Source of the DNA: a virus
Virus record (IMG/VR): IMGVR_UViG_3300025112_005126
Location: 1 to 54,122 of that record
Length of the DNA: 54,122 nucleotides
Direction: 5' to 3' (one strand)
The position numbers and the translations under genes were made by a program. Of the stretch, positions 1-54,122 are shown one piece after another. The notes beneath the pieces are model-generated. The model worked only from the letters and a program-made list of their open reading frames with translations, was not told the DNA's origin and did no database searches. Numbering within the stretch: position 1 is the stretch's first letter; each line of letters begins with the position of its first letter.

Positions 1-14
1 TTTTGAATATGGAT

Positions 15-236
15 CTAACGACGATGTGTATGGAGATTATTACTAAATTCATATTCTACGTCCTTTAATACAGAAGGATATCTTTCATTAATATATTTGT
101 TAATAGGAATCGGCTTTAGACAATCTTTTGTATGTCCTATTTTTTCTGCTTTTTCAGCAATAATATTTACTGCTTCAAATAAGCACAACCATCGTGCCAG
201 TTGTGAATAGTCTTTAGTAGGTTTTTTATTGTTCAT
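15..236 (-). CDS. Hypothetical protein, 73 aa
   Basis: Small soluble protein that I do not recognise. It has no membrane segment or known motif; the middle is rich in Lys and Ile and the C-terminus is short and basic (HTHRR). Its ATG at 236 lies inside the end of the upstream gene (stop at 226), an 11-base overlap, which fits translational coupling in a three-gene minus-strand operon headed by the promoter at 965-983. Existence of the gene is supported mainly by this packing. Function unknown. Confidence 0.55.
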   Translation of the reverse strand: MNNKKPTKDYSQLARWLCLFEAVNIIAEKAEKIGHTKDCLKPIPINKYINERYPSVLKDVEYEFSNNLHTHRR

Positions 237-618
237 AAATCATTGTTGTTGGTAATACAGTACTAATATCAATTTTTACTTTATTCTGAGCATCACATTC
301 TTCACAATTAAATTCATTGTCGTCCTTTGTTAATATTACATATACATTATTCATTTTTTTACATCCTTGACATTCAGCTAAAATCCGATTTTGTTCTGCT
401 AATTGAGATAAATGTAGCGCCTCTTTTTCTAAATTTAAGCGAGCGATATATCTAAGAATATTATTATATAGAAAAAAGAACAGTATTTGAGCCCCGGTTG
501 CTCCTATGAATACTTTTATAAAGCTAGTAAGGGAGGGATAAAATAAAACTGTTATACCGCTAATTGAACTTGAAATTAAAATTAAAATTAATAAACTCTT
601 AACTATCTGATTCGTCAT
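226..618 (-). CDS. Small membrane protein with C-terminal zinc-ribbon-like CxxC pairs
   Basis: A 130-aa protein with two predicted membrane segments (about residues 7-27 and 32-52), a short helical linker, and a C-terminal domain with two Cys pairs (C83-x2-C86 and C105-x2-C108) that resembles a zinc ribbon. The ribbon would lie on one side of the inner membrane after a helical hairpin. It overlaps both neighbours by 10-20 bases, so it is probably co-transcribed with them. I do not recognise the family. The two hydrophobic segments and the paired cysteines are seen directly; zinc binding is inferred. Confidence 0.6.
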   Translation of the reverse strand: MTNQIVKSLLILILISSSISGITVLFYPSLTSFIKVFIGATGAQILFFFLYNNILRYIARLNLEKEALHLSQLAEQNRILAECQGCKKMNNVYVILTKDDNEFNCEECDAQNKVKIDISTVLPTTMIYEQ

Positions 619-964
619 GATCTAAATCTTCCGACACTGATTTTATAAGATCTTGAATTTTTTGCAACTTTAAAGTTGCGGCTTGTACAACTTTTTCGTC
701 TAAGTGGGTGGAAGGATTTTCGAACAGCTGAACTAATAGCCCAGTAGCATCCGCTATATTTTTATAAGCGGAACCTAATTGTTCAATTAAATGATCACCT
801 GGAAAAGGAACAAGGTCAGCTGAAATTTGATTATAAGTTGCTGGACTAGCCTGTGCAATATCAGCTAATGTTTTTGTAGTTGGTCGAACGTGTCTAGACT
901 TCACGTCTTTCCAATACTTGTTAGTGTACTTATATAAATCTTCGAAAAGTATGCCTTTCATCAT
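599..964 (-). CDS. Hypothetical protein, 121 aa, first gene of a late operon
   Basis: Unknown soluble, mostly helical protein; the C-terminal third is charged and acidic (ends DLDHDESDS). It begins with two Met codons (964 and 961). The AATAAATA box on the minus strand ends three bases before the first ATG and six before the second, so the second Met (MKGILFEDL) may be the true start. The N-terminus has an L-F-E sequence that loosely resembles a T4 prohead-protease site, but this is weak. It heads the operon running to base 15. Confidence 0.6.
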   Translation of the reverse strand: MMKGILFEDLYKYTNKYWKDVKSRHVRPTTKTLADIAQASPATYNQISADLVPFPGDHLIEQLGSAYKNIADATGLLVQLFENPSTHLDEKVVQAATLKLQKIQDLIKSVSEDLDHDESDS

Positions 965-983
965 AAGTATTTATTAAATACTT
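965..983. promoter_or_regulatory. Palindromic divergent late promoter
   Basis: A perfect inverted repeat with 9-base arms around one central base (974). Each arm supplies a T4-late-type box: ATTAAATA at 973-980 for the plus-strand gene starting at 986 (5-base gap) and AATAAATA at 975-968 on the minus strand for the gene starting at 964 (3-base gap). The two boxes overlap, so two gp55-type polymerases could hardly bind at once. Promoter role is inferred from resemblance to the T4 late consensus TATAAATA. Confidence 0.6.
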
Positions 984-985
984 AC

Positions 986-1420
986 ATGGGAAAGTTTGAA
1001 AATAAATTTTTATCTTTACTTTTAGAAGATGAATTTGATGCACCAGGCCCAGCTGCTGCTCCCGGACCCGCACCTGCGCCAGCAATTGATGCGGAGCCGA
1101 CCGACGATCAACAATCTTTTGCAAATGCTTTAGATGAACCAGATCATGCCGACGATTTTGAAGATGTAATAGATCAGAACCCGAACGAGCAACAAGAACT
1201 TGAAGATTTACAAGAATGGATTACCAATATTGATGAGGTATTACAATATCTTAATGGTGGTATTTCTAGTGTGTTAGGTAAGTTACGAGATGATAATAAA
1301 GTAGGTACTATTTATGCTGATGTTTCTGATGCTACAAAAAATGAAGTTTTAGATGTATGTGAGAGATTAGCAGGATTAAATCAAATTTTTAAAAACCTTT
1401 ATATAGAAAAACATAAATAA
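986..1420 (+). CDS. Hypothetical late protein with Pro/Ala-rich linker
   Basis: A 144-aa acidic protein. Residues 1-16 (MGKFENKFLSLLLEDE) are followed by a low-complexity Pro/Ala segment at about 19-33, an acidic stretch, and a helical C-terminal half from about residue 70. The N-terminus, a short amphipathic segment ending LLLE, resembles the capsid-targeting peptides of T4 internal proteins that prohead protease gp21 cuts after Glu. With the late-type promoter directly upstream, a virion or core protein is plausible. I do not recognise the family. Confidence 0.6.
   Translation: MGKFENKFLSLLLEDEFDAPGPAAAPGPAPAPAIDAEPTDDQQSFANALDEPDHADDFEDVIDQNPNEQQELEDLQEWITNIDEVLQYLNGGISSVLGKLRDDNKVGTIYADVSDATKNEVLDVCERLAGLNQIFKNLYIEKHK
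1412..1419 (+). promoter_or_regulatory. Late promoter box CATAAATA
   Basis: Close match to the T4 late consensus, lying inside the last codons of the preceding gene. The gap to the ATG at 1429 is 9 bases, so any leader would be about 4 bases long. No Shine-Dalgarno sequence is visible between box and ATG. Confidence 0.45.
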
Positions 1421-1428
1421 TTAATATT

Positions 1429-1881
1429 ATGGCAAATTCAGGAAGACGAGCGGAGTTACAACGAGGAATAGAGACCCACGAGATCCAATCTAGAAAAGCA
1501 CGTGTTGCTTGGAAAGCGACGAGATCGGCTTGGCAAGTGATTGAAAAGGAGCACGGCGGTACTCCGTCTGCGGACATAATCGCGGCTCATGAGAAGGAAG
1601 AGAAGGTCGCTGAAAAGGCATATAGGGATGCGAAAAAAGAAAGAAAAGCAGCAGAAAAGGTATTAGCTCAATTTGATGCTGCAGAGGCTGCCAAAGATGC
1701 TGCTCCTGGAGGACCAGCGCCAGCACCTCCTCCACCGCCGAAGCCAGCGCCCAAGGCGTCGGGTTATAAGTCTGATCTTGATAAGAAATGGGCTGTTTAT
1801 ATAGCTGGACCAAAAGCGGCTACTGATAAAGCGTGGGCGGATGAAATAGCTGGGCCTAGGCCAGCAGGTTGGACTGGTTAA
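1429..1881 (+). CDS. Hypothetical coiled-coil protein, G+C-rich gene
   Basis: A 150-aa protein. Residues 1-85 are highly charged and Ala-rich and probably form a long helix or coiled coil. A Pro/Ala linker follows at about 90-110, then a short tail with an IAGP motif twice (YIAGPKAATDKAW and EIAGPRPAGW). The gene is visibly richer in G+C than its neighbours, with codons such as GCG, GAG and ACG that are rare elsewhere here, suggesting recent acquisition. It is preceded by a late-type box. The domain plan (helix, Pro-rich linker, tail) would suit a structural or packaged protein, but no family is recognised. Confidence 0.6.
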   Translation: MANSGRRAELQRGIETHEIQSRKARVAWKATRSAWQVIEKEHGGTPSADIIAAHEKEEKVAEKAYRDAKKERKAAEKVLAQFDAAEAAKDAAPGGPAPAPPPPPKPAPKASGYKSDLDKKWAVYIAGPKAATDKAWADEIAGPRPAGWTG

Positions 1882-2910
1882 TTAAATTCTAGATAATAAT
1901 AATTTACCTTTTAATTCAGTATAACTATTGTTAAGTATAAACCGAGATGTAACTTCGTCTCGGTTTATTTTTACGCACAAATCATTAAAATCTTTAAAAT
2001 TTAATAACTCTTCAGGCCATATAAAACACTTTTCTCCTTGACTGAGTAATAATTGAGTTTTTTGTTTTGCTGTTTCATCACAGTGTTGGTTATCAAGAAC
2101 CCAAATACGCTTATGAAAAGGTTTTTGAATTATTTGTTGTTCTTGTCGTTTTGTAAAACAAGATCTACCTTTGCTGATACCACCTACTGCAACACCATTT
2201 TTAACAAAAAAACTATCTATTGGTCCCTCAAAAATAAAAATATACTCTAAAGTATTATCTATTTTATCGATATTAAATATTGTTTTATCTGCTCCTATTT
2301 TTGAAAGATATTTTGGCTTTGTATCTTTTTTATTTTGTTTTAATTTTCTTGATTGATAAAATATGATTTTATTATTATCATAAAACGGTATTATTATTCT
2401 ATTTTTATGTACAAAATCATTTCTACTAAACCACAAAGATTTAGGTTTATTAATTGCTGTTAATAGTCTTCTCTCTTTGCATGTAATTATAGCATGTGTT
2501 ACCATTGGTTCATGACTATAAAAACTGCACTGAACTTTATCGTATAAATTAATACAATCACCAGGAAGAGATTGTGGTGGTTTATCGGGAGTTAATTTAT
2601 CTTCTGTTTCAACAGGAATGTTAAATGTATCTATATCTTTACATTCATTAATTATATCAATATAATTCTTACCTGTTACTTCTTGGACCCATTTTACAGG
2701 AGAACCACTCCAACCACAATTATGACAGAAAATATGATCTTCTTTTACTATATAGTAGAGTCTTCTTTTTTTATTCCAAGACTTACCTTCTCTACAAACA
2801 GGACAACCACCTTCATATACGTTAGTTAATTTTTTATACTTAGGATACCCCGCATATTGATAAAATTTTTCTACAATATATTCTTGTGGTATTACGTCAT
2901 TTAGGCTCAT
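1882..2910 (-). CDS. 61: DNA primase (T4 gp61-like)
   Basis: Makes RNA primers for lagging-strand synthesis with the gp41 helicase. A zinc-binding domain is seen near the N-terminus (C36-x2-C39 and C62-x2-C65, with WNKKRRLYY between). A Toprim-like core follows: the acidic motif IFIFEGPID has Glu228, and WVLDNQHCD carries the Asp cluster near 273. At 342 aa it matches the size of T4 gp61. It ends at 1882, tail to tail with the plus-strand gene, and its start overlaps the small gene upstream by 14 bases. Zinc finger plus Toprim, together with the replication context, makes the call firm. Confidence 0.9.
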   Translation of the reverse strand: MSLNDVIPQEYIVEKFYQYAGYPKYKKLTNVYEGGCPVCREGKSWNKKRRLYYIVKEDHIFCHNCGWSGSPVKWVQEVTGKNYIDIINECKDIDTFNIPVETEDKLTPDKPPQSLPGDCINLYDKVQCSFYSHEPMVTHAIITCKERRLLTAINKPKSLWFSRNDFVHKNRIIIPFYDNNKIIFYQSRKLKQNKKDTKPKYLSKIGADKTIFNIDKIDNTLEYIFIFEGPIDSFFVKNGVAVGGISKGRSCFTKRQEQQIIQKPFHKRIWVLDNQHCDETAKQKTQLLLSQGEKCFIWPEELLNFKDFNDLCVKINRDEVTSRFILNNSYTELKGKLLLSRI

Positions 2911-3088
2911 CTACTGATCGGACATCAACTATTTGTTTTGTAATAAATTGGCCGGTGTGAGGATCAGTATAATGTGCTTCTGTACGTATTTCATCACCCA
3001 TTCTAACTTCTCTCATTGTAGGTGCAATTGTATTACCAGCAGGTCCCATTATATTATTAGGATTTTTTGTATATTCAACTTTTCGCAT
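2897..3088 (-). CDS. Hypothetical protein, 63 aa
   Basis: Small polar protein between the exonuclease and primase genes, overlapping both by 14 bases, which supports it being translated. It contains no membrane segment or cysteine; the sequence suggests a small beta-rich domain (MGDEIRTEAHYTDPHTGQFI). No family is recognised. Confidence 0.6.
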   Translation of the reverse strand: MRKVEYTKNPNNIMGPAGNTIAPTMREVRMGDEIRTEAHYTDPHTGQFITKQIVDVRSVDEPK

Positions 3089-3983
3089 TTTTAATCGCCT
3101 TCTTAATAATATTTATTATATTTTCGTTGTTATTAAACGATTCTCGCCATGAAGAATAATTCCTTACAATAGACCACATATTTAATTTCTTTGCTTCTTC
3201 TATAAATTTATTATGATTACTTTTATGAGTTTTACATTTTTTTAATTGTTCTTCATATATAGGTACCTCATCTGGATAATAATCATAACCAATTGATAAG
3301 TCCATTAATTTTAAGTTTCTTTCATAAATGACTTGCTGTTCTTCTGTTAATTTAGTTAGATCTAATTTTTTAAATCGAGCAAGACCATATTTAGGTATAC
3401 CAGGTATATTATCAGATTTATCACCTGTTACAGCTCTGTAATTTAAATATTGGTCTTTAGATACTCCTGTATATTCTTCAAAATTTTGTAATGTAACTAT
3501 TTTCTTTTTTATAGGACTATAGATTTTAGTATCAACGGATATTGTTTGTAATAAATCTTTATCAGTTGTTACTATAACACTTTGACCAGGAAGGTGTGCT
3601 GATAACCAAGCCATTAAGTCATCAGCTTCCATTCTAAGCGGAAACATATTATGTACACCTAGTAAAGAAATAATCTCTTGGATTTTTTCTGCATACTCAT
3701 GTACATCTTTAAATTTATCGTCATCCCTATTCGCTTTATATTCTACGGTAATAACTTCATTCCTGAAATTAGTAGAAGGCCATTCTAATTTTTTATCCCA
3801 TGTACAATAAATTTTTTTTGATTGAAATTTATCTACATAAGATTTTAGAGATCGTAAAAATAGAAATATTTGACCTGGACTGTTTGATTCGTCTAATTTA
3901 AAATTATTAGTCCAAAAGATTCGGTATAATAGATTGTTGCCGTCTATTATAAGATTATTTGCCCCACCATTTTTCATTTTCAA
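3075..3983 (-). CDS. rnh: 5'-3' exonuclease / RNase H (FEN family)
   Basis: Flap endonuclease/5' exonuclease that in T4 removes RNA primers from Okazaki fragments. The acidic metal-binding residues typical of the family are present in order: D14 (IIDGNNLLYR), E119-x-D121-D122 (MEADDLMAW), D141 and D143 (TTDKDLL), and D188/D191 (VTGDKSDNIPG), followed by the helix-hairpin-helix region (PGIPKYGLARF). At 302 aa it is the usual length for T4 RNase H. It lies directly before primase in the minus-strand operon. Whether it is closer to T4 rnh or to pol I-type exonucleases cannot be settled by eye. Confidence 0.88.
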   Translation of the reverse strand: MKMKNGGANNLIIDGNNLLYRIFWTNNFKLDESNSPGQIFLFLRSLKSYVDKFQSKKIYCTWDKKLEWPSTNFRNEVITVEYKANRDDDKFKDVHEYAEKIQEIISLLGVHNMFPLRMEADDLMAWLSAHLPGQSVIVTTDKDLLQTISVDTKIYSPIKKKIVTLQNFEEYTGVSKDQYLNYRAVTGDKSDNIPGIPKYGLARFKKLDLTKLTEEQQVIYERNLKLMDLSIGYDYYPDEVPIYEEQLKKCKTHKSNHNKFIEEAKKLNMWSIVRNYSSWRESFNNNENIINIIKKAIKNAKS

Positions 3984-4953
3984 TATACCACATTATAGTG
4001 TATCTTAAATCATCGGCAAATGTTTTTTGAGTTTCAGAAAATTCTAATTGATCGCCTGATTGAATCATCATGTCCCTATACGCTGAATCTCTTAAACTAT
4101 ATCTAAGATCATGACCTTTTCTATCTTCAACATAGCTAATTAACTTTTTAGGCTTTTTCAAAATCGTCAAAATTATCTCTACAATTTCAATATTAGATAT
4201 TTCTGAATGGTATTCTGAGTCAGGAGCAAGGTTATATATCTTTCCTGCATCTCCTTGCATTAATACGTTATATATTTTTTCGCAATGGTCTTTGACGTAT
4301 ATCCATTGACGTATGTTATTACCCTTTCCATATACTGGAATTTGTTCATTATTATTAGCTTTGTAAGCAATAACCGGAATAAATTTTTCGGAGTATTGCC
4401 TGGGTCCAAAGTTATTTGTACATCTTGTTATAATAATATCCTTTTTATATGTTTTGTGAAAGGATAGTGCTAATAAATCTGCTCCTGCTTTTGTTGCTGA
4501 ATATATAGATGATGGTTCTAATAAACTGTATTCTTCGCTCGGGTCTGAATTAAACTGTAAGCTACCATATACCTCATCCGTTCCTACTTGAAGAAACCTT
4601 GTACTGTCAGGTAGTTGTTTTAATAATTCGTATACCCCTACATAATTACTATCGATAAAGATATCACCAGCTTTGATACTGTTATCTACATGAGATTCTG
4701 CAGCAAAATTTACAATATAATCATACTCTTTATCTAATTTAAAATCTGAAATACTTACATATATTATATCTAATTTATTACTAGACTTTTTATACATGTC
4801 CCATAGATAGTCTTCTGTTTTATCAGACACGCAATATGCATAACTATCGATAATTGTTATTTCGCAATTTTCACATTCACGGTGAAGGAGCTCTACAAAA
4901 TGACTTCCAATAAATCCTAAACCGCCTGTTACTAAAATATTTTTATCTTTCAT
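3955..4953 (-). CDS. rmlB: NDP-glucose 4,6-dehydratase (RmlB-like)
   Basis: Extended short-chain dehydrogenase that converts dTDP- or UDP-glucose to the 4-keto-6-deoxy sugar, the first step to rhamnose and related 6-deoxysugars. Seen: NAD-binding TGGLGFIGSH (residues 9-18), catalytic TDE (125-127) and Y151-x3-K155 (YSATK), plus the conserved NNFGPRQ and IRQWIYV segments. Length (332 aa) is normal. The start overlaps the stop of the glycosyltransferase upstream by 4 bases, and the pair lies in one operon with the epimerase/reductase at 5587-6507. The nucleotide carried by the substrate (dTDP or UDP) cannot be told from sequence alone. Confidence 0.9.
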   Translation of the reverse strand: MKDKNILVTGGLGFIGSHFVELLHRECENCEITIIDSYAYCVSDKTEDYLWDMYKKSSNKLDIIYVSISDFKLDKEYDYIVNFAAESHVDNSIKAGDIFIDSNYVGVYELLKQLPDSTRFLQVGTDEVYGSLQFNSDPSEEYSLLEPSSIYSATKAGADLLALSFHKTYKKDIIITRCTNNFGPRQYSEKFIPVIAYKANNNEQIPVYGKGNNIRQWIYVKDHCEKIYNVLMQGDAGKIYNLAPDSEYHSEISNIEIVEIILTILKKPKKLISYVEDRKGHDLRYSLRDSAYRDMMIQSGDQLEFSETQKTFADDLRYTIMWYIENEKWWGK

Positions 4954-5597
4954 GGTTTTAATGTGTTAAATACCTCATCAATATATTCTTGCGTTCTATA
5001 ATTCCACCAATGATGATGAGCAAAGCTATCGCGAATATTTGATTCTGATGATTGTACGTTAGATACTACTCCTTCACTTAATTTTGGGTCAATATTTTGT
5101 CTTATATGTGGATATTCAAAATACAAATGTTTTATCATTTCTTGATCGTCAGCGCTTTTTTGCGAGCGTGGGTATTCAGATATTGTTGTTGGTTTTAAAA
5201 AAGTGCATGTGTTAAAAAATACTCTACTAAATATTGTATTTTTTATAATCATAAACCCAGTGCATAGCCCGTGAGAATCTGATGATATAGTTATATCTTT
5301 ATGTATTAACTTTTTAGATTCATCGAATATATTATAAGTAGGATCTTTGATAACAATATCAATATCAGAATATATAATGTATTTGTAATTACGTTGTAGT
5401 TGTCTTGTGATAAGACTTAATTTTCGAAGACGGCATATATTTGGCTCTATATCATCGATTAAAATATGTTTATATTCGTAGTTATTAGCTATAGCATACT
5501 CTTTAAAATATGGCTCAGTATGTTTATATAAATCATGATATATTGATTCAGCGGATGAATCGCGATATGTCATAAGTAATATACTTTTATCTTTCAT
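4950..5597 (-). CDS. Glycosyltransferase with DxD motif
   Basis: A 215-aa putative nucleotide-sugar transferase of the GT-A fold. The motif YIIYSDIDIVIKDP carries the DxD metal/nucleotide-sugar site in the middle of the protein. The segment CTGFMIIKN and the late HHHWWNY-like end resemble small galactosyl/mannosyl-type transferases. It sits between the 4,6-dehydratase and the epimerase/reductase with 4- and 11-base overlaps, so it probably transfers the sugar they make. The acceptor is unknown and could be DNA, virion protein or host glycan. Confidence 0.75.
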   Translation of the reverse strand: MKDKSILLMTYRDSSAESIYHDLYKHTEPYFKEYAIANNYEYKHILIDDIEPNICRLRKLSLITRQLQRNYKYIIYSDIDIVIKDPTYNIFDESKKLIHKDITISSDSHGLCTGFMIIKNTIFSRVFFNTCTFLKPTTISEYPRSQKSADDQEMIKHLYFEYPHIRQNIDPKLSEGVVSNVQSSESNIRDSFAHHHWWNYRTQEYIDEVFNTLKP

Positions 5598-6507
5598 CCG
5601 CTAATTCTTTAGTAAGGTATGTTTCTTTTTCACTTAATATTCTAATTAACGACTCTCTTTCTGACGGCATATCTAATCCATACTCTTTCACTTTATCTAT
5701 TGATAAAATACAATTAGATCTATTAGCGACAATATGTTCCTTTAATTGATTATAGGTAATAAACTTCCAGTTCGGATTCCATAGTCCGTGTTTATCTAAG
5801 ATGTCACACACTTCAGTTGTTTTAAGAGGATTAGGGTTGACACAATTATACACACCGTTAGGTAATTCTTCGATATTAATAATTTTATTAATTACATGCA
5901 GTAGATCCTCAATAACAGTTTTAGAGTTTACCTCTTCGAGAATATTATTATATTTTAAGATTTTACTTAAATAGTTTTTCTTAGAGTTAAAATCATTGCA
6001 AATTGGCATTCTTATACGTAAAGTATAAACGTTTTTAAAGTTCTTCAGGCATAGTTCTGCTGCATGCTTTGTTTTACTATACCAACTACTATCAGGATTA
6101 GTTAGTCCGAAATTTGGTTCGTCTTCTTCTGTGTATTGTACGTCTGTTGGTCCGTCATATATACACCCAGAGCTTACATTAATAATTTTTATATTATCTT
6201 TTACACAAAACTGAGCTAGCATAGTAGGCAGTGTTACGTTTAAATCCCAGCAAATTTGCTTATTCTCCTCACAGGCATCCACATTAGGAGCACCAGTGTA
6301 CCCAACACAGTTTATTATCCATTTAGTTTGTGATCCGCGAAACTCGGATATTAAATTACTAAATAATGTTTCTTTTAATTTGTCGGGTGTATTATATGGA
6401 TAGTTTGCTAAATGAACTACGTCATATATATTTTCTAAGTTTTCGAGAAAATACTTATAAGCTTTTTTCCCAATATAACCGTTACCTAAAACAACTATTT
6501 TATTCAT
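5587..6507 (-). CDS. NDP-rhamnose synthase / 4-reductase, NRS/ER-like
   Basis: NAD(P)H-dependent SDR that finishes NDP-rhamnose-type sugar synthesis. Seen: GNGYIG at 8-13, SGCIYDG at 113-119, Y143-SKT-K147, RIRMPI at 164-169 and a late ANRSNC segment. These resemble the plant nucleotide-rhamnose synthase/epimerase-reductase (NRS/ER) more than bacterial RmlD. In the plant enzyme, as I recall, Cys115 and Lys183 serve 3,5-epimerisation; here Cys115 is present and a Lys lies at 182 in a matching SKI context. A bifunctional enzyme would explain why no RmlC epimerase is seen nearby. The plain alternative is an RmlD-like reductase. Confidence 0.78.
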   Translation of the reverse strand: MNKIVVLGNGYIGKKAYKYFLENLENIYDVVHLANYPYNTPDKLKETLFSNLISEFRGSQTKWIINCVGYTGAPNVDACEENKQICWDLNVTLPTMLAQFCVKDNIKIINVSSGCIYDGPTDVQYTEEDEPNFGLTNPDSSWYSKTKHAAELCLKNFKNVYTLRIRMPICNDFNSKKNYLSKILKYNNILEEVNSKTVIEDLLHVINKIINIEELPNGVYNCVNPNPLKTTEVCDILDKHGLWNPNWKFITYNQLKEHIVANRSNCILSIDKVKEYGLDMPSERESLIRILSEKETYLTKELADER

Positions 6508-6793
6508 CTTTATTCTTTTGTTCTTGTATGTCGCTGAAGAAATCTATACTACCTACTCGTCTTAATAATGTCTCTATAGCGTCATAATCTTGAGGAGTCT
6601 TACCTGAAACAATTACTACACTTTCTCCTTTAAGGTCATATCCAAGTAGTATAAATGATTTTAAATGCTCCGCTAAATAATCGTTAATAAACGACATATC
6701 TTGTTCTTCCATTGAATCGACAGACTCAGCGGCATTAATACTAGACTTTAATAAGTTATCAAAATTCCTAGGTTTTGGCATTTGTCTTTTCAT
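6500..6793 (-). CDS. Hypothetical protein, 97 aa
   Basis: Unknown small acidic protein. The N-terminal 35 residues are polar and probably flexible (MKRQMPKPRNF). The C-terminal part looks like a small alpha/beta domain (YDLKGESVVIVSGKTPQDYDAIETLLRR in outline). It overlaps the NRS/ER-like gene by 8 bases and the upstream gene by 26, so it belongs to the same operon. I cannot assign a function. Confidence 0.6.
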   Translation of the reverse strand: MKRQMPKPRNFDNLLKSSINAAESVDSMEEQDMSFINDYLAEHLKSFILLGYDLKGESVVIVSGKTPQDYDAIETLLRRVGSIDFFSDIQEQKNKDE

Positions 6794-7082
6794 TAGGTGT
6801 AATATTCTTTTCGATTAATTTAGTCATGATAACTTCCATGCTGTCAGTTTTTAATTGATAATTCTTAAAGTGACTTCCGTCATTTAGTTCAAATTTAAAG
6901 TCTCCACTCCAATCATAATTAACATAACACGTTATATATAAGGCATTTTGTTCTGGATTAATCATTATGGTCCATCGCCGAGGATCATTTGATGTATAAT
7001 CTGAGAAAATTCTATTTACTGTATATCCGTTATCTCTTAAACGTTTAATAAAATACCCACATGTCGTGACTTTATTTTTCAT
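6768..7082 (-). CDS. Hypothetical protein, 104 aa
   Basis: Small protein with a helical N-terminus (TCGYFIKRLRDNGY) and a beta-rich centre (RRWTIMINPEQNALYITCYVN, about residues 35-55). It overlaps the clamp-like gene by one base and the downstream gene by 26. The pattern is that of a compact single-domain phage protein, but no named family is recognised. Its position in the replication operon is the only hint to its role. Confidence 0.62.
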   Translation of the reverse strand: MKNKVTTCGYFIKRLRDNGYTVNRIFSDYTSNDPRRWTIMINPEQNALYITCYVNYDWSGDFKFELNDGSHFKNYQLKTDSMEVIMTKLIEKNITPNEKTNAKT

Positions 7083-7813
7083 TAGTTTTTATAACTCGTA
7101 CTAACAAATGTAAGTTCGATATTATCAATATTAAGTTTAAGCATAAGCATTTTATATTGGTTATTTATATTAATAATTGCCTCATTAAAATTTAATATAG
7201 AAATAAGCCTAAACAACTCAATATCTAAGATTAATTCATAATCTAAATCTTGTCCATCATATTCATCCGCTAACAAAGTTGTATAACTATCTACGTTTTG
7301 TAGTTTTTTATCTGATAATTCAGCATATACATTTGTGTTTTCGGTTTTAATATATATTTTACTAGATTCAGTTACAAACGGAAGTGCTTTTAAGATTGCA
7401 CTATTTTTTTCTTTTGTAAGTTTAAAGTTAGTGTTAAATGTAATATCATCAATTTTATTAAAATCAAATGCAGTATCTTTTGTTATACTACTATCAAATA
7501 AATGATATGTAAATCTATTAACATTACTATTATATTTTATACAATTTTTTTCTATTTCAAGATGTAAATCATTTTCGTCTAAGCACGATAAAATCTTAAT
7601 TAATTTTATTGTATCAGGTAAGCATATAGTACATTGTTCTGGGTGATCGTCCCAACTGATCTTATATTCTGCTTTAAGAAAAATATTAGAATTATTATGA
7701 ACTATAGTAGATATAGTATCGTGTACATCTAATGTCGCAGATGAATTTAATCTCGATATCGGATTAAGAAAATTTTGAATAAAATTATCTTTATTCTTTA
7801 TTGGTAGAATCAT
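7082..7813 (-). CDS. Probable sliding clamp (gp45-like)
   Basis: A 243-aa protein of nearly the same length as the T4 processivity clamp (about 228 aa). The C-terminal half has the alternating strand-helix order expected of a clamp subunit: NFKLTKEKNSAILKAL, a strand pair with IYIKTENTNVYAELSD, an acidic LLADEYDGQDLDYELIL segment recalling T4 gp45 'SLTLGDYDG', then a final strand pair. No catalytic motif is seen. The call rests on this pattern and on the replication context; clamp-loader genes 44 and 62, usually adjacent, are absent here. The alternative is an unrelated beta-rich protein. Confidence 0.5.
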   Translation of the reverse strand: MILPIKNKDNFIQNFLNPISRLNSSATLDVHDTISTIVHNNSNIFLKAEYKISWDDHPEQCTICLPDTIKLIKILSCLDENDLHLEIEKNCIKYNSNVNRFTYHLFDSSITKDTAFDFNKIDDITFNTNFKLTKEKNSAILKALPFVTESSKIYIKTENTNVYAELSDKKLQNVDSYTTLLADEYDGQDLDYELILDIELFRLISILNFNEAIININNQYKMLMLKLNIDNIELTFVSTSYKN

Positions 7814-8174
7814 TATTTTCGTTTAATTTGATTCGTATATTAATTTCTTTTGCGTTTTTTGCAATTCTCTTTTCAATTAAGCTCACAAATTTACTAATTT
7901 GTTTTTCAACGGCAGATACCCGCTCTATTAAGCTATTCAATAGAGCGGGATCTCCTGTAATTTGTGGCTGAGGAGCAACTGGTTGTTGATATATCTGCTG
8001 TTGCTGTTGTGGGAGTTGCTGTTGTTGATGTCGTGGTTGAGATTTTTTATATATCTCCTTATTTACAGGTATATCGTTCATTGTCGCACTTTTTTGAACA
8101 ATATCCTTATTCAAGCTTTTCGCTTGGTCGTTCATTTGATGAATGAACATTTTTACTGCGACATCTTCGTTCAT
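7791..8174 (-). CDS. Hypothetical Gln-rich coiled-coil protein
   Basis: A 127-aa protein with a helical N-terminus, a Gln/Pro-rich low-complexity stretch at about residues 48-72, and a C-terminal coiled coil (SLIERVSAVEKQISKFVSLI, about 80-115). It lies between gp32 and the clamp-like gene and overlaps the latter by 23 bases. It could be an adaptor bridging replication proteins, but that is only position-based inference. No family is recognised. Confidence 0.6.
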   Translation of the reverse strand: MNEDVAVKMFIHQMNDQAKSLNKDIVQKSATMNDIPVNKEIYKKSQPRHQQQQLPQQQQQIYQQPVAPQPQITGDPALLNSLIERVSAVEKQISKFVSLIEKRIAKNAKEINIRIKLNENNDSTNKE

Positions 8175-8177
8175 CTT

Positions 8178-9038
8178 TTATTCCAAGGTATCAAGCAATT
8201 CTTTAACTTTATCATCATCAATAGGAGTTGAATCAGAATCGATTTTTGATTTAGAATCTAAATCATCAAAAGGTAAATCATCTTCTTCAGGTGGAGTGCT
8301 TGTGGGTTGTTTTGGTGTAGTTTCTGCTGCAGCCTCTTCTGTAACGCCATGATAATGTTCATTGAGCATTGTCTGTAGCTCGTCATAACTTTTAACAGGA
8401 AAAACATTTTCCAAATCAAACGTTTGTTCGTAAACATCTTTAATAGTACTAGTTGTTACTCCTGCGATTTCAGAAGGCATAGCAAAACGAGAACTCACAT
8501 ATGTCGGATACCCGCCTTGCTCTTCAACTTTGACTCGAAAATTACAACCGTCTTTTGAGAGGTCAAAGATCCTTTCACCAAATTCTTCTGCATCTTCTCC
8601 TTCCATTGCCTCCATTACAATTTTATGTAATTGACGACCAAATCTAAGAATTTTCACTTTACCTTCATTTTCCGGATTATCAGGATCTTTTACTACATAA
8701 ACATTAACAAGCCAATTTTCCTTACGATTTAAAGCTTTTGCCTTTTCTTTCTCTTCTTCAGAACCAGTACGAGAGAGTCTATATCGAGCCTCTGCAATAG
8801 GATCTCTTTCTCCCCATGTCTGTGGACTAATCGAACTTTGAAATTGTCCCGTCATTTCACTTACCCATCCATGCGAGTAATAATGAAAAAATGTTTTACT
8901 AGGATCCTTTACAAACGGTACAAGCCGTAATGTATACGTATTACCTGGCTTTAGTCGCATAATATTACTAGTTGAAGTTTGTTGCGCGGTCTGAGCCATC
9001 GCTCCTCTAATTGATTCAAACATATTTTTTGTTGTCAT
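8178..9038 (-). CDS. 32: Single-stranded DNA-binding protein (gp32-like)
   Basis: Coats ssDNA at the fork and in recombination. Seen: short N-terminal arm (MFESIRGAMAQ), a core with the LKPGNTYTLRLVPFVKDP strand and FFHYYSHGW, a KILRFGRQLHKIV segment, and a strongly acidic C-terminal tail (EEDDLPFDDLDSKS) as in T4 gp32, which serves partner binding. At 286 aa it is close to T4's 301. Unlike T4 gp32 it has no Cys/His zinc cluster: the only cysteine is in SKDGCNF. It starts 4 bases inside the helicase-loader-like gene upstream, the T4 gene order 59-32 neighbourhood. Confidence 0.87.
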   Translation of the reverse strand: MTTKNMFESIRGAMAQTAQQTSTSNIMRLKPGNTYTLRLVPFVKDPSKTFFHYYSHGWVSEMTGQFQSSISPQTWGERDPIAEARYRLSRTGSEEEKEKAKALNRKENWLVNVYVVKDPDNPENEGKVKILRFGRQLHKIVMEAMEGEDAEEFGERIFDLSKDGCNFRVKVEEQGGYPTYVSSRFAMPSEIAGVTTSTIKDVYEQTFDLENVFPVKSYDELQTMLNEHYHGVTEEAAAETTPKQPTSTPPEEDDLPFDDLDSKSKIDSDSTPIDDDKVKELLDTLE

Positions 9039-9676
9039 TTTGTTTTTAATATTTTATTTATAGTATTCGTTAATTTTATTCCCAAAGGTTTCATTTTTTT
9101 CGAAAATGTATATTTCGATCTCAAACTACTTAGAGTATTATAAAAGCTTCCACATACAAATTCAACTATATTTTTTTCTAGCTTAATATTTTTTTCTGAT
9201 ACATTAAGAGACAATAAGGAATAATAATTAATATCATTATTTTTTAAATCTAAAATAAAATTAGGATATATTCCTGACTGTATGTCGAGATATTGGTCAC
9301 AACTTGTTAAATTATGTTTAATACACATATCGTAGATAAATTTAAAGCTGTTTCTTAATCTAGTAATATTAAATTGATGATCAGGTTTTGTTAATTCTAT
9401 ATCTGTCGTGTATTTTTTATATGTAGAAATAGCGTTAAATGTACTATAAAAGTCAAGCGGTACATATTTTTCTGAATATAATTTATATGGTGCATTAAAA
9501 AATATAATTGGATCTATTTTTTTATTTTTTAAAGTGTTTGATATTTTCTTAAGTAAAACGTATTTTGTATCGTCTAGTTTGTTAAAATCTTTTCGAGGGG
9601 TAAATCCTTTTTTATTTCTAGAAGTTTTAAGATAAATATTATATATATTTTTTTCAAATATCGATAATTTATTCAT
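9035..9676 (-). CDS. Probable helicase-loading protein (gp59-like)
   Basis: A 213-aa, all-helical, basic protein next to gene 32, as T4 gene 59 is (217 aa). The arrangement of a central hydrophobic/aromatic segment (DPIIFFNAPYKLYSEK) followed by PLDFYSTFNAISTYKKY and, later, YPNFILDLKNNDINYYSLL matches, by eye, the two-domain pattern of gp59, which loads gp41 onto gp32-coated forks. There are no catalytic motifs, as expected. Identity by eye is low, so position and size carry much of the argument. Confidence 0.5.
   Translation of the reverse strand: MNKLSIFEKNIYNIYLKTSRNKKGFTPRKDFNKLDDTKYVLLKKISNTLKNKKIDPIIFFNAPYKLYSEKYVPLDFYSTFNAISTYKKYTTDIELTKPDHQFNITRLRNSFKFIYDMCIKHNLTSCDQYLDIQSGIYPNFILDLKNNDINYYSLLSLNVSEKNIKLEKNIVEFVCGSFYNTLSSLRSKYTFSKKMKPLGIKLTNTINKILKTK
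9055..9062 (-). promoter_or_regulatory. Possible late promoter TATAAATA before gene 32
   Basis: Exact T4 late octamer on the minus strand inside the end of the gp59-like gene, 16 bases before the gp32 ATG at 9038. It would give a leader of about ten bases, longer than at the other late boxes in this window. It could be chance in A+T-rich coding sequence. Confidence 0.35.
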
Positions 9677-9948
9677 AAATCTATATCATTTTTCTTAAGA
9701 TATTTAGTTATATATTTACTCTTATATAGATAGGGGTCATGTTGTAAAAATAATTTAACTAATTCAAAATTACTATCTAATAATAACGACCTTTTAAATA
9801 ATTCTCTGTATTTCTCTTCTTTAAGAACTAATAAAAATACATTTGCGAGATTAATTTTTCTATTTTCGCAAATAGAAATAAAACTACATAACGTTAAAAA
9901 GACATGTATCATATCTTTTCGCTCTAAGATTGTATATGGACTATCCAT
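9673..9948 (-). CDS. Hypothetical protein, 91 aa
   Basis: Small helical protein, overlapping both neighbours by 4-8 bases in the run DHH-phosphoesterase, this gene, gp59-like, gp32. In T4 the gene beside 59 is 33 (late transcription co-activator), so position suggests gp33. The sequence (KINLANVFLLVLKEEKYRELF) does not clearly show gp33 features, so I leave it unnamed. Confidence 0.55.
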   Translation of the reverse strand: MDSPYTILERKDMIHVFLTLCSFISICENRKINLANVFLLVLKEEKYRELFKRSLLLDSNFELVKLFLQHDPYLYKSKYITKYLKKNDIDL

Positions 9949-10837
9949 TTAATGGTTCAAATTGTTTACTTAATGCTAATACATTATCGTTTAAGATACC
10001 TCCAGCAGCATATTCGTGACCTCCTCCATCACATATTTTTTTTGCGAACTTACTTAAATTAAAATCAATATTTCTATTTCTACGTAGATACACTCTGTTA
10101 TTTTTTAGATTAATCATCATACATACATCACATGCATGATTATCAATTATAAATTGACCTAAATCATTAATATACTCGCTTGCAAATGTACTAATAAAAT
10201 CGTATTGTTTCCCTGCTATGGAAAGTTTCGCCTTAAACAAGTCTATACTTTCTCTTAGTTTTTTAAATTTGTAAAAATGATAGCTAATTATTTTATTTTG
10301 TTCATTTGTGAATCCAAAGAACCCATTTTCGAAATCATTAATAAAATTTTGCAGTTTGTCACCGTTTGTATACCAGAGGTAAAAATTTAATTTATTACTT
10401 TCCGGGTATTTTAATTCATAACAATCATAATCATCCGCAAACGTTATTAATTTTTTTTGTTCTTTAGTTAAGTTAACATTTGGATATATATGATTTAATA
10501 TTTGATAAATGTGCTTACTACATGATGTTTGCTCTGTATTGATAAATGTTTTTGCCCGGGAGTATTCATCTTCATGTGATTTGTGATGATCAAAAATAAT
10601 TACATTTTCTTTATCGATTAAGTCTTTAATTTCTGTAGTGTCTAAATCAAAGAAATACACTCTTTTATAATCTTCAATTTTATTGTAGTTAAGCCATCCT
10701 AATAGTTTTTCACGGATATTAGAAACCTTTAATGTAACAGCTTTTGGTTTAGTTTGCTTAAACCACGTATAAATTAAATAACTACAGCAACCATCAAGAT
10801 CTAAGTCGGTAAAGATTATTTCGTCTTTATTTATCAT
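9941..10837 (-). CDS. DHH/DHHA1 family phosphoesterase (NrnA/RecJ-like)
   Basis: Metal-dependent phosphoesterase likely to degrade short oligonucleotides or ssDNA ends. Seen: D11-L-D13-L-D15 motif (FTDLDLDGCCS), D64-L-D66, the signature D83-H84-H85 (IFDHHKS), a further Asp pair in FADDYD, and the C-terminal DHHA1 signature GGGHEYAAGG at 271-280. The 298-aa length fits NrnA-type enzymes rather than full RecJ. It is the first large gene of the gp59-gp32 group. It could recycle oligonucleotides from degraded host DNA or trim primers; the choice is not visible in sequence. Confidence 0.85.
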   Translation of the reverse strand: MINKDEIIFTDLDLDGCCSYLIYTWFKQTKPKAVTLKVSNIREKLLGWLNYNKIEDYKRVYFFDLDTTEIKDLIDKENVIIFDHHKSHEDEYSRAKTFINTEQTSCSKHIYQILNHIYPNVNLTKEQKKLITFADDYDCYELKYPESNKLNFYLWYTNGDKLQNFINDFENGFFGFTNEQNKIISYHFYKFKKLRESIDLFKAKLSIAGKQYDFISTFASEYINDLGQFIIDNHACDVCMMINLKNNRVYLRRNRNIDFNLSKFAKKICDGGGHEYAAGGILNDNVLALSKQFEPLNG

Positions 10838-10994
10838 TTGTTTCTTTTTCTGTTAAAATATTGCCATAATGAGGCCAACCATAAACTTCTGGATCTTCTC
10901 CTAAATATCGCCAGCGTATTACGTTAGTATCAGGATTGCGTTCATATATTTTAGGTCGTGTTGATTTTTTATTGATATCTTTGGATGTCGTCAT
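10827..10994 (-). CDS. Small conserved-looking protein, 55 aa
   Basis: A short reading frame filling the gap between the methyltransferase and DHH genes. It starts at ATG 10994, two bases after the methyltransferase stop, with a strong Shine-Dalgarno AAAGGA formed by that gene's last codons. Its stop overlaps the DHH start by 11 bases. The product is polar (PKIYERNPDTNVIRWRYLGE, then YGWPHYGNIL). Spacing, RBS and a non-random aromatic pattern support a real gene. Function unknown. Confidence 0.72.
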   Translation of the reverse strand: MTTSKDINKKSTRPKIYERNPDTNVIRWRYLGEDPEVYGWPHYGNILTEKETNDK

Positions 10995-10996
10995 AA

Positions 10997-11893
10997 TTAT
11001 CCTTTGTAATTAATTCTTAAAGCCCAAAAACAAGCAGAATCTATTGATTGTTTTTTCATATCTCCTTGAATCGATTTTTTTAATCGGTCGTTATATTTAT
11101 CTGGGTGTGTTTTTCTTTTGTCGGGATTCCCAAACATTGATTGTGTAATATATTTAAAATGAAGATTATTACAATCTTCACCGCAAAGCCCGAAGATTTT
11201 AATATCACAAAAATCTTTAAATAGATTTATTATTTTATTAAGAGCATTTTGACCGTATTGTCTATAACCGTGAGTTAGATATAGTCTAAGACTTTCCGGT
11301 GCAGGTACTAAATGTACTTGAGTAACAGGTTTTTTGTTTTTTAATATATATTCTTTTATTTGTGTAAAAATTTCTAAATCATATTTTATATGTTCTAACG
11401 CAGATTGAGACATAAAGAAATTTATTTTTTCTGGGAAAAATGATTTTAAATTATCGATATTTTTATCAATGTCTAATTTTATAAAAGATGCATTAGTATA
11501 ATTTTTCCATTTAGAAGATTCTTGTAAGTCTATACCAGTATAAGATGATATAGATTTATTAGACCATTCATATAATTTTTTAAAATAACTTCCCGATCCA
11601 CATCCAAAATCTAAGATATTTATTTCTCCTAACGTTTTTTTAATTTCTCGCCAATCAATATTCATCCAGAATAAATTGCTTACCGTTCTCGAGGGAGATG
11701 AGCCAACTTGGCCGAGTTTATTAAATGAATTATTTAATTGATTTTCATTAAGAGTAAATGTTTTAATTGGAAAGGGTGATGCGGGTTGATTATTAGCTTC
11801 TTCATTTAAGCGAACATATAATTTAAGCCGGTCTACGGTCTTTACTGGTTTGTCTCCATTTATATATGTTGACGTTGTTGATCTCTCTCTCAC
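10997..11893 (-). CDS. SAM-dependent methyltransferase, GTG start
   Basis: Class I methyltransferase of 298 aa. Motif I is ILDFGCGSGSYFKKL in the first half, followed by the acidic YTGIDLQ (motif II) and a post-motif SQSALEHIKYD, typical of small-molecule or sugar methyltransferases. A C-terminal basic region (MFGNPDKRKTHPDKYNDR) may bind the acceptor. The start is GTG at 11893; no in-frame ATG lies nearby. It is placed after gp41 in the replication operon. The substrate is unknown: a glycan, or a modified base given the preQ0 genes close by. Confidence 0.78.
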   Translation of the reverse strand: MRERSTTSTYINGDKPVKTVDRLKLYVRLNEEANNQPASPFPIKTFTLNENQLNNSFNKLGQVGSSPSRTVSNLFWMNIDWREIKKTLGEINILDFGCGSGSYFKKLYEWSNKSISSYTGIDLQESSKWKNYTNASFIKLDIDKNIDNLKSFFPEKINFFMSQSALEHIKYDLEIFTQIKEYILKNKKPVTQVHLVPAPESLRLYLTHGYRQYGQNALNKIINLFKDFCDIKIFGLCGEDCNNLHFKYITQSMFGNPDKRKTHPDKYNDRLKKSIQGDMKKQSIDSACFWALRINYKG

Positions 11894-11909
11894 TATGCTT
11901 TGTAGGTAT

Positions 11910-13262
11910 TTACATCACTCTTCCGAATTGTACAGCATCATTTTCCGCAGTATTTACATCTTCATTAACATTTAAATCGTTATTCTCCGTAAGAGTAAGA
12001 GTATTATAATCTATAGAGACTCGAGTACTACCTGTATTAGAACCAAATCGGTTTTTAATAATACCTATATGAAGCGCATCATCTTCTTCATCTTCTTCTG
12101 TTCTCCAAATACTTACTATAACATCTGCAGTGGCTCCTAATCCGTAACTTTCTCCAATCGCCTCTAATCCAGGACCTCCTGCATTATTACCTGTTCCGTA
12201 TCCTGTTCTATTTACTTGTGTAGCAGAGATAATTGGGCATTCAAAAGTATACGACATTGCTCTTATTTGTTCAGATATACTCTTTATTCGTTCATAAGAA
12301 TTATTACCATATGTACTTGCTAAAAGATTTAAATAATCGAGTACTATAATATCAGGTTTAAATTTCTTATTAATTAATTTTTTAATAAAACCTTCAAGCT
12401 GGATAGGTGTAATAGAGCTTGGAGCAAATTCTTTAATTATCATATTTGCTCTAGGATGGGTTATTTTAAATTTACCTACCTTTTCTCTTAAGTCTTCTAC
12501 GTGATCATCTAAATGATTTACAGGTAATCCAGTAAGTTTAGATGTAATTCTTTTACAATAAATCATTTCTGACATTTCAAGAGAAACAACTAAAACATTT
12601 TTATCTTGGGCCGCAGCATGGCTTGCAATGTTACTTAAAAATATAGACTTTCCAACATTAGTAGGCCCAGCAAAAATATACATACTACGGCCCTGTTCTA
12701 GGAAACCTCCTCCTAGTCTTGCATCAAGCCAATCCCACCCGGTTTTAATCTTTTCTTCACGTGTTGTTAGATCGGTAATATGTTGTTCTACATCTTTAAA
12801 ATAATTATGACCTACATTTGTTGTAATAGAAATATTACATGCTTTTGAGAATTTATCGTAAATACTTTTTACATCTCTTTCTTTATTATCAACGATTTCT
12901 AGAAATGTATTAAATACAGCTTGTTCTTGTAAGAATTTCTCTGTATAAGAAAGTAATATATCATTAGATAATTCTACTTCTAAAACATCAGTAATTTTTT
13001 TACTTGCTTGATAGTGTTCTTTGAGTTGAGATGTATTTAAATATAATTGTAATTCAGTGAGAGAGGGCCGTCTATTATTTTTTCGATAAAGAGCTTGTAT
13101 TATTTTAATTATTTGTTGAAAATCTTTATTTTTAAAAAATTTATAATTAAGATTATCAATAATAGAATTTAGATAAACTTCGTCTTCAAGACAATTCTTA
13201 AAAACTACCTTTTCTAAATACTCTAAATCTATATCTAAGTAATTACTTTCGTTTGTTAGCAT
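11910..13262 (-). CDS. 41: Replicative DNA helicase (gp41, DnaB-like)
   Basis: Hexameric 5'-3' helicase of the fork. RecA-like core with Walker A GPTNVGKS at 199-206, the VVSLEMSE segment after it, Walker B IIVLDYLNLL, the SEQIRAMSYTF and ISATQVNR motif (H4-like Gln), and the arginine-finger region near IIKNRFGSNTG. An N-terminal DnaB-like domain precedes. At 450 aa it is the usual length for gp41. Its start overlaps the glycosyltransferase upstream by 20 bases. Confidence 0.93.
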   Translation of the reverse strand: MLTNESNYLDIDLEYLEKVVFKNCLEDEVYLNSIIDNLNYKFFKNKDFQQIIKIIQALYRKNNRRPSLTELQLYLNTSQLKEHYQASKKITDVLEVELSNDILLSYTEKFLQEQAVFNTFLEIVDNKERDVKSIYDKFSKACNISITTNVGHNYFKDVEQHITDLTTREEKIKTGWDWLDARLGGGFLEQGRSMYIFAGPTNVGKSIFLSNIASHAAAQDKNVLVVSLEMSEMIYCKRITSKLTGLPVNHLDDHVEDLREKVGKFKITHPRANMIIKEFAPSSITPIQLEGFIKKLINKKFKPDIIVLDYLNLLASTYGNNSYERIKSISEQIRAMSYTFECPIISATQVNRTGYGTGNNAGGPGLEAIGESYGLGATADVIVSIWRTEEDEEDDALHIGIIKNRFGSNTGSTRVSIDYNTLTLTENNDLNVNEDVNTAENDAVQFGRVM

Positions 13263-13944
13263 GTTCTAACAGAGCATTATAGAAGTAGTCTTCTGATTTG
13301 CTATATTCTTCTGTGTGGTTGAGTAACCCGGGTGATTCATGAATGATGTGAATAGGAGCTGTAGTTAAGCGCAAACCAGCTAAATGACAATCTAAGGAAA
13401 ATTTTAAATCATAATAATGGAATCCTTTAAGATTAGTATCAAATTTTACTTTCTTCTCAGAAATTGATTTTGTTCGAACTGCAAAAAACACACCATCTAA
13501 TAATATTACTTCTTTAGGTGTTTGTCCGAAGATTGTAGGAGCATAATCTGTATTATTATAATAATGTGACACTATACCAGACATAGTATCTGGCTTACAT
13601 AATAAATGCCATAAACAAGGTTTTTGAACTTGTAACTTACTTCCTCCAGCGACACCGATAATATCAAATCCTCGCTTAAACGAATTGCGAATTTCTACTA
13701 AGAAATTTATGCTATCAATAAATACATCATCATGTACAAAAAGAATACAGTCATATTTTTTAAAATTTTCCGGGATAAGATAATTATTATAAACGGCGCA
13801 TAGTCCACTAGTATTTTGATATGTAGGCTTTAAGTCGAAAGTAGTTATAGTGTTTTCTTCGTGATGAGTTAAGCTTTTATATAATTTAGTTGTTTTAAAG
13901 CTAGCCTCAGTATGTTCAGTAGCGACTGCTATGAGAGTTTTCAT
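13243..13944 (-). CDS. Glycosyltransferase (GT2-like, StrF-type domain)
   Basis: A 233-aa GT-A transferase lying between gp41 and the glutamine amidotransferase, overlapping both. Motifs: ILFVHDDVFI (DxD-type metal site), IIGVAGGSKL, LLDGVFFAVR and the late HIIHESPG. This order matches small glycosyltransferases with a StrF-like domain found in many bacterial glycan clusters. Donor and acceptor are unknown. Its place in the replication operon raises the possibility of sugar transfer to DNA, but nothing in the sequence proves that. Confidence 0.75.
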   Translation of the reverse strand: MKTLIAVATEHTEASFKTTKLYKSLTHHEENTITTFDLKPTYQNTSGLCAVYNNYLIPENFKKYDCILFVHDDVFIDSINFLVEIRNSFKRGFDIIGVAGGSKLQVQKPCLWHLLCKPDTMSGIVSHYYNNTDYAPTIFGQTPKEVILLDGVFFAVRTKSISEKKVKFDTNLKGFHYYDLKFSLDCHLAGLRLTTAPIHIIHESPGLLNHTEEYSKSEDYFYNALLEHANKRK

Positions 13945-14579
13945 ACAAAAAATGGAGAATTTAATTCAAACTTTTGTGTTTGGAAGAATCTATTTTTACT
14001 GAAATTAAATTCATATATTACTCCTTCTTCTGCTAATTCCCATCCGGGTAATTGAATAGAACTAAAAGAATTATCATGAGTAAATAATGTTGATCCTGAT
14101 CTAAAAATTTGTAATCTACCCATGTTTGGTTCATACATCCAACATCCAAATGTACCTTCAAGTTCTGATAACGCGTTTTTAATACCAGACATATATATCA
14201 ATGGTAATATTACGCTACTATCAACCTTATTTGTTTTACCTTTAAGTTCATATTTTTCTTGTAATTCATTAAAATTTTGTAATACTCCGTTGTGTGCTAA
14301 ATATGTATTTTTATACGTAAATGGATGAGAAGTATCAGTATTAAATGTTCTAATTTCTGATGTAGGGGATTGTACATGTCCTAGATAATATATACAAAAA
14401 GTATTTTCTTCTATGTGTCTGTCAAAATCTTGTTCGTATTTTGTTGCTACTCGGCTGCCGTTTTTCATCCCGCCCGGGAACAACATTGTTACGCTACGTA
14501 CAAAGTTACCTCTTTCAGAGTTTTTTGTATATAACTCTCTAAAAGTTTTAATATCAGTTGAGCCAAAAATTCCACACAT
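13941..14579 (-). CDS. Class II glutamine amidotransferase (stand-alone)
   Basis: Ntn-type glutaminase domain that releases ammonia from glutamine. The protein starts Met-Cys2-Gly-Ile, so Cys2 becomes the N-terminal nucleophile. Further family motifs are GHVQSPTSE (where GlmS-type enzymes have an Arg), LAHNGVLQNFNEL, a DSSVILPLI Asp, and FRSGSTLF. At 212 aa there is only the glutaminase domain and no synthetase domain. It is followed at once by a GMP reductase-like gene and queC. In archaeosine synthesis a glutaminase fused to QueC (Gat-QueC) amidates preQ0, so this may be a split version of that system. Confidence 0.85.
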   Translation of the reverse strand: MCGIFGSTDIKTFRELYTKNSERGNFVRSVTMLFPGGMKNGSRVATKYEQDFDRHIEENTFCIYYLGHVQSPTSEIRTFNTDTSHPFTYKNTYLAHNGVLQNFNELQEKYELKGKTNKVDSSVILPLIYMSGIKNALSELEGTFGCWMYEPNMGRLQIFRSGSTLFTHDNSFSSIQLPGWELAEEGVIYEFNFSKNRFFQTQKFELNSPFFV

Positions 14580-14580
14580 A

Positions 14581-15540
14581 TCACTTTAATTGTATGAACT
14601 TTGTATCACTTAGGCAACTTAAATCTTTGCAACCTGCATATGAAATAGAGCTTTTAAGAGCTTTTTCAATCTCTCTTAATCTAATATTATATTCCGGTGC
14701 TAAGTCTATTTCTATTTGTTTACCTTCAACAAAATTTAATTTATTTCTTTTTTGAGTATATGATGTACTACCATAATATTGTTTATGCCCGTTAATATGT
14801 TTTGCTGGTGAGTCAATACAACCTGCAAAAAAAGATCCAGCCATTACGCAATCTGCTCCAGCAACTAAAGCCTTTGCAATATCTCCAAATTCTTTACACC
14901 CTCCGTCTGCCATTATTTTAGCTTTTGTTTTGTGAGAGCTAATTTTTAATAATGTTGAAAACATAGGTGTACCAAAACCGGTTTTATACCGAGTAGTACA
15001 AATAACTCCCGATCCAATTCCTACTTTAATAACATCCGCGCCTGCGTCTTCTAAAAATTGAAACCCATCGTATGTTCCGACGTTACCAGCAATAACTATT
15101 GAATCAGGGAAATGTTTTTTAACAAACCTAACCATATTACTGACTTTTAAATGATGCCCATGAGCTACGTCAATTGTAATAATATCAATTCTATATTTAT
15201 TAAGTATAATAGCTTCCAATTGGTCATAAGACTCTTGGTTTACTCCTATACTAACGCTCACACAATTACAATTAAGGTCGTTAAGATTTTGTACTGTTTC
15301 AAATACATTATCAAACCGATGCATAATATAAAAATAATTATTATCATCTAATTGCTTGCATAGTTCGATATCTATTACAGTTTTCATATTAGATGGAACT
15401 ACTGGTAAGTTAAATGAAAACTTCCCTAACTTAAAAGATGTGTCAGCAGCGTTTCGAGTATCTAATTGACTGTATTTTGGTACTAATAGAATATCAGAAT
15501 ATTCTAGTTCACCATGGAATGTCTGTTCGTTCATATTCAA
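14581..15540 (-). CDS. guaC: GMP reductase / IMP dehydrogenase family protein
   Basis: TIM-barrel oxidoreductase of the GMPR/IMPDH family, 319 aa, without the CBS insert of IMPDH. Seen: the catalytic Cys loop GSGVICTTR (Cys181), the phosphate-binding [11 protein letters not shown] and [10 protein letters not shown], and a YYGSTS segment typical of GMP reductases. GMPR turns GMP and NADPH into IMP and ammonia. Family positions around the purine differ (MHRFDN where GMPRs have HKHY), so the substrate may be altered. It overlaps queC by 32 bases and lies one base from the amidotransferase, implying a shared role with 7-deazaguanine chemistry. Confidence 0.8.
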
Positions 15541-16195
15541 TTGGGTCTTTTAATTTATTATCTAAAAATCCTTGTATACGAGAACTACATGCAGTACAAT
15601 AACCACAAGCTTTATCTTTGCCTTCGTAACACGTCCAAGTTTCTTCGAATCTTACACCGTTATCTAGTCCGAGCCTAATAATTTCCTTTTTGGATAGATT
15701 AATTAATGGTGCTTCTATTTTAATTCTATTTTTACGGTTTAAAGCAGTTAAATGATTAATTTGTTCTAAAAATTCTGCACTACCGTCCCAATAACCTGCT
15801 TGACTGTCTACGAGAGCGGATCCATGATACACCGTTTCTGCTCCAACAGATTCTGCATATGAACAAGCAATCGATAACATCATCATATTTCTAAATGGTA
15901 CATAATTAACAGGTTGAGCATCCCCTAGAACATCTTTCGTATGAGCGACTTTAATTTTATTGTTTGTTAAAGAAGAAGTATTAGCAATTTTTTTGAAAAA
16001 TTGTATATCTAATATTTTGTGTTGTTCAATAGTGTCATAGTTAATTAATTGAAAGCCGGCGAATTGGATTTCTTTACGATGCTTTTGACCGTAATCAAAA
16101 GTTATTGCATATATTTCTGTTGCCGCTCGTGCTACTATGCTTAGTATTACGGAACTATCTAAACCACCTGAAATAGGTACAACAGCTTTACTCAT
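15509..16195 (-). CDS. queC: 7-cyano-7-deazaguanine (preQ0) synthase QueC
   Basis: ATP-dependent ligase converting 7-carboxy-7-deazaguanine and ammonia to preQ0. Seen: PP-loop SGGLDSS at 9-15, the FDYGQKHRKE segment, VPFRNMMMLS, and the four zinc cysteines C189, C197, C200 and C203 near the end. The 228-aa length is standard. It overlaps uvsX by 8 bases. With queD, queE and folE elsewhere in the window the phage has every enzyme from GTP to preQ0. Confidence 0.93.
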   Translation of the reverse strand: MSKAVVPISGGLDSSVILSIVARAATEIYAITFDYGQKHRKEIQFAGFQLINYDTIEQHKILDIQFFKKIANTSSLTNNKIKVAHTKDVLGDAQPVNYVPFRNMMMLSIACSYAESVGAETVYHGSALVDSQAGYWDGSAEFLEQINHLTALNRKNRIKIEAPLINLSKKEIIRLGLDNGVRFEETWTCYEGKDKACGYCTACSSRIQGFLDNKLKDPIEYERTDIPW

Positions 16196-17276
16196 CTTCT
16201 TGTTCTAATATAGCGGAGTCACCTAATGATTTACCATATCGGTATTGCTCACTTATAGAAGATTCTATCTTAGGTAATATATTATTCCACACTTCCTCAT
16301 CTTTGCGCCAATTTTTATAGTATCCTAATTTTTTATCTCCCATACTATATGTAGAACCATTTTGTTGTATAACTCCATGAGCAACCGCGACCTCTTTTAA
16401 TCCAGAATATTTATCTAAACCTGTTTTAAAGTTTAAATATGCTTCTGCTTGTAGAAATGCAGGGATAAACCTATTTTTTACTGTAAGCATTCGAAGAGTA
16501 ACTCCTGAATAATTTCTGCTTTCAGTTAACGCTTCATCGTTATCGTTTGCTGCGTCTGTTCTTTCTTTTTTAGCAGCCATTTGGACTAATAGAGAAGCCA
16601 TGTACATAGGACCAGATCCTCCAGCTTGTTGCTTGACTAAGGTAGGATGGAGTGCACCAGGGTCAGCATATGTATGATTACTACATATAATAGTTGTACC
16701 GGTTACGGCAGCCTTATATGTAATAATACGCATCATGGATTTAAGCTGTTTAGCTCTGAGCCCCATGTCCATGGCTCCTTTATTAGCCTCAGCATCAGCA
16801 ATTTCTTTTGAGGATGCTAAATTTCCAAGAGAATCAATTGATATAATAAATTTTCCGTGAAGTTCTGGCTCCTCTTCAACTCCGTCTAAGAATGCCATAA
16901 TTTGATTACGACAATGTTCAACAGTATCAACAGGAACATATTTTACATTTGAAACATCTAGACCTACATTTTCAGCTCCTTCTTTTTCAATTGCGACTTC
17001 AGTATCAAATATTACCGGGACCATTCCGGTTTTTTGTGCCTTGGCAAGAATCTTATTTAAAATAAAAGTTTTACCACATTGAGCTTCACCAGCAAAAATT
17101 GTTATTCTACCTTTAGGAACTCCTCCATATAGGGATCCAGATAAAATAGAATTTAATACTAAGCAACCGGTATCAATCCACTCAGTTACATTACTAAGTG
17201 TATTTTCTTCAAGAGTAGTCGCGTTTTTATTAAGCTTTTGTAATTTACCAAAAACCTTATCGACAAGATTTGACAT
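16188..17276 (-). CDS. uvsX: UvsX recombinase (RecA-like)
   Basis: Strand-exchange protein working with UvsY, gp32 and UvsW in recombination-dependent replication. Walker A is GEAQCGKT at 63-70, Walker B is FIISIDSLGNL, and the following TTIICSNHTYAD and the GGSGPMYMASLLV loop are characteristic of UvsX. Length 362 aa is close to T4's. It ends overlapping queC and starts 4 bases after the small gene 17281-17634, so it is probably read from the promoter upstream of that gene. Confidence 0.93.
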   Translation of the reverse strand: MSNLVDKVFGKLQKLNKNATTLEENTLSNVTEWIDTGCLVLNSILSGSLYGGVPKGRITIFAGEAQCGKTFILNKILAKAQKTGMVPVIFDTEVAIEKEGAENVGLDVSNVKYVPVDTVEHCRNQIMAFLDGVEEEPELHGKFIISIDSLGNLASSKEIADAEANKGAMDMGLRAKQLKSMMRIITYKAAVTGTTIICSNHTYADPGALHPTLVKQQAGGSGPMYMASLLVQMAAKKERTDAANDNDEALTESRNYSGVTLRMLTVKNRFIPAFLQAEAYLNFKTGLDKYSGLKEVAVAHGVIQQNGSTYSMGDKKLGYYKNWRKDEEVWNNILPKIESSISEQYRYGKSLGDSAILEQEDE

Positions 17277-17280
17277 ACTA

Positions 17281-17634
17281 TTATTCGAATAATGTTACTT
17301 CAGGTACTTTTTCTTCAGATAAAGCTTCAGCGGCTGGCTCTGGGGTTGGCTCTTGTTTAACATTAATTTTAGCATTATAATGTATTAATATTTTATCTGA
17401 AATAGTGACTTCTACTTCTGTATATTGAGAAGTAGTATATTTAAAGACAGGAGGTTCACCGCTAGAGAATTCAGTAAAAAATAATGGCATGACATCTACT
17501 TTCATATTTGCAGCGTCATTCGGTGTTACCATAATCATTGCTGGTGCTTTAACTCTTAAAAATGAATCTGCTCGTTCTACTACTTCACCGAAACAAGTCC
17601 TACCTATACTATCAACGTATGTAATGATATCCAT
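17281..17634 (-). CDS. Hypothetical protein, 117 aa, precedes uvsX
   Basis: Small beta-rich protein: the first about 75 residues look like a compact barrel (RTCFGEVVERADSFLRVKAP, then MPLFFTEFSS), followed by an acidic Pro/Glu-rich tail (QEPTPEPAAEALSEEK). It lies between polymerase and uvsX and has its own promoter at 17641-17668. The acidic tail is of a kind that recruits partners in replication proteins, but no function is known to me. Confidence 0.68.
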   Translation of the reverse strand: MDIITYVDSIGRTCFGEVVERADSFLRVKAPAMIMVTPNDAANMKVDVMPLFFTEFSSGEPPVFKYTTSQYTEVEVTISDKILIHYNAKINVKQEPTPEPAAEALSEEKVPEVTLFE

Positions 17635-17640
17635 GTAATT

Positions 17641-17668
17641 ATTATATTATAAAGTTTTTAATTTGCAA
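17641..17668 (-). promoter_or_regulatory. Sigma70-like promoter, TTGCAA-N16-TATAAT, leaderless layout
   Basis: On the minus strand TATAAT (17646-17641) ends 6 bases before the ATG at 17634; TTGCAA (17668-17663) lies 16 bases upstream of it. The predicted transcription start falls at or next to the ATG, and no Shine-Dalgarno site is present. It would drive the 117-aa gene, uvsX and queC onward. Confidence 0.6.
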
Positions 17669-20315
17669 CAGGTGTTTTAAAGAAATCAAATAAGTCTGTA
17701 TTAACAGCTTGACCTGGTCGAAATGACTTCCAATTTACATTATCATAAAACCTATCAATAACACTATATACAATTTTTTCAAACATTTTTTCGTAGTCTA
17801 TTTTAAAGTCCTGTTCGAATTCTGGAGGTATGTCATATTTAAAACCTAATGAATTTAAACCAAACTTGTTAGGAGTTACTGTATAAAAGTATCTTATTTT
17901 ATCACCAGAGCTAATATATTCATGCTTTTTAGAAATATGATAATGATCTAGAAGCTTGTTGTAATATATAGAGGACTTAACATGAATTGGTGTTCCTTTT
18001 TTGACTACCCAGCCTTTAGTGTGTACGCTGTATTTTTCATATTCTTTAACACCCATTACAAATGCAATATCTTTTATAGATAATGACTTAAAAATTTCAT
18101 ATGTCTCTTCGAAGATTTCATTTGTAGTATTTTGATTCTCAGTCATAATCATATGCTCAATAATCTTTTTCACAAATGGTTTAATCGCATTAGGCATAGT
18201 CGTTCGAACCACTTCTACACCAGTATATTTAAATTTATTACAAACAACTCCTTCGTCGTCAAGTTTATGTAAGACATACCGTTTCTTTTGTAAGAAAATG
18301 CCTTTATCACAAATAGACTCTCTCTTGAAGACAAACCTCGGATCCTTAGTTAACAAGGTATTTCGTGCCCATTTTTCGATATGCACGTTTAAATCGTCTT
18401 CTATATCTTGAACAAGAGTATATACTTCTTCGTTAATATTATTATCCTTATGTAGTAATATACCTTTGTAGTCAAGTAGAGGAGTAATAGTACAATATGA
18501 ACTATCCGTGTCATTATAAATGATCGGATCAGACTTTTCAAGATCTTTATCAGTTAAATTAGTGTTTCTTTTAAAATAATTTCTTAAAATAATATTGCTT
18601 TGTTTTATGACATCGCGACCTGTTAACGTAATTGACCGTGCGATGTCTCCATCCGCCATAGCAGAGTTTTTATTACCAAAATAACCATAAATACGGTTAA
18701 TAAGAATTTTTAAAGTGAATTGCCAGATCCAAAGCTGATCAATCTTTAATTGGGTCTCTTTTATTTCTTTCGTTAATTTTTCTTTTGTATCTTTATTTTT
18801 TTCTTTTTTAAGCTTAAGAGACAATTGATGTTTTTCCTCACGAGCCTCGTTCCATTGTTGTTTTTTTCCTTTTCTTATATCATAGAAGTGATCTGTGATT
18901 CGCGGAAAAATTCCTTTAGTTTTTTGTGAAAAAAGTTTTTTTGCTCTTGTCACTGCTATTTCGTTCTTAGTGCACCACTTGTTAAAATCCCCATAAGACA
19001 TCTCAATATCTTTGTTATTTACTGTCTTTATATATACTTTATTATTATCAGTCCCAACAATGCTTCCGATCTTAGTTTCTGGGCTTAAGTTAAGAGTAAC
19101 CATTACACTTGGGTATAGTGAATTAGCATCAAAGGATATAATATTCTCTTGAAACCCGGGTTTTGGCTCACCTACATATGCTCCTTCATATTTACCGGAC
19201 CTATCGTCCCCTTTTATAAAAGTTGGTATGATGCGTGGTGGGTCTGACTTTCTTGCTTCTACGATTGCACGACCGTTTACTGTACTAATAGTACCTAGGG
19301 CCGCGTTAAATGGGGTTAATCCTATGTACGATAACATTCTTGCCAAGTCCATGTACATAAGCTTAGCTTCAAGTTTAACCAGCAGTCTTACATCATGAAT
19401 ATTATAATCTACAAACTTGTCCCAATCATTGATAGACAGCGTTGCAAGGTTAGTTTCTCCTATATCTACCTTGTTCTCTCCTAGTTCTATGTGAGCTATG
19501 TTATCTAGCTTATAACTGTCTTTCATGCCCAGACTGAAGGTTTTATACACGTCAAGATAATCTAGCATTGATACCCCCTCAACCACGTATTTTGATGTTT
19601 GCTTACCAAAATTACCACGATACGCTCGTTGGTAGATTGGCTTCATGATTTCATCATGTACCGGTGAAAATAACCGAGTAGCGTCTTCCCCTAGTATGTT
19701 TCTAACTCGATTAATTACATACGGAATATCAAAAACCTCACTTGCCCAACCGGATAAAATATCAGGTCGTTCTTTGCAATAAAAATCTAAAAATTTCTGT
19801 AATAACTCGGTTTCAGTCTTACAGTGAACATATTTTACGTCGTCGGATTTTGGTTTATATTTATTAATTCCCCATGTAAAATACATTTTTTCTACAGTAT
19901 CGTAGACTGTAATTACATTAATCATATGACTTGCTTCTTCAGGTTTTGGAAACTCATCAGGGGAATATGTTTCTATATCAAAGAACCATATCTTAAGAGG
20001 AAATTTGGTAAAATCATCTGTTTCATTTATTTCCCAAAATCTGTCAACTAAAAATTGTTGATAGGGAGAAATATTTTCATAAATTTTATGATCACTAAGA
20101 TCTTCAATTTTCTTTCTTCTATCTAGTTCACTATTAGCGATATGTTTTCGAAGCTTTGTACCGTATAACGACGTTCCATCATATCGATTTGAATTTGTCT
20201 CCGAATAGAAGTACGGTTGATACGGGCAATCTGTTTCAATCCTAACACCGTTTTCGTCCCATGTATATAAACGCATGACACGCTGATTTGGTATGTATGC
20301 TAAGTTCCTATACAT
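17658..20315 (-). CDS. 43: DNA polymerase, family B (gp43)
   Basis: Replicative polymerase with proofreading. Exonuclease motifs: WFFDIETYSPDEFP (ExoI), the VDYNIHDVRLLVKLE region (ExoIII). Polymerase motifs: A, SFDANSLYPSVMV; B, KILINRIYGYFGN; C, YNDTDSSYC. At 885 aa it matches T4 gp43 (898 aa) and appears intact. It carries its own leaderless-type promoter and ends 23 bases before the next gene's ATG. No intein or intron is seen in motifs A-C. Confidence 0.96.
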   Translation of the reverse strand: MYRNLAYIPNQRVMRLYTWDENGVRIETDCPYQPYFYSETNSNRYDGTSLYGTKLRKHIANSELDRRKKIEDLSDHKIYENISPYQQFLVDRFWEINETDDFTKFPLKIWFFDIETYSPDEFPKPEEASHMINVITVYDTVEKMYFTWGINKYKPKSDDVKYVHCKTETELLQKFLDFYCKERPDILSGWASEVFDIPYVINRVRNILGEDATRLFSPVHDEIMKPIYQRAYRGNFGKQTSKYVVEGVSMLDYLDVYKTFSLGMKDSYKLDNIAHIELGENKVDIGETNLATLSINDWDKFVDYNIHDVRLLVKLEAKLMYMDLARMLSYIGLTPFNAALGTISTVNGRAIVEARKSDPPRIIPTFIKGDDRSGKYEGAYVGEPKPGFQENIISFDANSLYPSVMVTLNLSPETKIGSIVGTDNNKVYIKTVNNKDIEMSYGDFNKWCTKNEIAVTRAKKLFSQKTKGIFPRITDHFYDIRKGKKQQWNEAREEKHQLSLKLKKEKNKDTKEKLTKEIKETQLKIDQLWIWQFTLKILINRIYGYFGNKNSAMADGDIARSITLTGRDVIKQSNIILRNYFKRNTNLTDKDLEKSDPIIYNDTDSSYCTITPLLDYKGILLHKDNNINEEVYTLVQDIEDDLNVHIEKWARNTLLTKDPRFVFKRESICDKGIFLQKKRYVLHKLDDEGVVCNKFKYTGVEVVRTTMPNAIKPFVKKIIEHMIMTENQNTTNEIFEETYEIFKSLSIKDIAFVMGVKEYEKYSVHTKGWVVKKGTPIHVKSSIYYNKLLDHYHISKKHEYISSGDKIRYFYTVTPNKFGLNSLGFKYDIPPEFEQDFKIDYEKMFEKIVYSVIDRFYDNVNWKSFRPGQAVNTDLFDFFKTPVAN

Positions 20316-20322
20316 TCTTTAT

Positions 20323-20351
20323 AGTATAAAGAATATGAAATGATAAATCAA
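20323..20351 (-). promoter_or_regulatory. Sigma70-like promoter of the polymerase gene
   Basis: Minus-strand TTGATT (20351-20346), 17-base spacer, TATACT (20328-20323), then 7 bases to the gp43 ATG at 20315. This is nearly the textbook bacterial arrangement, and the predicted start is at the ATG. The -35 box overlaps the stop region of the upstream glycosyltransferase gene. Confidence 0.65.
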
Positions 20352-21574
20352 CTAATTTCGTTTAAGCGATTGAGGTTTTTTCTTTTTGGATCACCGTATG
20401 GGAATGAATATAATTCAGTGTAAAAGTTAATATTATCTTCCATCCATCGAGATTTCATATACTCTCGAGCTCGCTTTACTTCTTTTGTATATTTTTTATA
20501 ATCGTTAGTTAGATATTCTATTTTGCTTACTAAATCATCTCCAGTTTTAAATTTATGAAATGCAGTACTATACGTACATAAATCTTGACAAATAGTCGGA
20601 ATACCTAATGCACATCCTTCAATAAATTTTAAATCACTCTTTGCTTTATTAAAATTACTATCTTCTAATGGAGCATAAAACACTGTAGGGTTCATCCTGT
20701 TTATATATTCAGGATAATCTACTAAATTAGTCCATTCGTGATATTCGATCTTTTTTTGTTGAATTAAATCTCTTAAAGTTAATGGGAACCCGCCTACGAA
20801 TACCCATTGAAATTTATCTACTGTTTTTCTTATTGTATCATTAATGTGATAAAAATCATCTTTTTGTTTAATTCTATTTTCAATATCAAAATGTGCACCA
20901 CTCCCGCAATAAACTACTCGAGGTCTCTTTTTATTTCTCTGATAATTATCTTTAACTTTTGCCAGGTCAAAATATCTATCCATCCAAAGCTTTGGAATAA
21001 AATTAGGTACTACTGTTACATTCTTGTTACCAGTTTTTTCAATATAATAGTTTTGCATGAATTTATTAGTTACAGTAATTTCATCACATAACTGCATGAT
21101 CTCCATACTTGTTTGTCTTATCTTTGGATCTTCGAATGCAAATCTAAATTTATTATAATGAGGTATATCTTCTTTAAATATTATATCATCTATTTCATAT
21201 ATAATTTTAAAATTGAGTTCTTTAGATAATTGACTTAACCACTTTATATAATTTGCTTGAGCTTCAGTTGCTTGTCGTTGAATTCGAACTGTTTTAACTC
21301 CCTGGTAGAAATTCTTATCTCCAATCATTACAGTACCACCTTGTATGTTTGCTTTACCGTAACAATTAAGTAATAACTCTGGCCAGATCATTCTCCAGTG
21401 GCCACACCCTGAATAGTCTGCGTAAAAGTTTAAACCTCGAGGTAGATCTGGCGCTTTATGGCTAGATTTTCCGGGCATGGTTTGCTGCTGCTGTGGTGGT
21501 AAGGTGAAAGATGGATTACCAATTGCCGGAGGCGCAAATGGAAGTCGAGGAGTCTGATGAAAGGAAGCAATCAT
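20348..21574 (-). CDS. Glycosyltransferase (GT-B, group 1-like)
   Basis: A 408-aa protein with a Pro/Gln-rich N-terminal tail (to about residue 40) and a GT-B glycosyltransferase body. Seen: IIYEIDDIIF, NKFMQNYY, the inter-domain VTVVPNFIPK, RVVYCGSGAHFDIE starting the nucleotide-binding domain, and KFIEGCALGIPTICQD, the E-x7-E-type donor region. It is located between gp46 and gp43 where T4 has clamp genes 45/44/62, so it has been inserted in or replaced that group. Donor and acceptor are unknown. Confidence 0.8.
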   Translation of the reverse strand: MIASFHQTPRLPFAPPAIGNPSFTLPPQQQQTMPGKSSHKAPDLPRGLNFYADYSGCGHWRMIWPELLLNCYGKANIQGGTVMIGDKNFYQGVKTVRIQRQATEAQANYIKWLSQLSKELNFKIIYEIDDIIFKEDIPHYNKFRFAFEDPKIRQTSMEIMQLCDEITVTNKFMQNYYIEKTGNKNVTVVPNFIPKLWMDRYFDLAKVKDNYQRNKKRPRVVYCGSGAHFDIENRIKQKDDFYHINDTIRKTVDKFQWVFVGGFPLTLRDLIQQKKIEYHEWTNLVDYPEYINRMNPTVFYAPLEDSNFNKAKSDLKFIEGCALGIPTICQDLCTYSTAFHKFKTGDDLVSKIEYLTNDYKKYTKEVKRAREYMKSRWMEDNINFYTELYSFPYGDPKRKNLNRLNEIS

Positions 21575-21589
21575 TATATAAATTTATCG

Positions 21590-23410
21590 CTAATTATTAG
21601 ATAAATCCACACGAGTAGTAATACTGTTCTTCTTTTCTAGAATAATAACTTCACCAGAGGCAGCTTTAACTGATTCTTTTCTATGAGAAATAACATATAT
21701 ACTCTCATTATGCTCATCAACTCGTTCTTTAATTATATTTAACACTAATTCTACTCCCTTTTCATCTAATGAACTATCTAACAGTTCATCAAACATTAAT
21801 AAATTATATGCTACGTCTCCTTGTAGTCTTCTCATGTCTATAAATGTAAATAGAATAGCAAGATCTATATTCTTTCTCTCGGCGCCGGAAAAATTAAAAT
21901 ACGAGCATTCTTCGTTTTTTTCATTTACGATCTCTTCTTCAAAATATTCATTAAACCTACAAATACAATTTGCATCCATTTTTTGTAAATAGTATAATAA
22001 GCGTTTATTTAAAACATCTAAAATCTTTTTCACAATAAACGACTTTACACCTTCTTCTGATAAGATGTATTTTACTACTTCTAGAATTTCTAAATCTGAA
22101 TGTATATTGTCTGATGTTTTTTCTAATTCATTTACTTCTTTTATTTTGATTTTTAATTTATTATCTAGTTCATTTACTTCTAAATTAGTTTCTTTTTTTG
22201 TTACTTCTTGTAATTCGTTTTTATTTTTATTAAGATCATTTTTAAGACTATCAATATATGCAGCGGTTATTTTATTATTATTATGAACTGTTTTTACGGT
22301 GGAGACGTAGGCGTTGAGTTGCGACTCTGCCGTAATACTATTTTCTTTTAAATTAATAATGTTTTTTTGTTGTTGTAATAAACTTTCAATATCTTGTTCG
22401 CAATTATCAATATCTTTTTTAATTTTATCTTTCTCTTGTTCTATATGATCTCTATCTTTGCTTGTAATTTGTCGTAAGCATATTGGACAATTATCATCAT
22501 CTGTACCAATATTTGAGGTTTGTTTATTATAAAATTTTATTTCAGTTTGATGTTCTGTAATTTTATTTGAAATAGTATCTAGCTGGCTTTGTATATCTTT
22601 TAATTTATTTTTTATAAACTCTAATTTTTCTTTACTTTTATTATATAAATCTCTGTTTATATTTTTAATTTTGGTTTTGTTTTGTTCTATATCTTCGTTT
22701 ATAATTTTTATTCTATCATTAATTTTATCTTTTTGTTCAATAATGTTAGTTAGAATTTTATCTTTTTGATCTTGAAGAAGCTTAAAAATATTAGTTGCGT
22801 GGTCAAAATCTTTTGTAATATGTTCATACTTTTTTTGTACATTGTTATATTCAGATCGAGCACTTAAAAGCATCTCAGAAAATATTTCTAAATTTAAAAT
22901 ACCTTCAATAAATTTTCTTTTTTCAACCTTTTTTTGTGCCATGAAAGGTAATGTAGTGTTAAGTGACATTATAACACAATTTTGAAAAACTTCCGGAGAA
23001 CAGCTAAGTATACTCTTTATTTTTTTACTAGTATTAGGTATAGTGCTTTCAGTTACGTCTGTATCATTAACATACAGATAACACTTTGTAGGTTTTAGCT
23101 TACGTACAATTCGATAATTATTTGTTTTATTATTTTCATTTATTGAAAAATGTAACTCTACATATGTATTTTTTTTGTTTACAGAATTTACAATAAAATC
23201 TTTTGAGACCTCTCGTATTGTTTCACCAAAAATCGCAAAATGTATAGCATCAGCAATCGTCGATTTACCAACACCGTTTCTTCTATCCTCTTTATCTCTA
23301 TTAACACCAGTAATTATGTTTAATCCGGTTTGAAAATTAATTTCAATTGGCTTTTTACCTATTGATAGAAAGTTACTAATTTTTATTGTGTTAAAATTTA
23401 TATACTTCAT
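21590..23410 (-). CDS. 46: Recombination nuclease subunit gp46 (Rad50/SbcC-like)
   Basis: ATPase of the gp46/gp47 complex, which processes double-strand breaks and degrades host DNA. N-terminal Walker A is split by a short insert but complete (RRNGVGKST, ending at 51). Long coiled-coil arms run from about 190 to 440 with a zinc-hook C308-P-I-C311 at the apex. The C-terminal signature FSGAERKNIDLAI and Walker B LLMFDELLDSSLDEKG follow, then VISHRKE. Length 606 aa is slightly above T4 gp46 (560). Confidence 0.94.
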   Translation of the reverse strand: MKYINFNTIKISNFLSIGKKPIEINFQTGLNIITGVNRDKEDRRNGVGKSTIADAIHFAIFGETIREVSKDFIVNSVNKKNTYVELHFSINENNKTNNYRIVRKLKPTKCYLYVNDTDVTESTIPNTSKKIKSILSCSPEVFQNCVIMSLNTTLPFMAQKKVEKRKFIEGILNLEIFSEMLLSARSEYNNVQKKYEHITKDFDHATNIFKLLQDQKDKILTNIIEQKDKINDRIKIINEDIEQNKTKIKNINRDLYNKSKEKLEFIKNKLKDIQSQLDTISNKITEHQTEIKFYNKQTSNIGTDDDNCPICLRQITSKDRDHIEQEKDKIKKDIDNCEQDIESLLQQQKNIINLKENSITAESQLNAYVSTVKTVHNNNKITAAYIDSLKNDLNKNKNELQEVTKKETNLEVNELDNKLKIKIKEVNELEKTSDNIHSDLEILEVVKYILSEEGVKSFIVKKILDVLNKRLLYYLQKMDANCICRFNEYFEEEIVNEKNEECSYFNFSGAERKNIDLAILFTFIDMRRLQGDVAYNLLMFDELLDSSLDEKGVELVLNIIKERVDEHNESIYVISHRKESVKAASGEVIILEKKNSITTRVDLSNN

Positions 23411-23413
23411 ACA

Positions 23414-24460
23414 CTATGAAAACTGATTATATAAATGCACAGTTTTGTTTATTACTTTTTCTTTATTATCTATATCTAAAGAGTCTACATATTCTATAAT
23501 ACATTGCTTGACATTCAAGTCACCAAGTTCATTTGTTAGTTCAATATTATCGCCAATATTAAATTTATGTAAATAATCTGTTACTAAAGAAAATGGTGCT
23601 TCAAAATTTATAGATGCAATTATTTTATCGATTAAATTTGTTTTTATATCTTTATCTATAATAATTTTTATAGCTATCTTGGCCCAACCTATTTTTTTTG
23701 CTATAGCTTTTAATTTTTCAAGTTCACTTAAGTTTACTTTTACATGTATGGGGGATATTTTGTTATCGATAAAGGTATATTTTATATTTTGTTCATTAAA
23801 ATCAAATATATAAAACCCTTTCTGATCCTGAATGTCATTAAAGTCCATTTCAAATGGGTTTCCAACATAAATTATCTCTCCATTTGAGTATTTTCGGCGT
23901 TGTCGTTTATGGAAATGACCAGATACTATGAGTTTAGACTTATTAAGTAAGTCGCATGACTGAATACCTGCCTCGCATACTTTAAAACTATTAAAATTAA
24001 AATTTTGAATTTCAAAATGACCGACTAATAAGTCACATTCTGGAATTTTATCTATATTTGTACCCCACGGACAGAAGCCAACCTGCTTATTAAAGATAGT
24101 TTGTATACACGGCTTATCAAGGATATTAATGTTTTTTCTATTATTTAAAATAGATAATGAATGTACATTAGAATTGTCCTTATAATAAGCATCATGATTA
24201 CCGGGAATCATAATTATTTCAAACTCATTAAATAAGTCTAATACATCATTGGCAAAATGTAGGGATTTTACATTTATTTCATCTCGATAATGAAAAAAAT
24301 CACCTCCAAAAAACAAATTAGTAATATTTTGTTCTTTTAGTTCGTTTGTGAACCATTTTGCCCACTCTAAAGTAACATCATGCCACTTTTCACTATTTTG
24401 ATGTATGCCAATGTGTAAATCAGAAAAGAATCCGATTTTTTTATTGTTTTCAACTACCAT
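23414..24460 (-). CDS. 47: Recombination nuclease subunit gp47 (Mre11/SbcD-like)
   Basis: Calcineurin-like phosphoesterase partner of gp46. Metal-site motifs in order: FFSDLHIGIH (D14, H16), LFFGGDFFHYRDE, MIPGNHDAYY, LLVGHFEIQ and VSGHFHKRQ. At 348 aa it matches T4 gp47 (339). Its start overlaps the stop of gene 55 by one base (TAATG) and it ends 3 bases before gene 46, the conserved 55-47-46 order. Confidence 0.95.
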   Translation of the reverse strand: MVVENNKKIGFFSDLHIGIHQNSEKWHDVTLEWAKWFTNELKEQNITNLFFGGDFFHYRDEINVKSLHFANDVLDLFNEFEIIMIPGNHDAYYKDNSNVHSLSILNNRKNINILDKPCIQTIFNKQVGFCPWGTNIDKIPECDLLVGHFEIQNFNFNSFKVCEAGIQSCDLLNKSKLIVSGHFHKRQRRKYSNGEIIYVGNPFEMDFNDIQDQKGFYIFDFNEQNIKYTFIDNKISPIHVKVNLSELEKLKAIAKKIGWAKIAIKIIIDKDIKTNLIDKIIASINFEAPFSLVTDYLHKFNIGDNIELTNELGDLNVKQCIIEYVDSLDIDNKEKVINKTVHLYNQFS

Positions 24461-24900
24461 TATGTATATAATTCTCGGTCGTAATCTTTAACTGGTTGTT
24501 TATTTACTATTTCTTCATCTCTAGCTAGCTGACCGTATACTTGTTCTTGATAATCATTAATTGTGTCTCTATATTTCTTTTCTTTCTTTATTCTATTAAT
24601 AAATGCATGATAGGCGATAGTAGTAAAATATGAAAATGGATTTGATGGAGAATCTATTCTAAATTTTTTGTTGTTTACTGCTGCTATCATTTTTACAACA
24701 GCATCACCAATCATTTCATCTTTATAGCTATAATTTATAAAGTTAGGAGAATAACTTAAACCAACAGCAATTTTATAAACAGACATAGCTAAATCATCGA
24801 TTAAGTCGTCTGTTTTATAATAATCTGTTAATTGTTGTAAAAATTCCTTCGGATTAACGTAATATGTTTTTTTATTTTTCTTTTTTGTTTTTGGTTTCAT
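24460..24900 (-). CDS. 55: Late-transcription sigma factor gp55
   Basis: Phage sigma factor that directs host RNA polymerase to TATAAATA-type late promoters, many candidates of which are seen in this window. The 146-aa protein has a Lys-rich N-terminus and the sigma region-2-like core YKDEMIGDAVVKMI, then PFSYFTTIAYHAFINRIKKE, as in T4 gp55 (185 aa). The C-terminal clamp-binding tail is short. It overlaps uvsW by 29 bases. Confidence 0.88.
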   Translation of the reverse strand: MKPKTKKKNKKTYYVNPKEFLQQLTDYYKTDDLIDDLAMSVYKIAVGLSYSPNFINYSYKDEMIGDAVVKMIAAVNNKKFRIDSPSNPFSYFTTIAYHAFINRIKKEKKYRDTINDYQEQVYGQLARDEEIVNKQPVKDYDRELYT

Positions 24901-26323
24901 AATACTGCGTAAAAATATAATTTATATGCTCGCTGTCATATAATGATAGGCGCTGCTCCATGTGCCGTTGACCATAGCGTAAGTTATCAGCAATGTCAAA
25001 GATTGTAAGCTCTTTTTTATCAGAATGCAATCGTAGGCCTCGGCCTATGCTTTGTATTATTTTTATTTTTGCTTTTCCGCCACCTGCGAACATTATATAA
25101 TGTAAATTTTTTATATTAATACCTGTAGAAAATATTTTAGAAATAGCGACAACTATTATATTATTCTGTTCTTCCATTAATGTTTGTATTTTTTTACGCT
25201 CAGATACCTCTACTTCTCCTTGAATAAAATATACTTGTTTAGTTTTACAAATATCTTTTAATGTATTAAGCAATAATTCACCATGCTCAATATAGTCGAT
25301 TAATATTAACGCGTTCCTATCTAATTTATTTGAAAGCTTTGCTAATAAATTATTTCTAAAGCAATTATTGCGTATAAATTCATTTTCTTGCAAGTAGTAC
25401 GCATTAGAGTTGCTTCCATGATATATTTGTGAAGATGGTGTGTCGTAATTTAGTTCTAATACGTGTACCTTTGCGGGTACGACATACTTTTCGTTTCTTA
25501 ATTCATAAGCTTTTTTTTCAAATAATTGCGGTCCTATCTTTCCAAAAATATTCCACTTGTCTAATAAATCGTCCGGTAACGTACCAGTAAAGCCAAAGCG
25601 GTGTGAGGTAGTGATTTTCTTGAGAATATTATTTATCTTATTACCTCTTCTTACTTTATGTACTTCATCTACTATTAAAAAATCAATATGCTCTATCCAC
25701 GAGATATCTTGCTTTGAGCTTTGTAGTATACCTAAATTAGCTATAATAATATTACGAGATAGTATTAATTCATCCTTCCCAGTATATTTGGTTGTAGAAA
25801 ACGATACACCATATTGCTCGAAGTCAGATATTGTTTGATTTACTAATCCTAAATCAGGCACAATAACTAAGCCTTTAAAGTTTTTACTATAGTTTTTATA
25901 ATAAAATTCTAACAAGCCAGCCATAGTTAAGGTTTTACCTCCGGCGGTTGCTAATATTATTGTGCCACGGCCAATGTCAATACATTTATTGATTATATCT
26001 TGTTGATACTCTCTGTATTCTAAATTTAAATTATAATCAATAATATTATCTTTACGTAATGTAGGTACTAATGAATTTTTTATTTCTTTTGAAAAATTAA
26101 TTTCTATATTTTTTATTTTGCAAAGCTTTGCAATTTCCATTAATAATCCAATATCACATTTACCTTGTTGAGTAATTGCGTATGTTCGGTGAGGAACAAA
26201 CCGTCCGAATCTTCTTTGAAAATGAGCTGCTTCGTTTTTTACACTAAAATGTTCTCTGATAATATCTAATTCAGGACCCTCTAACATAGCTTGAGAGTTT
26301 GAGCGTAATGTAATATTAATCAT
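24872..26323 (-). CDS. uvsW: UvsW helicase
   Basis: Superfamily 2 helicase that unwinds R-loops and branched DNA, switching origin-type to recombination-type replication. Seen: an N-terminal UvsW-like domain (about 1-100), YREYQQDII, Walker A ATAGGKT, motif II DEVHK, FGFTGTLPDD (motif III), and motif VI QSIGRGLRLH. Length 483 aa is like T4 UvsW (503). Overlaps uvsY by 4 bases and gene 55 by 29. Confidence 0.93.
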   Translation of the reverse strand: MINITLRSNSQAMLEGPELDIIREHFSVKNEAAHFQRRFGRFVPHRTYAITQQGKCDIGLLMEIAKLCKIKNIEINFSKEIKNSLVPTLRKDNIIDYNLNLEYREYQQDIINKCIDIGRGTIILATAGGKTLTMAGLLEFYYKNYSKNFKGLVIVPDLGLVNQTISDFEQYGVSFSTTKYTGKDELILSRNIIIANLGILQSSKQDISWIEHIDFLIVDEVHKVRRGNKINNILKKITTSHRFGFTGTLPDDLLDKWNIFGKIGPQLFEKKAYELRNEKYVVPAKVHVLELNYDTPSSQIYHGSNSNAYYLQENEFIRNNCFRNNLLAKLSNKLDRNALILIDYIEHGELLLNTLKDICKTKQVYFIQGEVEVSERKKIQTLMEEQNNIIVVAISKIFSTGINIKNLHYIMFAGGGKAKIKIIQSIGRGLRLHSDKKELTIFDIADNLRYGQRHMEQRLSLYDSEHINYIFTQYYETKNKKEK

Positions 26324-26724
26324 TGAGTTTCAAGCTTCATTAATTCGACTAAATTTTTTATATCATTTGTCGCAAAGCTTATATTTTTGTATATATTTTC
26401 TAAGAAGCTAATAATAAGGACTTCGTTTTGAATTTTTGAATCTATAGCTTTTATTTCGTTTTTATTTTGAACCGCCTTTTCTGCAATAGATCTATTTACG
26501 CGTACTGGTTCATCTTCTTGATACTTAGTTATATATCCCTCTAAGAGAGATGCTCGATCAGATTTAAATTTATTTAAATTAATTTTATGATTAATTAATC
26601 TGGCTGACCATTTATGTTTATTAGAAATCAATCGTTCTTGAGTGGAAGTAACTTCTAATCGATCTAAATTTGTATCAATACTCGCCTCTTTAAGGTATTG
26701 ATTGATAATATCACCAATCTCCAT
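26320..26724 (-). CDS. uvsY: Recombination mediator UvsY
   Basis: A 134-aa helical, Lys-rich protein adjacent to uvsW, the same size and position as T4 UvsY (137 aa), which loads UvsX onto gp32-coated ssDNA. The central KWSARLINHKINLNKFKSD and the C-terminal helix NDIKNLVELMKLE fit its pattern. No catalytic motif, as expected. The gene begins the minus-strand block and has a leaderless-type promoter immediately upstream. Confidence 0.82.
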   Translation of the reverse strand: MEIGDIINQYLKEASIDTNLDRLEVTSTQERLISNKHKWSARLINHKINLNKFKSDRASLLEGYITKYQEDEPVRVNRSIAEKAVQNKNEIKAIDSKIQNEVLIISFLENIYKNISFATNDIKNLVELMKLETQ

Positions 26725-26730
26725 TTATTT

Positions 26731-26757
26731 ATTATAGTATATTTATGTAGAAATCAA
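26731..26757 (-). promoter_or_regulatory. Sigma70-like promoter of uvsY-uvsW-55-47-46
   Basis: Minus-strand TTGATT (26757-26752), 15-base spacer, TATAAT (26736-26731), then 6 bases to the uvsY ATG at 26724. There is no Shine-Dalgarno sequence in the 6 bases, so the transcript should be leaderless. The -35 region abuts the plus-strand late box of the divergent gene. Confidence 0.6.
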
Positions 26758-26764
26758 CTAAATA
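26757..26764 (+). promoter_or_regulatory. Late promoter box ACTAAATA
   Basis: T4-late-type box followed by ATTAT and the ATG at 26770. The 14-base string TAAATAATTATATG recurs identically before four genes in this window (26770, 33182, 39687, 42369). The box touches the -35 element of the divergent uvsY promoter, so the two may exclude one another. Confidence 0.6.
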
Positions 26765-26769
26765 ATTAT

Positions 26770-26994
26770 ATGCCGCTTAATTTATTTGATCAAGTAGTTA
26801 CACAATTATTAAATGATAACACTGTTGCCTCAGCTGGGCTAGGTCAAGGCACAGGTGAGTATAATAGTGGAGATACATATCAACCAGATGATGCGAGAAT
26901 ACCCAATGTATTAGGTGCTACTATAGAACGCAAGGGTAAGGTAAAGAAGGAAAAGAAAAAGCGTAAAAAGAAAAAACTTGCAAGGTCTAGCTAA
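26770..26994 (+). CDS. Hypothetical late protein with Lys-rich tail, 74 aa
   Basis: Starts at the ATG 5 bases after a late promoter box (MPLNLFDQVVTQLLND); an in-frame ATG at 26698 lies within the uvsY coding region and is rejected. Body: short helix, a Gly-rich centre (AGLGQGTGEYNSGD), and a very basic C-terminus of about 20 residues (KVKKEKKKRKKKK) suited to nucleic-acid binding. The N-terminal helix and Gly-rich part resemble a small virion protein. No family recognised. Confidence 0.62.
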   Translation: MPLNLFDQVVTQLLNDNTVASAGLGQGTGEYNSGDTYQPDDARIPNVLGATIERKGKVKKEKKKRKKKKLARSS

Positions 26995-26996
26995 GT

Positions 26997-27004
26997 CATA
27001 AGTA
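26997..27004 (+). promoter_or_regulatory. Possible late promoter box CATAAGTA
   Basis: One mismatch from the late consensus, 8 bases before the ATG at 27013, and again without a Shine-Dalgarno sequence between box and ATG. Weaker than the other boxes. Confidence 0.35.
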
Positions 27005-27012
27005 ATTATATA

Positions 27013-27528
27013 ATGCCGAGCGCGGCCAAACAAAAAGGTAACAGCTGGGAGCGAGAAGTCGCAAAAGATCTAAGTGAGACGTTTAATGAGAATTTTATTA
27101 GAGTTCCAAACTCCGGTGCCTATACTGGAGGCGCTAATTTTCACCGACTTGATCGATTAACGGAAGATCAAAAACGTATGATGGATGGAGATATTATGGT
27201 ACCTCCGTGTATGTCTTCCTTTAAGATCGAGTGTAAAAGCTATAAGACATTTGATTATCATAAATTATTCACTAATAATTTAACTTTAAATAAATGGATT
27301 AAACAAGCTGAAAGTGAAGACAATTGGTTTCTAGTTATTAAAGTAACTCGTAAAGGTAGTTATATTTTATTTCCAACAAACTTATCACATTATTTCCGAT
27401 ATAAAAATTACTTGCGTTATACTAGCAAATATATTATAACTAGTTACACGGATTTTTGGAAGAACAATGCAGATAGAATTAGACAACTTAACGAAAAACA
27501 CACATCTAAGCCCGAGTCTCTCATATAG
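27013..27528 (+). CDS. PD-(D/E)xK nuclease, Holliday-junction-resolvase-like
   Basis: A 171-aa nuclease of the restriction-endonuclease fold. Seen: KGNSWEREVAKDL (an N-terminal helix with Glu), RVPNSGAYTGG, MDGDIMVP with Asp60, and FKIECKSYK with the E73-x-K75 catalytic pair. This order matches archaeal Hjc-like and phage resolvase/nuclease families. T4 uses gp49 for junction resolution before packaging; none is seen here, so this protein could fill the role. A repair nuclease is the alternative. Confidence 0.72.
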   Translation: MPSAAKQKGNSWEREVAKDLSETFNENFIRVPNSGAYTGGANFHRLDRLTEDQKRMMDGDIMVPPCMSSFKIECKSYKTFDYHKLFTNNLTLNKWIKQAESEDNWFLVIKVTRKGSYILFPTNLSHYFRYKNYLRYTSKYIITSYTDFWKNNADRIRQLNEKHTSKPESLI

Positions 27529-28027
27529 GTTACCTAATTCACTCTTTAATATTATTAATTTTACTCCGGTAATAGAGCGTATTCATAATTCGTCTATAGA
27601 TAAGGTATCTGAATTTGACAATGAATTAAAATTTAATAATAAACAGCATAAAAAATATATATTTCATTATTTTATACACTATACCTGTGAGGTATTAAAG
27701 AGTTATAATAATAAGAAGAAGCCTGTTATATATTTTGATAATGCTAATAAGCTTAATGAAAAATATATTCCTTTTTTAGATGTTTTTATTAAAAAATTCC
27801 CGGTTATCGTAATACGTGAACCACTGTCTTTAAAGGATTTTAAGAAAAAACTTAAATGTGATGGTTTTGCAGCGGAACTAGTTGTAGTGTTAATGAGAAG
27901 ACTTAGTAAGATACAAACTGGTAAGTTTTATTTTAGTAAATTACAATATTTCTGTAAACACTATGAATTGACATTTTTAGATAAAACATATTTCAATGAT
28001 ATAAGAAATAAGCTTTCGTTGCTATAA
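27467..28027 (+). CDS. Hypothetical protein, 186 aa
   Basis: Unknown Lys- and Phe-rich protein. Its only early Met is at 27467, giving an unusually long 62-base overlap with the nuclease gene in another frame. Central strands (KKPVIYFDNANKLN, KKFPVIVIREPLSLKDF) suggest an alpha/beta domain, but there is no P-loop or catalytic motif. Its last codons lie in the first copy of the 25-bp direct repeat that flanks the next gene. Confidence 0.55.
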   Translation: MQIELDNLTKNTHLSPSLSYRLPNSLFNIINFTPVIERIHNSSIDKVSEFDNELKFNNKQHKKYIFHYFIHYTCEVLKSYNNKKKPVIYFDNANKLNEKYIPFLDVFIKKFPVIVIREPLSLKDFKKKLKCDGFAAELVVVLMRRLSKIQTGKFYFSKLQYFCKHYELTFLDKTYFNDIRNKLSLL

Positions 28028-28029
28028 AT
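28005..28029 (+). repeat. 25-bp direct repeat, copy 1
   Basis: Identical to 28807-28831. It holds the end of the 186-aa gene and most of a late promoter box: TATAAATG here, with the ATG of the methyltransferase gene using the last three bases, against TATAAATA in copy 2. The pair brackets the methyltransferase gene exactly. Confidence 0.85.
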
Positions 28030-28813
28030 GGAGAAGAGGAAATATAAAAACGGTTTTTTTGCTTCTTGGGAAAGAATTATAAATAATGATGATAGAGACC
28101 GAGAGCTTAACAAAAGAAAACTGACCGGTGATTATCTAATTCCCGATTTTTCAATCCTTCCTGACGATGGTGAAAAAAAGGTTTGTGTTGATATTGGCGC
28201 AGCGCAAGGATATTTTGCTATACAAAACGAAGAATATTTTGATGAAATATATTGCTTTGAACCATGTTACCCGAATTTTTTAAAACTTATAAGAAATGTT
28301 CAAGAGAAAAACCTTATTAATAAAATTACTTGTCTAAATTTAGCTCTTTCAAAATCTAGAAAAAGCGCAGACGGTACCGGCATCGATGGTAAAATAATTG
28401 ACTTTAAATTTAATAATAGATCTTCTCCTTACGGAAGCTCTATTGTGGATAATATAGAAAAATCCAAGGATCATTCACACTCTGTAATAGCCATTGGGTT
28501 GCCTCAGGTGTTTAAATTTGTAAGCCGTGATAAGATAGATTATTTGAAATGTGATATAGAGGGAGCAGAATACGGCTTGTTATTTGGCGAGAAGTTGAGC
28601 AACATAGGTATTATAAGTATGGAAGTCCATCGACAAATATTAGGCAAAACAAAAGTAAAAGAACTTATACATTATATAACAAAACAAGGTTTTTCGCCGG
28701 TGCAAACAAGTCAAAGACCCAATGGTGAATTCACTTTTATAAATAGAGGTTTTTGGTTAGATAAATTGACACCAGCCGAGGCCGTTGATTTTCTTAGTAG
28801 ACATAGGAAATAA
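28028..28813 (+). CDS. FkbM-type SAM methyltransferase
   Basis: A 261-aa class I methyltransferase. Motif I is VCVDIGAAQGYFAIQ, then IYCFEPCYPNF (acidic motif II), and the FkbM hallmark DYLKCDIEGAEYGLLFG near residue 180. FkbM enzymes O-methylate sugars and small molecules. The gene sits alone between two copies of a 25-bp direct repeat, so it looks like a cassette inserted between the 186-aa gene and the nucleotidyltransferase gene. The ATG overlaps the late box, and the next possible start is much further in, so how it is translated is unclear. Confidence 0.82.
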   Translation: MEKRKYKNGFFASWERIINNDDRDRELNKRKLTGDYLIPDFSILPDDGEKKVCVDIGAAQGYFAIQNEEYFDEIYCFEPCYPNFLKLIRNVQEKNLINKITCLNLALSKSRKSADGTGIDGKIIDFKFNNRSSPYGSSIVDNIEKSKDHSHSVIAIGLPQVFKFVSRDKIDYLKCDIEGAEYGLLFGEKLSNIGIISMEVHRQILGKTKVKELIHYITKQGFSPVQTSQRPNGEFTFINRGFWLDKLTPAEAVDFLSRHRK

Positions 28814-28831
28814 GCTTTCGTTGCTATAAAT
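28807..28831 (+). repeat. 25-bp direct repeat, copy 2
   Basis: Identical to 28005-28029. It contains the methyltransferase stop codon and runs into TATAAATA, the late box of the next gene. Deletion between the copies would remove exactly the methyltransferase gene (802 bases) and restore a simple gene junction. Confidence 0.85.
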
Positions 28832-28832
28832 A
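28825..28832 (+). promoter_or_regulatory. Late promoter box TATAAATA
   Basis: Exact T4 late octamer, 6 bases before the ATG at 28839. The intervening bases (ATTAAG) contain no ribosome-binding site, so a leaderless transcript is expected. It overlaps copy 2 of the direct repeat. Confidence 0.6.
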
Positions 28833-28838
28833 ATTAAG

Positions 28839-30008
28839 ATGAGTAAGTTTCTTAAAAAAATTGCTGAATTGACTAATAATGATGATGGAGCTACCTCAGA
28901 TCCACGAGCCGCGGCCACGACCGCAGCCCAGAATAAAAAAGATAAGGGCGAGAAACTTACTGATGGAGAATTAAAGTTACTCCGTTCAAAGGAGGAAAAA
29001 CTTGCCGCAGCAACAGATAAAAATAACCAAGCAGCTGCTGCAATAAGAAATATAAAGGCCTCAACAACCGTCGATGGTGAAGCGCTTACAGAGCAAGGCC
29101 CGGATGAGTTTGTTCCAAGACAAGGTCCACCAACTGGTGGTGAATTTGAACCAGCGATTCCTCCACCTGGTGTTGGAGAACCTCCTGCTCCACCTGTTGT
29201 TGAGCCAGCTGAACCGTTAACAACAGAAGGAGAAACGTTTTTAGTGAACCTCGCTCGTAAGGCATTACATATTGATTTAGGTGATGTGTTACTATCAGAT
29301 GCAGAAAGAGAGCTTATTAATAAGGATGCTATACCGGAAACTTCTAAAAAGGTTGCTAAGGTTGTACGTAGAATAATTGTTGATCAAGGATTAAGTGAAG
29401 GGTTTGTGTCTAAGGCTGATGTTGTTCTTGAAAACTTGTTAAAAAAAAACGATAGAGTAGTCGTTCTTGTTCCCGGTAGCTTTAAACCACCACATAAAGG
29501 TCATTATGAAATGGTCAAACAATATAGTGAAACTTATCCTGATGGTCATGTTCATGTTTTAATTTCTGCTCCATCTGCTAAAAGTGAGAGAAAGACTAAA
29601 GATGGTAGAATAATTACTCCAACTGCTGCTGCTCAAATTTTTGAATTATATGTTGAACCTCTTAATAATGTAACAATTAGTATTTCTGATTATCCTTCTC
29701 CAGTAACAGCTGCATATGAATCTCTTAAGACGTTAGATTCAGATACAACAGTTGTACTGGGTGCTAGTAATAAAGATAATGACTGGAAGCGTTGGTCATA
29801 TGCACAGAAATGGGCCGAAAAGGAAGAATTAGGTTTAAATATTCTTGATCCAGCAGAGACAGCTGTTGATGTTACTACAGACGTGTCTGGGACGCCTTAT
29901 AGTGCCAGTAATATTAGAGATAATTTCGATGACTTTGATCTGATACGGAACGATATTCCAGATCACGTTGACCTGAATCAAATTAAACAGGTATTTGATT
30001 CGTTATGA
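28839..30008 (+). CDS. Nucleotidyltransferase with Pro-rich N-terminal region
   Basis: A 389-aa protein. Residues 1-10 (MSKFLKKIAE) closely resemble the T4 capsid-targeting peptide MKTYQEFIAE, which is cut after Glu10. Then come a charged helical region, a Pro-rich linker (about 90-128), a small helical domain, and a C-terminal cytidylyltransferase-like domain from about 205. The latter shows GSFKPPHKGH at 213-222 (HxGH motif) and YSASNIRDN near the end (the family's S/T-x-x-IR motif). It could make a nucleotide cofactor or activate a sugar/lipid head group. Late promoter and N-terminus point to a packaged enzyme. Confidence 0.75.
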   Translation: MSKFLKKIAELTNNDDGATSDPRAAATTAAQNKKDKGEKLTDGELKLLRSKEEKLAAATDKNNQAAAAIRNIKASTTVDGEALTEQGPDEFVPRQGPPTGGEFEPAIPPPGVGEPPAPPVVEPAEPLTTEGETFLVNLARKALHIDLGDVLLSDAERELINKDAIPETSKKVAKVVRRIIVDQGLSEGFVSKADVVLENLLKKNDRVVVLVPGSFKPPHKGHYEMVKQYSETYPDGHVHVLISAPSAKSERKTKDGRIITPTAAAQIFELYVEPLNNVTISISDYPSPVTAAYESLKTLDSDTTVVLGASNKDNDWKRWSYAQKWAEKEELGLNILDPAETAVDVTTDVSGTPYSASNIRDNFDDFDLIRNDIPDHVDLNQIKQVFDSL

Positions 30009-30649
30009 TATCATTTAAACAATTTGTTTTAGAAGGTAACTGGGCGACTGGCCAACCACCCGGTGATTCAGGCGAAATGCTCAACATGTTGAGTGGTGAT
30101 GTATATCCAGAAGTAACAAAAGGGTGGTATAACGACGATGGTCGTGACAGACCTATGGTACTATTAGATTTACCAAAAGGAAAATTAGCGTTTTACCAAT
30201 CATCAGAGGGTACTAGTGGAAAGGAAGCTGGAGATTGGTATCCTTTTTTTGGAATAGGGAGTCAGGGGTATATAATAAAAGGTGAGGTTAGTAAAATGAA
30301 TACAGGGTATAATCAGCCTCAAATTAAAGAAATAATGAATACATTAAACTCATATTATCCTCCTGTGAATTCAGATGAATTTGACGCAACGTTATTTCGG
30401 AATGGTGTTGATGGGACGGATATATCAAAACAGGCTTACGGAGAAAACGAATTTCATGATATTAGAGAAATTAGTGCACAAGACGTAGGGAAAGAGTTTT
30501 TTGAGAATAATGTTGTAAATCTTATAAAGCATATATATGATATTTTAACTAACTTAGGGTTTACTGTTAGTCCTGAGGATATTGTTAAATTTAAACCTGA
30601 CAATAGGGAATTTTGGCTGGGCAAGTTGAATGCAGTTGGTGTTTCCTAA
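30005..30649 (+). CDS. Putative packaged (internal) protein with capsid-targeting N-terminus
   Basis: A 214-aa protein beginning MISFKQFVLE-GNWATG, which matches the ten-residue capsid-targeting sequence of T4 internal proteins (M-K-T-Y-Q-E-F-I-A-E) in length, aromatic positions and terminal Glu. The body is a single domain with many aromatic and acidic residues and no recognised motif. It overlaps the nucleotidyltransferase gene by 4 bases (ATGA), so the two late proteins are translationally coupled. It ends tail to tail with folE. The function of the mature protein is unknown. Confidence 0.6.
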   Translation: MISFKQFVLEGNWATGQPPGDSGEMLNMLSGDVYPEVTKGWYNDDGRDRPMVLLDLPKGKLAFYQSSEGTSGKEAGDWYPFFGIGSQGYIIKGEVSKMNTGYNQPQIKEIMNTLNSYYPPVNSDEFDATLFRNGVDGTDISKQAYGENEFHDIREISAQDVGKEFFENNVVNLIKHIYDILTNLGFTVSPEDIVKFKPDNREFWLGKLNAVGVS

Positions 30650-31294
30650 TTAGGAACATTTTAAATCTCTTACAAAATTATAAAATTCCTGTCTTGTAAG
30701 ATCAGTTTTATCTAAAAATGCTCCTGACATTCTAGCAGTTTTCATTGTACTGTCATGCTTAACACCTCTTACACAAGCACACATATGATTAGCTTCTACT
30801 AATACTGCTACACCATTATTTTCATCACATACTTCATCTATATGTGTATGTATTTGCATAGTTAAATTCTCTTGTACCTGTGGTCGTCTCGCAAACCATT
30901 CAACGATTCTATTTAATTTACTTAAGCCTATTACTTTACCATCTCTTCCAGGTATATATGCTACATGCGCAACGCCTATAAACGGTAAATGATGATGAGA
31001 GCAGAAAGAATGTACTTTAATATTACCTTGAAATACAATACCATCATACTTATCAATATTATCAAACGCAGTAATTTTCGGAGGCTCTGTATAGCATCCC
31101 TCTGCTAAGTCATTTACAAATGCTTTTGCTACTCTTTTAGGTGTATTCGAACTATTTGGATCGTTCCTCCAATCAAACCCTAAAGCATCCATATAACCTT
31201 CATATGCCTTTGCAGCATTATCGATAATATTGTCTTTTTCTTCTAGAGTCCGTGGTCGATTTTGATTAGCGTATTGAAGTAAATCCTCATTCAT
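30650..31294 (-). CDS. folE: GTP cyclohydrolase I FolE
   Basis: Converts GTP to 7,8-dihydroneopterin triphosphate, the first step to preQ0 (via QueD). Seen: [20 protein letters not shown] (zinc Cys and His), the GLSKLNRIV and [10 protein letters not shown] segments, and [12 protein letters not shown] with the second zinc Cys. I place the start at the second in-frame ATG (31294, [11 protein letters not shown]), giving 214 aa: the first ATG (31303) overlaps the TATAAT box, whereas 31294 lies 7 bases after it. Its 5' end and promoter are duplicated at 32248-32372. Confidence 0.93.
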
Positions 31295-31301
31295 ATAAAT
31301 C

Positions 31302-31329
31302 ATTATAATATAATTAACATATAAGTCAA
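31302..31329 (-). promoter_or_regulatory. Sigma70-like promoter of folE
   Basis: Minus-strand TTGACT (31329-31324), 16-base spacer, TATAAT (31307-31302), 7 bases to the ATG at 31294. The spacing predicts transcription starting at that ATG. It is divergent from the late box at 31333-31340. Confidence 0.65.
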
Positions 31330-31332
31330 CTT

Positions 31333-31340
31333 TATAAATA
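31333..31340 (+). promoter_or_regulatory. Late promoter box TATAAATA, array copy 1
   Basis: Exact T4 late octamer, 7 bases before the ATG at 31348. It heads the transcript carrying SGNH paralogue 1 and micro-protein 1. Confidence 0.6.
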
Positions 31341-31347
31341 TTAATAT

Positions 31348-32136
31348 ATGGAGTATACTATTCTGAACAACGGTTGTTCGTTTTCAGCACATTGGTCTCC
31401 TGATGATGCTAAGTTCATACCAGATCGTACGAGACCGAAAAATAAAAAGAGAAAGACACGGGGTGGTGTATGGGTATCATATTGCGACTTTATTCCGGGA
31501 AAAATATATAATATTGCTTATCCTGGTTCTGGTATCGAATCAATAAGAATACCTAGACTTATTAACGGTGAATCACCTTTTAAGAGGTATGAAGGAGATT
31601 TGTTGTCTGCAGACACTAATTTAACGCATTTTATTTATCAAATACCATCGTTTGGTCGTATGATACAGCCTGACTTTTTAGATCAATACAGTAAGGTTTA
31701 CTGGACGATACCTGATATATTAAAAAACCGGAAACGACTAATTCATAGTAAGCAGAAGATCTTCGAATTTGGTGATGGTAAGGCTCCGTGGAGAGATTTT
31801 ATAGAGGATGCACCGTACGTGGAGCACTACACGAACGAAGCATTAGCTGTAATTGATACAAATGTTATTATGGTTCGTAAAAAATGGCCTGATATTAAAA
31901 TTATATTTTTACGGTATACACATTCCGGAAGATATGATCAACTAGTTTGGGAGTTTAGTGAAAAATTTCATATGACACACTTAAGTGACTATTGCAATGA
32001 AAATAATATTACGTATATATGTGAAGATAATTTCCATACTGAGTGGTTTAAGAATAATCATTTAACCGGGGATAAGCGCCATCCCAATGAAGCTGGTGCT
32101 AAATTAATAGCAGATAAAATTAAGGAGTATTTATGA
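31348..32136 (+). CDS. SGNH-hydrolase-like paralogue 1
   Basis: First array member, 262 aa. Block I is NNGCSFS with the candidate nucleophile Ser11. A basic, Lys/Arg-rich insertion follows (about 15-45), then IAYPGSGI (block II-like). The centre has [10 protein letters not shown] but FGRMIQP in place of PxRQP. The end has D242-x2-H245 (DKRHPNEAG), the block V Asp-His pair, so the catalytic set looks complete. There is no signal peptide, so it acts inside the cell or on the virion. The final codons (IKEYL) also form AAGGAG for the next gene, which it overlaps by 4 bases. The reaction (deacetylase, esterase or acyltransferase) is not determinable. Confidence 0.75.
32122..32127 (+). promoter_or_regulatory. 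Shine-Dalgarno AAGGAG inside the IKEYL codons (micro-protein 1)
   Basis: The Lys-Glu codons at the end of paralogue 1 read AAGGAG, 5 bases before ATG 32133. The same site recurs before ATGs at 34036 (34025-34030), 34791 (34780-34785), 35594 (35580-35585), 37161 (37150-37155), 37811 (37797-37802) and 39561 (39550-39555). Before 36418 it is the weaker AAAGAG (36407-36412). Confidence 0.75.
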
Positions 32137-32243
32137 AGAAATTATGGTTTAAAATTAGACTTAGATACGCACAATTTATACAATGGTTTTCTCGCAAGAG
32201 AATGAAAGATGATGATAAGGATAATATTTACCCTTTTTGGTAG
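32133..32243 (+). CDS. Micro-protein 1 (36 aa, YPFW end)
   Basis: Short basic then acidic peptide: [18 protein letters not shown], a linker, then KDDDKDNIYPFW. It starts in the ATGA overlap with paralogue 1 and has AAGGAG 5 bases upstream. A second, clearly related peptide (39561-39668) follows paralogue 10, sharing RLRY/KLRY-x-QF-x-QW, the Asp run and the YPFW end. Conservation between the two copies is strong evidence that both are translated. Function unknown; an amphipathic helix with a C-terminal docking motif is plausible. Confidence 0.75.
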   Translation: MKKLWFKIRLRYAQFIQWFSRKRMKDDDKDNIYPFW

Positions 32244-32247
32244 TTGA

Positions 32248-32346
32248 TTACTTTGCAGCATTATCGATAATATTGTCTTTTTCTTCTAGAGTCCGTGGTC
32301 GATTTTGATTAGCGTATTGAAGTAAAACCTCGTTCATATGAATCAT
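32248..32346 (-). pseudogene. Truncated duplicate of the folE 5' end
   Basis: Encodes only the first 32 residues of FolE with a few changes (for example YMNED becomes HMNEV), then runs into a stop where the similarity ends. DNA at 32251-32350 is nearly identical to 31208-31307. The TTGATT-N16-TATAAT promoter is preserved. The residual peptide cannot have cyclohydrolase activity. It marks the edge of a duplication of the folE-promoter-SGNH junction. Confidence 0.85.
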
Positions 32347-32372
32347 TATAGTATACTAGACTCATAAATCAA
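32345..32372 (-). promoter_or_regulatory. Duplicated folE-type promoter
   Basis: Minus-strand TTGATT (32372-32367), 16-base spacer, TATAAT (32350-32345), still correctly spaced although only a folE remnant lies downstream. Transcription from it would run antisense into micro-protein 1 and paralogue 1. Confidence 0.5.
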
Positions 32373-32379
32373 CGGTTAA

Positions 32380-32387
32380 CATAAATA
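32380..32387 (+). promoter_or_regulatory. Late promoter box CATAAATA, array copy 2
   Basis: Late-type box 9 bases before ATG 32397. It is the diverged counterpart of the box at 31333-31340 within the duplicated folE/SGNH intergenic region. Confidence 0.5.
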
Positions 32388-32396
32388 TTTATTAAT

Positions 32397-33173
32397 ATGA
32401 TCATCTTAAACAATGGATGTTCTTTTTCGACGAGTCCATCATATTGTGAGTATTTGCCTGATTGCGTGTATAATATTGCTGATCGTGGTTCTGGTATTGA
32501 TGTAACACGGGTTAATGAATTTTTAAATTCTAATAAAACTAAAAATATAAATTTAACTCATTTTATCTGGCAAATACCATCTCCAACAAGACAACCATTA
32601 TGTAAGGATTATACAATAGATGATTTTTTTTCGGCTCCTATAGAAATAAAACAATATATCTTTAAAAAATATGGTAAAGTAACTCCGGGCAGGGGTAAAG
32701 ATAAAAATAGCTGGATAAAATGGATCAGTGAAGTATACGATATAGATTTTTTATGGGCAGTGTTAAAGTTCGTCTATAAAAAAACCGGAAAAAGTGGAAA
32801 AAGGTCTCCTATCAGTATGCAAGAAATACACGATATTATGGATCGTCGGGATTTATTTTACGAGAAAGCGATGAGAGCTATAAAATATAATATTGACCTT
32901 ATTCGTAGCAGATTTCCTGAAATTAAAATAATATTTCTACGATATGAAGAAACTAGATTACAGTTTATTGCGGAATTTCATAAAAAGTTTTATAAAGAAA
33001 CTGTGTCTAAATATTGTGATATAAACAATATTGTATATATTAATGAAAACAATTTTCATACTGAGTGGTTCAGGAAGAATAAACTGACATGGGATAAAAG
33101 ACATCCCAATAAAGCTGGTGCTAAACTTATAGCAGATAAAATAACCTATTCGAATTATAAATCAACGTATTAA
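32397..33173 (+). CDS. SGNH-hydrolase-like paralogue 2
   Basis: 258 aa. Block I NNGCSFS with Ser9, almost no loop after it, then YNIADRGSGIDV. LTHFIWQIPSPTRQP is typical. A long basic centre (about 85-155) precedes [10 protein letters not shown]. Block V D233-x2-H236 (DKRHPNKAG) is complete. Its C-terminus departs from the family (KITYSNYKSTY instead of KIKEYL), so it lacks the built-in Shine-Dalgarno; the next gene instead has its own late box. This suggests paralogue 2 ends a transcription unit or was joined here by recombination. Confidence 0.75.
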   Translation: MIILNNGCSFSTSPSYCEYLPDCVYNIADRGSGIDVTRVNEFLNSNKTKNINLTHFIWQIPSPTRQPLCKDYTIDDFFSAPIEIKQYIFKKYGKVTPGRGKDKNSWIKWISEVYDIDFLWAVLKFVYKKTGKSGKRSPISMQEIHDIMDRRDLFYEKAMRAIKYNIDLIRSRFPEIKIIFLRYEETRLQFIAEFHKKFYKETVSKYCDINNIVYINENNFHTEWFRKNKLTWDKRHPNKAGAKLIADKITYSNYKSTY

Positions 33174-33176
33174 ATA
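33169..33176 (+). promoter_or_regulatory. Late promoter box ATTAAATA, array copies 3-9
   Basis: Followed by ATTAT and ATG 33182, the exact spacing seen before 26770, 39687 and 42369. It would start a transcript for paralogues 3 to 9, which are joined by 1- to 4-base overlaps. The box lies across the stop codon of paralogue 2. Confidence 0.6.
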
Positions 33177-33181
33177 ATTAT

Positions 33182-34039
33182 ATGGCTACTGAGCGTCCCT
33201 GGTGGAAAGCTTTTCAAAATAATATAGCTAATTCCGATGACGATTTACCTGAAAGTGATAAAGTTTATAAACGATCACGTCTTCTAGGAGACATGCACTT
33301 TATCGAAAAGACTCCGGTATGTTTAGAGGTTATAAATCCTTCTGATAAAGAATATGTTATATTATGTGCTGGCTGCTCTTTTACGCACTGTCACAAAGGA
33401 CATGATGAGTATCCGTATGCCAGTATGTTACCTGGTCGATCGTTTAATATTGGAAAGCGCGGTATTGGTATTTGTACTAAATATTTTAGAATATTTTTTA
33501 AAAAACATCCAGATGTAAATTTAACACATGTCGTTTATCAAGTGCCCTGTCCAACGCGCCAACCTGTAGACTTAAATGATTATGAAGAAAATCATTTTAG
33601 ATCCACCCTGAAGAGGGACGACCTTAAATCGGTATGGATGCAGATATCTGGTTGTCGTTTAACGAAACGCCAGAATACCAGCTTGGAAGCTTTTGATAAA
33701 ATAGATCAATATTATAAAAAAGCTATGGATCAGGTTGATATTAATGTTAAATTAATTCGAAAAAAACAACCTAACGTGAAAATAATATTTTTACGCTATG
33801 AACATACTCAAAGGCCATTAATATATGAATTTAGCAAGAAGTTTTATAAAACCGCGTTAGCAGAGTATTGTAAGAAAAACAATATTAAATATATATATGA
33901 AGAAAATTTTAATACACAGTGGTTTAAATTTAACAATTATGGTGCGCTTGAAATCACCCGTAAGGGTGAAAAGCCCGGAGTTCATCCCAATAGAGCAGGA
34001 GCTAAATTGATAGCAGATAAAATAAAGGAGTATTTATGA
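33182..34039 (+). CDS. SGNH-like paralogue 3 (second subfamily, extended N-terminus)
   Basis: 285 aa with an extra N-terminal segment of about 58 residues (MATERPWWKAFQNN...) before block I CAGCSFTHCH (Ser66). Then YPYASMLPG, FNIGKRGIGI, LTHVVYQVPCPTRQP and VDLNDYEENHF, hallmarks of the second subfamily. The C-terminus has HPNRAG (H268) but Pro at the position of the block V Asp, so the Asp-His dyad is broken. The centre (DDLKSVWMQISGCRLTKRQN) is unlike other copies and relatively G+C-rich. It may be a non-catalytic binding member. Confidence 0.72.
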   Translation: MATERPWWKAFQNNIANSDDDLPESDKVYKRSRLLGDMHFIEKTPVCLEVINPSDKEYVILCAGCSFTHCHKGHDEYPYASMLPGRSFNIGKRGIGICTKYFRIFFKKHPDVNLTHVVYQVPCPTRQPVDLNDYEENHFRSTLKRDDLKSVWMQISGCRLTKRQNTSLEAFDKIDQYYKKAMDQVDINVKLIRKKQPNVKIIFLRYEHTQRPLIYEFSKKFYKTALAEYCKKNNIKYIYEENFNTQWFKFNNYGALEITRKGEKPGVHPNRAGAKLIADKIKEYL

Positions 34040-34794
34040 TGTATAATATATTATGCGCCGGTTGTTCTTTTACTCACGGTAATTTTAAAGCAATACGAGA
34101 TGGCTTCAAACCGGTTGTTGACACGCCCGATCACCGCGGTGGTGGCATGAAATGTAAATTTGGGCGAGAGGGGTGGTATCCGTATGCTAATTTTCTACCC
34201 GGGACAACTTGGAATATCGGGAGATGTGGTGGTGGTATTACTCCTAAATATTTTAAAAAATGGTTTTGGAGAAACAAAGAAGAAAAGCTAACACATGTTG
34301 TTTATCAAGTACCCAGCCCGGTTCGACAGCCTGTAGATTTAAATGATTTTAATGAAAACCATTTTTATCAGTGCCCTGCGCACTTCAAAGGCCATTACGA
34401 GAGCGCTGGCAGACGAAAGTCAGCAAATCCCAGCTTCCCAGAAACAGTATTTGTTGCATTAAGAGAATCTAAATTACAAGCTTTTGATAAAATAGATCAA
34501 TATCATGAAAAAGCTGTAGCCATGGTTGATATTAGTGTTAATTTAATTCGAAAAAAACAACCTAATGCAAAAATAATAATTTTACGTTATGAGGATACGA
34601 GAAGACCGTTACTGCGTGAATTTACTAAAGACTTTTATAAAATCATGCTAGCTGATTATTGTAAAGATAATGATATTTCATATATATATGAAGAAAATTT
34701 TAATACACAGTGGTTTAAAAAGAACAAATGTGGGCTTCATCCCAATGAAGCAGGTGCTAAATTGATAGCAGATAAAATAAAGGAGTATTTATGA
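34036..34794 (+). CDS. SGNH-like paralogue 4 (second subfamily)
   Basis: 252 aa. Starts in the ATGA overlap with paralogue 3, AAGGAG 5 bases upstream. Block I CAGCSFTHGN (Ser11), then a G+C-rich variable loop of about 30 residues (KPVVDTPDHRGGGMKC), WYPYANFLPG, WNIGRCGGGI, LTHVVYQVPSPVRQP. The centre holds a second variable piece (CPAHFKGHYESAGRRKS). Block V shows CGLHPNEAG: His235 kept, Asp missing. Close in its second half to paralogues 7 and 8. Confidence 0.74.
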   Translation: MMYNILCAGCSFTHGNFKAIRDGFKPVVDTPDHRGGGMKCKFGREGWYPYANFLPGTTWNIGRCGGGITPKYFKKWFWRNKEEKLTHVVYQVPSPVRQPVDLNDFNENHFYQCPAHFKGHYESAGRRKSANPSFPETVFVALRESKLQAFDKIDQYHEKAVAMVDISVNLIRKKQPNAKIIILRYEDTRRPLLREFTKDFYKIMLADYCKDNDISYIYEENFNTQWFKKNKCGLHPNEAGAKLIADKIKEYL

Positions 34795-35594
34795 TTATCT
34801 TAAACGATGGTTGCTCTTTTTCACGTAACCGAAAGGAAATCGTGCCGCCGGGCCGAAAGCGGCTCAATGGCCGCCGGGAATCGTATTGTGTGTTCTTACC
34901 CGATATGATAGACGCACATAATATTGCTCGAAGCGCCTCTGGTATTGAGAGTTGGGGTTTGACTAACTGGTTAAAACATAATAATAAGAACACAGCGGTA
35001 ACGCATTTTATTTATCAAATACCTTCCCCATCGCGACAGATTTTATGGCCCGAATTAAATGATGAAGATTTTTTAAAAGCTCCATATATCCAATCTTTTG
35101 ACCAATCAGGCCGTCATGGGACGTATATCTTATATTGGGACTGGATAATGTCACTAAAAGTATTATTAGAGAGAGGCGGTATCGGCCCAACCGGCGTGCC
35201 TTACGCTTCAGCCAAACATAAACTTAATACTAAAATGAACAAACTTAATGTACATAAGCTATTAGTAAAAGTCTTTGAACATAAAGAGAGATACTTAATA
35301 AAAGGTTTAATCGAAACCGAAAAAATTGTAAATCTTATACGTGAAGCCTATTCTGATATAAAAATTATATTTTTACGATACGAGGAATCCTCGCGTCCAT
35401 TAATTTATGAATTTTGTAAAGATTTTTATAAAAATATGTTACCAGATTATTGTAAGAAAAATGATATTACATATATATATGAAGAAAATTTTAATACAAA
35501 ATGGTTTAATGCAAATGGCTTATGCGCTGATGGGAGACATACCAATGAAGCAGGTGCTAAAGTAATAGCAGATAAAATAAAGGAGTATTTGTAA
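34791..35594 (+). CDS. SGNH-hydrolase-like paralogue 5
   Basis: 267 aa. Block I NDGCSFSRN with Ser9, followed by a very G+C-rich coding patch (about 34842-34880) giving an Arg/Pro-rich loop (EIVPPGRKRLNGRRES). Then [31 protein letters not shown]. The centre is long and hydrophobic. Block V D247-x2-H250 (DGRHTNEAG) is present, with Thr replacing Pro. Coupled to paralogue 4 by ATGA overlap. Complete catalytic set. Confidence 0.74.
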   Translation: MIILNDGCSFSRNRKEIVPPGRKRLNGRRESYCVFLPDMIDAHNIARSASGIESWGLTNWLKHNNKNTAVTHFIYQIPSPSRQILWPELNDEDFLKAPYIQSFDQSGRHGTYILYWDWIMSLKVLLERGGIGPTGVPYASAKHKLNTKMNKLNVHKLLVKVFEHKERYLIKGLIETEKIVNLIREAYSDIKIIFLRYEESSRPLIYEFCKDFYKNMLPDYCKKNDITYIYEENFNTKWFNANGLCADGRHTNEAGAKVIADKIKEYL

Positions 35595-36421
35595 TGGATA
35601 ATACGACAACTTTTGTACCTGGTGGTAATTGGGATTTTAATTTCAATAGTACTGATAAAGAGAATATAGAATATAAAATATTAAGCGCCGGATGCTCTTT
35701 TACAAAATGTGAGAAGCTTCCGGAAGGTAATAATTTTGGCGGATATTCTTATTGTGATTACTTACCGGGGAAAGTATACAACATTGGTGAACCTGGCGCT
35801 GGAATTACAAAACATTTAATAGAGAATTTTGTCCGAGAAAATGAAGGTATAGAATTAACACATTTTATCTATCAAGTACCATCACCGGCTCGCCAGCCTA
35901 TAGATTTAAATGAGCAAAGAGACTCACAGTTTCATATTCGAGAAAACATCCCGGAGAAAGAAATAATAACTCATGGGTACCAGGGTACAACATTAAATAA
36001 AAATAATATATGGAATACGTTAGTATTATTTTGCTCGGACAGAGAAACTGGTAGATGGAGAAAAATCGAATCTATAACCAGTAAACGTCTTACGGAAATT
36101 TTTACTAATCATGAAAAATATTTAAATAAAGCTATAGATATAGTTAATATTAATGTTAATTTAATTCGAGAGAGATACCCTAATATTAAAATAATATTTT
36201 TACGGTATGAAGTCAATACCATTCCGTTACTTAATGCATTTTGTAAAGATTGGTATAAGAATACTTTAAACGATTACTGTAAGCGAAAAAATATTCCATA
36301 TATCTATGAAGAAAATTTTAATACAAAATGGTTTAAAAATAACAATATGACAACGGATAGTGTGCATCCCGATAAAGAAGGTACTAGAATAATTGCAGAT
36401 AAAATAAAAGAGTATTTATGA
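35594..36421 (+). CDS. SGNH-hydrolase-like paralogue 6
   Basis: 275 aa, with a 30-residue N-terminal extension (MDNTTTFVPGGNWDFN) before block I SAGCSFTKC (Ser35). It mixes features of both subfamilies: GCSFT and DLNE after RQP as in the second, but SYCDYLPG, LTHFIYQVPS and an intact block V Asp-His (D255, H258; DSVHPDKEG) as in the first. Start overlaps the previous stop by one base (TAATG), with AAGGAG 8 bases upstream. Looks like an intermediate or mosaic member. Confidence 0.73.
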   Translation: MDNTTTFVPGGNWDFNFNSTDKENIEYKILSAGCSFTKCEKLPEGNNFGGYSYCDYLPGKVYNIGEPGAGITKHLIENFVRENEGIELTHFIYQVPSPARQPIDLNEQRDSQFHIRENIPEKEIITHGYQGTTLNKNNIWNTLVLFCSDRETGRWRKIESITSKRLTEIFTNHEKYLNKAIDIVNINVNLIRERYPNIKIIFLRYEVNTIPLLNAFCKDWYKNTLNDYCKRKNIPYIYEENFNTKWFKNNNMTTDSVHPDKEGTRIIADKIKEYL

Positions 36422-37164
36422 TATACAATATATTGTGCGCTGGGTGTTCTTTTACTCACGGAAATAAAAAATATCATCTTAACAATAAGCCGGCGGATTG
36501 GTATCCGTATGCTAATTTTCTACCTGGTCGTACGTATAATATTGGAAAATGTGGTCACGGTATTTCTCCTAAATATTTTAGGCTATTTTTTAAACAATAC
36601 AAAGAAGAAAAGCTAACACACGTTGTTTATCAAGTACCTAGCCCGATTCGACAGCCTGTAGATTTAAATGATTATGATGAAGATCATTTTAGACTTAGAG
36701 TTGGAGGAAGTGATAAGTATGATGCTGTAAACGGTTATACTTATATACATCAAGATGGTCAATTGGAGGAAGCAAGAATCAATGATGCTGTATGGCATCC
36801 AGGAAACAAACCAACAGTATATAGTCAATTAAGAGAATTCAACATACAGGTTTTTGATAAAAAAGATCAATATCTTGAAAAAGCTATAGATATAGTTAAT
36901 ATTAATGTTAAATTAATTAGAGAAAACCAACCTAATGCGAAAATAATATTTTTACGTTATGAGGATACAAGAAAACCGTTACTGTATGAATTTTGTGAAG
37001 ATTTCTATAAGATCACGTTAGCTGATTATTGTAAAGAAAACGATATTTCATATATATATGAAGAAAATTTTAATACAAAATGGTTTAAAAAGAACAAATA
37101 TGGAATCCATCCTAATAAACCAGGTGCTAAATTGATAGCAGATAAAATAAAGGAGCATTTATGA
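36418..37164 (+). CDS. SGNH-like paralogue 7 (second subfamily)
   Basis: 248 aa. Block I CAGCSFTHGN (Ser11), short loop, WYPYANFLPG, YNIGKCGHGI, LTHVVYQVPSPIRQP, VDLNDYDEDHF. Variable centre of about 45 residues. The second half (from EFNIQVFDKKDQYLEKA) is almost identical in DNA to paralogue 8. Block V is YGIHPNKPG: His231 present, Asp absent. Its Shine-Dalgarno is the weaker AAAGAG. Recent duplication or gene conversion with paralogue 8 is likely. Confidence 0.74.
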   Translation: MIYNILCAGCSFTHGNKKYHLNNKPADWYPYANFLPGRTYNIGKCGHGISPKYFRLFFKQYKEEKLTHVVYQVPSPIRQPVDLNDYDEDHFRLRVGGSDKYDAVNGYTYIHQDGQLEEARINDAVWHPGNKPTVYSQLREFNIQVFDKKDQYLEKAIDIVNINVKLIRENQPNAKIIFLRYEDTRKPLLYEFCEDFYKITLADYCKENDISYIYEENFNTKWFKKNKYGIHPNKPGAKLIADKIKEHL

Positions 37165-37811
37165 TGTATAATATATTATGCGCCGGGTGTTCATTTACTG
37201 ACGGTAATTTTAGAAAATTCGCAAAATCAGATTGGTCCGCTAGTCATTCGTATGTTACTTTCTTACCCGATAACCCTCATAATATCGGGAGCGCTGGGGT
37301 TGGTATTTCTCCTAAATTATTTAGAAAATTTTTTAATGAACACAAAGAAGAAAAGCTAACACATGTTGTTTATCAAGTACCATCCCCTTCACGTCAACCT
37401 ATAGATTTAGATGATTATAATGAAGATAATTTAGGTCAATATTGGCGTTGTTTTATATTTAAACGTAAGAGTCAAAAAAGAGAATTCAACATACAGGTTT
37501 TTGATAAAAAAGATCAATATCTTAAAAAAGCTATGGAGCTGGTTGATATCAATGTTAAATTAATTAGAGAAAACCAACCTAATGCGAAAATAATATTTTT
37601 ACGTTATGAGGATACGAGAAGACCTTTACTGTATGAATTTACTAAAGGTTTTTATAAGACCATGTTAGCTGATTATTGTAAAGAAAACGATATTTCATAT
37701 ATATATGAAGAAAATTTTAATACAAAATGGTTTTTCAATAACAAATATGGAATCCATCCTAATAAAGTAGGTGCAAAGTTAATAGCAGATAAAATAAAGG
37801 AGTATTTGTAA
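37161..37811 (+). CDS. SGNH-like paralogue 8 (shortest, second subfamily)
   Basis: 216 aa, the smallest copy: the variable centre is reduced to about 15 residues (GQYWRCFIFKRKSQK). Block I CAGCSFTDGN (Ser11), SYVTFLPD, HNIGSAGVGI, LTHVVYQVPSPSRQP. The last half nearly repeats paralogue 7. Block V YGIHPNKVG lacks the Asp (His199 kept). It shows how little of the centre is needed to keep the fold, and so maps the dispensable insertion. Confidence 0.74.
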   Translation: MMYNILCAGCSFTDGNFRKFAKSDWSASHSYVTFLPDNPHNIGSAGVGISPKLFRKFFNEHKEEKLTHVVYQVPSPSRQPIDLDDYNEDNLGQYWRCFIFKRKSQKREFNIQVFDKKDQYLKKAMELVDINVKLIRENQPNAKIIFLRYEDTRRPLLYEFTKGFYKTMLADYCKENDISYIYEENFNTKWFFNNKYGIHPNKVGAKLIADKIKEYL

Positions 37812-38629
37812 TGTATAATATATTATGCGCTGGTTGTTCATTTACGGCCGGGTGGAACCATACTAGCAATTTAGCTATTATTGATCGTCCTGTGGAGGAT
37901 CGGTCTAAGGTCAGTACTGATATTCCGTCAGACATTGGCACTAGTTTGATTCCCACAGATTATGTATACAGACACCCTAAGGATAAGTACGAAGTTTCGA
38001 TCGAAGTAAAGGATTTTGTACGAAACCCATATGTCTCTTATACTAATTATTTACCCGAGACAACATATAATATAGGCAGACCAGCTAGTGGTATTCAAAG
38101 TCAAGATATATCGAGATTTATTAAACGAAATAGAGATATACATTTAACTCATTTTATTTATCAAGTACCAAGTCCTGCTAGACAACCAAAACAATTAAAT
38201 CATCCTTATATGTGGCCTTTTTGTGGTCGGGAAAATGATATTCTTTGGTCTGCAGGTAAAAAAAATAGAACGGTATGGCGATTGTTAAAGGGAGGTAATA
38301 TAGATATATTTAAGAATCAACATTTATTTTTAAACAGAGCTCTACGTAAAGTTGATAACAATGTTAACATTATTCGACAACAACATCCTGACATAAAAAT
38401 TATATTTTTACGTTATGAAGAATCCCGACACCCGTTGATCGCTGAATTTTGTGAACCTTTTTATAAGGATATGTTACCACATTACTGTGAAGAAAATAAT
38501 ATTACGTATATATATGTAAATGAATTTAATACATTATTGTTCTACCGTGAGAATTTAACTATTGATAAAGTACATCCTAACATTAAAGGTGCAAAAATAA
38601 TTGCAAAAAGAATAAAGAAAGATTTATAA
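37811..38629 (+). CDS. SGNH-hydrolase-like paralogue 9
   Basis: 272 aa. Block I CAGCSFTAGW with Ser10, then the longest N-terminal variable loop (about 50 residues, with SNLAIIDRPVEDRSK). YVSYTNYLPE, YNIGRPASGI and LTHFIYQVPSPARQP follow. Block V D252-x2-H255 (DKVHPNIKG) is intact. The end differs (IAKRIKKDL), so it lacks AAGGAG, and the following copy has its own promoter box. Start is a TAATG overlap with paralogue 8. Confidence 0.73.
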   Translation: MYNILCAGCSFTAGWNHTSNLAIIDRPVEDRSKVSTDIPSDIGTSLIPTDYVYRHPKDKYEVSIEVKDFVRNPYVSYTNYLPETTYNIGRPASGIQSQDISRFIKRNRDIHLTHFIYQVPSPARQPKQLNHPYMWPFCGRENDILWSAGKKNRTVWRLLKGGNIDIFKNQHLFLNRALRKVDNNVNIIRQQHPDIKIIFLRYEESRHPLIAEFCEPFYKDMLPHYCEENNITYIYVNEFNTLLFYRENLTIDKVHPNIKGAKIIAKRIKKDL

Positions 38630-38635
38630 TAAATA
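38628..38635 (+). promoter_or_regulatory. Late promoter box AATAAATA, array copy 10
   Basis: Ends 5 bases before ATG 38641 (gap ATCGA-type, TCGAT), overlapping the stop region of paralogue 9. It would drive paralogue 10 and micro-protein 2, possibly running on into the genes beyond. Confidence 0.55.
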
Positions 38636-38640
38636 TCGAT

Positions 38641-39564
38641 ATGGTTATCTTAAACAATGGTTGTTCTTTTTCAGCTAAAAGCAAAATTAAATATGCTTTA
38701 AGTGGTGAAGGTAAACCCGGTGAAGGTCGCGTCCTACTCCGCAAAGATGGCAAAGTACGCCGGCATAAAGATTGGAACCTAATATCATATTGTGATTATT
38801 TACCAGGAGAAATACATAATATTGCTAAACACGGATCCGGTGTTGACGTAATACGGATTAAGACGTTTCTAGATTCTGTACACGAACGGTGGATTAAAAA
38901 AAATAAAGAATTAACGCATTTTATTTATCAAATTCCTCATCCCACTAGACAACCTATATTTGAAGAGCTAAAAGATGACGAAGAATTTTATAAAGCTACT
39001 TTACAAATTGATGAGGTTTGGGGTATTAAGGACGCACCATCTTACGTTGACCGAGCTGCTAAACACTCAACAGGTGATAGTGAACGGTTAACAGATGTGC
39101 TCAAGCTCCTAGGTCGGAGATTTAAGAGATTCGCGTTCGGTGAAAAATATATAGACACACCGTGGGATGAAATTCGAAAAAATGAGTATCTACAGCAAAA
39201 CTTTTTATGGCATCAAGTATGTAATGAAAATAAAATCTTCGGCCCGGATGAACGTGAAAGATATTTAAAGAAGGCACTTAATGGTGTAGACCAAAATGTT
39301 AATATGGTTCGTAATAAATGGCCAAATGTTAAAATTATATTTTTACGATATGAAGAGACTAAAATACCTTTAGTTTATGAGTATGGAAAAGATTGGTTTA
39401 AAAATACATTATCTAATTATTGCAAAAATAATAATATTACATATATATTTGAAGAGAACTTTAATACAAGATGGTTTCATGATAACGGTTTATGTGATGA
39501 TAAAAGACATGCCAATCACACCGGCGCTAAATTAATAGCAGATAAAATAAAGGAGCATTTATGA
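38641..39564 (+). CDS. SGNH-hydrolase-like paralogue 10 (longest)
   Basis: 307 aa. Block [11 protein letters not shown] (Ser9), a G+C-rich basic loop (GEGKPGEGRVLLRKDGK), [31 protein letters not shown]. Its centre is expanded to over 100 residues (LGRRFKRFAFGEKY and more). Block V D287-x2-H290 (DKRHANHTG) is intact. As with paralogue 1 it is followed in an ATGA overlap by a YPFW micro-protein, so copies 1 and 10 probably derive from a single SGNH + micro-protein unit. Confidence 0.75.
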   Translation: MVILNNGCSFSAKSKIKYALSGEGKPGEGRVLLRKDGKVRRHKDWNLISYCDYLPGEIHNIAKHGSGVDVIRIKTFLDSVHERWIKKNKELTHFIYQIPHPTRQPIFEELKDDEEFYKATLQIDEVWGIKDAPSYVDRAAKHSTGDSERLTDVLKLLGRRFKRFAFGEKYIDTPWDEIRKNEYLQQNFLWHQVCNENKIFGPDERERYLKKALNGVDQNVNMVRNKWPNVKIIFLRYEETKIPLVYEYGKDWFKNTLSNYCKNNNITYIFEENFNTRWFHDNGLCDDKRHANHTGAKLIADKIKEHL

Positions 39565-39668
39565 CATTTTTTTATAGAATAAAATTAAGATATCTTCAAT
39601 TCAAGCAATGGTTATTACGAAAGCTCGGAAAAGACGACGACGACGACAATACATATCCTTTCTGGTAA
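39561..39668 (+). CDS. Micro-protein 2 (35 aa, YPFW end)
   Basis: MTFFYRIKLRYLQFKQW, then a basic linker and KDDDDDNTYPFW. It has AAGGAG 5 bases upstream and overlaps paralogue 10 by 4 bases. Homologous to micro-protein 1 at 32133-32243: same order of basic amphipathic helix, acidic run and aromatic tail. Length is almost identical (35 versus 36). No known family comes to mind. Confidence 0.75.
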   Translation: MTFFYRIKLRYLQFKQWLLRKLGKDDDDDNTYPFW

Positions 39669-39673
39669 TTAAT

Positions 39674-39681
39674 TATAAATA
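39674..39681 (+). promoter_or_regulatory. Late promoter box TATAAATA
   Basis: Exact late octamer, followed by ATTAT and ATG 39687. The gap of 5 bases places the expected transcription start at the ATG itself. Confidence 0.62.
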
Positions 39682-39686
39682 ATTAT

Positions 39687-39863
39687 ATGAAATCTATTTT
39701 GTTGTGTGGTGGTAAAGCTTGTTGTCCGATGTTAGTACTACTTAAAGACAAAAAAACAATCCAAATTACAGATGATACAGGTAATACTGTTGAGATGGAT
39801 ATATCTCAAGCTAAATTAATTGATCAGGCTTTAAAAGATATTTTAAAGGAGGATAAATTATAA
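39687..39863 (+). CDS. Small Cys-containing protein, 58 aa
   Basis: MKSILLCGGKACCPMLVLL, then KKTIQITDDTGNTVEMD and a helical C-terminus. Three cysteines near the N-terminus (7, 12, 13) in a CGGKACCP motif might bind metal. The leaderless-type promoter is perfectly placed, and the end of the gene supplies AAAGGAGG for the next gene. I believe similar short CCP proteins occur in other marine T4-like phages but cannot name the family. Function unknown. Confidence 0.7.
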   Translation: MKSILLCGGKACCPMLVLLKDKKTIQITDDTGNTVEMDISQAKLIDQALKDILKEDKL

Positions 39864-40135
39864 TTTTTATTGATGTATTAGCGTGTATTGGTTTAATGTT
39901 TATTCTCAAATATGGTACTATTCTTAATTTCCCTAGAAGAATCATCACAAAAATATCTTTCATAAAGGAATTATTTAAATGTAGTTTATGCTTAGGCTTC
40001 TGGGCTGGTGTTATTGTATATTTTGTTAGTAAAAATGAATATATATTGTTTCCATTTGTAAGTGCTGGTGTATGTTGGATAATAGATAATTTCAATAATG
40101 TACTTCAATCGATTGAAATAGAGCTTGATAAATAA
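39863..40135 (+). CDS. Small membrane protein, probable non-ATG (AUU) start
   Basis: The first ATG (39896) gives 79 aa but has no ribosome-binding site. In the same frame an ATT codon at 39863 lies about 10 bases after a strong AAAGGAGG and overlaps the previous stop by one base, adding IDVLACIGL-type residues that complete an N-terminal membrane segment. A second membrane segment lies at ILFPFVSAGVCWII, and a Cys pair occurs in FKCSLCLGFWAG. AUU as start is rare (known for infC), so 39896 remains possible. Function unknown. Confidence 0.55.
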   Translation: MFIDVLACIGLMFILKYGTILNFPRRIITKISFIKELFKCSLCLGFWAGVIVYFVSKNEYILFPFVSAGVCWIIDNFNNVLQSIEIELDK

Positions 40136-40148
40136 TTATATATGATAG

Positions 40149-40176
40149 TTGATTATTTTTAGGTTTATTCTATAAT
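40149..40176 (+). promoter_or_regulatory. Sigma70-like promoter of queD
   Basis: TTGATT (40149-40154), 16-base spacer, TATAAT (40171-40176), then 6 bases to ATG 40183. It is the same layout as before folE, uvsY and gene 43, so preQ0 synthesis is probably turned on early with replication. A late box with a tiny reading frame (MIVDYF at 40142) lies just upstream and is probably chance. Confidence 0.62.
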
Positions 40177-40182
40177 GTATAT

Positions 40183-40671
40183 ATGAAGTTTACTAGTACG
40201 AAGATTCTTGAACTCGGTAGCTGTGCTTTTCGACAACCAAATGCCAGTCATTCTCATTGTAGATTTTTACATGGTTATAGATTAACAGCTAAATTCTGGT
40301 TCGGTACTAATCAATTAGACGAGAACCATTGGGTTGTAGATTTCGGCGGCTTAAGCCGTCTTAAAAACATTTTAAAAGATCAGTTTGATCATACAGCTTG
40401 TATTGCGGCAGATGATCCTGCACTACCTATTTTTGAAGAATTACAAAAAGCAGATGCATGTGATTTAAGAGTAATGCCTAATGGAACAGGTATTGAGAGA
40501 ATCGCTGAATATTGTCATAATATTGCTAATGATGTTATAAGAGAGCAAACCGAAGATAGATGTTGGGTAGATAAAGTTGAAGTATTTGAACATGAAAATA
40601 ACTCTGCTATTTACACCGAAAATATGGTTACTACCATGAGATTTGCTGAGAACGCTGGAAGTATTTGTTAA
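40183..40671 (+). CDS. queD: 6-carboxytetrahydropterin synthase QueD
   Basis: Second preQ0 enzyme, turning dihydroneopterin triphosphate to 6-carboxytetrahydropterin. Seen: SHSHCRFLHGY (Cys26 the likely catalytic Cys; His30), VVDFGGLSRLK, the FDHTA pair and the PNGTGIERIAEY segment with Glu105. In usual QueD the zinc-binding motif is HGH; here it reads HGY, so one zinc His appears replaced by Tyr or supplied from the His-rich stretch before it. Length 162 aa is slightly above E. coli QueD. It has its own promoter. Confidence 0.88.
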   Translation: MKFTSTKILELGSCAFRQPNASHSHCRFLHGYRLTAKFWFGTNQLDENHWVVDFGGLSRLKNILKDQFDHTACIAADDPALPIFEELQKADACDLRVMPNGTGIERIAEYCHNIANDVIREQTEDRCWVDKVEVFEHENNSAIYTENMVTTMRFAENAGSIC

Positions 40672-40672
40672 A

Positions 40673-40858
40673 ATGGGTAAAGGAAGTAAAAGACGCACAG
40701 GAGAAGATACAAATAGTATTGTTACTAATTGGGATGAAATTGACTGGGATCATACGCTTAAGGCTGCTGATCAGTATTTAAAATCTACTAAAGAAGAAGC
40801 TGATAAAAAGAAAAATGAACGAAAAAGAATCAACGATAATGATCGCGGACGGGACTGA
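40673..40858 (+). CDS. Hypothetical protein between queD and queE, 61 aa
   Basis: Starts at MGKGSKRRTGED (ATG 40673), one base after the queD stop; an upstream in-frame ATG at 40643 lies within queD and is less likely. Very polar: basic ends and a central NWDEIDWDHTLKAADQYL segment. It overlaps queE by 44 bases. Being wedged between two preQ0 genes hints at a linked role, but no family is recognised. Confidence 0.6.
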   Translation: MGKGSKRRTGEDTNSIVTNWDEIDWDHTLKAADQYLKSTKEEADKKKNERKRINDNDRGRD

Positions 40859-41585
40859 GACAATATATCTATCAGACGATAAGATATTCTACACAGTAGA
40901 GGGAGAAGGTGAGTTTATAGGTTATCCCTCTGTATTCATGCGTCTTTCAATGTGTAATTTAACATGTCAAGGATTTGCTTCTGAAGATTCACCACATGGT
41001 TGTGATAGTTATATTTCTTGGAGTGTGAAAAATAAGCTTACTCTTAAAGAAATTTTTGATTTCTTTGAAAGTAGTGGATATAAAGATCATTTATACAATG
41101 GTGCTATATTAAAAATCACCGGCGGAGAGCCCTTAGTACAACAAAAGGCACTATTAAAGTTTTTAGAGTATATGGAGGTCGAATGGGGCTGGGTTCCTCG
41201 GATAGATTTTGAGACTAACGCAACAATTTTACCAGATCCAGAGTGGTTGAGAGTCGGTGCAACATTTACTACTTCTCCTAAGATGAGTAATAATGGAGAC
41301 CCGGAAGCTAGGCGATATAAACAACCGGTTTTAGATTGGCATTCTATAAATGGATCTGGTTTTAAGTTTGTTATTGATAAAGAGTCAGATATCGATGAAG
41401 TCTTTGGTAAATATATTACACCGTTTGATATTCCTACAGGTAGGGTATGGTTAATGCCGTGTTGTGGTAGCAGAGAAGAGCATATAGAGAAGGCTCCTAT
41501 GGTTGCCGAGCTAGCTAAGAGGTATAGGTTTAATTTTAGTCCTAGATTACATTTATTGATATGGGATATGGCCTTAAAAGTATAG
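40815..41585 (+). CDS. queE: 7-carboxy-7-deazaguanine synthase QueE (radical SAM)
   Basis: Radical-SAM enzyme making 7-carboxy-7-deazaguanine. N-terminal FYTVEGEGEFIGYPSVFMR is the QueE hallmark. The cluster cysteines are C47, C51 and C63, spaced C-x3-C-x11-C rather than the usual C-x3-C-x2-C, meaning a nine-residue insertion in the loop. KITGGEPLVQQ, FETNAT, FTTSPK and FKFVIDKE follow, and the C-terminal FNFSPRLHLLIWD. At 256 aa it is full length. It follows the 61-aa gene and precedes a P-loop kinase. Confidence 0.9.
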   Translation: MNEKESTIMIADGTETIYLSDDKIFYTVEGEGEFIGYPSVFMRLSMCNLTCQGFASEDSPHGCDSYISWSVKNKLTLKEIFDFFESSGYKDHLYNGAILKITGGEPLVQQKALLKFLEYMEVEWGWVPRIDFETNATILPDPEWLRVGATFTTSPKMSNNGDPEARRYKQPVLDWHSINGSGFKFVIDKESDIDEVFGKYITPFDIPTGRVWLMPCCGSREEHIEKAPMVAELAKRYRFNFSPRLHLLIWDMALKV

Positions 41586-41588
41586 ATT

Positions 41589-41596
41589 AATAAATA
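41589..41596 (+). promoter_or_regulatory. Late promoter box AATAAATA
   Basis: Late-type box after the queE stop, 9 bases before ATG 41606. A second overlapping box (ATTAAATA) lies closer to the start. No Shine-Dalgarno sequence precedes the ATG. Confidence 0.45.
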
Positions 41597-41605
41597 TTAA
41601 ATAAT

Positions 41606-42364
41606 ATGAGAATTGCAATTAGCGGAACAGCGTGTCAGGGTAAGACAACCTTAATTACAGATTTCTTAGAGCAATGGCCTACCTATAAAACACCTAAAAA
41701 AACTTATAGAGACATTATCAAGGATAATAATCTTGATCATTCTTCTAAAACTAATAAAAAAACCCAAAAAAATATTTTAGATTTTATGATCAAAGAGCAA
41801 AAGAAATATCGGAGCTCTGATAATGTAATCTTTGATAGATGTCCGTTAGATAATCTTGTATATAGTATGTGGGCGACAGAGCAATCTGACTTAGATATTG
41901 ATGATAAATTTGTACAAGAGTGCATACCTCTTGTTAGAGAGAGTCTTTCTAATTTAGATATTATATTCTTTACACCCATAACAAAAGTGTCACCTGTTGA
42001 GCTTACAGAAGATGACTTACGTGACACTGATCCGAAAGTCATAGAAGAAGTTGATAATATATTCAAAGCTATGCACCGGGAATATATGCAGAATGATGAG
42101 AGTGTCTTTTTTATAAAAGACGATAAACCTGGTATTATAGAAGTATTTGGTGATCGAAGACAGCGTATAGCAATACTTAAGCTTTATATAGATGCTGAGG
42201 GAGATATACACCCCGGTGGTGATCTCATTGATGAAGCTATGTTATCTGATCTAAAGGCATTGAGTGGGGTATGGAATGATGTAGATCCTGCAGAACATTC
42301 TCATTTACGAAACGCTATGGAAAAGCAAATTAAACAGGATCGAAGTCATCGGATGAATAAATAA
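41606..42364 (+). CDS. P-loop nucleotide/nucleoside kinase-like ATPase
   Basis: A 252-aa protein with Walker A GTACQGKTT at 7-15 and a VIFDRCPLDNLVY (DR) motif in the lid/substrate region, as in small-molecule kinases of the AAA_28/NadR/thymidylate-kinase type. It also has a charged C-terminal tail. It sits after queE and could phosphorylate a modified deoxynucleotide. A general dNMP kinase role is equally possible, and sequence alone does not give the substrate. Confidence 0.7.
   Translation: MRIAISGTACQGKTTLITDFLEQWPTYKTPKKTYRDIIKDNNLDHSSKTNKKTQKNILDFMIKEQKKYRSSDNVIFDRCPLDNLVYSMWATEQSDLDIDDKFVQECIPLVRESLSNLDIIFFTPITKVSPVELTEDDLRDTDPKVIEEVDNIFKAMHREYMQNDESVFFIKDDKPGIIEVFGDRRQRIAILKLYIDAEGDIHPGGDLIDEAMLSDLKALSGVWNDVDPAEHSHLRNAMEKQIKQDRSHRMNK
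42356..42363 (+). promoter_or_regulatory. Late promoter box AATAAATA
   Basis: Followed by ATTAT and ATG 42369 with the canonical 5-base gap. The box spans the final codons and stop of the kinase gene. Confidence 0.6.
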
Positions 42365-42368
42365 TTAT

Positions 42369-42560
42369 ATGACTGATTATGATAAATTATGCGAACGATA
42401 TATGACTAGACAGGTACGTTCTTTTTATCCTCGTAAGTTTGAATTATCTACAGAGTTTCTTGATGCATTTAAATTAGAATATTCTCGGCTAGTAGAAGGC
42501 GGTCAAAATAAAAAGACTCTATTAGAAAGAATTCGTAAAGCTTTAAGTTTCCATCTTTAA
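42369..42560 (+). CDS. Hypothetical protein, 63 aa
   Basis: Small basic helical protein (YDKLCERYMTRQVRSFYPRK, later LLERIRKALSFHL). It is preceded by a leaderless-type late promoter and ends tail to tail with phoH, overlapping its 3' end by 18 bases. No motif or family recognised; the box and compact packing support expression. Confidence 0.62.
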   Translation: MTDYDKLCERYMTRQVRSFYPRKFELSTEFLDAFKLEYSRLVEGGQNKKTLLERIRKALSFHL

Positions 42561-43343
42561 ATTTCGTAATACTTTTACAATATATTTTAATATTTCAGAT
42601 CTCACAATATCTAATTCATTAAACTTAAATACACATATACCCTGATCGATAGATTCTTTCTTATTAAATGCATTTATGATCGCCTTAAATCCAGTTTTAA
42701 CTCCAATATCACTTTGTTGCGTGTCTCCAGTTACTATATATTTCGTATTTTCTCCAAATCTTGTTAATATTGTAGTTAATTCCCCTGGAGTTAAGTTTTG
42801 AGCTTCATCCACAACAACACAAGCATTATTAAACGTTAATCCACGCACGTAATTAACAGGTACGCATTTAATATATTGTTCGCTTATTAAATTAGAAGAT
42901 AACGACTTATCTAAAAATTCATTTAATTTTTCAAACAATGGAAAACACCATGGTAAGAACTTATCATCAACTTCTCCAGGAAGTGACCCCATACTTTTTG
43001 AAGCCGACTCTACAATGCTTCTTATGTAGATAATTTCTTGTACTTTTCGTGTACGTAATAACTGTAAAGCAACATATACTGATAAATATGTTTTGGCCGA
43101 TCCAGCAGGCCCATCGACTAATGCCATCTTACAAGTGTCCTTGAAACAATTTTCAAGGAATTCTTCATGAACTGGGGTTATCTCATATTTTTGTGTAACA
43201 TTAAAATTTAGGAATGTATTTTTCTCTATACTTTCTTTTATTTCCTCGTTATTAACTATTGCTTTTCTACTAACTCGTTTGCCACTAAGTGCAGTCTTTT
43301 GATTTGAGTTAGAAACCGACGCGGAACGTCCTTTTCTAGCCAT
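42543..43343 (-). CDS. phoH: PhoH-like P-loop ATPase
   Basis: A 266-aa PhoH family protein, common in marine phages. An N-terminal basic tail (MARKGRSASVSNSN) is followed by the ATPase: Walker A GPAGSAKT at 78-85, Walker B CVVVDEAQNLTPGEL, RFGENTKYIVTGDTQQSD. The biochemical role in phages is uncertain, with RNA helicase/RNase or phosphate-stress links proposed. It has a late-type box on its strand at 43353-43360 and stands alone on the minus strand among plus genes. Confidence 0.9.
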   Translation of the reverse strand: MARKGRSASVSNSNQKTALSGKRVSRKAIVNNEEIKESIEKNTFLNFNVTQKYEITPVHEEFLENCFKDTCKMALVDGPAGSAKTYLSVYVALQLLRTRKVQEIIYIRSIVESASKSMGSLPGEVDDKFLPWCFPLFEKLNEFLDKSLSSNLISEQYIKCVPVNYVRGLTFNNACVVVDEAQNLTPGELTTILTRFGENTKYIVTGDTQQSDIGVKTGFKAIINAFNKKESIDQGICVFKFNELDIVRSEILKYIVKVLRNLKMET

Positions 43344-43352
43344 ATCTTTAAG

Positions 43353-43360
43353 TATTTATT
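43353..43360 (-). promoter_or_regulatory. Late promoter box AATAAATA before phoH
   Basis: Minus-strand late-type box, 9 bases before ATG 43343. The intervening CTTAAAGAT has only a weak Shine-Dalgarno-like AAAGA. Confidence 0.45.
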
Positions 43361-43401
43361 GCATTTCACATAAATTCAAATCAATAATTAAACATTTATC
43401 A

Positions 43402-44196
43402 ATGATAAAAATATTTACAGGCTGGAGTAATTCAGGTGGTTCGACGACAGCACTTATTAACTTATGTAATTTATTTAACGACAACGGATATGAATGTATA
43501 ATGTATGGTCCACATACATGGCACTTAGATAGGTGTCGCGGTGCAAATCTACAAACCGCGACTACTACAAAATCAGATAAAATTATATATCATTTTCTTG
43601 ATGTAAGAAAAACTAGACCAGATGTTGACAAGTTTGTTTTAACCTTGCACGAAAAGGCTCTATATCCTCTTAAACAGAAACCATTTCATATTTTTGATAA
43701 AGTTCATTTTTTAAATAAAGAACAGATTAACTGGCATGGTGTTTATAAGGATATTTCGTGGTTTATATGTGGTAATGCTCATGAGAGCTTAATACCGTTT
43801 AAACAGCTAAAACAAAGAGTAGCTGGCATTATAGGTAATATCGACGAGAATAAACAAGTACATATTTCAATACAAAGAGCTCTTAAAGATGGTCATAAAG
43901 ATATTCGAATATACGGTAATAACAATGACCCTCAATATTGGAATAATTATGTACAGCCGTTATTAAATAAAAACTCTAATGTAGTTAAGTTTATTGGATA
44001 TGAAAATGATAAACAGAAAGTATATAATACAGTGACTGATGTATATCATTCTTCATTATCTGAGAATGCTTCACTTGTATATGATGAGTGTAGGTTAACA
44101 GAAGTTACCTTTCACGGTAATGAAAATATTGTTGATCAGCCTATTTGGTCAAATGTCGCTATTTTAAAATTATGGGTACAGCAATTAGAATTATGA
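43402..44196 (+). CDS. Glycosyltransferase (GT-B-like)
   Basis: First gene of the glycan cluster, 264 aa. IFTGWSNSGGSTTALINLCN is a typical GT-B N-terminus, followed by LTLHEKALYPL, a middle with IHISIQRALK (KQVHISIQRALKDG), IRIYGNNNDPQYW and VKFIGYENDKQKVYN. The C-terminus is shorter than usual GT4 enzymes and lacks a clear E-x7-E, so the donor site may be altered. No promoter was found in the 58 bases before it. Confidence 0.72.
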   Translation: MIKIFTGWSNSGGSTTALINLCNLFNDNGYECIMYGPHTWHLDRCRGANLQTATTTKSDKIIYHFLDVRKTRPDVDKFVLTLHEKALYPLKQKPFHIFDKVHFLNKEQINWHGVYKDISWFICGNAHESLIPFKQLKQRVAGIIGNIDENKQVHISIQRALKDGHKDIRIYGNNNDPQYWNNYVQPLLNKNSNVVKFIGYENDKQKVYNTVTDVYHSSLSENASLVYDECRLTEVTFHGNENIVDQPIWSNVAILKLWVQQLEL

Positions 44197-44951
44197 GCAA
44201 TATTATTCAAACATTATGGATCGGAAATACCCTTTCACCTATGGAGATTTTATCTTTGAATTCATTTGTTAAAAATGGTATGGAAATTCATTTGTATTGT
44301 TATGAAGATATAAAAAATGTTCCTCGAGGCGTAGTTATAAAGGACGGTAGAGATATTCTCCCTAAAGAAGATATTTTTGCATATCAAGTTGGTGAAGGTA
44401 AAGGATCATATTCTGCTTTTTCTAATTACTTTCGATATAAGCTGTTATACGAAAAAGGTGGATGGTGGGTTGATACAGATATGGTCTGTCTACAACCGTG
44501 GAATTTTACAGAAGATCGTGTGTTTTGCTCTGAGGAAAATTATGAAACAGGATTACCTTTCTTAAACACAGGTGCTATTAAATGTCCAGTTGGTGATGAG
44601 TTAATGAATTATTGTTATAACGAATGCTTAAAGAAAGATAAACAAACCTTAGAGTGGGGTATCGTAGGTCCAAAGCTTTTAAATACAGCAGTACATAAAT
44701 TTAAATATACTAATTTTGTTAAACCTACACGGTCCTTTAGTCTTGTTGCTCCTTTTAGGTCACAATTGTTTATTATTCCAAAAGGTGGAGTATATGGTCT
44801 AAATGTATTAACGGATTTAATATTTACTCCAGGTGAAAATGTATATGGATTACATTTATGGAATGAAGCTTGGAATAGAATAGGTATAAGTAAGCATATT
44901 GACCATCCTGTAACTTCAATTTACGAGCAATTAAAATTAAAATATGTATAA
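44193..44951 (+). CDS. Glycosyltransferase with DxD motif (GT32/sugar-binding type)
   Basis: 252 aa from MSNIIQTLWIGNTL. I choose ATG 44193, in the ATGA overlap with the previous stop, over 44145, because the family signature (IQTLWIG) begins there. FSNYFRYKLLYEKGGWWVDTDMV contains the GG-x-x-x-DTD donor-binding motif of the Gly_transf_sug family. FCSEENYETG and LNTGAIKCPVG follow. It probably adds a hexose or HexNAc to a glycan; the acceptor is unknown. Confidence 0.8.
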   Translation: MSNIIQTLWIGNTLSPMEILSLNSFVKNGMEIHLYCYEDIKNVPRGVVIKDGRDILPKEDIFAYQVGEGKGSYSAFSNYFRYKLLYEKGGWWVDTDMVCLQPWNFTEDRVFCSEENYETGLPFLNTGAIKCPVGDELMNYCYNECLKKDKQTLEWGIVGPKLLNTAVHKFKYTNFVKPTRSFSLVAPFRSQLFIIPKGGVYGLNVLTDLIFTPGENVYGLHLWNEAWNRIGISKHIDHPVTSIYEQLKLKYV

Positions 44952-46503
44952 TATAGTATTTTTAATTAGTAAAGAACATTATAATACGAAAATGTCTCGT
45001 ATTAGGTTTCATTCTATACGAGCTTTGTTTAATCATAAACAAGTCAATGGTATATATACCGGTCCTGGATGGGATAATTGGGTTTCCACTATATCAGTAC
45101 AGACGAATTTAGATAATATTCTTAAAGGTAAAGAATGTCATTTAGTTATTGGATATAAACCTCTTGAAATTTCAGGTTTTGCAGATATTACTTATAATAA
45201 ATGTATTCGTTATAACGAGATGTATGATAAAGAATGGACATTAAAAGAAATAACTGAAAGTAAAGCTAATGTTATTATATGTCATCATTATAATGATTAT
45301 AAAGAATATATAAACATTTTAAAAACTATTTGGCAAAAAGAAATAGATAAATGTTTAACATGGGTTCCTCATAGCGCCGATGCGAGTATATTTAAACCTA
45401 AACCTGAAATAGAAAAAAAATACGATGTAGCACTTGTAGGAGCTACTAATGTTACAACAATGTTAGGAGAACATTATCCATTAAGAGCGAGAATGAGTAA
45501 GTTGCTTAGGTTAATGCCGTCTCAATATAGGTGTGGTGTTATTCCGCACGTTGGTGGATCGCACTCAGATGCATATACAGATAAATATGCTATCGATTTT
45601 GCTGATAAAATAAATTCAGCTAAAATTATTATAACAGATAGTGGTGCACCTAAATCTAGATTTGGAAAATATATAGAAGTGCCTATGTGTGGTGTTGCCT
45701 TGGCTGGGGATGTATATGATGACCACCCTAGAGATGTTGAATTATTAAAGTCCTTTTTAATTGATATTAATATGCAAATGTCTGATCAAGAAATTATTAA
45801 AAAGCTTATTTATTATTTAGAAAATAACAACGAAAGGGAGGAGAAGGTAAAAGCTGGTATTGAATATACTAAAGATTTTACTCAAGAGAGATATGCAGAG
45901 AGGTGTGTTAATGTATTAACTATTTTACAAAAACAAAAAAATAAGTATATTGAATATATTAATTTGCAAAAAGAAAAAACTACTGATCCTGTACGGAGGG
46001 AAAAGTGGTTAAATGGAGAGTGGTTAAGTAAGCTCGGTGGTTTTAAGAAGGTTTTTAATAAGCATGTAGATTATATTGGTAATGAGTGTTTATGTATCGG
46101 TGCGAGAACTGGACAAGAGGTACAGGCTTTAATAGATTTAAATAAAAACGCAATTGGTATAGATTTAGTTGCATGCGAACCGCTGGTTGTTAAAGGAGAT
46201 TTCCATGATTTGAGTTTTGATGATGAATCTTTTGATTTTATTTTTTCTAATGTGTTGGATCATGCATTATACCCTTCGAAATTCTGCTCTGAAATGATAC
46301 GAGTTTTAAAACCAGGTGGTATTGTATTATTACATCTACAAGTAAACGTACCTAACGATAAATATGGTGTTTTTGATATAAAAGACCCACAAACTGATGT
46401 ATTTAATAGATTGCCAAATAACACTGAGGTTGTAAAATTGAATAATATTTTTTATGAAGAGTTTAACACGTTTAATAAAGAAGTTTTAATTAAGAAAATA
46501 TAA
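44944..46503 (+). CDS. Fusion: glycosyltransferase + SAM methyltransferase
   Basis: 519 aa with two domains. Residues 1 to about 335 form a GT-B-like protein (LTWVPHSADASIFKP, YDVALVGATN, the donor part SRFGKYIEVPMCGVALAGD, and EERYAERC-type end). From about 365 a class I methyltransferase follows: CLCIGARTGQEVQALI (motif I), AIGIDLVACEP, GDFHDLSFDDESFDFIFSN, and MIRVLKPGGIVLLH. The linkage suggests that a sugar is added and then methylated by one polypeptide. Start overlaps the previous stop by 8 bases. Confidence 0.8.
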   Translation: MYNIVFLISKEHYNTKMSRIRFHSIRALFNHKQVNGIYTGPGWDNWVSTISVQTNLDNILKGKECHLVIGYKPLEISGFADITYNKCIRYNEMYDKEWTLKEITESKANVIICHHYNDYKEYINILKTIWQKEIDKCLTWVPHSADASIFKPKPEIEKKYDVALVGATNVTTMLGEHYPLRARMSKLLRLMPSQYRCGVIPHVGGSHSDAYTDKYAIDFADKINSAKIIITDSGAPKSRFGKYIEVPMCGVALAGDVYDDHPRDVELLKSFLIDINMQMSDQEIIKKLIYYLENNNEREEKVKAGIEYTKDFTQERYAERCVNVLTILQKQKNKYIEYINLQKEKTTDPVRREKWLNGEWLSKLGGFKKVFNKHVDYIGNECLCIGARTGQEVQALIDLNKNAIGIDLVACEPLVVKGDFHDLSFDDESFDFIFSNVLDHALYPSKFCSEMIRVLKPGGIVLLHLQVNVPNDKYGVFDIKDPQTDVFNRLPNNTEVVKLNNIFYEEFNTFNKEVLIKKI

Positions 46504-46511
46504 AAACAACA

Positions 46512-47111
46512 ATGCCTAATTTAGATTTTATAGTAAAAAAACATCATTTAAATGATACTGGATTAACAAGACATTATTTAACTTTATATTCTATCGTTTT
46601 AGGGATGGAGTCAAAGAATGTATTTGAATTTGGTACCGGCTTTTCGACTCAAGCAATGGTTGAAGCCTTAAAATTAACTGGTGGTAAATTAACAAGTGTA
46701 GATATGAGACCGTTATCTGTAAGACCAGATGTTCCTTTTAATTTCGAAAGTGATAATGAGAATATATGGTCGTTTCATAACGGTAATTCATTAGACATAG
46801 TACCTACTTTAGATCATAGTGAGTGTTATGATGTAGTATTGCATGACGGTTCTCATACAGGTACAGAGGTTACCCTTGATTTAAATAATATAGCCCCGTA
46901 CGTCAAAACCGGTGGTTTAGTATTAATACATGATACAGCTCATTATGATCTCGGTGCTGAAATGAGGAGTGGAGTAGTTAATAGTGATTTAATTAAAAAA
47001 TATAAACACGATGGATCGACATTACCTTACGGTTATGGGTTGACTATGATACGCATATTAGCTAATCCTCATAATGATAAAACTATTGATATACAATGGA
47101 GAAAAGAATAA
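46512..47111 (+). CDS. Class I methyltransferase (CmcI/Methyltransf_24-like)
   Basis: 199 aa. Motif I NVFEFGTGFSTQAMVEAL, then LTSVDMRPL (motif II), YDVVLHDGSHTGTEV with the D-G-S-H motif, and GGLVLIHDTAHYD. These match the family of cephalosporin-hydroxylase-like (CmcI) and sugar O-methyltransferases, which are often metal dependent. Located between two glycosyltransferase genes, with 8 bases before and a 16-base overlap after. Likely to methylate the same glycan. Confidence 0.8.
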   Translation: MPNLDFIVKKHHLNDTGLTRHYLTLYSIVLGMESKNVFEFGTGFSTQAMVEALKLTGGKLTSVDMRPLSVRPDVPFNFESDNENIWSFHNGNSLDIVPTLDHSECYDVVLHDGSHTGTEVTLDLNNIAPYVKTGGLVLIHDTAHYDLGAEMRSGVVNSDLIKKYKHDGSTLPYGYGLTMIRILANPHNDKTIDIQWRKE

Positions 47112-48058
47112 GATTTGTAACAAATAAACAAAATTATAATACAGGTTCTTATAGAATTTGGATTCATGATCTTGATAATTATTTTCAAAAGTTAAATATA
47201 CCATCGTGTATTTCAAACGATGTAGGAGACGGAGAGATTATTATTGTTGGTAAAGGTGAACTTGAATTAGCTCACAATATAAAAATAGCTCACCCAGAAA
47301 AAAAGGTAGGATTAATAAATCCCGCGATAGGTAAATATGATTATTGTGATTTTCTTATTGTAGGTTCGATAGAAGAACAAGCAAGTTTATCAATGAACAA
47401 AAATGTATTTTTGTATCCATTAATTGAAGAATTATATCAAAATATAGAGATAAAAACTCACACAGATGTAGATGTATTACGTTTTTGTTTTCATGGTCAT
47501 TATCCCCATTTAGCTAAATTTGATCCATATGTTAAACTTGCATTAGAAGAGTTCTCGAAAGAAGTAAATATTGAGTTACTCACTATACACGGTAATTCTG
47601 AGTTTAATTGGGAGTTTGGTAGACCCAATATACAAATAAAATTTAAAAAATGGTCTGCTGATACAATAGTTCATGATATTTTATCTACTGATATTGGTTT
47701 ATGTCCTAATATCACATATGTTGATTATAAACGTAATCAAATTATTGAGACAGGAGTATATAATACAGATTATATAATTAGATTTAAAAATAAATCTAAT
47801 GCTGGTAGAGCATTTGTTTTTCATCAATTAGGACTACCTGTTATAACAGATCTTACTCCTAGTAATTTACATATTCTTGGAAACCCACAACATGGTTTGA
47901 TTGCTGCAGATAAAAATGGGTGGTTAAAGGCGTTTAGAGAGCTATCATGTTGTAAGAAAAGAAAAGAAATGGGATTAAAAGCTAAAGAAGAATTCGATAG
48001 GCTTTATAATCCGTTAATATGGTCAAAAAATTTATACTCACAATTAAATGAATTATAA
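47096..48058 (+). CDS. Glycosyltransferase (GT-B-like)
   Basis: 320 aa. N-terminal RIRFVTNKQNYNTGSYRIWI resembles the start of GT-B transferases acting on cell-surface glycans. The C-terminal half has LRFCFHGHYPHL, FKKWSADTIVHDIL, IGLCPNI and the donor region SNAGRAFVFHQLGLPVI, then HGLIAADKNGW. Overlaps the methyltransferase by 16 bases and the next gene by 11. Donor unknown. Confidence 0.75.
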   Translation: MEKRIRFVTNKQNYNTGSYRIWIHDLDNYFQKLNIPSCISNDVGDGEIIIVGKGELELAHNIKIAHPEKKVGLINPAIGKYDYCDFLIVGSIEEQASLSMNKNVFLYPLIEELYQNIEIKTHTDVDVLRFCFHGHYPHLAKFDPYVKLALEEFSKEVNIELLTIHGNSEFNWEFGRPNIQIKFKKWSADTIVHDILSTDIGLCPNITYVDYKRNQIIETGVYNTDYIIRFKNKSNAGRAFVFHQLGLPVITDLTPSNLHILGNPQHGLIAADKNGWLKAFRELSCCKKRKEMGLKAKEEFDRLYNPLIWSKNLYSQLNEL

Positions 48059-48647
48059 AGAATTAGTCTCGAAATATGCACTAGATGGTCATGGTCGTCC
48101 TAGGGGGATGATGACTCGTGTACAATATGAAGAAATATGTAAAGAATTAGAATCTCATTGTCCTTGTAATTTATTAGTTTTTGGCGTAGGAGCAGATTCT
48201 CATCTTTGGCAAAATTTAAATATTAACGGTTCAACAGTATTTTTAGAAAATAATCCTGACTGGATATCAAAAGTTTTAAAGGAAAATAATGAGTTAAAAA
48301 TACATCATATAGTATATAAAACATCTGTACAAGAATATAAAAGAATAAAATTCGACGAGGAAGAGATTAAAATTGATTTACCTGATGAAGTAACGCAAGT
48401 ATCGTGGGATTTTATAATTGTAGATGCTCCGAAAGGACATCAGCCGCCAAACCCATATAAAGGCTCGGGCCGGATGAGTAGTATTTTTTCTGCTTCTTTA
48501 TTAATAAAAGAAGATGGTATTGTTATTGTAGATGATTTTAATAGAGAGGTTGAAAGAATATATTCAACCCATTATTTCGGAGAAGAGAATTTAGTTAAAG
48601 TTGTGGAAGAAAAGGTAGCTTTTTTTAGAAATAAAAAAAATGAATAA
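48048..48647 (+). CDS. DUF579/GXM-like polysaccharide O-methyltransferase
   Basis: 199 aa. Motifs match, in order, the plant glucuronoxylan 4-O-methyltransferase family (DUF579, IRX15/GXM): LLVFGVGADSHLWQNLN (43-59), GSTVFLENNPDWI, IVYKTSVQEY, WDFIIVDAPKGH (120-131), SGRMSSIFSAS (140-150) and VDDFNREVERIYS (161-173). Plant members methylate glucuronic acid side chains on xylan. Here there is no signal or membrane segment, so it acts in the cytoplasm, perhaps on a uronic acid in the phage-made glycan. The motif order is convincing; the substrate is inferred. Confidence 0.8.
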   Translation: MNYKELVSKYALDGHGRPRGMMTRVQYEEICKELESHCPCNLLVFGVGADSHLWQNLNINGSTVFLENNPDWISKVLKENNELKIHHIVYKTSVQEYKRIKFDEEEIKIDLPDEVTQVSWDFIIVDAPKGHQPPNPYKGSGRMSSIFSASLLIKEDGIVIVDDFNREVERIYSTHYFGEENLVKVVEEKVAFFRNKKNE

Positions 48648-49371
48648 AGGTATAATATATACAGTTTATAATGCGGTAGGAGATCAATTTTTTAAAGAAT
48701 TGAGTGTGTCAGTAGAATCATTTAGAAAATTTCATCCGGATCTTCATATTACATGTTTTTCAGACATGAAGCCAGATAAATTATTACAGCTTGTTCCTGG
48801 TATTAATAAGTGTATACAAATAGATTGTAAGATATTAAGAGCAAAGGTTGATGTCCTTAAGCATTCTCCATATGAAAAAACTTTATATCTAGATTCAGAT
48901 ACTGTGTTTGATTATAATATATATGATATATTTGATATGTTAGATGAATATGAGTTAGTTATTGCTCATTGTTTAGCTAGAAAGAGAGAGAAATATTCTA
49001 AAGTTATTCCAGAATATAAAAATATACCATATGCTTTTTCAGAAGTTAATACAGGAGTAATGGGCTTTAAAAAATGCGACAACATAGATAAGTTGCTTAA
49101 TATCTGGCCAAAATATTATCGTAAATATTATAACGTTTGTCCGTATGATCAACCGACATTTAGGGTCTCTCTTTGGGAGTCAAAAGCTAAATTATATATT
49201 TTACCTCCAGAATATAACGCAAGAAGTAAACAAAATAGACAAAAGCAAAGAACTTTTCATCATGAATTTGGAGAAGACCATCTTAAGGAAAGAATTCTTC
49301 ATATGCATCATAAACAGGATACTCTTGATAATGCATTACAACATTGTTTAGAAAATTACTTAGAATACTAA
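48640..49371 (+). CDS. Glycosyltransferase, glycogenin-like (GT8/GT-A)
   Basis: 243 aa. N-terminal GIIYTVYNAVGDQFFKEL, then HITCFSDMKP and the donor motif KTLYLDSDTVFDYNIYDIF with DSD. VNTGVMGFKKCD and YDQPTFRVSLWE follow, with a His-rich end (FHHEFGEDH, HMHHKQD) where metal-binding His is expected. Likely to transfer glucose or a related sugar. Overlaps the DUF579-like gene by 8 bases. Confidence 0.78.
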   Translation: MNKGIIYTVYNAVGDQFFKELSVSVESFRKFHPDLHITCFSDMKPDKLLQLVPGINKCIQIDCKILRAKVDVLKHSPYEKTLYLDSDTVFDYNIYDIFDMLDEYELVIAHCLARKREKYSKVIPEYKNIPYAFSEVNTGVMGFKKCDNIDKLLNIWPKYYRKYYNVCPYDQPTFRVSLWESKAKLYILPPEYNARSKQNRQKQRTFHHEFGEDHLKERILHMHHKQDTLDNALQHCLENYLEY

Positions 49372-50162
49372 TGATTTGGACAAATACATCTCTTTTTAAT
49401 TCCTTATTACCAAAGGATAAAGTTACACAAGACAAAAATCTAGCAACATCAATTATATTAGGAGCACCTCCTATAGATATAACTGAATTTCCTAATGTTG
49501 ATTTTGTTTTTCGGGCCGGTGTAGGTACTGATAATGTAAATTTTCCTTCGAATATACGAGTACAGTTTCCTTCTATGGAAACTAAAAATATTATTTACGA
49601 AGAAACGGCGAATTTTACTTGTTATTTAATATTTAAAATGTTATATGATAACATAGGTGATTTATCTTCATGGAGTAGTACAAGGAGAAACATTCTTACT
49701 AATAAAACTTTGTTAATAGTAGGATTAGGTAATATAGGACAAAGAGTTAAAGATAAAATGTCTTCCTTTATTGAAAATATTACAACATATGATATATTGA
49801 CTGATACATCCTTACCAGATTATAATAAAGCAGATATAGTTAGTCTTCATATACCTTATTGTCCTGAAAATAAAAATTTTATAAATAAAACTAATTTGGC
49901 CCAATTTAAAGATAATGCTATTTTAATTAATACTGCGCGAGGTCCTCTCGTAAATGAAAATGATCTTTATGAATGTTTAACACATACTAATATACGAGCT
50001 GCATTTGACGCTTTTTGGGTCGAGCCGTATAGAGGTAAGCTTAATGTATATGGTAACTCTAAATTTTTTATGACACCTCATATAGCGAGCTCTAGTATTG
50101 AATTTATTGAAAATTGTTATGAGGATTTTGAAGTTGCTCTGAGCAACCATGTCACAGTATGA
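49371..50162 (+). CDS. D-isomer-specific 2-hydroxyacid dehydrogenase-like
   Basis: 263 aa from ATG 49371, which overlaps the previous stop in TAATG; the in-frame ATG at 49344 lies inside the upstream gene and is rejected. Rossmann motif GLGNIGQRV (from 118), IVSLHIPYCPEN, INTARGPLVNE and MTPHIASSS (catalytic His) are typical of the PGDH/lactate dehydrogenase family. The N-terminal catalytic half is short. It may make or use a 2-keto/hydroxy acid feeding the sugar-acid genes that follow. Confidence 0.85.
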   Translation: MIWTNTSLFNSLLPKDKVTQDKNLATSIILGAPPIDITEFPNVDFVFRAGVGTDNVNFPSNIRVQFPSMETKNIIYEETANFTCYLIFKMLYDNIGDLSSWSSTRRNILTNKTLLIVGLGNIGQRVKDKMSSFIENITTYDILTDTSLPDYNKADIVSLHIPYCPENKNFINKTNLAQFKDNAILINTARGPLVNENDLYECLTHTNIRAAFDAFWVEPYRGKLNVYGNSKFFMTPHIASSSIEFIENCYEDFEVALSNHVTV

Positions 50163-50920
50163 AAGATGAACAATATTTTAATTTCTTAAAAGGAAAAAAA
50201 GCTATTATTATTGGTCCCGCTCAATATCTTACTACTGAGTCGTTCAGCGGGTTTGGTGAAAGCATAGATAAAGAATATGATATTGTAGTAAGATTAAATA
50301 GAGGAATGGAATTAACACAGCGCTATAAATCAAATATTGGCTCTAGAACAGACGTATTTTATAATTGTCTTATAGAGCATAAAGATAATGGCGGAATAAT
50401 AGATATTAATAACCTTAAAGATAATAACATACAGTGGCTGTGTACGATTCCAAATTCTACCATGAGAGGTAATTGCTATAGCAATGCATTACACCCGATG
50501 GTTAATCAAAACACTGTAAATTTAATAAAACAGAACTTTAATTTTCATGTGATGGATTTCAGATTATATGGAGAGTTAAATAAAGGAGTAGATTGTCGGA
50601 GTAATACAGGCTTCGCAGCAATATTTGATACACTATATCACGGTGTTGAGTCTCTTTTCGTAACTGGTTTTAGTTTTTATTTAGATGCGTTCGCGCCCGG
50701 GTATAAGGAAGGATGTGCAAGAGATGAAGATGAATTTGCTAAACAATGCTTCGCATCTAAACGCCATAATCAGGTAAATCAATGGATTTATGCTCGCAAA
50801 AATTTAAAAAATAATCCGAAAGTTATTTTAGACGATGTATTAACTAAAATTTTAAATTTAAAAACTCTTAATAGAGAGGATTTTAATGAAGAGACTCAAA
50901 ATCTATATAGTAACGTATAA
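50159..50920 (+). CDS. Sialyltransferase-like protein (GT29-type motifs)
   Basis: 253 aa. AIIIGPAQYL, IDKEYDIVVRLNRG and IGSRTDVFYN (about 15-70) correspond to sialylmotif L. RSNTGFAAIFDTLYHG with VESLFVTGFSFY (about 147-174) corresponds to sialylmotif S, and RHNQVNQWIY has a candidate catalytic His203. GT29 enzymes use CMP-sialic acid, and a CMP-sugar synthetase lies 0.9 kb downstream. No membrane anchor is present. True substrate could be another CMP-activated sugar. Confidence 0.75.
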   Translation: MKDEQYFNFLKGKKAIIIGPAQYLTTESFSGFGESIDKEYDIVVRLNRGMELTQRYKSNIGSRTDVFYNCLIEHKDNGGIIDINNLKDNNIQWLCTIPNSTMRGNCYSNALHPMVNQNTVNLIKQNFNFHVMDFRLYGELNKGVDCRSNTGFAAIFDTLYHGVESLFVTGFSFYLDAFAPGYKEGCARDEDEFAKQCFASKRHNQVNQWIYARKNLKNNPKVILDDVLTKILNLKTLNREDFNEETQNLYSNV

Positions 50921-51779
50921 AAGATCAAACGTTTTAAATGATACGCTAGAAAAATTATTTAAATCTGATTTTTCTCTAGTCCCGGATACGGAAGTTAATA
51001 TAATTAATAATCATACAGATTTTAGACTCGATTCACAGTTTAAAGATAAGGTTAATGTACTGCATAATGTTCTTAGGCCAGATTGGTCTAATGGTAATTT
51101 AGCTGAAAACTGGAATCAAGCTTTACTTAATGGTTTTAAAAACCTCAATAAACCAAAGTGTGAATATTTAGTTACAATGCAAAATGATACGAGTGTTCAT
51201 TCTAACTGGTGTAGTAATCTTTTTAAAATGCATAAAAAGTATAACTTTATTGTAGGTAAATTTGGCGATAATTTGGTGAGCTATACAGCATCTGCTGTTA
51301 AGAAGATAGGTATTTGGGATGAGAATTTTTTTGGTGTACAATATAAGGAAGCAGATTATTGGTTACGAGCTTTAATTTTTAATAAGAAAAAATCATGTAT
51401 TAATGATATATTACATGGTATTGAATTGAATAATACAGACGCCCTTGAACTAGATACAGTAGCTGATAGGGAGTTTATTAAAGAAGATGGATTTAAAGGA
51501 CATAAAACGCTGAAGCGAAAAGCAGATGATTCTGAGCATCAAAAAATTTGGGAAACTAGAACAGGTGTATATAAAGAGTATGCTTGGAAGTATTTTTTTA
51601 ATAAATGGGCCGGTACGTGGATTAGACAACCAGAAAAATCTCAGTGGATTAAGGCCTGGCCTACAGAGCTTATTAATAACCCACCAGATATGAGAAAGTC
51701 TAAATTAAAGAGTATCATAAAGTATTGGTATTTTGAGAAGGACATAGAAAACTTAAAAGATAAAAATTACTTATTATAG
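50886..51779 (+). CDS. Glycosyltransferase family 2
   Basis: 297 aa. KIYIVTYKRSNVLNDTLEKL is the GT2 N-terminus, TEVNIINNHTD follows, and LVTMQNDTSVHSNW holds the DxD-like acidic site (N-D-T). The segment VKKIGIWDENFFGVQYKEADYW is the usual GT2 acceptor region with ED/EAD. A Lys/Trp-rich C-terminal extension (from about 205) may bind the acceptor. Overlaps the sialyltransferase-like gene by 35 bases. Confidence 0.82.
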   Translation: MKRLKIYIVTYKRSNVLNDTLEKLFKSDFSLVPDTEVNIINNHTDFRLDSQFKDKVNVLHNVLRPDWSNGNLAENWNQALLNGFKNLNKPKCEYLVTMQNDTSVHSNWCSNLFKMHKKYNFIVGKFGDNLVSYTASAVKKIGIWDENFFGVQYKEADYWLRALIFNKKKSCINDILHGIELNNTDALELDTVADREFIKEDGFKGHKTLKRKADDSEHQKIWETRTGVYKEYAWKYFFNKWAGTWIRQPEKSQWIKAWPTELINNPPDMRKSKLKSIIKYWYFEKDIENLKDKNYLL

Positions 51780-51815
51780 ATTATTTTATGAATTATTGTA
51801 ATTATATATAGAAGG

Positions 51816-52517
51816 ATGAAAATTTTTATACCTATTAAACACGAATCTCAGCGAGTTTCGGGAAAGAATTTTCGAAAATTAAATGGAGTGCCTCTTTACA
51901 AGCATACACTTTATAAATTAAAACAATATAAGGTTTTCGTTGACACAGATAGTGATGAAATAATTGAACAAATTCGAAGTGACCCTGATTTAAAAAATAT
52001 TGTTACTCTTAAAAGACCAGACCACTTATGTGGTAATGAAGTTTCGGTAAATAAACTTATAGAGAATCTTTTGCAAGGGTTTTGGCGTGGTCCATCTGAG
52101 TCCTCTACAGTTATAAATGATAATGACGTAATATGCCAGATTCATGTTACTAGTCCTTTTCTTAAAATGGATACTTTAGAGAAAGCTTATAAGTTTTTTG
52201 AAAAGGATGGTTGTGATTCAGTTGTTAGTTGTAATTTAATAAATTCTCGCTTATGGAGAAAGGAAGAATATGGTTATTGCCCTGTAAATCATAATCCTCT
52301 TAAATTAGAGCAAACTCAATCCCTTCCAACATTGTACGAAGAAAATTCTGCTTTTTATATGTTTAAAAAAAATGTATTTACTACTATTAAGAATAGAGTA
52401 GGTAAGGCTCCTGCTTTTTATAAAGTGGATCATCCTGAAAATTTTGATATTGATACAGAAGATAATTGGGAAGAATGTTTAAAAATTAATGAGACTATTA
52501 TGGCAACAGTTACCTAG
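51816..52517 (+). CDS. CMP-ulosonate cytidylyltransferase (NeuA/KdsB-like)
   Basis: 233 aa. IPIKHESQRVSGKNFR is the nucleotide-binding signature of acylneuraminate cytidylyltransferases, followed by VFVDTDSDEI, CQIHVTSPFLKMDTLEKA, and ENSAFYMFKKN late. FDIDTEDNWE is the metal-binding D-x-D of the family's end. It activates a 2-keto-3-deoxy sugar acid with CTP. It has its own Shine-Dalgarno (AGAAGG, just before the ATG region). The neighbouring GT29-like transferase is the natural user. Confidence 0.86.
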   Translation: MKIFIPIKHESQRVSGKNFRKLNGVPLYKHTLYKLKQYKVFVDTDSDEIIEQIRSDPDLKNIVTLKRPDHLCGNEVSVNKLIENLLQGFWRGPSESSTVINDNDVICQIHVTSPFLKMDTLEKAYKFFEKDGCDSVVSCNLINSRLWRKEEYGYCPVNHNPLKLEQTQSLPTLYEENSAFYMFKKNVFTTIKNRVGKAPAFYKVDHPENFDIDTEDNWEECLKINETIMATVT

Positions 52518-53169
52518 TCCTATAATTACAGAGATACTATGTAACTCTACAATCGATGGAGTTGTTTTTGATCTCGAACACGGGTGCTTCAATAATGAGA
52601 CTTTATATACTTGTATTCAAGTATGTTTACTTAAAAATAAATTATGTTTTATTAGAGTAACCTGGTTAGATAAGACTGTTATTAGGATGAGTCTTGATGC
52701 TGGGGTATCTGGGGTCATATTTTCAACAGTACAGACCTATTATAAAGCTAAAGAGTATTATGATTATTGCTTTTATCCTCATAAAGGTAGCAGAGGTCAA
52801 GGATTAGTCAGAGAGAATGAGTGGGGTAATAGAGATTTTAAAAAACGTAATCCTATAGTTGTAGCTCAAATAGAAACACAACTCGGTCTTGATAATATAA
52901 GCATTATTTCGGAAGTAGATTTCGATTATTTTATGGTTGGGCCATATGATTTGTCTGCAAGCTTAGGTTGTGTTGGTGATTTCAATTCACCTCTATATAA
53001 AGCTGCTATAGAAAAGTTAAAATTAAAACTAGGTGATAAACTTGGATATCATTTAGTTAAAGACATTAAGGATCAATTTGAAGCTTACAAAAATTCAAAA
53101 TTTCTAGCCTTATCAATGGATACTCTCTTTATTATTGATGGCATAAAGAGTATTGAAAATTTTAAATGA
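52489..53169 (+). CDS. HpcH/HpaI family aldolase
   Basis: 226 aa TIM-barrel class II aldolase of the HpaI/2-dehydro-3-deoxyglucarate type, which joins or splits pyruvate and an aldehyde. Seen: GVVFDLEHGC, CFIRVTWLD (catalytic Arg in the family's R-V motif), GSRGQG, VAQIETQLGLDNI (metal Glu) and YFMVGPYDLSASLG (metal Asp). Next to a CMP-ulosonate synthetase, it may build the keto-deoxy acid backbone in place of a NeuB-type synthase. The short N-terminus overlaps the previous gene by 29 bases. Confidence 0.83.
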   Translation: MRLLWQQLPSPIITEILCNSTIDGVVFDLEHGCFNNETLYTCIQVCLLKNKLCFIRVTWLDKTVIRMSLDAGVSGVIFSTVQTYYKAKEYYDYCFYPHKGSRGQGLVRENEWGNRDFKKRNPIVVAQIETQLGLDNISIISEVDFDYFMVGPYDLSASLGCVGDFNSPLYKAAIEKLKLKLGDKLGYHLVKDIKDQFEAYKNSKFLALSMDTLFIIDGIKSIENFK

Positions 53170-53603
53170 TCTTAATATCTCATAGAGGTAATTTGACCGG
53201 TAAAAATGCTAAATTAGAAAACAAACCCCTTCAAATACAAAAAGTATTAGACTTAGGATTTCATTGTGAAATTGATGTTTGGTTTATAAACGGTGAATAT
53301 TTATTAGGTCATGATGAACCGAAAACTCATGTTAAAGAGTATATGATTGAGCATCCTAATTTGTGGTGTCATGCTAAAAATTTAGAAGCATTACAGGAAA
53401 TGTTAAAAAACAATAAGATACATTGCTTTTGGCATGAAACAGATCAATATACTATTACCTCTAAGCAATTTATTTGGACATTCCCCGGGAAGTACGCTTC
53501 AGACAATTGTATTATTGTAGATAATTCAAAAAATCCACCTAATTATAATTGTACGGGCGTTTGTTCTGATTATGTACAATTATATAAAACACATCATTTT
53601 TGA
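53166..53603 (+). CDS. Short glycerophosphodiester-phosphodiesterase-like protein
   Basis: 145 aa. LISHRGNLTGKN (catalytic His-Arg), GFHCEIDVWFINGEYLLGHDEP (E-x-D and HD metal/catalytic residues) are the GDPD hallmarks. Usual GDPDs are about 240 aa or more, so about half the barrel is missing, although the stop is followed by a well-placed next gene. Such short versions occur in capsule clusters. It could act on phosphodiester-linked glycan parts. Confidence 0.75.
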   Translation: MILISHRGNLTGKNAKLENKPLQIQKVLDLGFHCEIDVWFINGEYLLGHDEPKTHVKEYMIEHPNLWCHAKNLEALQEMLKNNKIHCFWHETDQYTITSKQFIWTFPGKYASDNCIIVDNSKNPPNYNCTGVCSDYVQLYKTHHF

Positions 53604-54122
53604 TTTAGATGGAGTATTAATAGATAGTAGAGATTTACACTATTATGCATTAAACGATGCTCTTCGTACTATTAGTGATTCGTATGTTATATCAAGAGAT
53701 GAACATCTTTCTTCATACGACGGTAAGTCAACGAAAACTAAACTCGCATTATTAACTGAACATAAGCAATTACCTGAAAGTGAATATGATAAAGTCTGGC
53801 AATTAAAGCAAACCTTTACTAGACAAAGACTTCAATCGATTGAAGAGAATTTAGAATTACAACGTTTATTTAAATTTTTAAAAGATAATAATTTAAAAAT
53901 TTCGATTGCTTCAAACGCTATACGGGAAACTGTATTAACATCTTTAGAGAGAGTAGGTGTATTAAAGTATTGTGATTATGTATTAACTAATGAAGATGTT
54001 TTTCTGCCCAAACCTAATGCAGAAATGTATATGAGATGCATGATCCATACTAAAACAAATCCAGACGAAACGGTAATAGTTGAAGATTCTCACACAGGGA
54101 GAAAAGGAGCTATAAGAAGTGG
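53572..54122 (+). CDS. HAD-superfamily phosphatase (cut by window end)
   Basis: Partial gene starting at ATG 53572, overlapping the GDPD-like gene by 32 bases: MYNYIKHIIFDLDGVLIDS with nucleophile Asp11 and acid Asp13. KISIASNAIRETVL (motif II, Ser/Thr) and VFLPKPNAEMY (motif III Lys), then VIVEDSHTG (motif IV) follow. The cap region suggests a beta-phosphoglucomutase or sugar-phosphatase type. The reading frame is open to the last base. It might dephosphorylate a sugar-acid phosphate before CMP activation. Confidence 0.85.
   Translation, partial: MYNYIKHIIFDLDGVLIDSRDLHYYALNDALRTISDSYVISRDEHLSSYDGKSTKTKLALLTEHKQLPESEYDKVWQLKQTFTRQRLQSIEENLELQRLFKFLKDNNLKISIASNAIRETVLTSLERVGVLKYCDYVLTNEDVFLPKPNAEMYMRCMIHTKTNPDETVIVEDSHTGRKGAIRS

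Follow-up and report, generated by a model that had tools for sequence, protein, structure and literature searches.

The window, a 54,122-nucleotide stretch of viral DNA, carries ten intact paralogous open reading frames (ORFs) of 216 to 307 aa each, arranged side by side on the plus strand (positions 31348 to 39564), whose products are predicted to be SGNH-like but not canonical SGNH proteins. Carried by a marine-type T4-like phage, the array is an accessory island that varies in copy number among T4-like phages, retains two scars that are footprints of its growth, and is accompanied by a microprotein under purifying selection (Table 1). Ten maintained paralogues with catalytic residues represent an unusual array for phages. 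As the best explanation, which we regard as plausible though short of probable, we propose that the genes encode cytoplasmic enzymes of SGNH fold and acyl-ester type, expressed late and fitted with variable lids, which tailor glycans with the microprotein as their partner, and that the island grows at the folE edge and shrinks by deletion.

Table 1. Features of the SGNH-like array and its surroundings in the window
Feature	Position	Strand	Remarks
folE (GTP cyclohydrolase I)	30650..31303	-	left slot boundary; Pfam PF01227, E 5e-49
TATAAATA, T4-late-promoter-like element	31333..31340	+	7 nt before copy 1
SGNH-like copy 1	31348..32136	+	type A, with D-x2-H
Microprotein A, 36 aa	32133..32243	+	overlaps copy 1 stop
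Scar 1, truncated folE 5' end and its upstream region	32251..32392	-	between copies 1 and 2
SGNH-like copy 2	32397..33173	+	type A; C-terminus extends into scar 2
Scar 2, folE-array intergenic DNA as in relative L055 (G005)	33141..33181	+	between copies 2 and 3
SGNH-like copy 3	33182..34039	+	type B, without block V Asp
SGNH-like copy 4	34036..34794	+	type B, without block V Asp
SGNH-like copy 5	34791..35594	+	type A
SGNH-like copy 6	35594..36421	+	type B with D-x2-H
SGNH-like copy 7	36418..37164	+	type B, without block V Asp; modelled (AF2)
SGNH-like copy 8	37161..37811	+	type B, without block V Asp; shortest copy
SGNH-like copy 9	37811..38629	+	type B with D-x2-H
SGNH-like copy 10	38641..39564	+	type A, longest copy; modelled (AF2)
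Microprotein B, 35 aa, MTFFYRIKLRYLQFKQWLLRKLGKDDDDDNTYPFW	39561..39668	+	overlaps copy 10 stop
Second TATAAATA	39674..39681	+	before 58-aa ORF
queD-like (PTPS)	40183..40671	+	right slot boundary; Pfam PF01242, E 9e-16

The ten ORFs lie exactly where the first-pass annotation had placed ten tandem plus-strand paralogues. Adjacent copies mostly share an ATGA or TAATG overlap; elsewhere they are separated by gaps of 260, 8, and 11 bp, the first of which, 3' of copy 1, contains a 36-aa ORF and a truncated copy of the 5' end of folE. An assembly artefact had been named as grounds for refutation, but contig G001 carries all ten copies, contig G002 carries copies 1 to 6 and the start of copy 7, and in the divergent phage G005 the orthologues of copies 3 to 10 occur in unchanged order; since the array is present in independent contigs, an artefact is ruled out. 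A tract of about 500 bp in copy 6 differs in G002. Alignment of the ten copies revealed 38 invariant columns, including GCSF, T-H-x3-Q-x-P, K-I-I-x-L-R-Y, and H-x4-G, thus bearing out the N- and C-terminal blocks described earlier as shared, although the motifs are less strict than first described: copy 1 reads IKIIFLRYT, copy 2 ends in KITYSNYKSTY, and copies 5, 6, and 10 have HTNEAG, HPDKEG, and HANHTG, respectively.

AF2 models of copy 7 (pLDDT 82, pTM 0.81) and copy 10 (pLDDT 73, pTM 0.74) are predicted to adopt the three-layer alpha/beta/alpha SGNH fold, with a Foldseek probability of 1.00 to several SGNH esterases. In line with the fold proposed from the motifs, both models find SGNH esterases or transferases as their best PDB matches, namely, acetyl xylan esterase Est2A, rhamnogalacturonan acetylesterase, EstL5, and PAF-AH for copy 7 and EstL5 and PatB for copy 10; the TM-scores of copy 7 are moderate (0.36 to 0.52 by query), and its insert was modelled at low confidence. 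The SGNH assignment was thus supported by structure prediction but not by HMM search, in which the best match to Pfam Lipase_GDSL/Lipase_GDSL_2 reached 20.5 bits (E 6e-4), below the gathering cut-off of 23.6; the relatives also scored below the cut-off.

Block I GCS, with its serine, is invariant in 35/35 diverse sequences, as are the block V histidine and the block II glycine (G48 of copy 7, block II being assigned by position), and serine and histidine are kept in all complete family sequences. The D-x2-H of block V, which had been named together with GCSFS as the SGNH signature, was found in only six of the ten copies (1, 2, 5, 6, 9, and 10), the aspartate being lost from copies 3, 4, 7, and 8 (PGVH, CGLH, YGIH, and YGIH, respectively). 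Judged from sequence and secondary structure rather than superposed coordinates, there is no conserved block III asparagine past the third strand, where Q-x-P-(S/C/H)-P occurs instead. Loss of the block V aspartate and non-Asn oxyanion holes are documented within the SGNH superfamily, in CE2, SsEst, SASA, PatB1, and PC-esterases (PMC9487903). The phage copies resemble SGNH hydrolases such as Est2A (a CE2 acetyl xylan esterase), CE12 rhamnogalacturonan acetylesterase, and PatB in predicted fold, in the serine of a GxSF block I, in the block II glycine, and in the block V histidine, but they differ in lacking the block III asparagine and a signal peptide, in scoring below the Lipase_GDSL cut-off, and in forming a tandem array of up to ten. 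Their architecture, a conserved core with variable loops following blocks I and III, agrees with the several specificities originally envisaged.

T4-late-type motifs occur upstream of ORFs in 14 of 58 cases, against 1.1 expected, and by consensus match they precede the array, which is therefore probably transcribed late, as had been anticipated. Structural genes carry the same late motif. The array proteins have neither a signal peptide nor a transmembrane helix and are apparently cytoplasmic. In the explanation we favor, each copy would be an SGNH-fold protein with an acyl-ester-type active center (Ser-His with or without Asp) beneath a fast-evolving lid, and a T4-type late promoter would drive the copies together with the 34- to 39-aa microprotein, which may be a shared partner or adaptor. 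The copies would remove or transfer acyl groups, most likely acetyl, at distinct sites on a glycan or its precursor in the infected cell, with the outcome that the host surface or the virion glycan would be retouched late in infection. If the enzymes do act on glycans, this lineage has an exchangeable surface-editing set that would matter for host range and superinfection in the ocean.

The surroundings weakly support glycan tailoring. A neighboring glycan cluster encodes a PseF/NeuA-like CMP-sugar synthetase, glycosyltransferases, and a GXM/IRX15-type gene, and in G009-type phages the lone SGNH copy, a distant relative, sits inside a glycosyltransferase cluster. The proposal is weakened, however, because close relatives keep the glycan cluster without the array: L084 has an empty slot though its glycan-cluster proteins are mostly 86 to 99% identical, which argues against a strict link between the two. 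The cluster adjoins phoH, an arrangement also reported for P-SSM2 (PMC3037559), and a role in changing the host surface has been proposed for glycan clusters of marine T4-like phages (PMC7029224). As T4-like phages with a glycan cluster, the phages studied here are akin to the cyanomyophages and pelagimyophages with glycosyltransferase/LPS clusters; text search of these two papers returned neither an SGNH/GDSL array nor the microprotein.

It appears unlikely that the SGNH-fold proteins have instead become virion-packaged or virion-attached glycan-binding or scaffold proteins, each for a different surface sugar, with catalysis partly or wholly lost. The aspartate missing from four copies, the lack of a block III asparagine, the late motif common to structural genes, and the presence of tail-spike SGNH domains among the closest matches of copy 7 in a viral structure library would all suit such a role, but an invariant serine and histidine would be unexpected after loss of catalysis. 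Tail-spike SGNH/GDSL domains, for example those of Pectobacterium phages PP99 and PPWS4, likewise place an SGNH fold in a phage protein, whereas the array proteins are stand-alone and tandemly expanded, have no trimerisation or fiber part, and are encoded far from tail genes; in G005, some 40 kb separate the array from the gp23 and sheath genes. The virion-associated binding proteins suggested by the first-pass annotation are thus disfavored.

Survey of the slot between folE and queD in uncultured T4-like phages showed 0, 1, 2, 6, 8, or 10 SGNH copies, with folE as the left neighbor in all slot islands. These relatives are T4-like contigs of 115 to 201 kb, at odds with the "compact phage genome" assumed at the outset; a gp23-type major capsid protein (PF07068) and a contractile sheath (PF17482) are encoded in G005, G008, and G009, and none inside the window itself. 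In G009 and G004, a single SGNH copy is located outside the slot, and G004 also carries a deletion remnant. No relatives in isolate phages or bacteria were detected by tblastn with copies 2, 7, and 10 or by a genome scan including GTDB, NCBIfam and PADLOC returned nothing useful for the array, and tRNAs gave no lead on the host.

Copy gain and loss can be traced at this one slot across close relatives, and the recombination scars are still legible. Scar 1 gave a 142-bp local alignment to positions 31208 to 31345 (score 100 versus a shuffle maximum of 15), and scar 2 is identical to its counterpart at 37/41 bp (score 31 versus a shuffle maximum of 15). The set would grow by recombination events at the edge next to folE, each of which would leave some folE-upstream DNA behind, and copies would be lost by deletion, so that copy number would come to range from 0 to 10. 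Recent amplification was rejected, as orthologues of the individual copies from three phages group 1:1 in the tree; the orthologues keep their identity between phages, and the copies are therefore old, separately maintained, and specialized. Hybrid genes arising by exchange of N- and C-terminal halves were also rejected, since the half-trees agree on the orthologue groups. The half-trees disagree over copies 5 and 6, with weak support.

The dN/dS of the array is 0.47, compared to 0.06 to 0.36 for the flanking genes, and evolution is most rapid in the loop that follows block III (0.88, versus 0.39 for the C-terminal core). The array is not the sole polymorphic stretch: no differences were seen in short flanks, but when the flanks were extended, 33 sites emerged, of which 22 fall within a single 1.1-kb tract, and the array is therefore enriched in polymorphism rather than unique. 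About half of the 20 array substitution sites are silent, so that import of diverged alleles fits better than adaptive hypermutation, which was rejected. Still less likely than binding proteins is a late counter-defence or host-takeover set in which each copy neutralizes a different host factor and the SGNH fold serves as a scaffold. A slot occupied by zero to ten copies, allelic patches, and elevated dN/dS are typical of arms-race genes, but there was no convincing match to a defence-system model, late expression is ill suited to entry-stage counter-defence, and the catalytic residues are retained. Slightly less likely again is largely neutral accretion, in which recombination at a promoter-rich boundary stacks copies of little function; it would account for the scars of repeated joining, the presence/absence polymorphism, and the G004 remnant, but not readily for ten intact frames with dN/dS below 1 or for orthologues that persist, mostly in order, across the window phage, G005, and G008.

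The microprotein, which had escaped the first-pass annotation, has 34 to 39 aa and a C-terminus reading N(I/T/N)YPF(W/M), is present in every island, and lies beside SGNH genes in 20 of 21 contigs, the remaining one being cut at the contig end. In five more diverged pairs, pS was 0.26 to 0.52 and pN 0.05 to 0.10, indicating purifying selection. The tyrosine fourth from the C-terminus is invariant, and the last residue is usually aromatic. There is no transmembrane helix (maximum 19-residue hydropathy, 0.11) and no match in two family libraries; an amphipathic helix was rejected, the helical moment being no better than that of shuffles. Being ever present, the microprotein offers a handle on the mechanism.

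The pairing of an SGNH protein with a microprotein recalls the DltX-DltD/PatA-PatB acyl relay of MBOAT, Tyr shuttle peptide, and SGNH protein. Compared with the PatA C-terminus FIYANF (PMC12148441), the phage NIYPFW has its tyrosine in register but not the first phenylalanine, and the FxYxxF hexapeptide of DltX/PatA is thus not matched. The phage system also differs in that its microprotein has no transmembrane helix, its proteins are apparently cytoplasmic, and no MBOAT/AT3 partner (PF03062 or PF01757) was found in seven phage records, any of which may be incomplete. Such a partner may come from the host. By analogy, the microprotein might be a soluble acyl shuttle whose C-terminal tyrosine receives an acyl group from a host enzyme or an unrecognised one and which serves, in turn, up to ten SGNH transferases acting on different glycan positions, as a phage-borne modular version of the relay, but we consider this very improbable.

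Least probable of all is a role of the array proteins in 7-deazaguanine DNA modification, as their fixed position between the preQ0 pathway genes folE and queD/queE might suggest, because the slot is empty in many phages that share these pathway genes, and because G009 and G004 keep their single copy elsewhere, in G009 among glycosyltransferase genes. Where the slot is empty, the 58-aa ORF that follows the second TATAAATA adjoins the folE promoter.

Between folE and a queD-like gene of the linear, 54-kb window contig, ten plus-strand ORFs occupy 31348-39564, and their alignment holds 38 invariant columns, with highly variable stretches from GCSF to the NIx block and beyond the T-H-x3-Q-x-P block. 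The first-pass annotation had claimed ten tandem paralogues here, and an assembly artefact is ruled out by their recurrence in related phage contigs: all ten genes are present in G001, copies 1-6 in G002, orthologues of copies 3-10 in unchanged order in G005 (a divergent, 132-kb contig), and six orthologues in G008. The ten-gene array is thus real. Genes for gp23 and a contractile sheath are present in G005, G008, and the distant G009, and the window-related phages are therefore T4-like myoviruses; the nearest isolate gp23 among those listed are cyanophage sequences, at about 31-32% identity.

Features of the window and of related phage contigs
Contig	Position	Strand	Feature
Window	13941-16195, 30650-31303, 40183-41585		QueC, FolE, QueD-like, QueE-like, GATase_6, and IMPDH/GMPR-like genes
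Window	31348-39564	+	array, copies 1-10
Window			36-aa microprotein ORF overlapping copy 1 stop
Window			35-aa microprotein ORF overlapping copy 10 stop
Window	32251-32392		footprint, copies 1/2
Window	33141-33181		footprint, copies 2/3
Window	39687-39860		58-aa ORF, MKSILLCGGKACCP...
Window	50159-50920		glycosyltransferase-29-like ORF
Window	51816		PseF/NeuA-like CMP-sugar synthetase
Window	52993-54105		polymorphic tract
L020	3243-3818	-	P-loop-kinase-like ORF
L057	8427-9089	-	sulfotransferase-like ORF
L102	1330-2179		SGNH-like gene with frame break
L105	near 10712	-	remnant in empty slot
G005	46255		late-promoter-like element
G008	93870		late-promoter-like element

None of the ten copies reached a curated family cut-off (best, Lipase_GDSL, E 6e-4). 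The AlphaFold model of copy 7 (pLDDT 82; most of the core exceeds 90, whereas most of insert 93-128 falls below 50) matched acetyl xylan esterase Est2A, rhamnogalacturonan acetylesterase, EstL5, and PAF-AH, and that of copy 10 matched EstL5 and PatB, all with moderate TM-scores. The SGNH enzyme family proposed earlier is thus supported in its fold but not in its full active site: the block III Asn is absent from the array family, whose third strand ends in Q-x-P-(S/C/H)-P instead, and the block V Asp is absent from copies 3, 4, 7, and 8, all within a single clade of the tree. Since both departures are precedented in the superfamily (PMC9487903), the proteins appear SGNH-like by predicted fold, and putative catalysis is plausible. 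Hydropathy revealed no transmembrane helix or signal peptide in any copy, so a cytoplasmic site of action, or release at lysis, is expected.

In a tree of 35 sequences, eight window copies pair with G005 counterparts and six with a G008 counterpart, which places the duplications before these three phages diverged. Footprints mark two junctions of the window. The one separating copies 1 and 2 is a 142-bp repeat of the folE 5' end and its upstream region (first 76 bp identical). The other, 41 bp long, separates copies 2 and 3 and duplicates the DNA found between folE and the array in G005, in which the first array gene is the copy 3 orthologue; the odd C-terminus of copy 2 comes from translation through this 41-bp footprint. 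The simplest account is that a G005-like, eight-copy island would have gained two more modules on its folE side.

Copy number in this slot, surveyed on contigs around folE and a deoxynucleoside-kinase-like gene (every record possibly incomplete), ranged from 0 to 10. Relatives with an array here have folE and queD/queE as flanks. The slot is empty in many phages, including L084, whose flanking folE and replication genes are 97-99% identical; L011 and L020 each carry one SGNH-like copy there; L016, L095/L096, L103, and G007 carry two (in G007 in opposite directions), G008 six, G005 eight, and the window ten. The apparent three copies of L102 are two genes, one with a frame break; its G015 counterpart is intact. 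In G009 and G004 the slot is empty and a single copy lies at another site (clustered with glycosyltransferase genes in G009), and the 75- to 116-kb contigs G017, G019, and G022 contain no array-family member. Read by eye, the terminus of the empty G004 slot resembles the final codons of a microprotein described below and looks like the leftover of a deletion; the remnant listed for L105 is likely a deletion scar. Other slot cargo, named by eye only, comprises a sulfotransferase-like and a P-loop-kinase-like ORF.

Compared with G005, dN/dS was 0.47 for the array (0.88 in the loop following block III, 0.39 in the C-terminal core) versus 0.06-0.36 for flanking genes. Near-identical population contigs showed 20 substitution sites in the 19.8 kb of array compared, about half of them silent, together with a 30-bp deletion and, in copy 6, a roughly 500-bp tract of 83% identity. 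The flanks showed 33 sites in 61.1 kb, 22 of them in one tract. The array is one among a few recombining patches; the flank tract, a second polymorphic one, lies at the glycan cluster's end.

The late expression claimed for the array agrees with a late-promoter-like TATAAATA 7 nt upstream of copy 1; one TATAAATA also precedes gp23 in G005. Across three related contigs, 14 of 58 occurrences lay at most 40 nt upstream of ORFs versus 1.1 expected, an approximate figure from counts that are not independent, the contigs being kin. The variant AATAAATA, enriched too, stands before the first array gene of G005. From these elements we infer that the array is probably transcribed late. A late-promoter-like element also lies immediately upstream of the 58-aa ORF, which is kept in many relatives and adjoins the folE promoter if the slot is empty. 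In both G005 and G008 such an element immediately precedes an RmlA-like sugar nucleotidyltransferase gene (named by eye), which suggests that glycan synthesis is late in these phages.

Microprotein homologues of 34-39 aa occurred in the islands examined, including those of the distant G009, G004, and G010, and none was found in empty slots. They lie directly 3' of an SGNH gene, the exception being L019/L020 with an intervening 192-aa reverse-strand ORF. An IMG/VR scan placed the microprotein in 21 contigs, 20 of them with SGNH genes; the remaining contig ends beside it. Five of six pairs compared had pS of 0.26-0.52 and pN of 0.05-0.10, which shows that the microprotein ORF is a real gene. Its C-terminus, N-x-Y-P-F-(W/M), resembles the acyl-shuttle hexapeptide of DltX and PatA (PMC12148441), but unlike these it has no transmembrane helix, and the phage records searched yielded no MBOAT or AT3 partner gene; the likeness may serve as a lead only.

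The fold is already known, and so are glycan clusters in marine T4-like phages. In the literature searched, the isolate-phage collection, and the family libraries used, we found neither a tandem array accompanied by such a microprotein, nor a slot varying from 0 to 10 copies, nor growth scars that can still be read.

Tentatively, the best supported reading is that the array encodes late, cytoplasmic enzymes of acyl-ester type with interchangeable lids, which would act on glycans. The glycan part, also proposed at first pass, draws on the fold neighbours, the G009 context, and a downstream cluster of glycosyltransferases, methyltransferases, a GXM/IRX15-type gene, and a CMP-nonulosonate-synthetase-like gene; against it, the same cluster also occurs with an empty slot. 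Near the CMP-sugar synthetase, an adjoining ORF is glycosyltransferase-29-like by eye (GKKAIIIGPA, VTGFSF); it had no Pfam match, and its sole PDB sequence match was m7GpppX diphosphatase (3e-4). Elsewhere in the window, the QueC, FolE, QueD-like, and QueE-like genes, accompanied by GATase_6 and IMPDH/GMPR-like genes, would form a 7-deazaguanine pathway, perhaps serving DNA modification.
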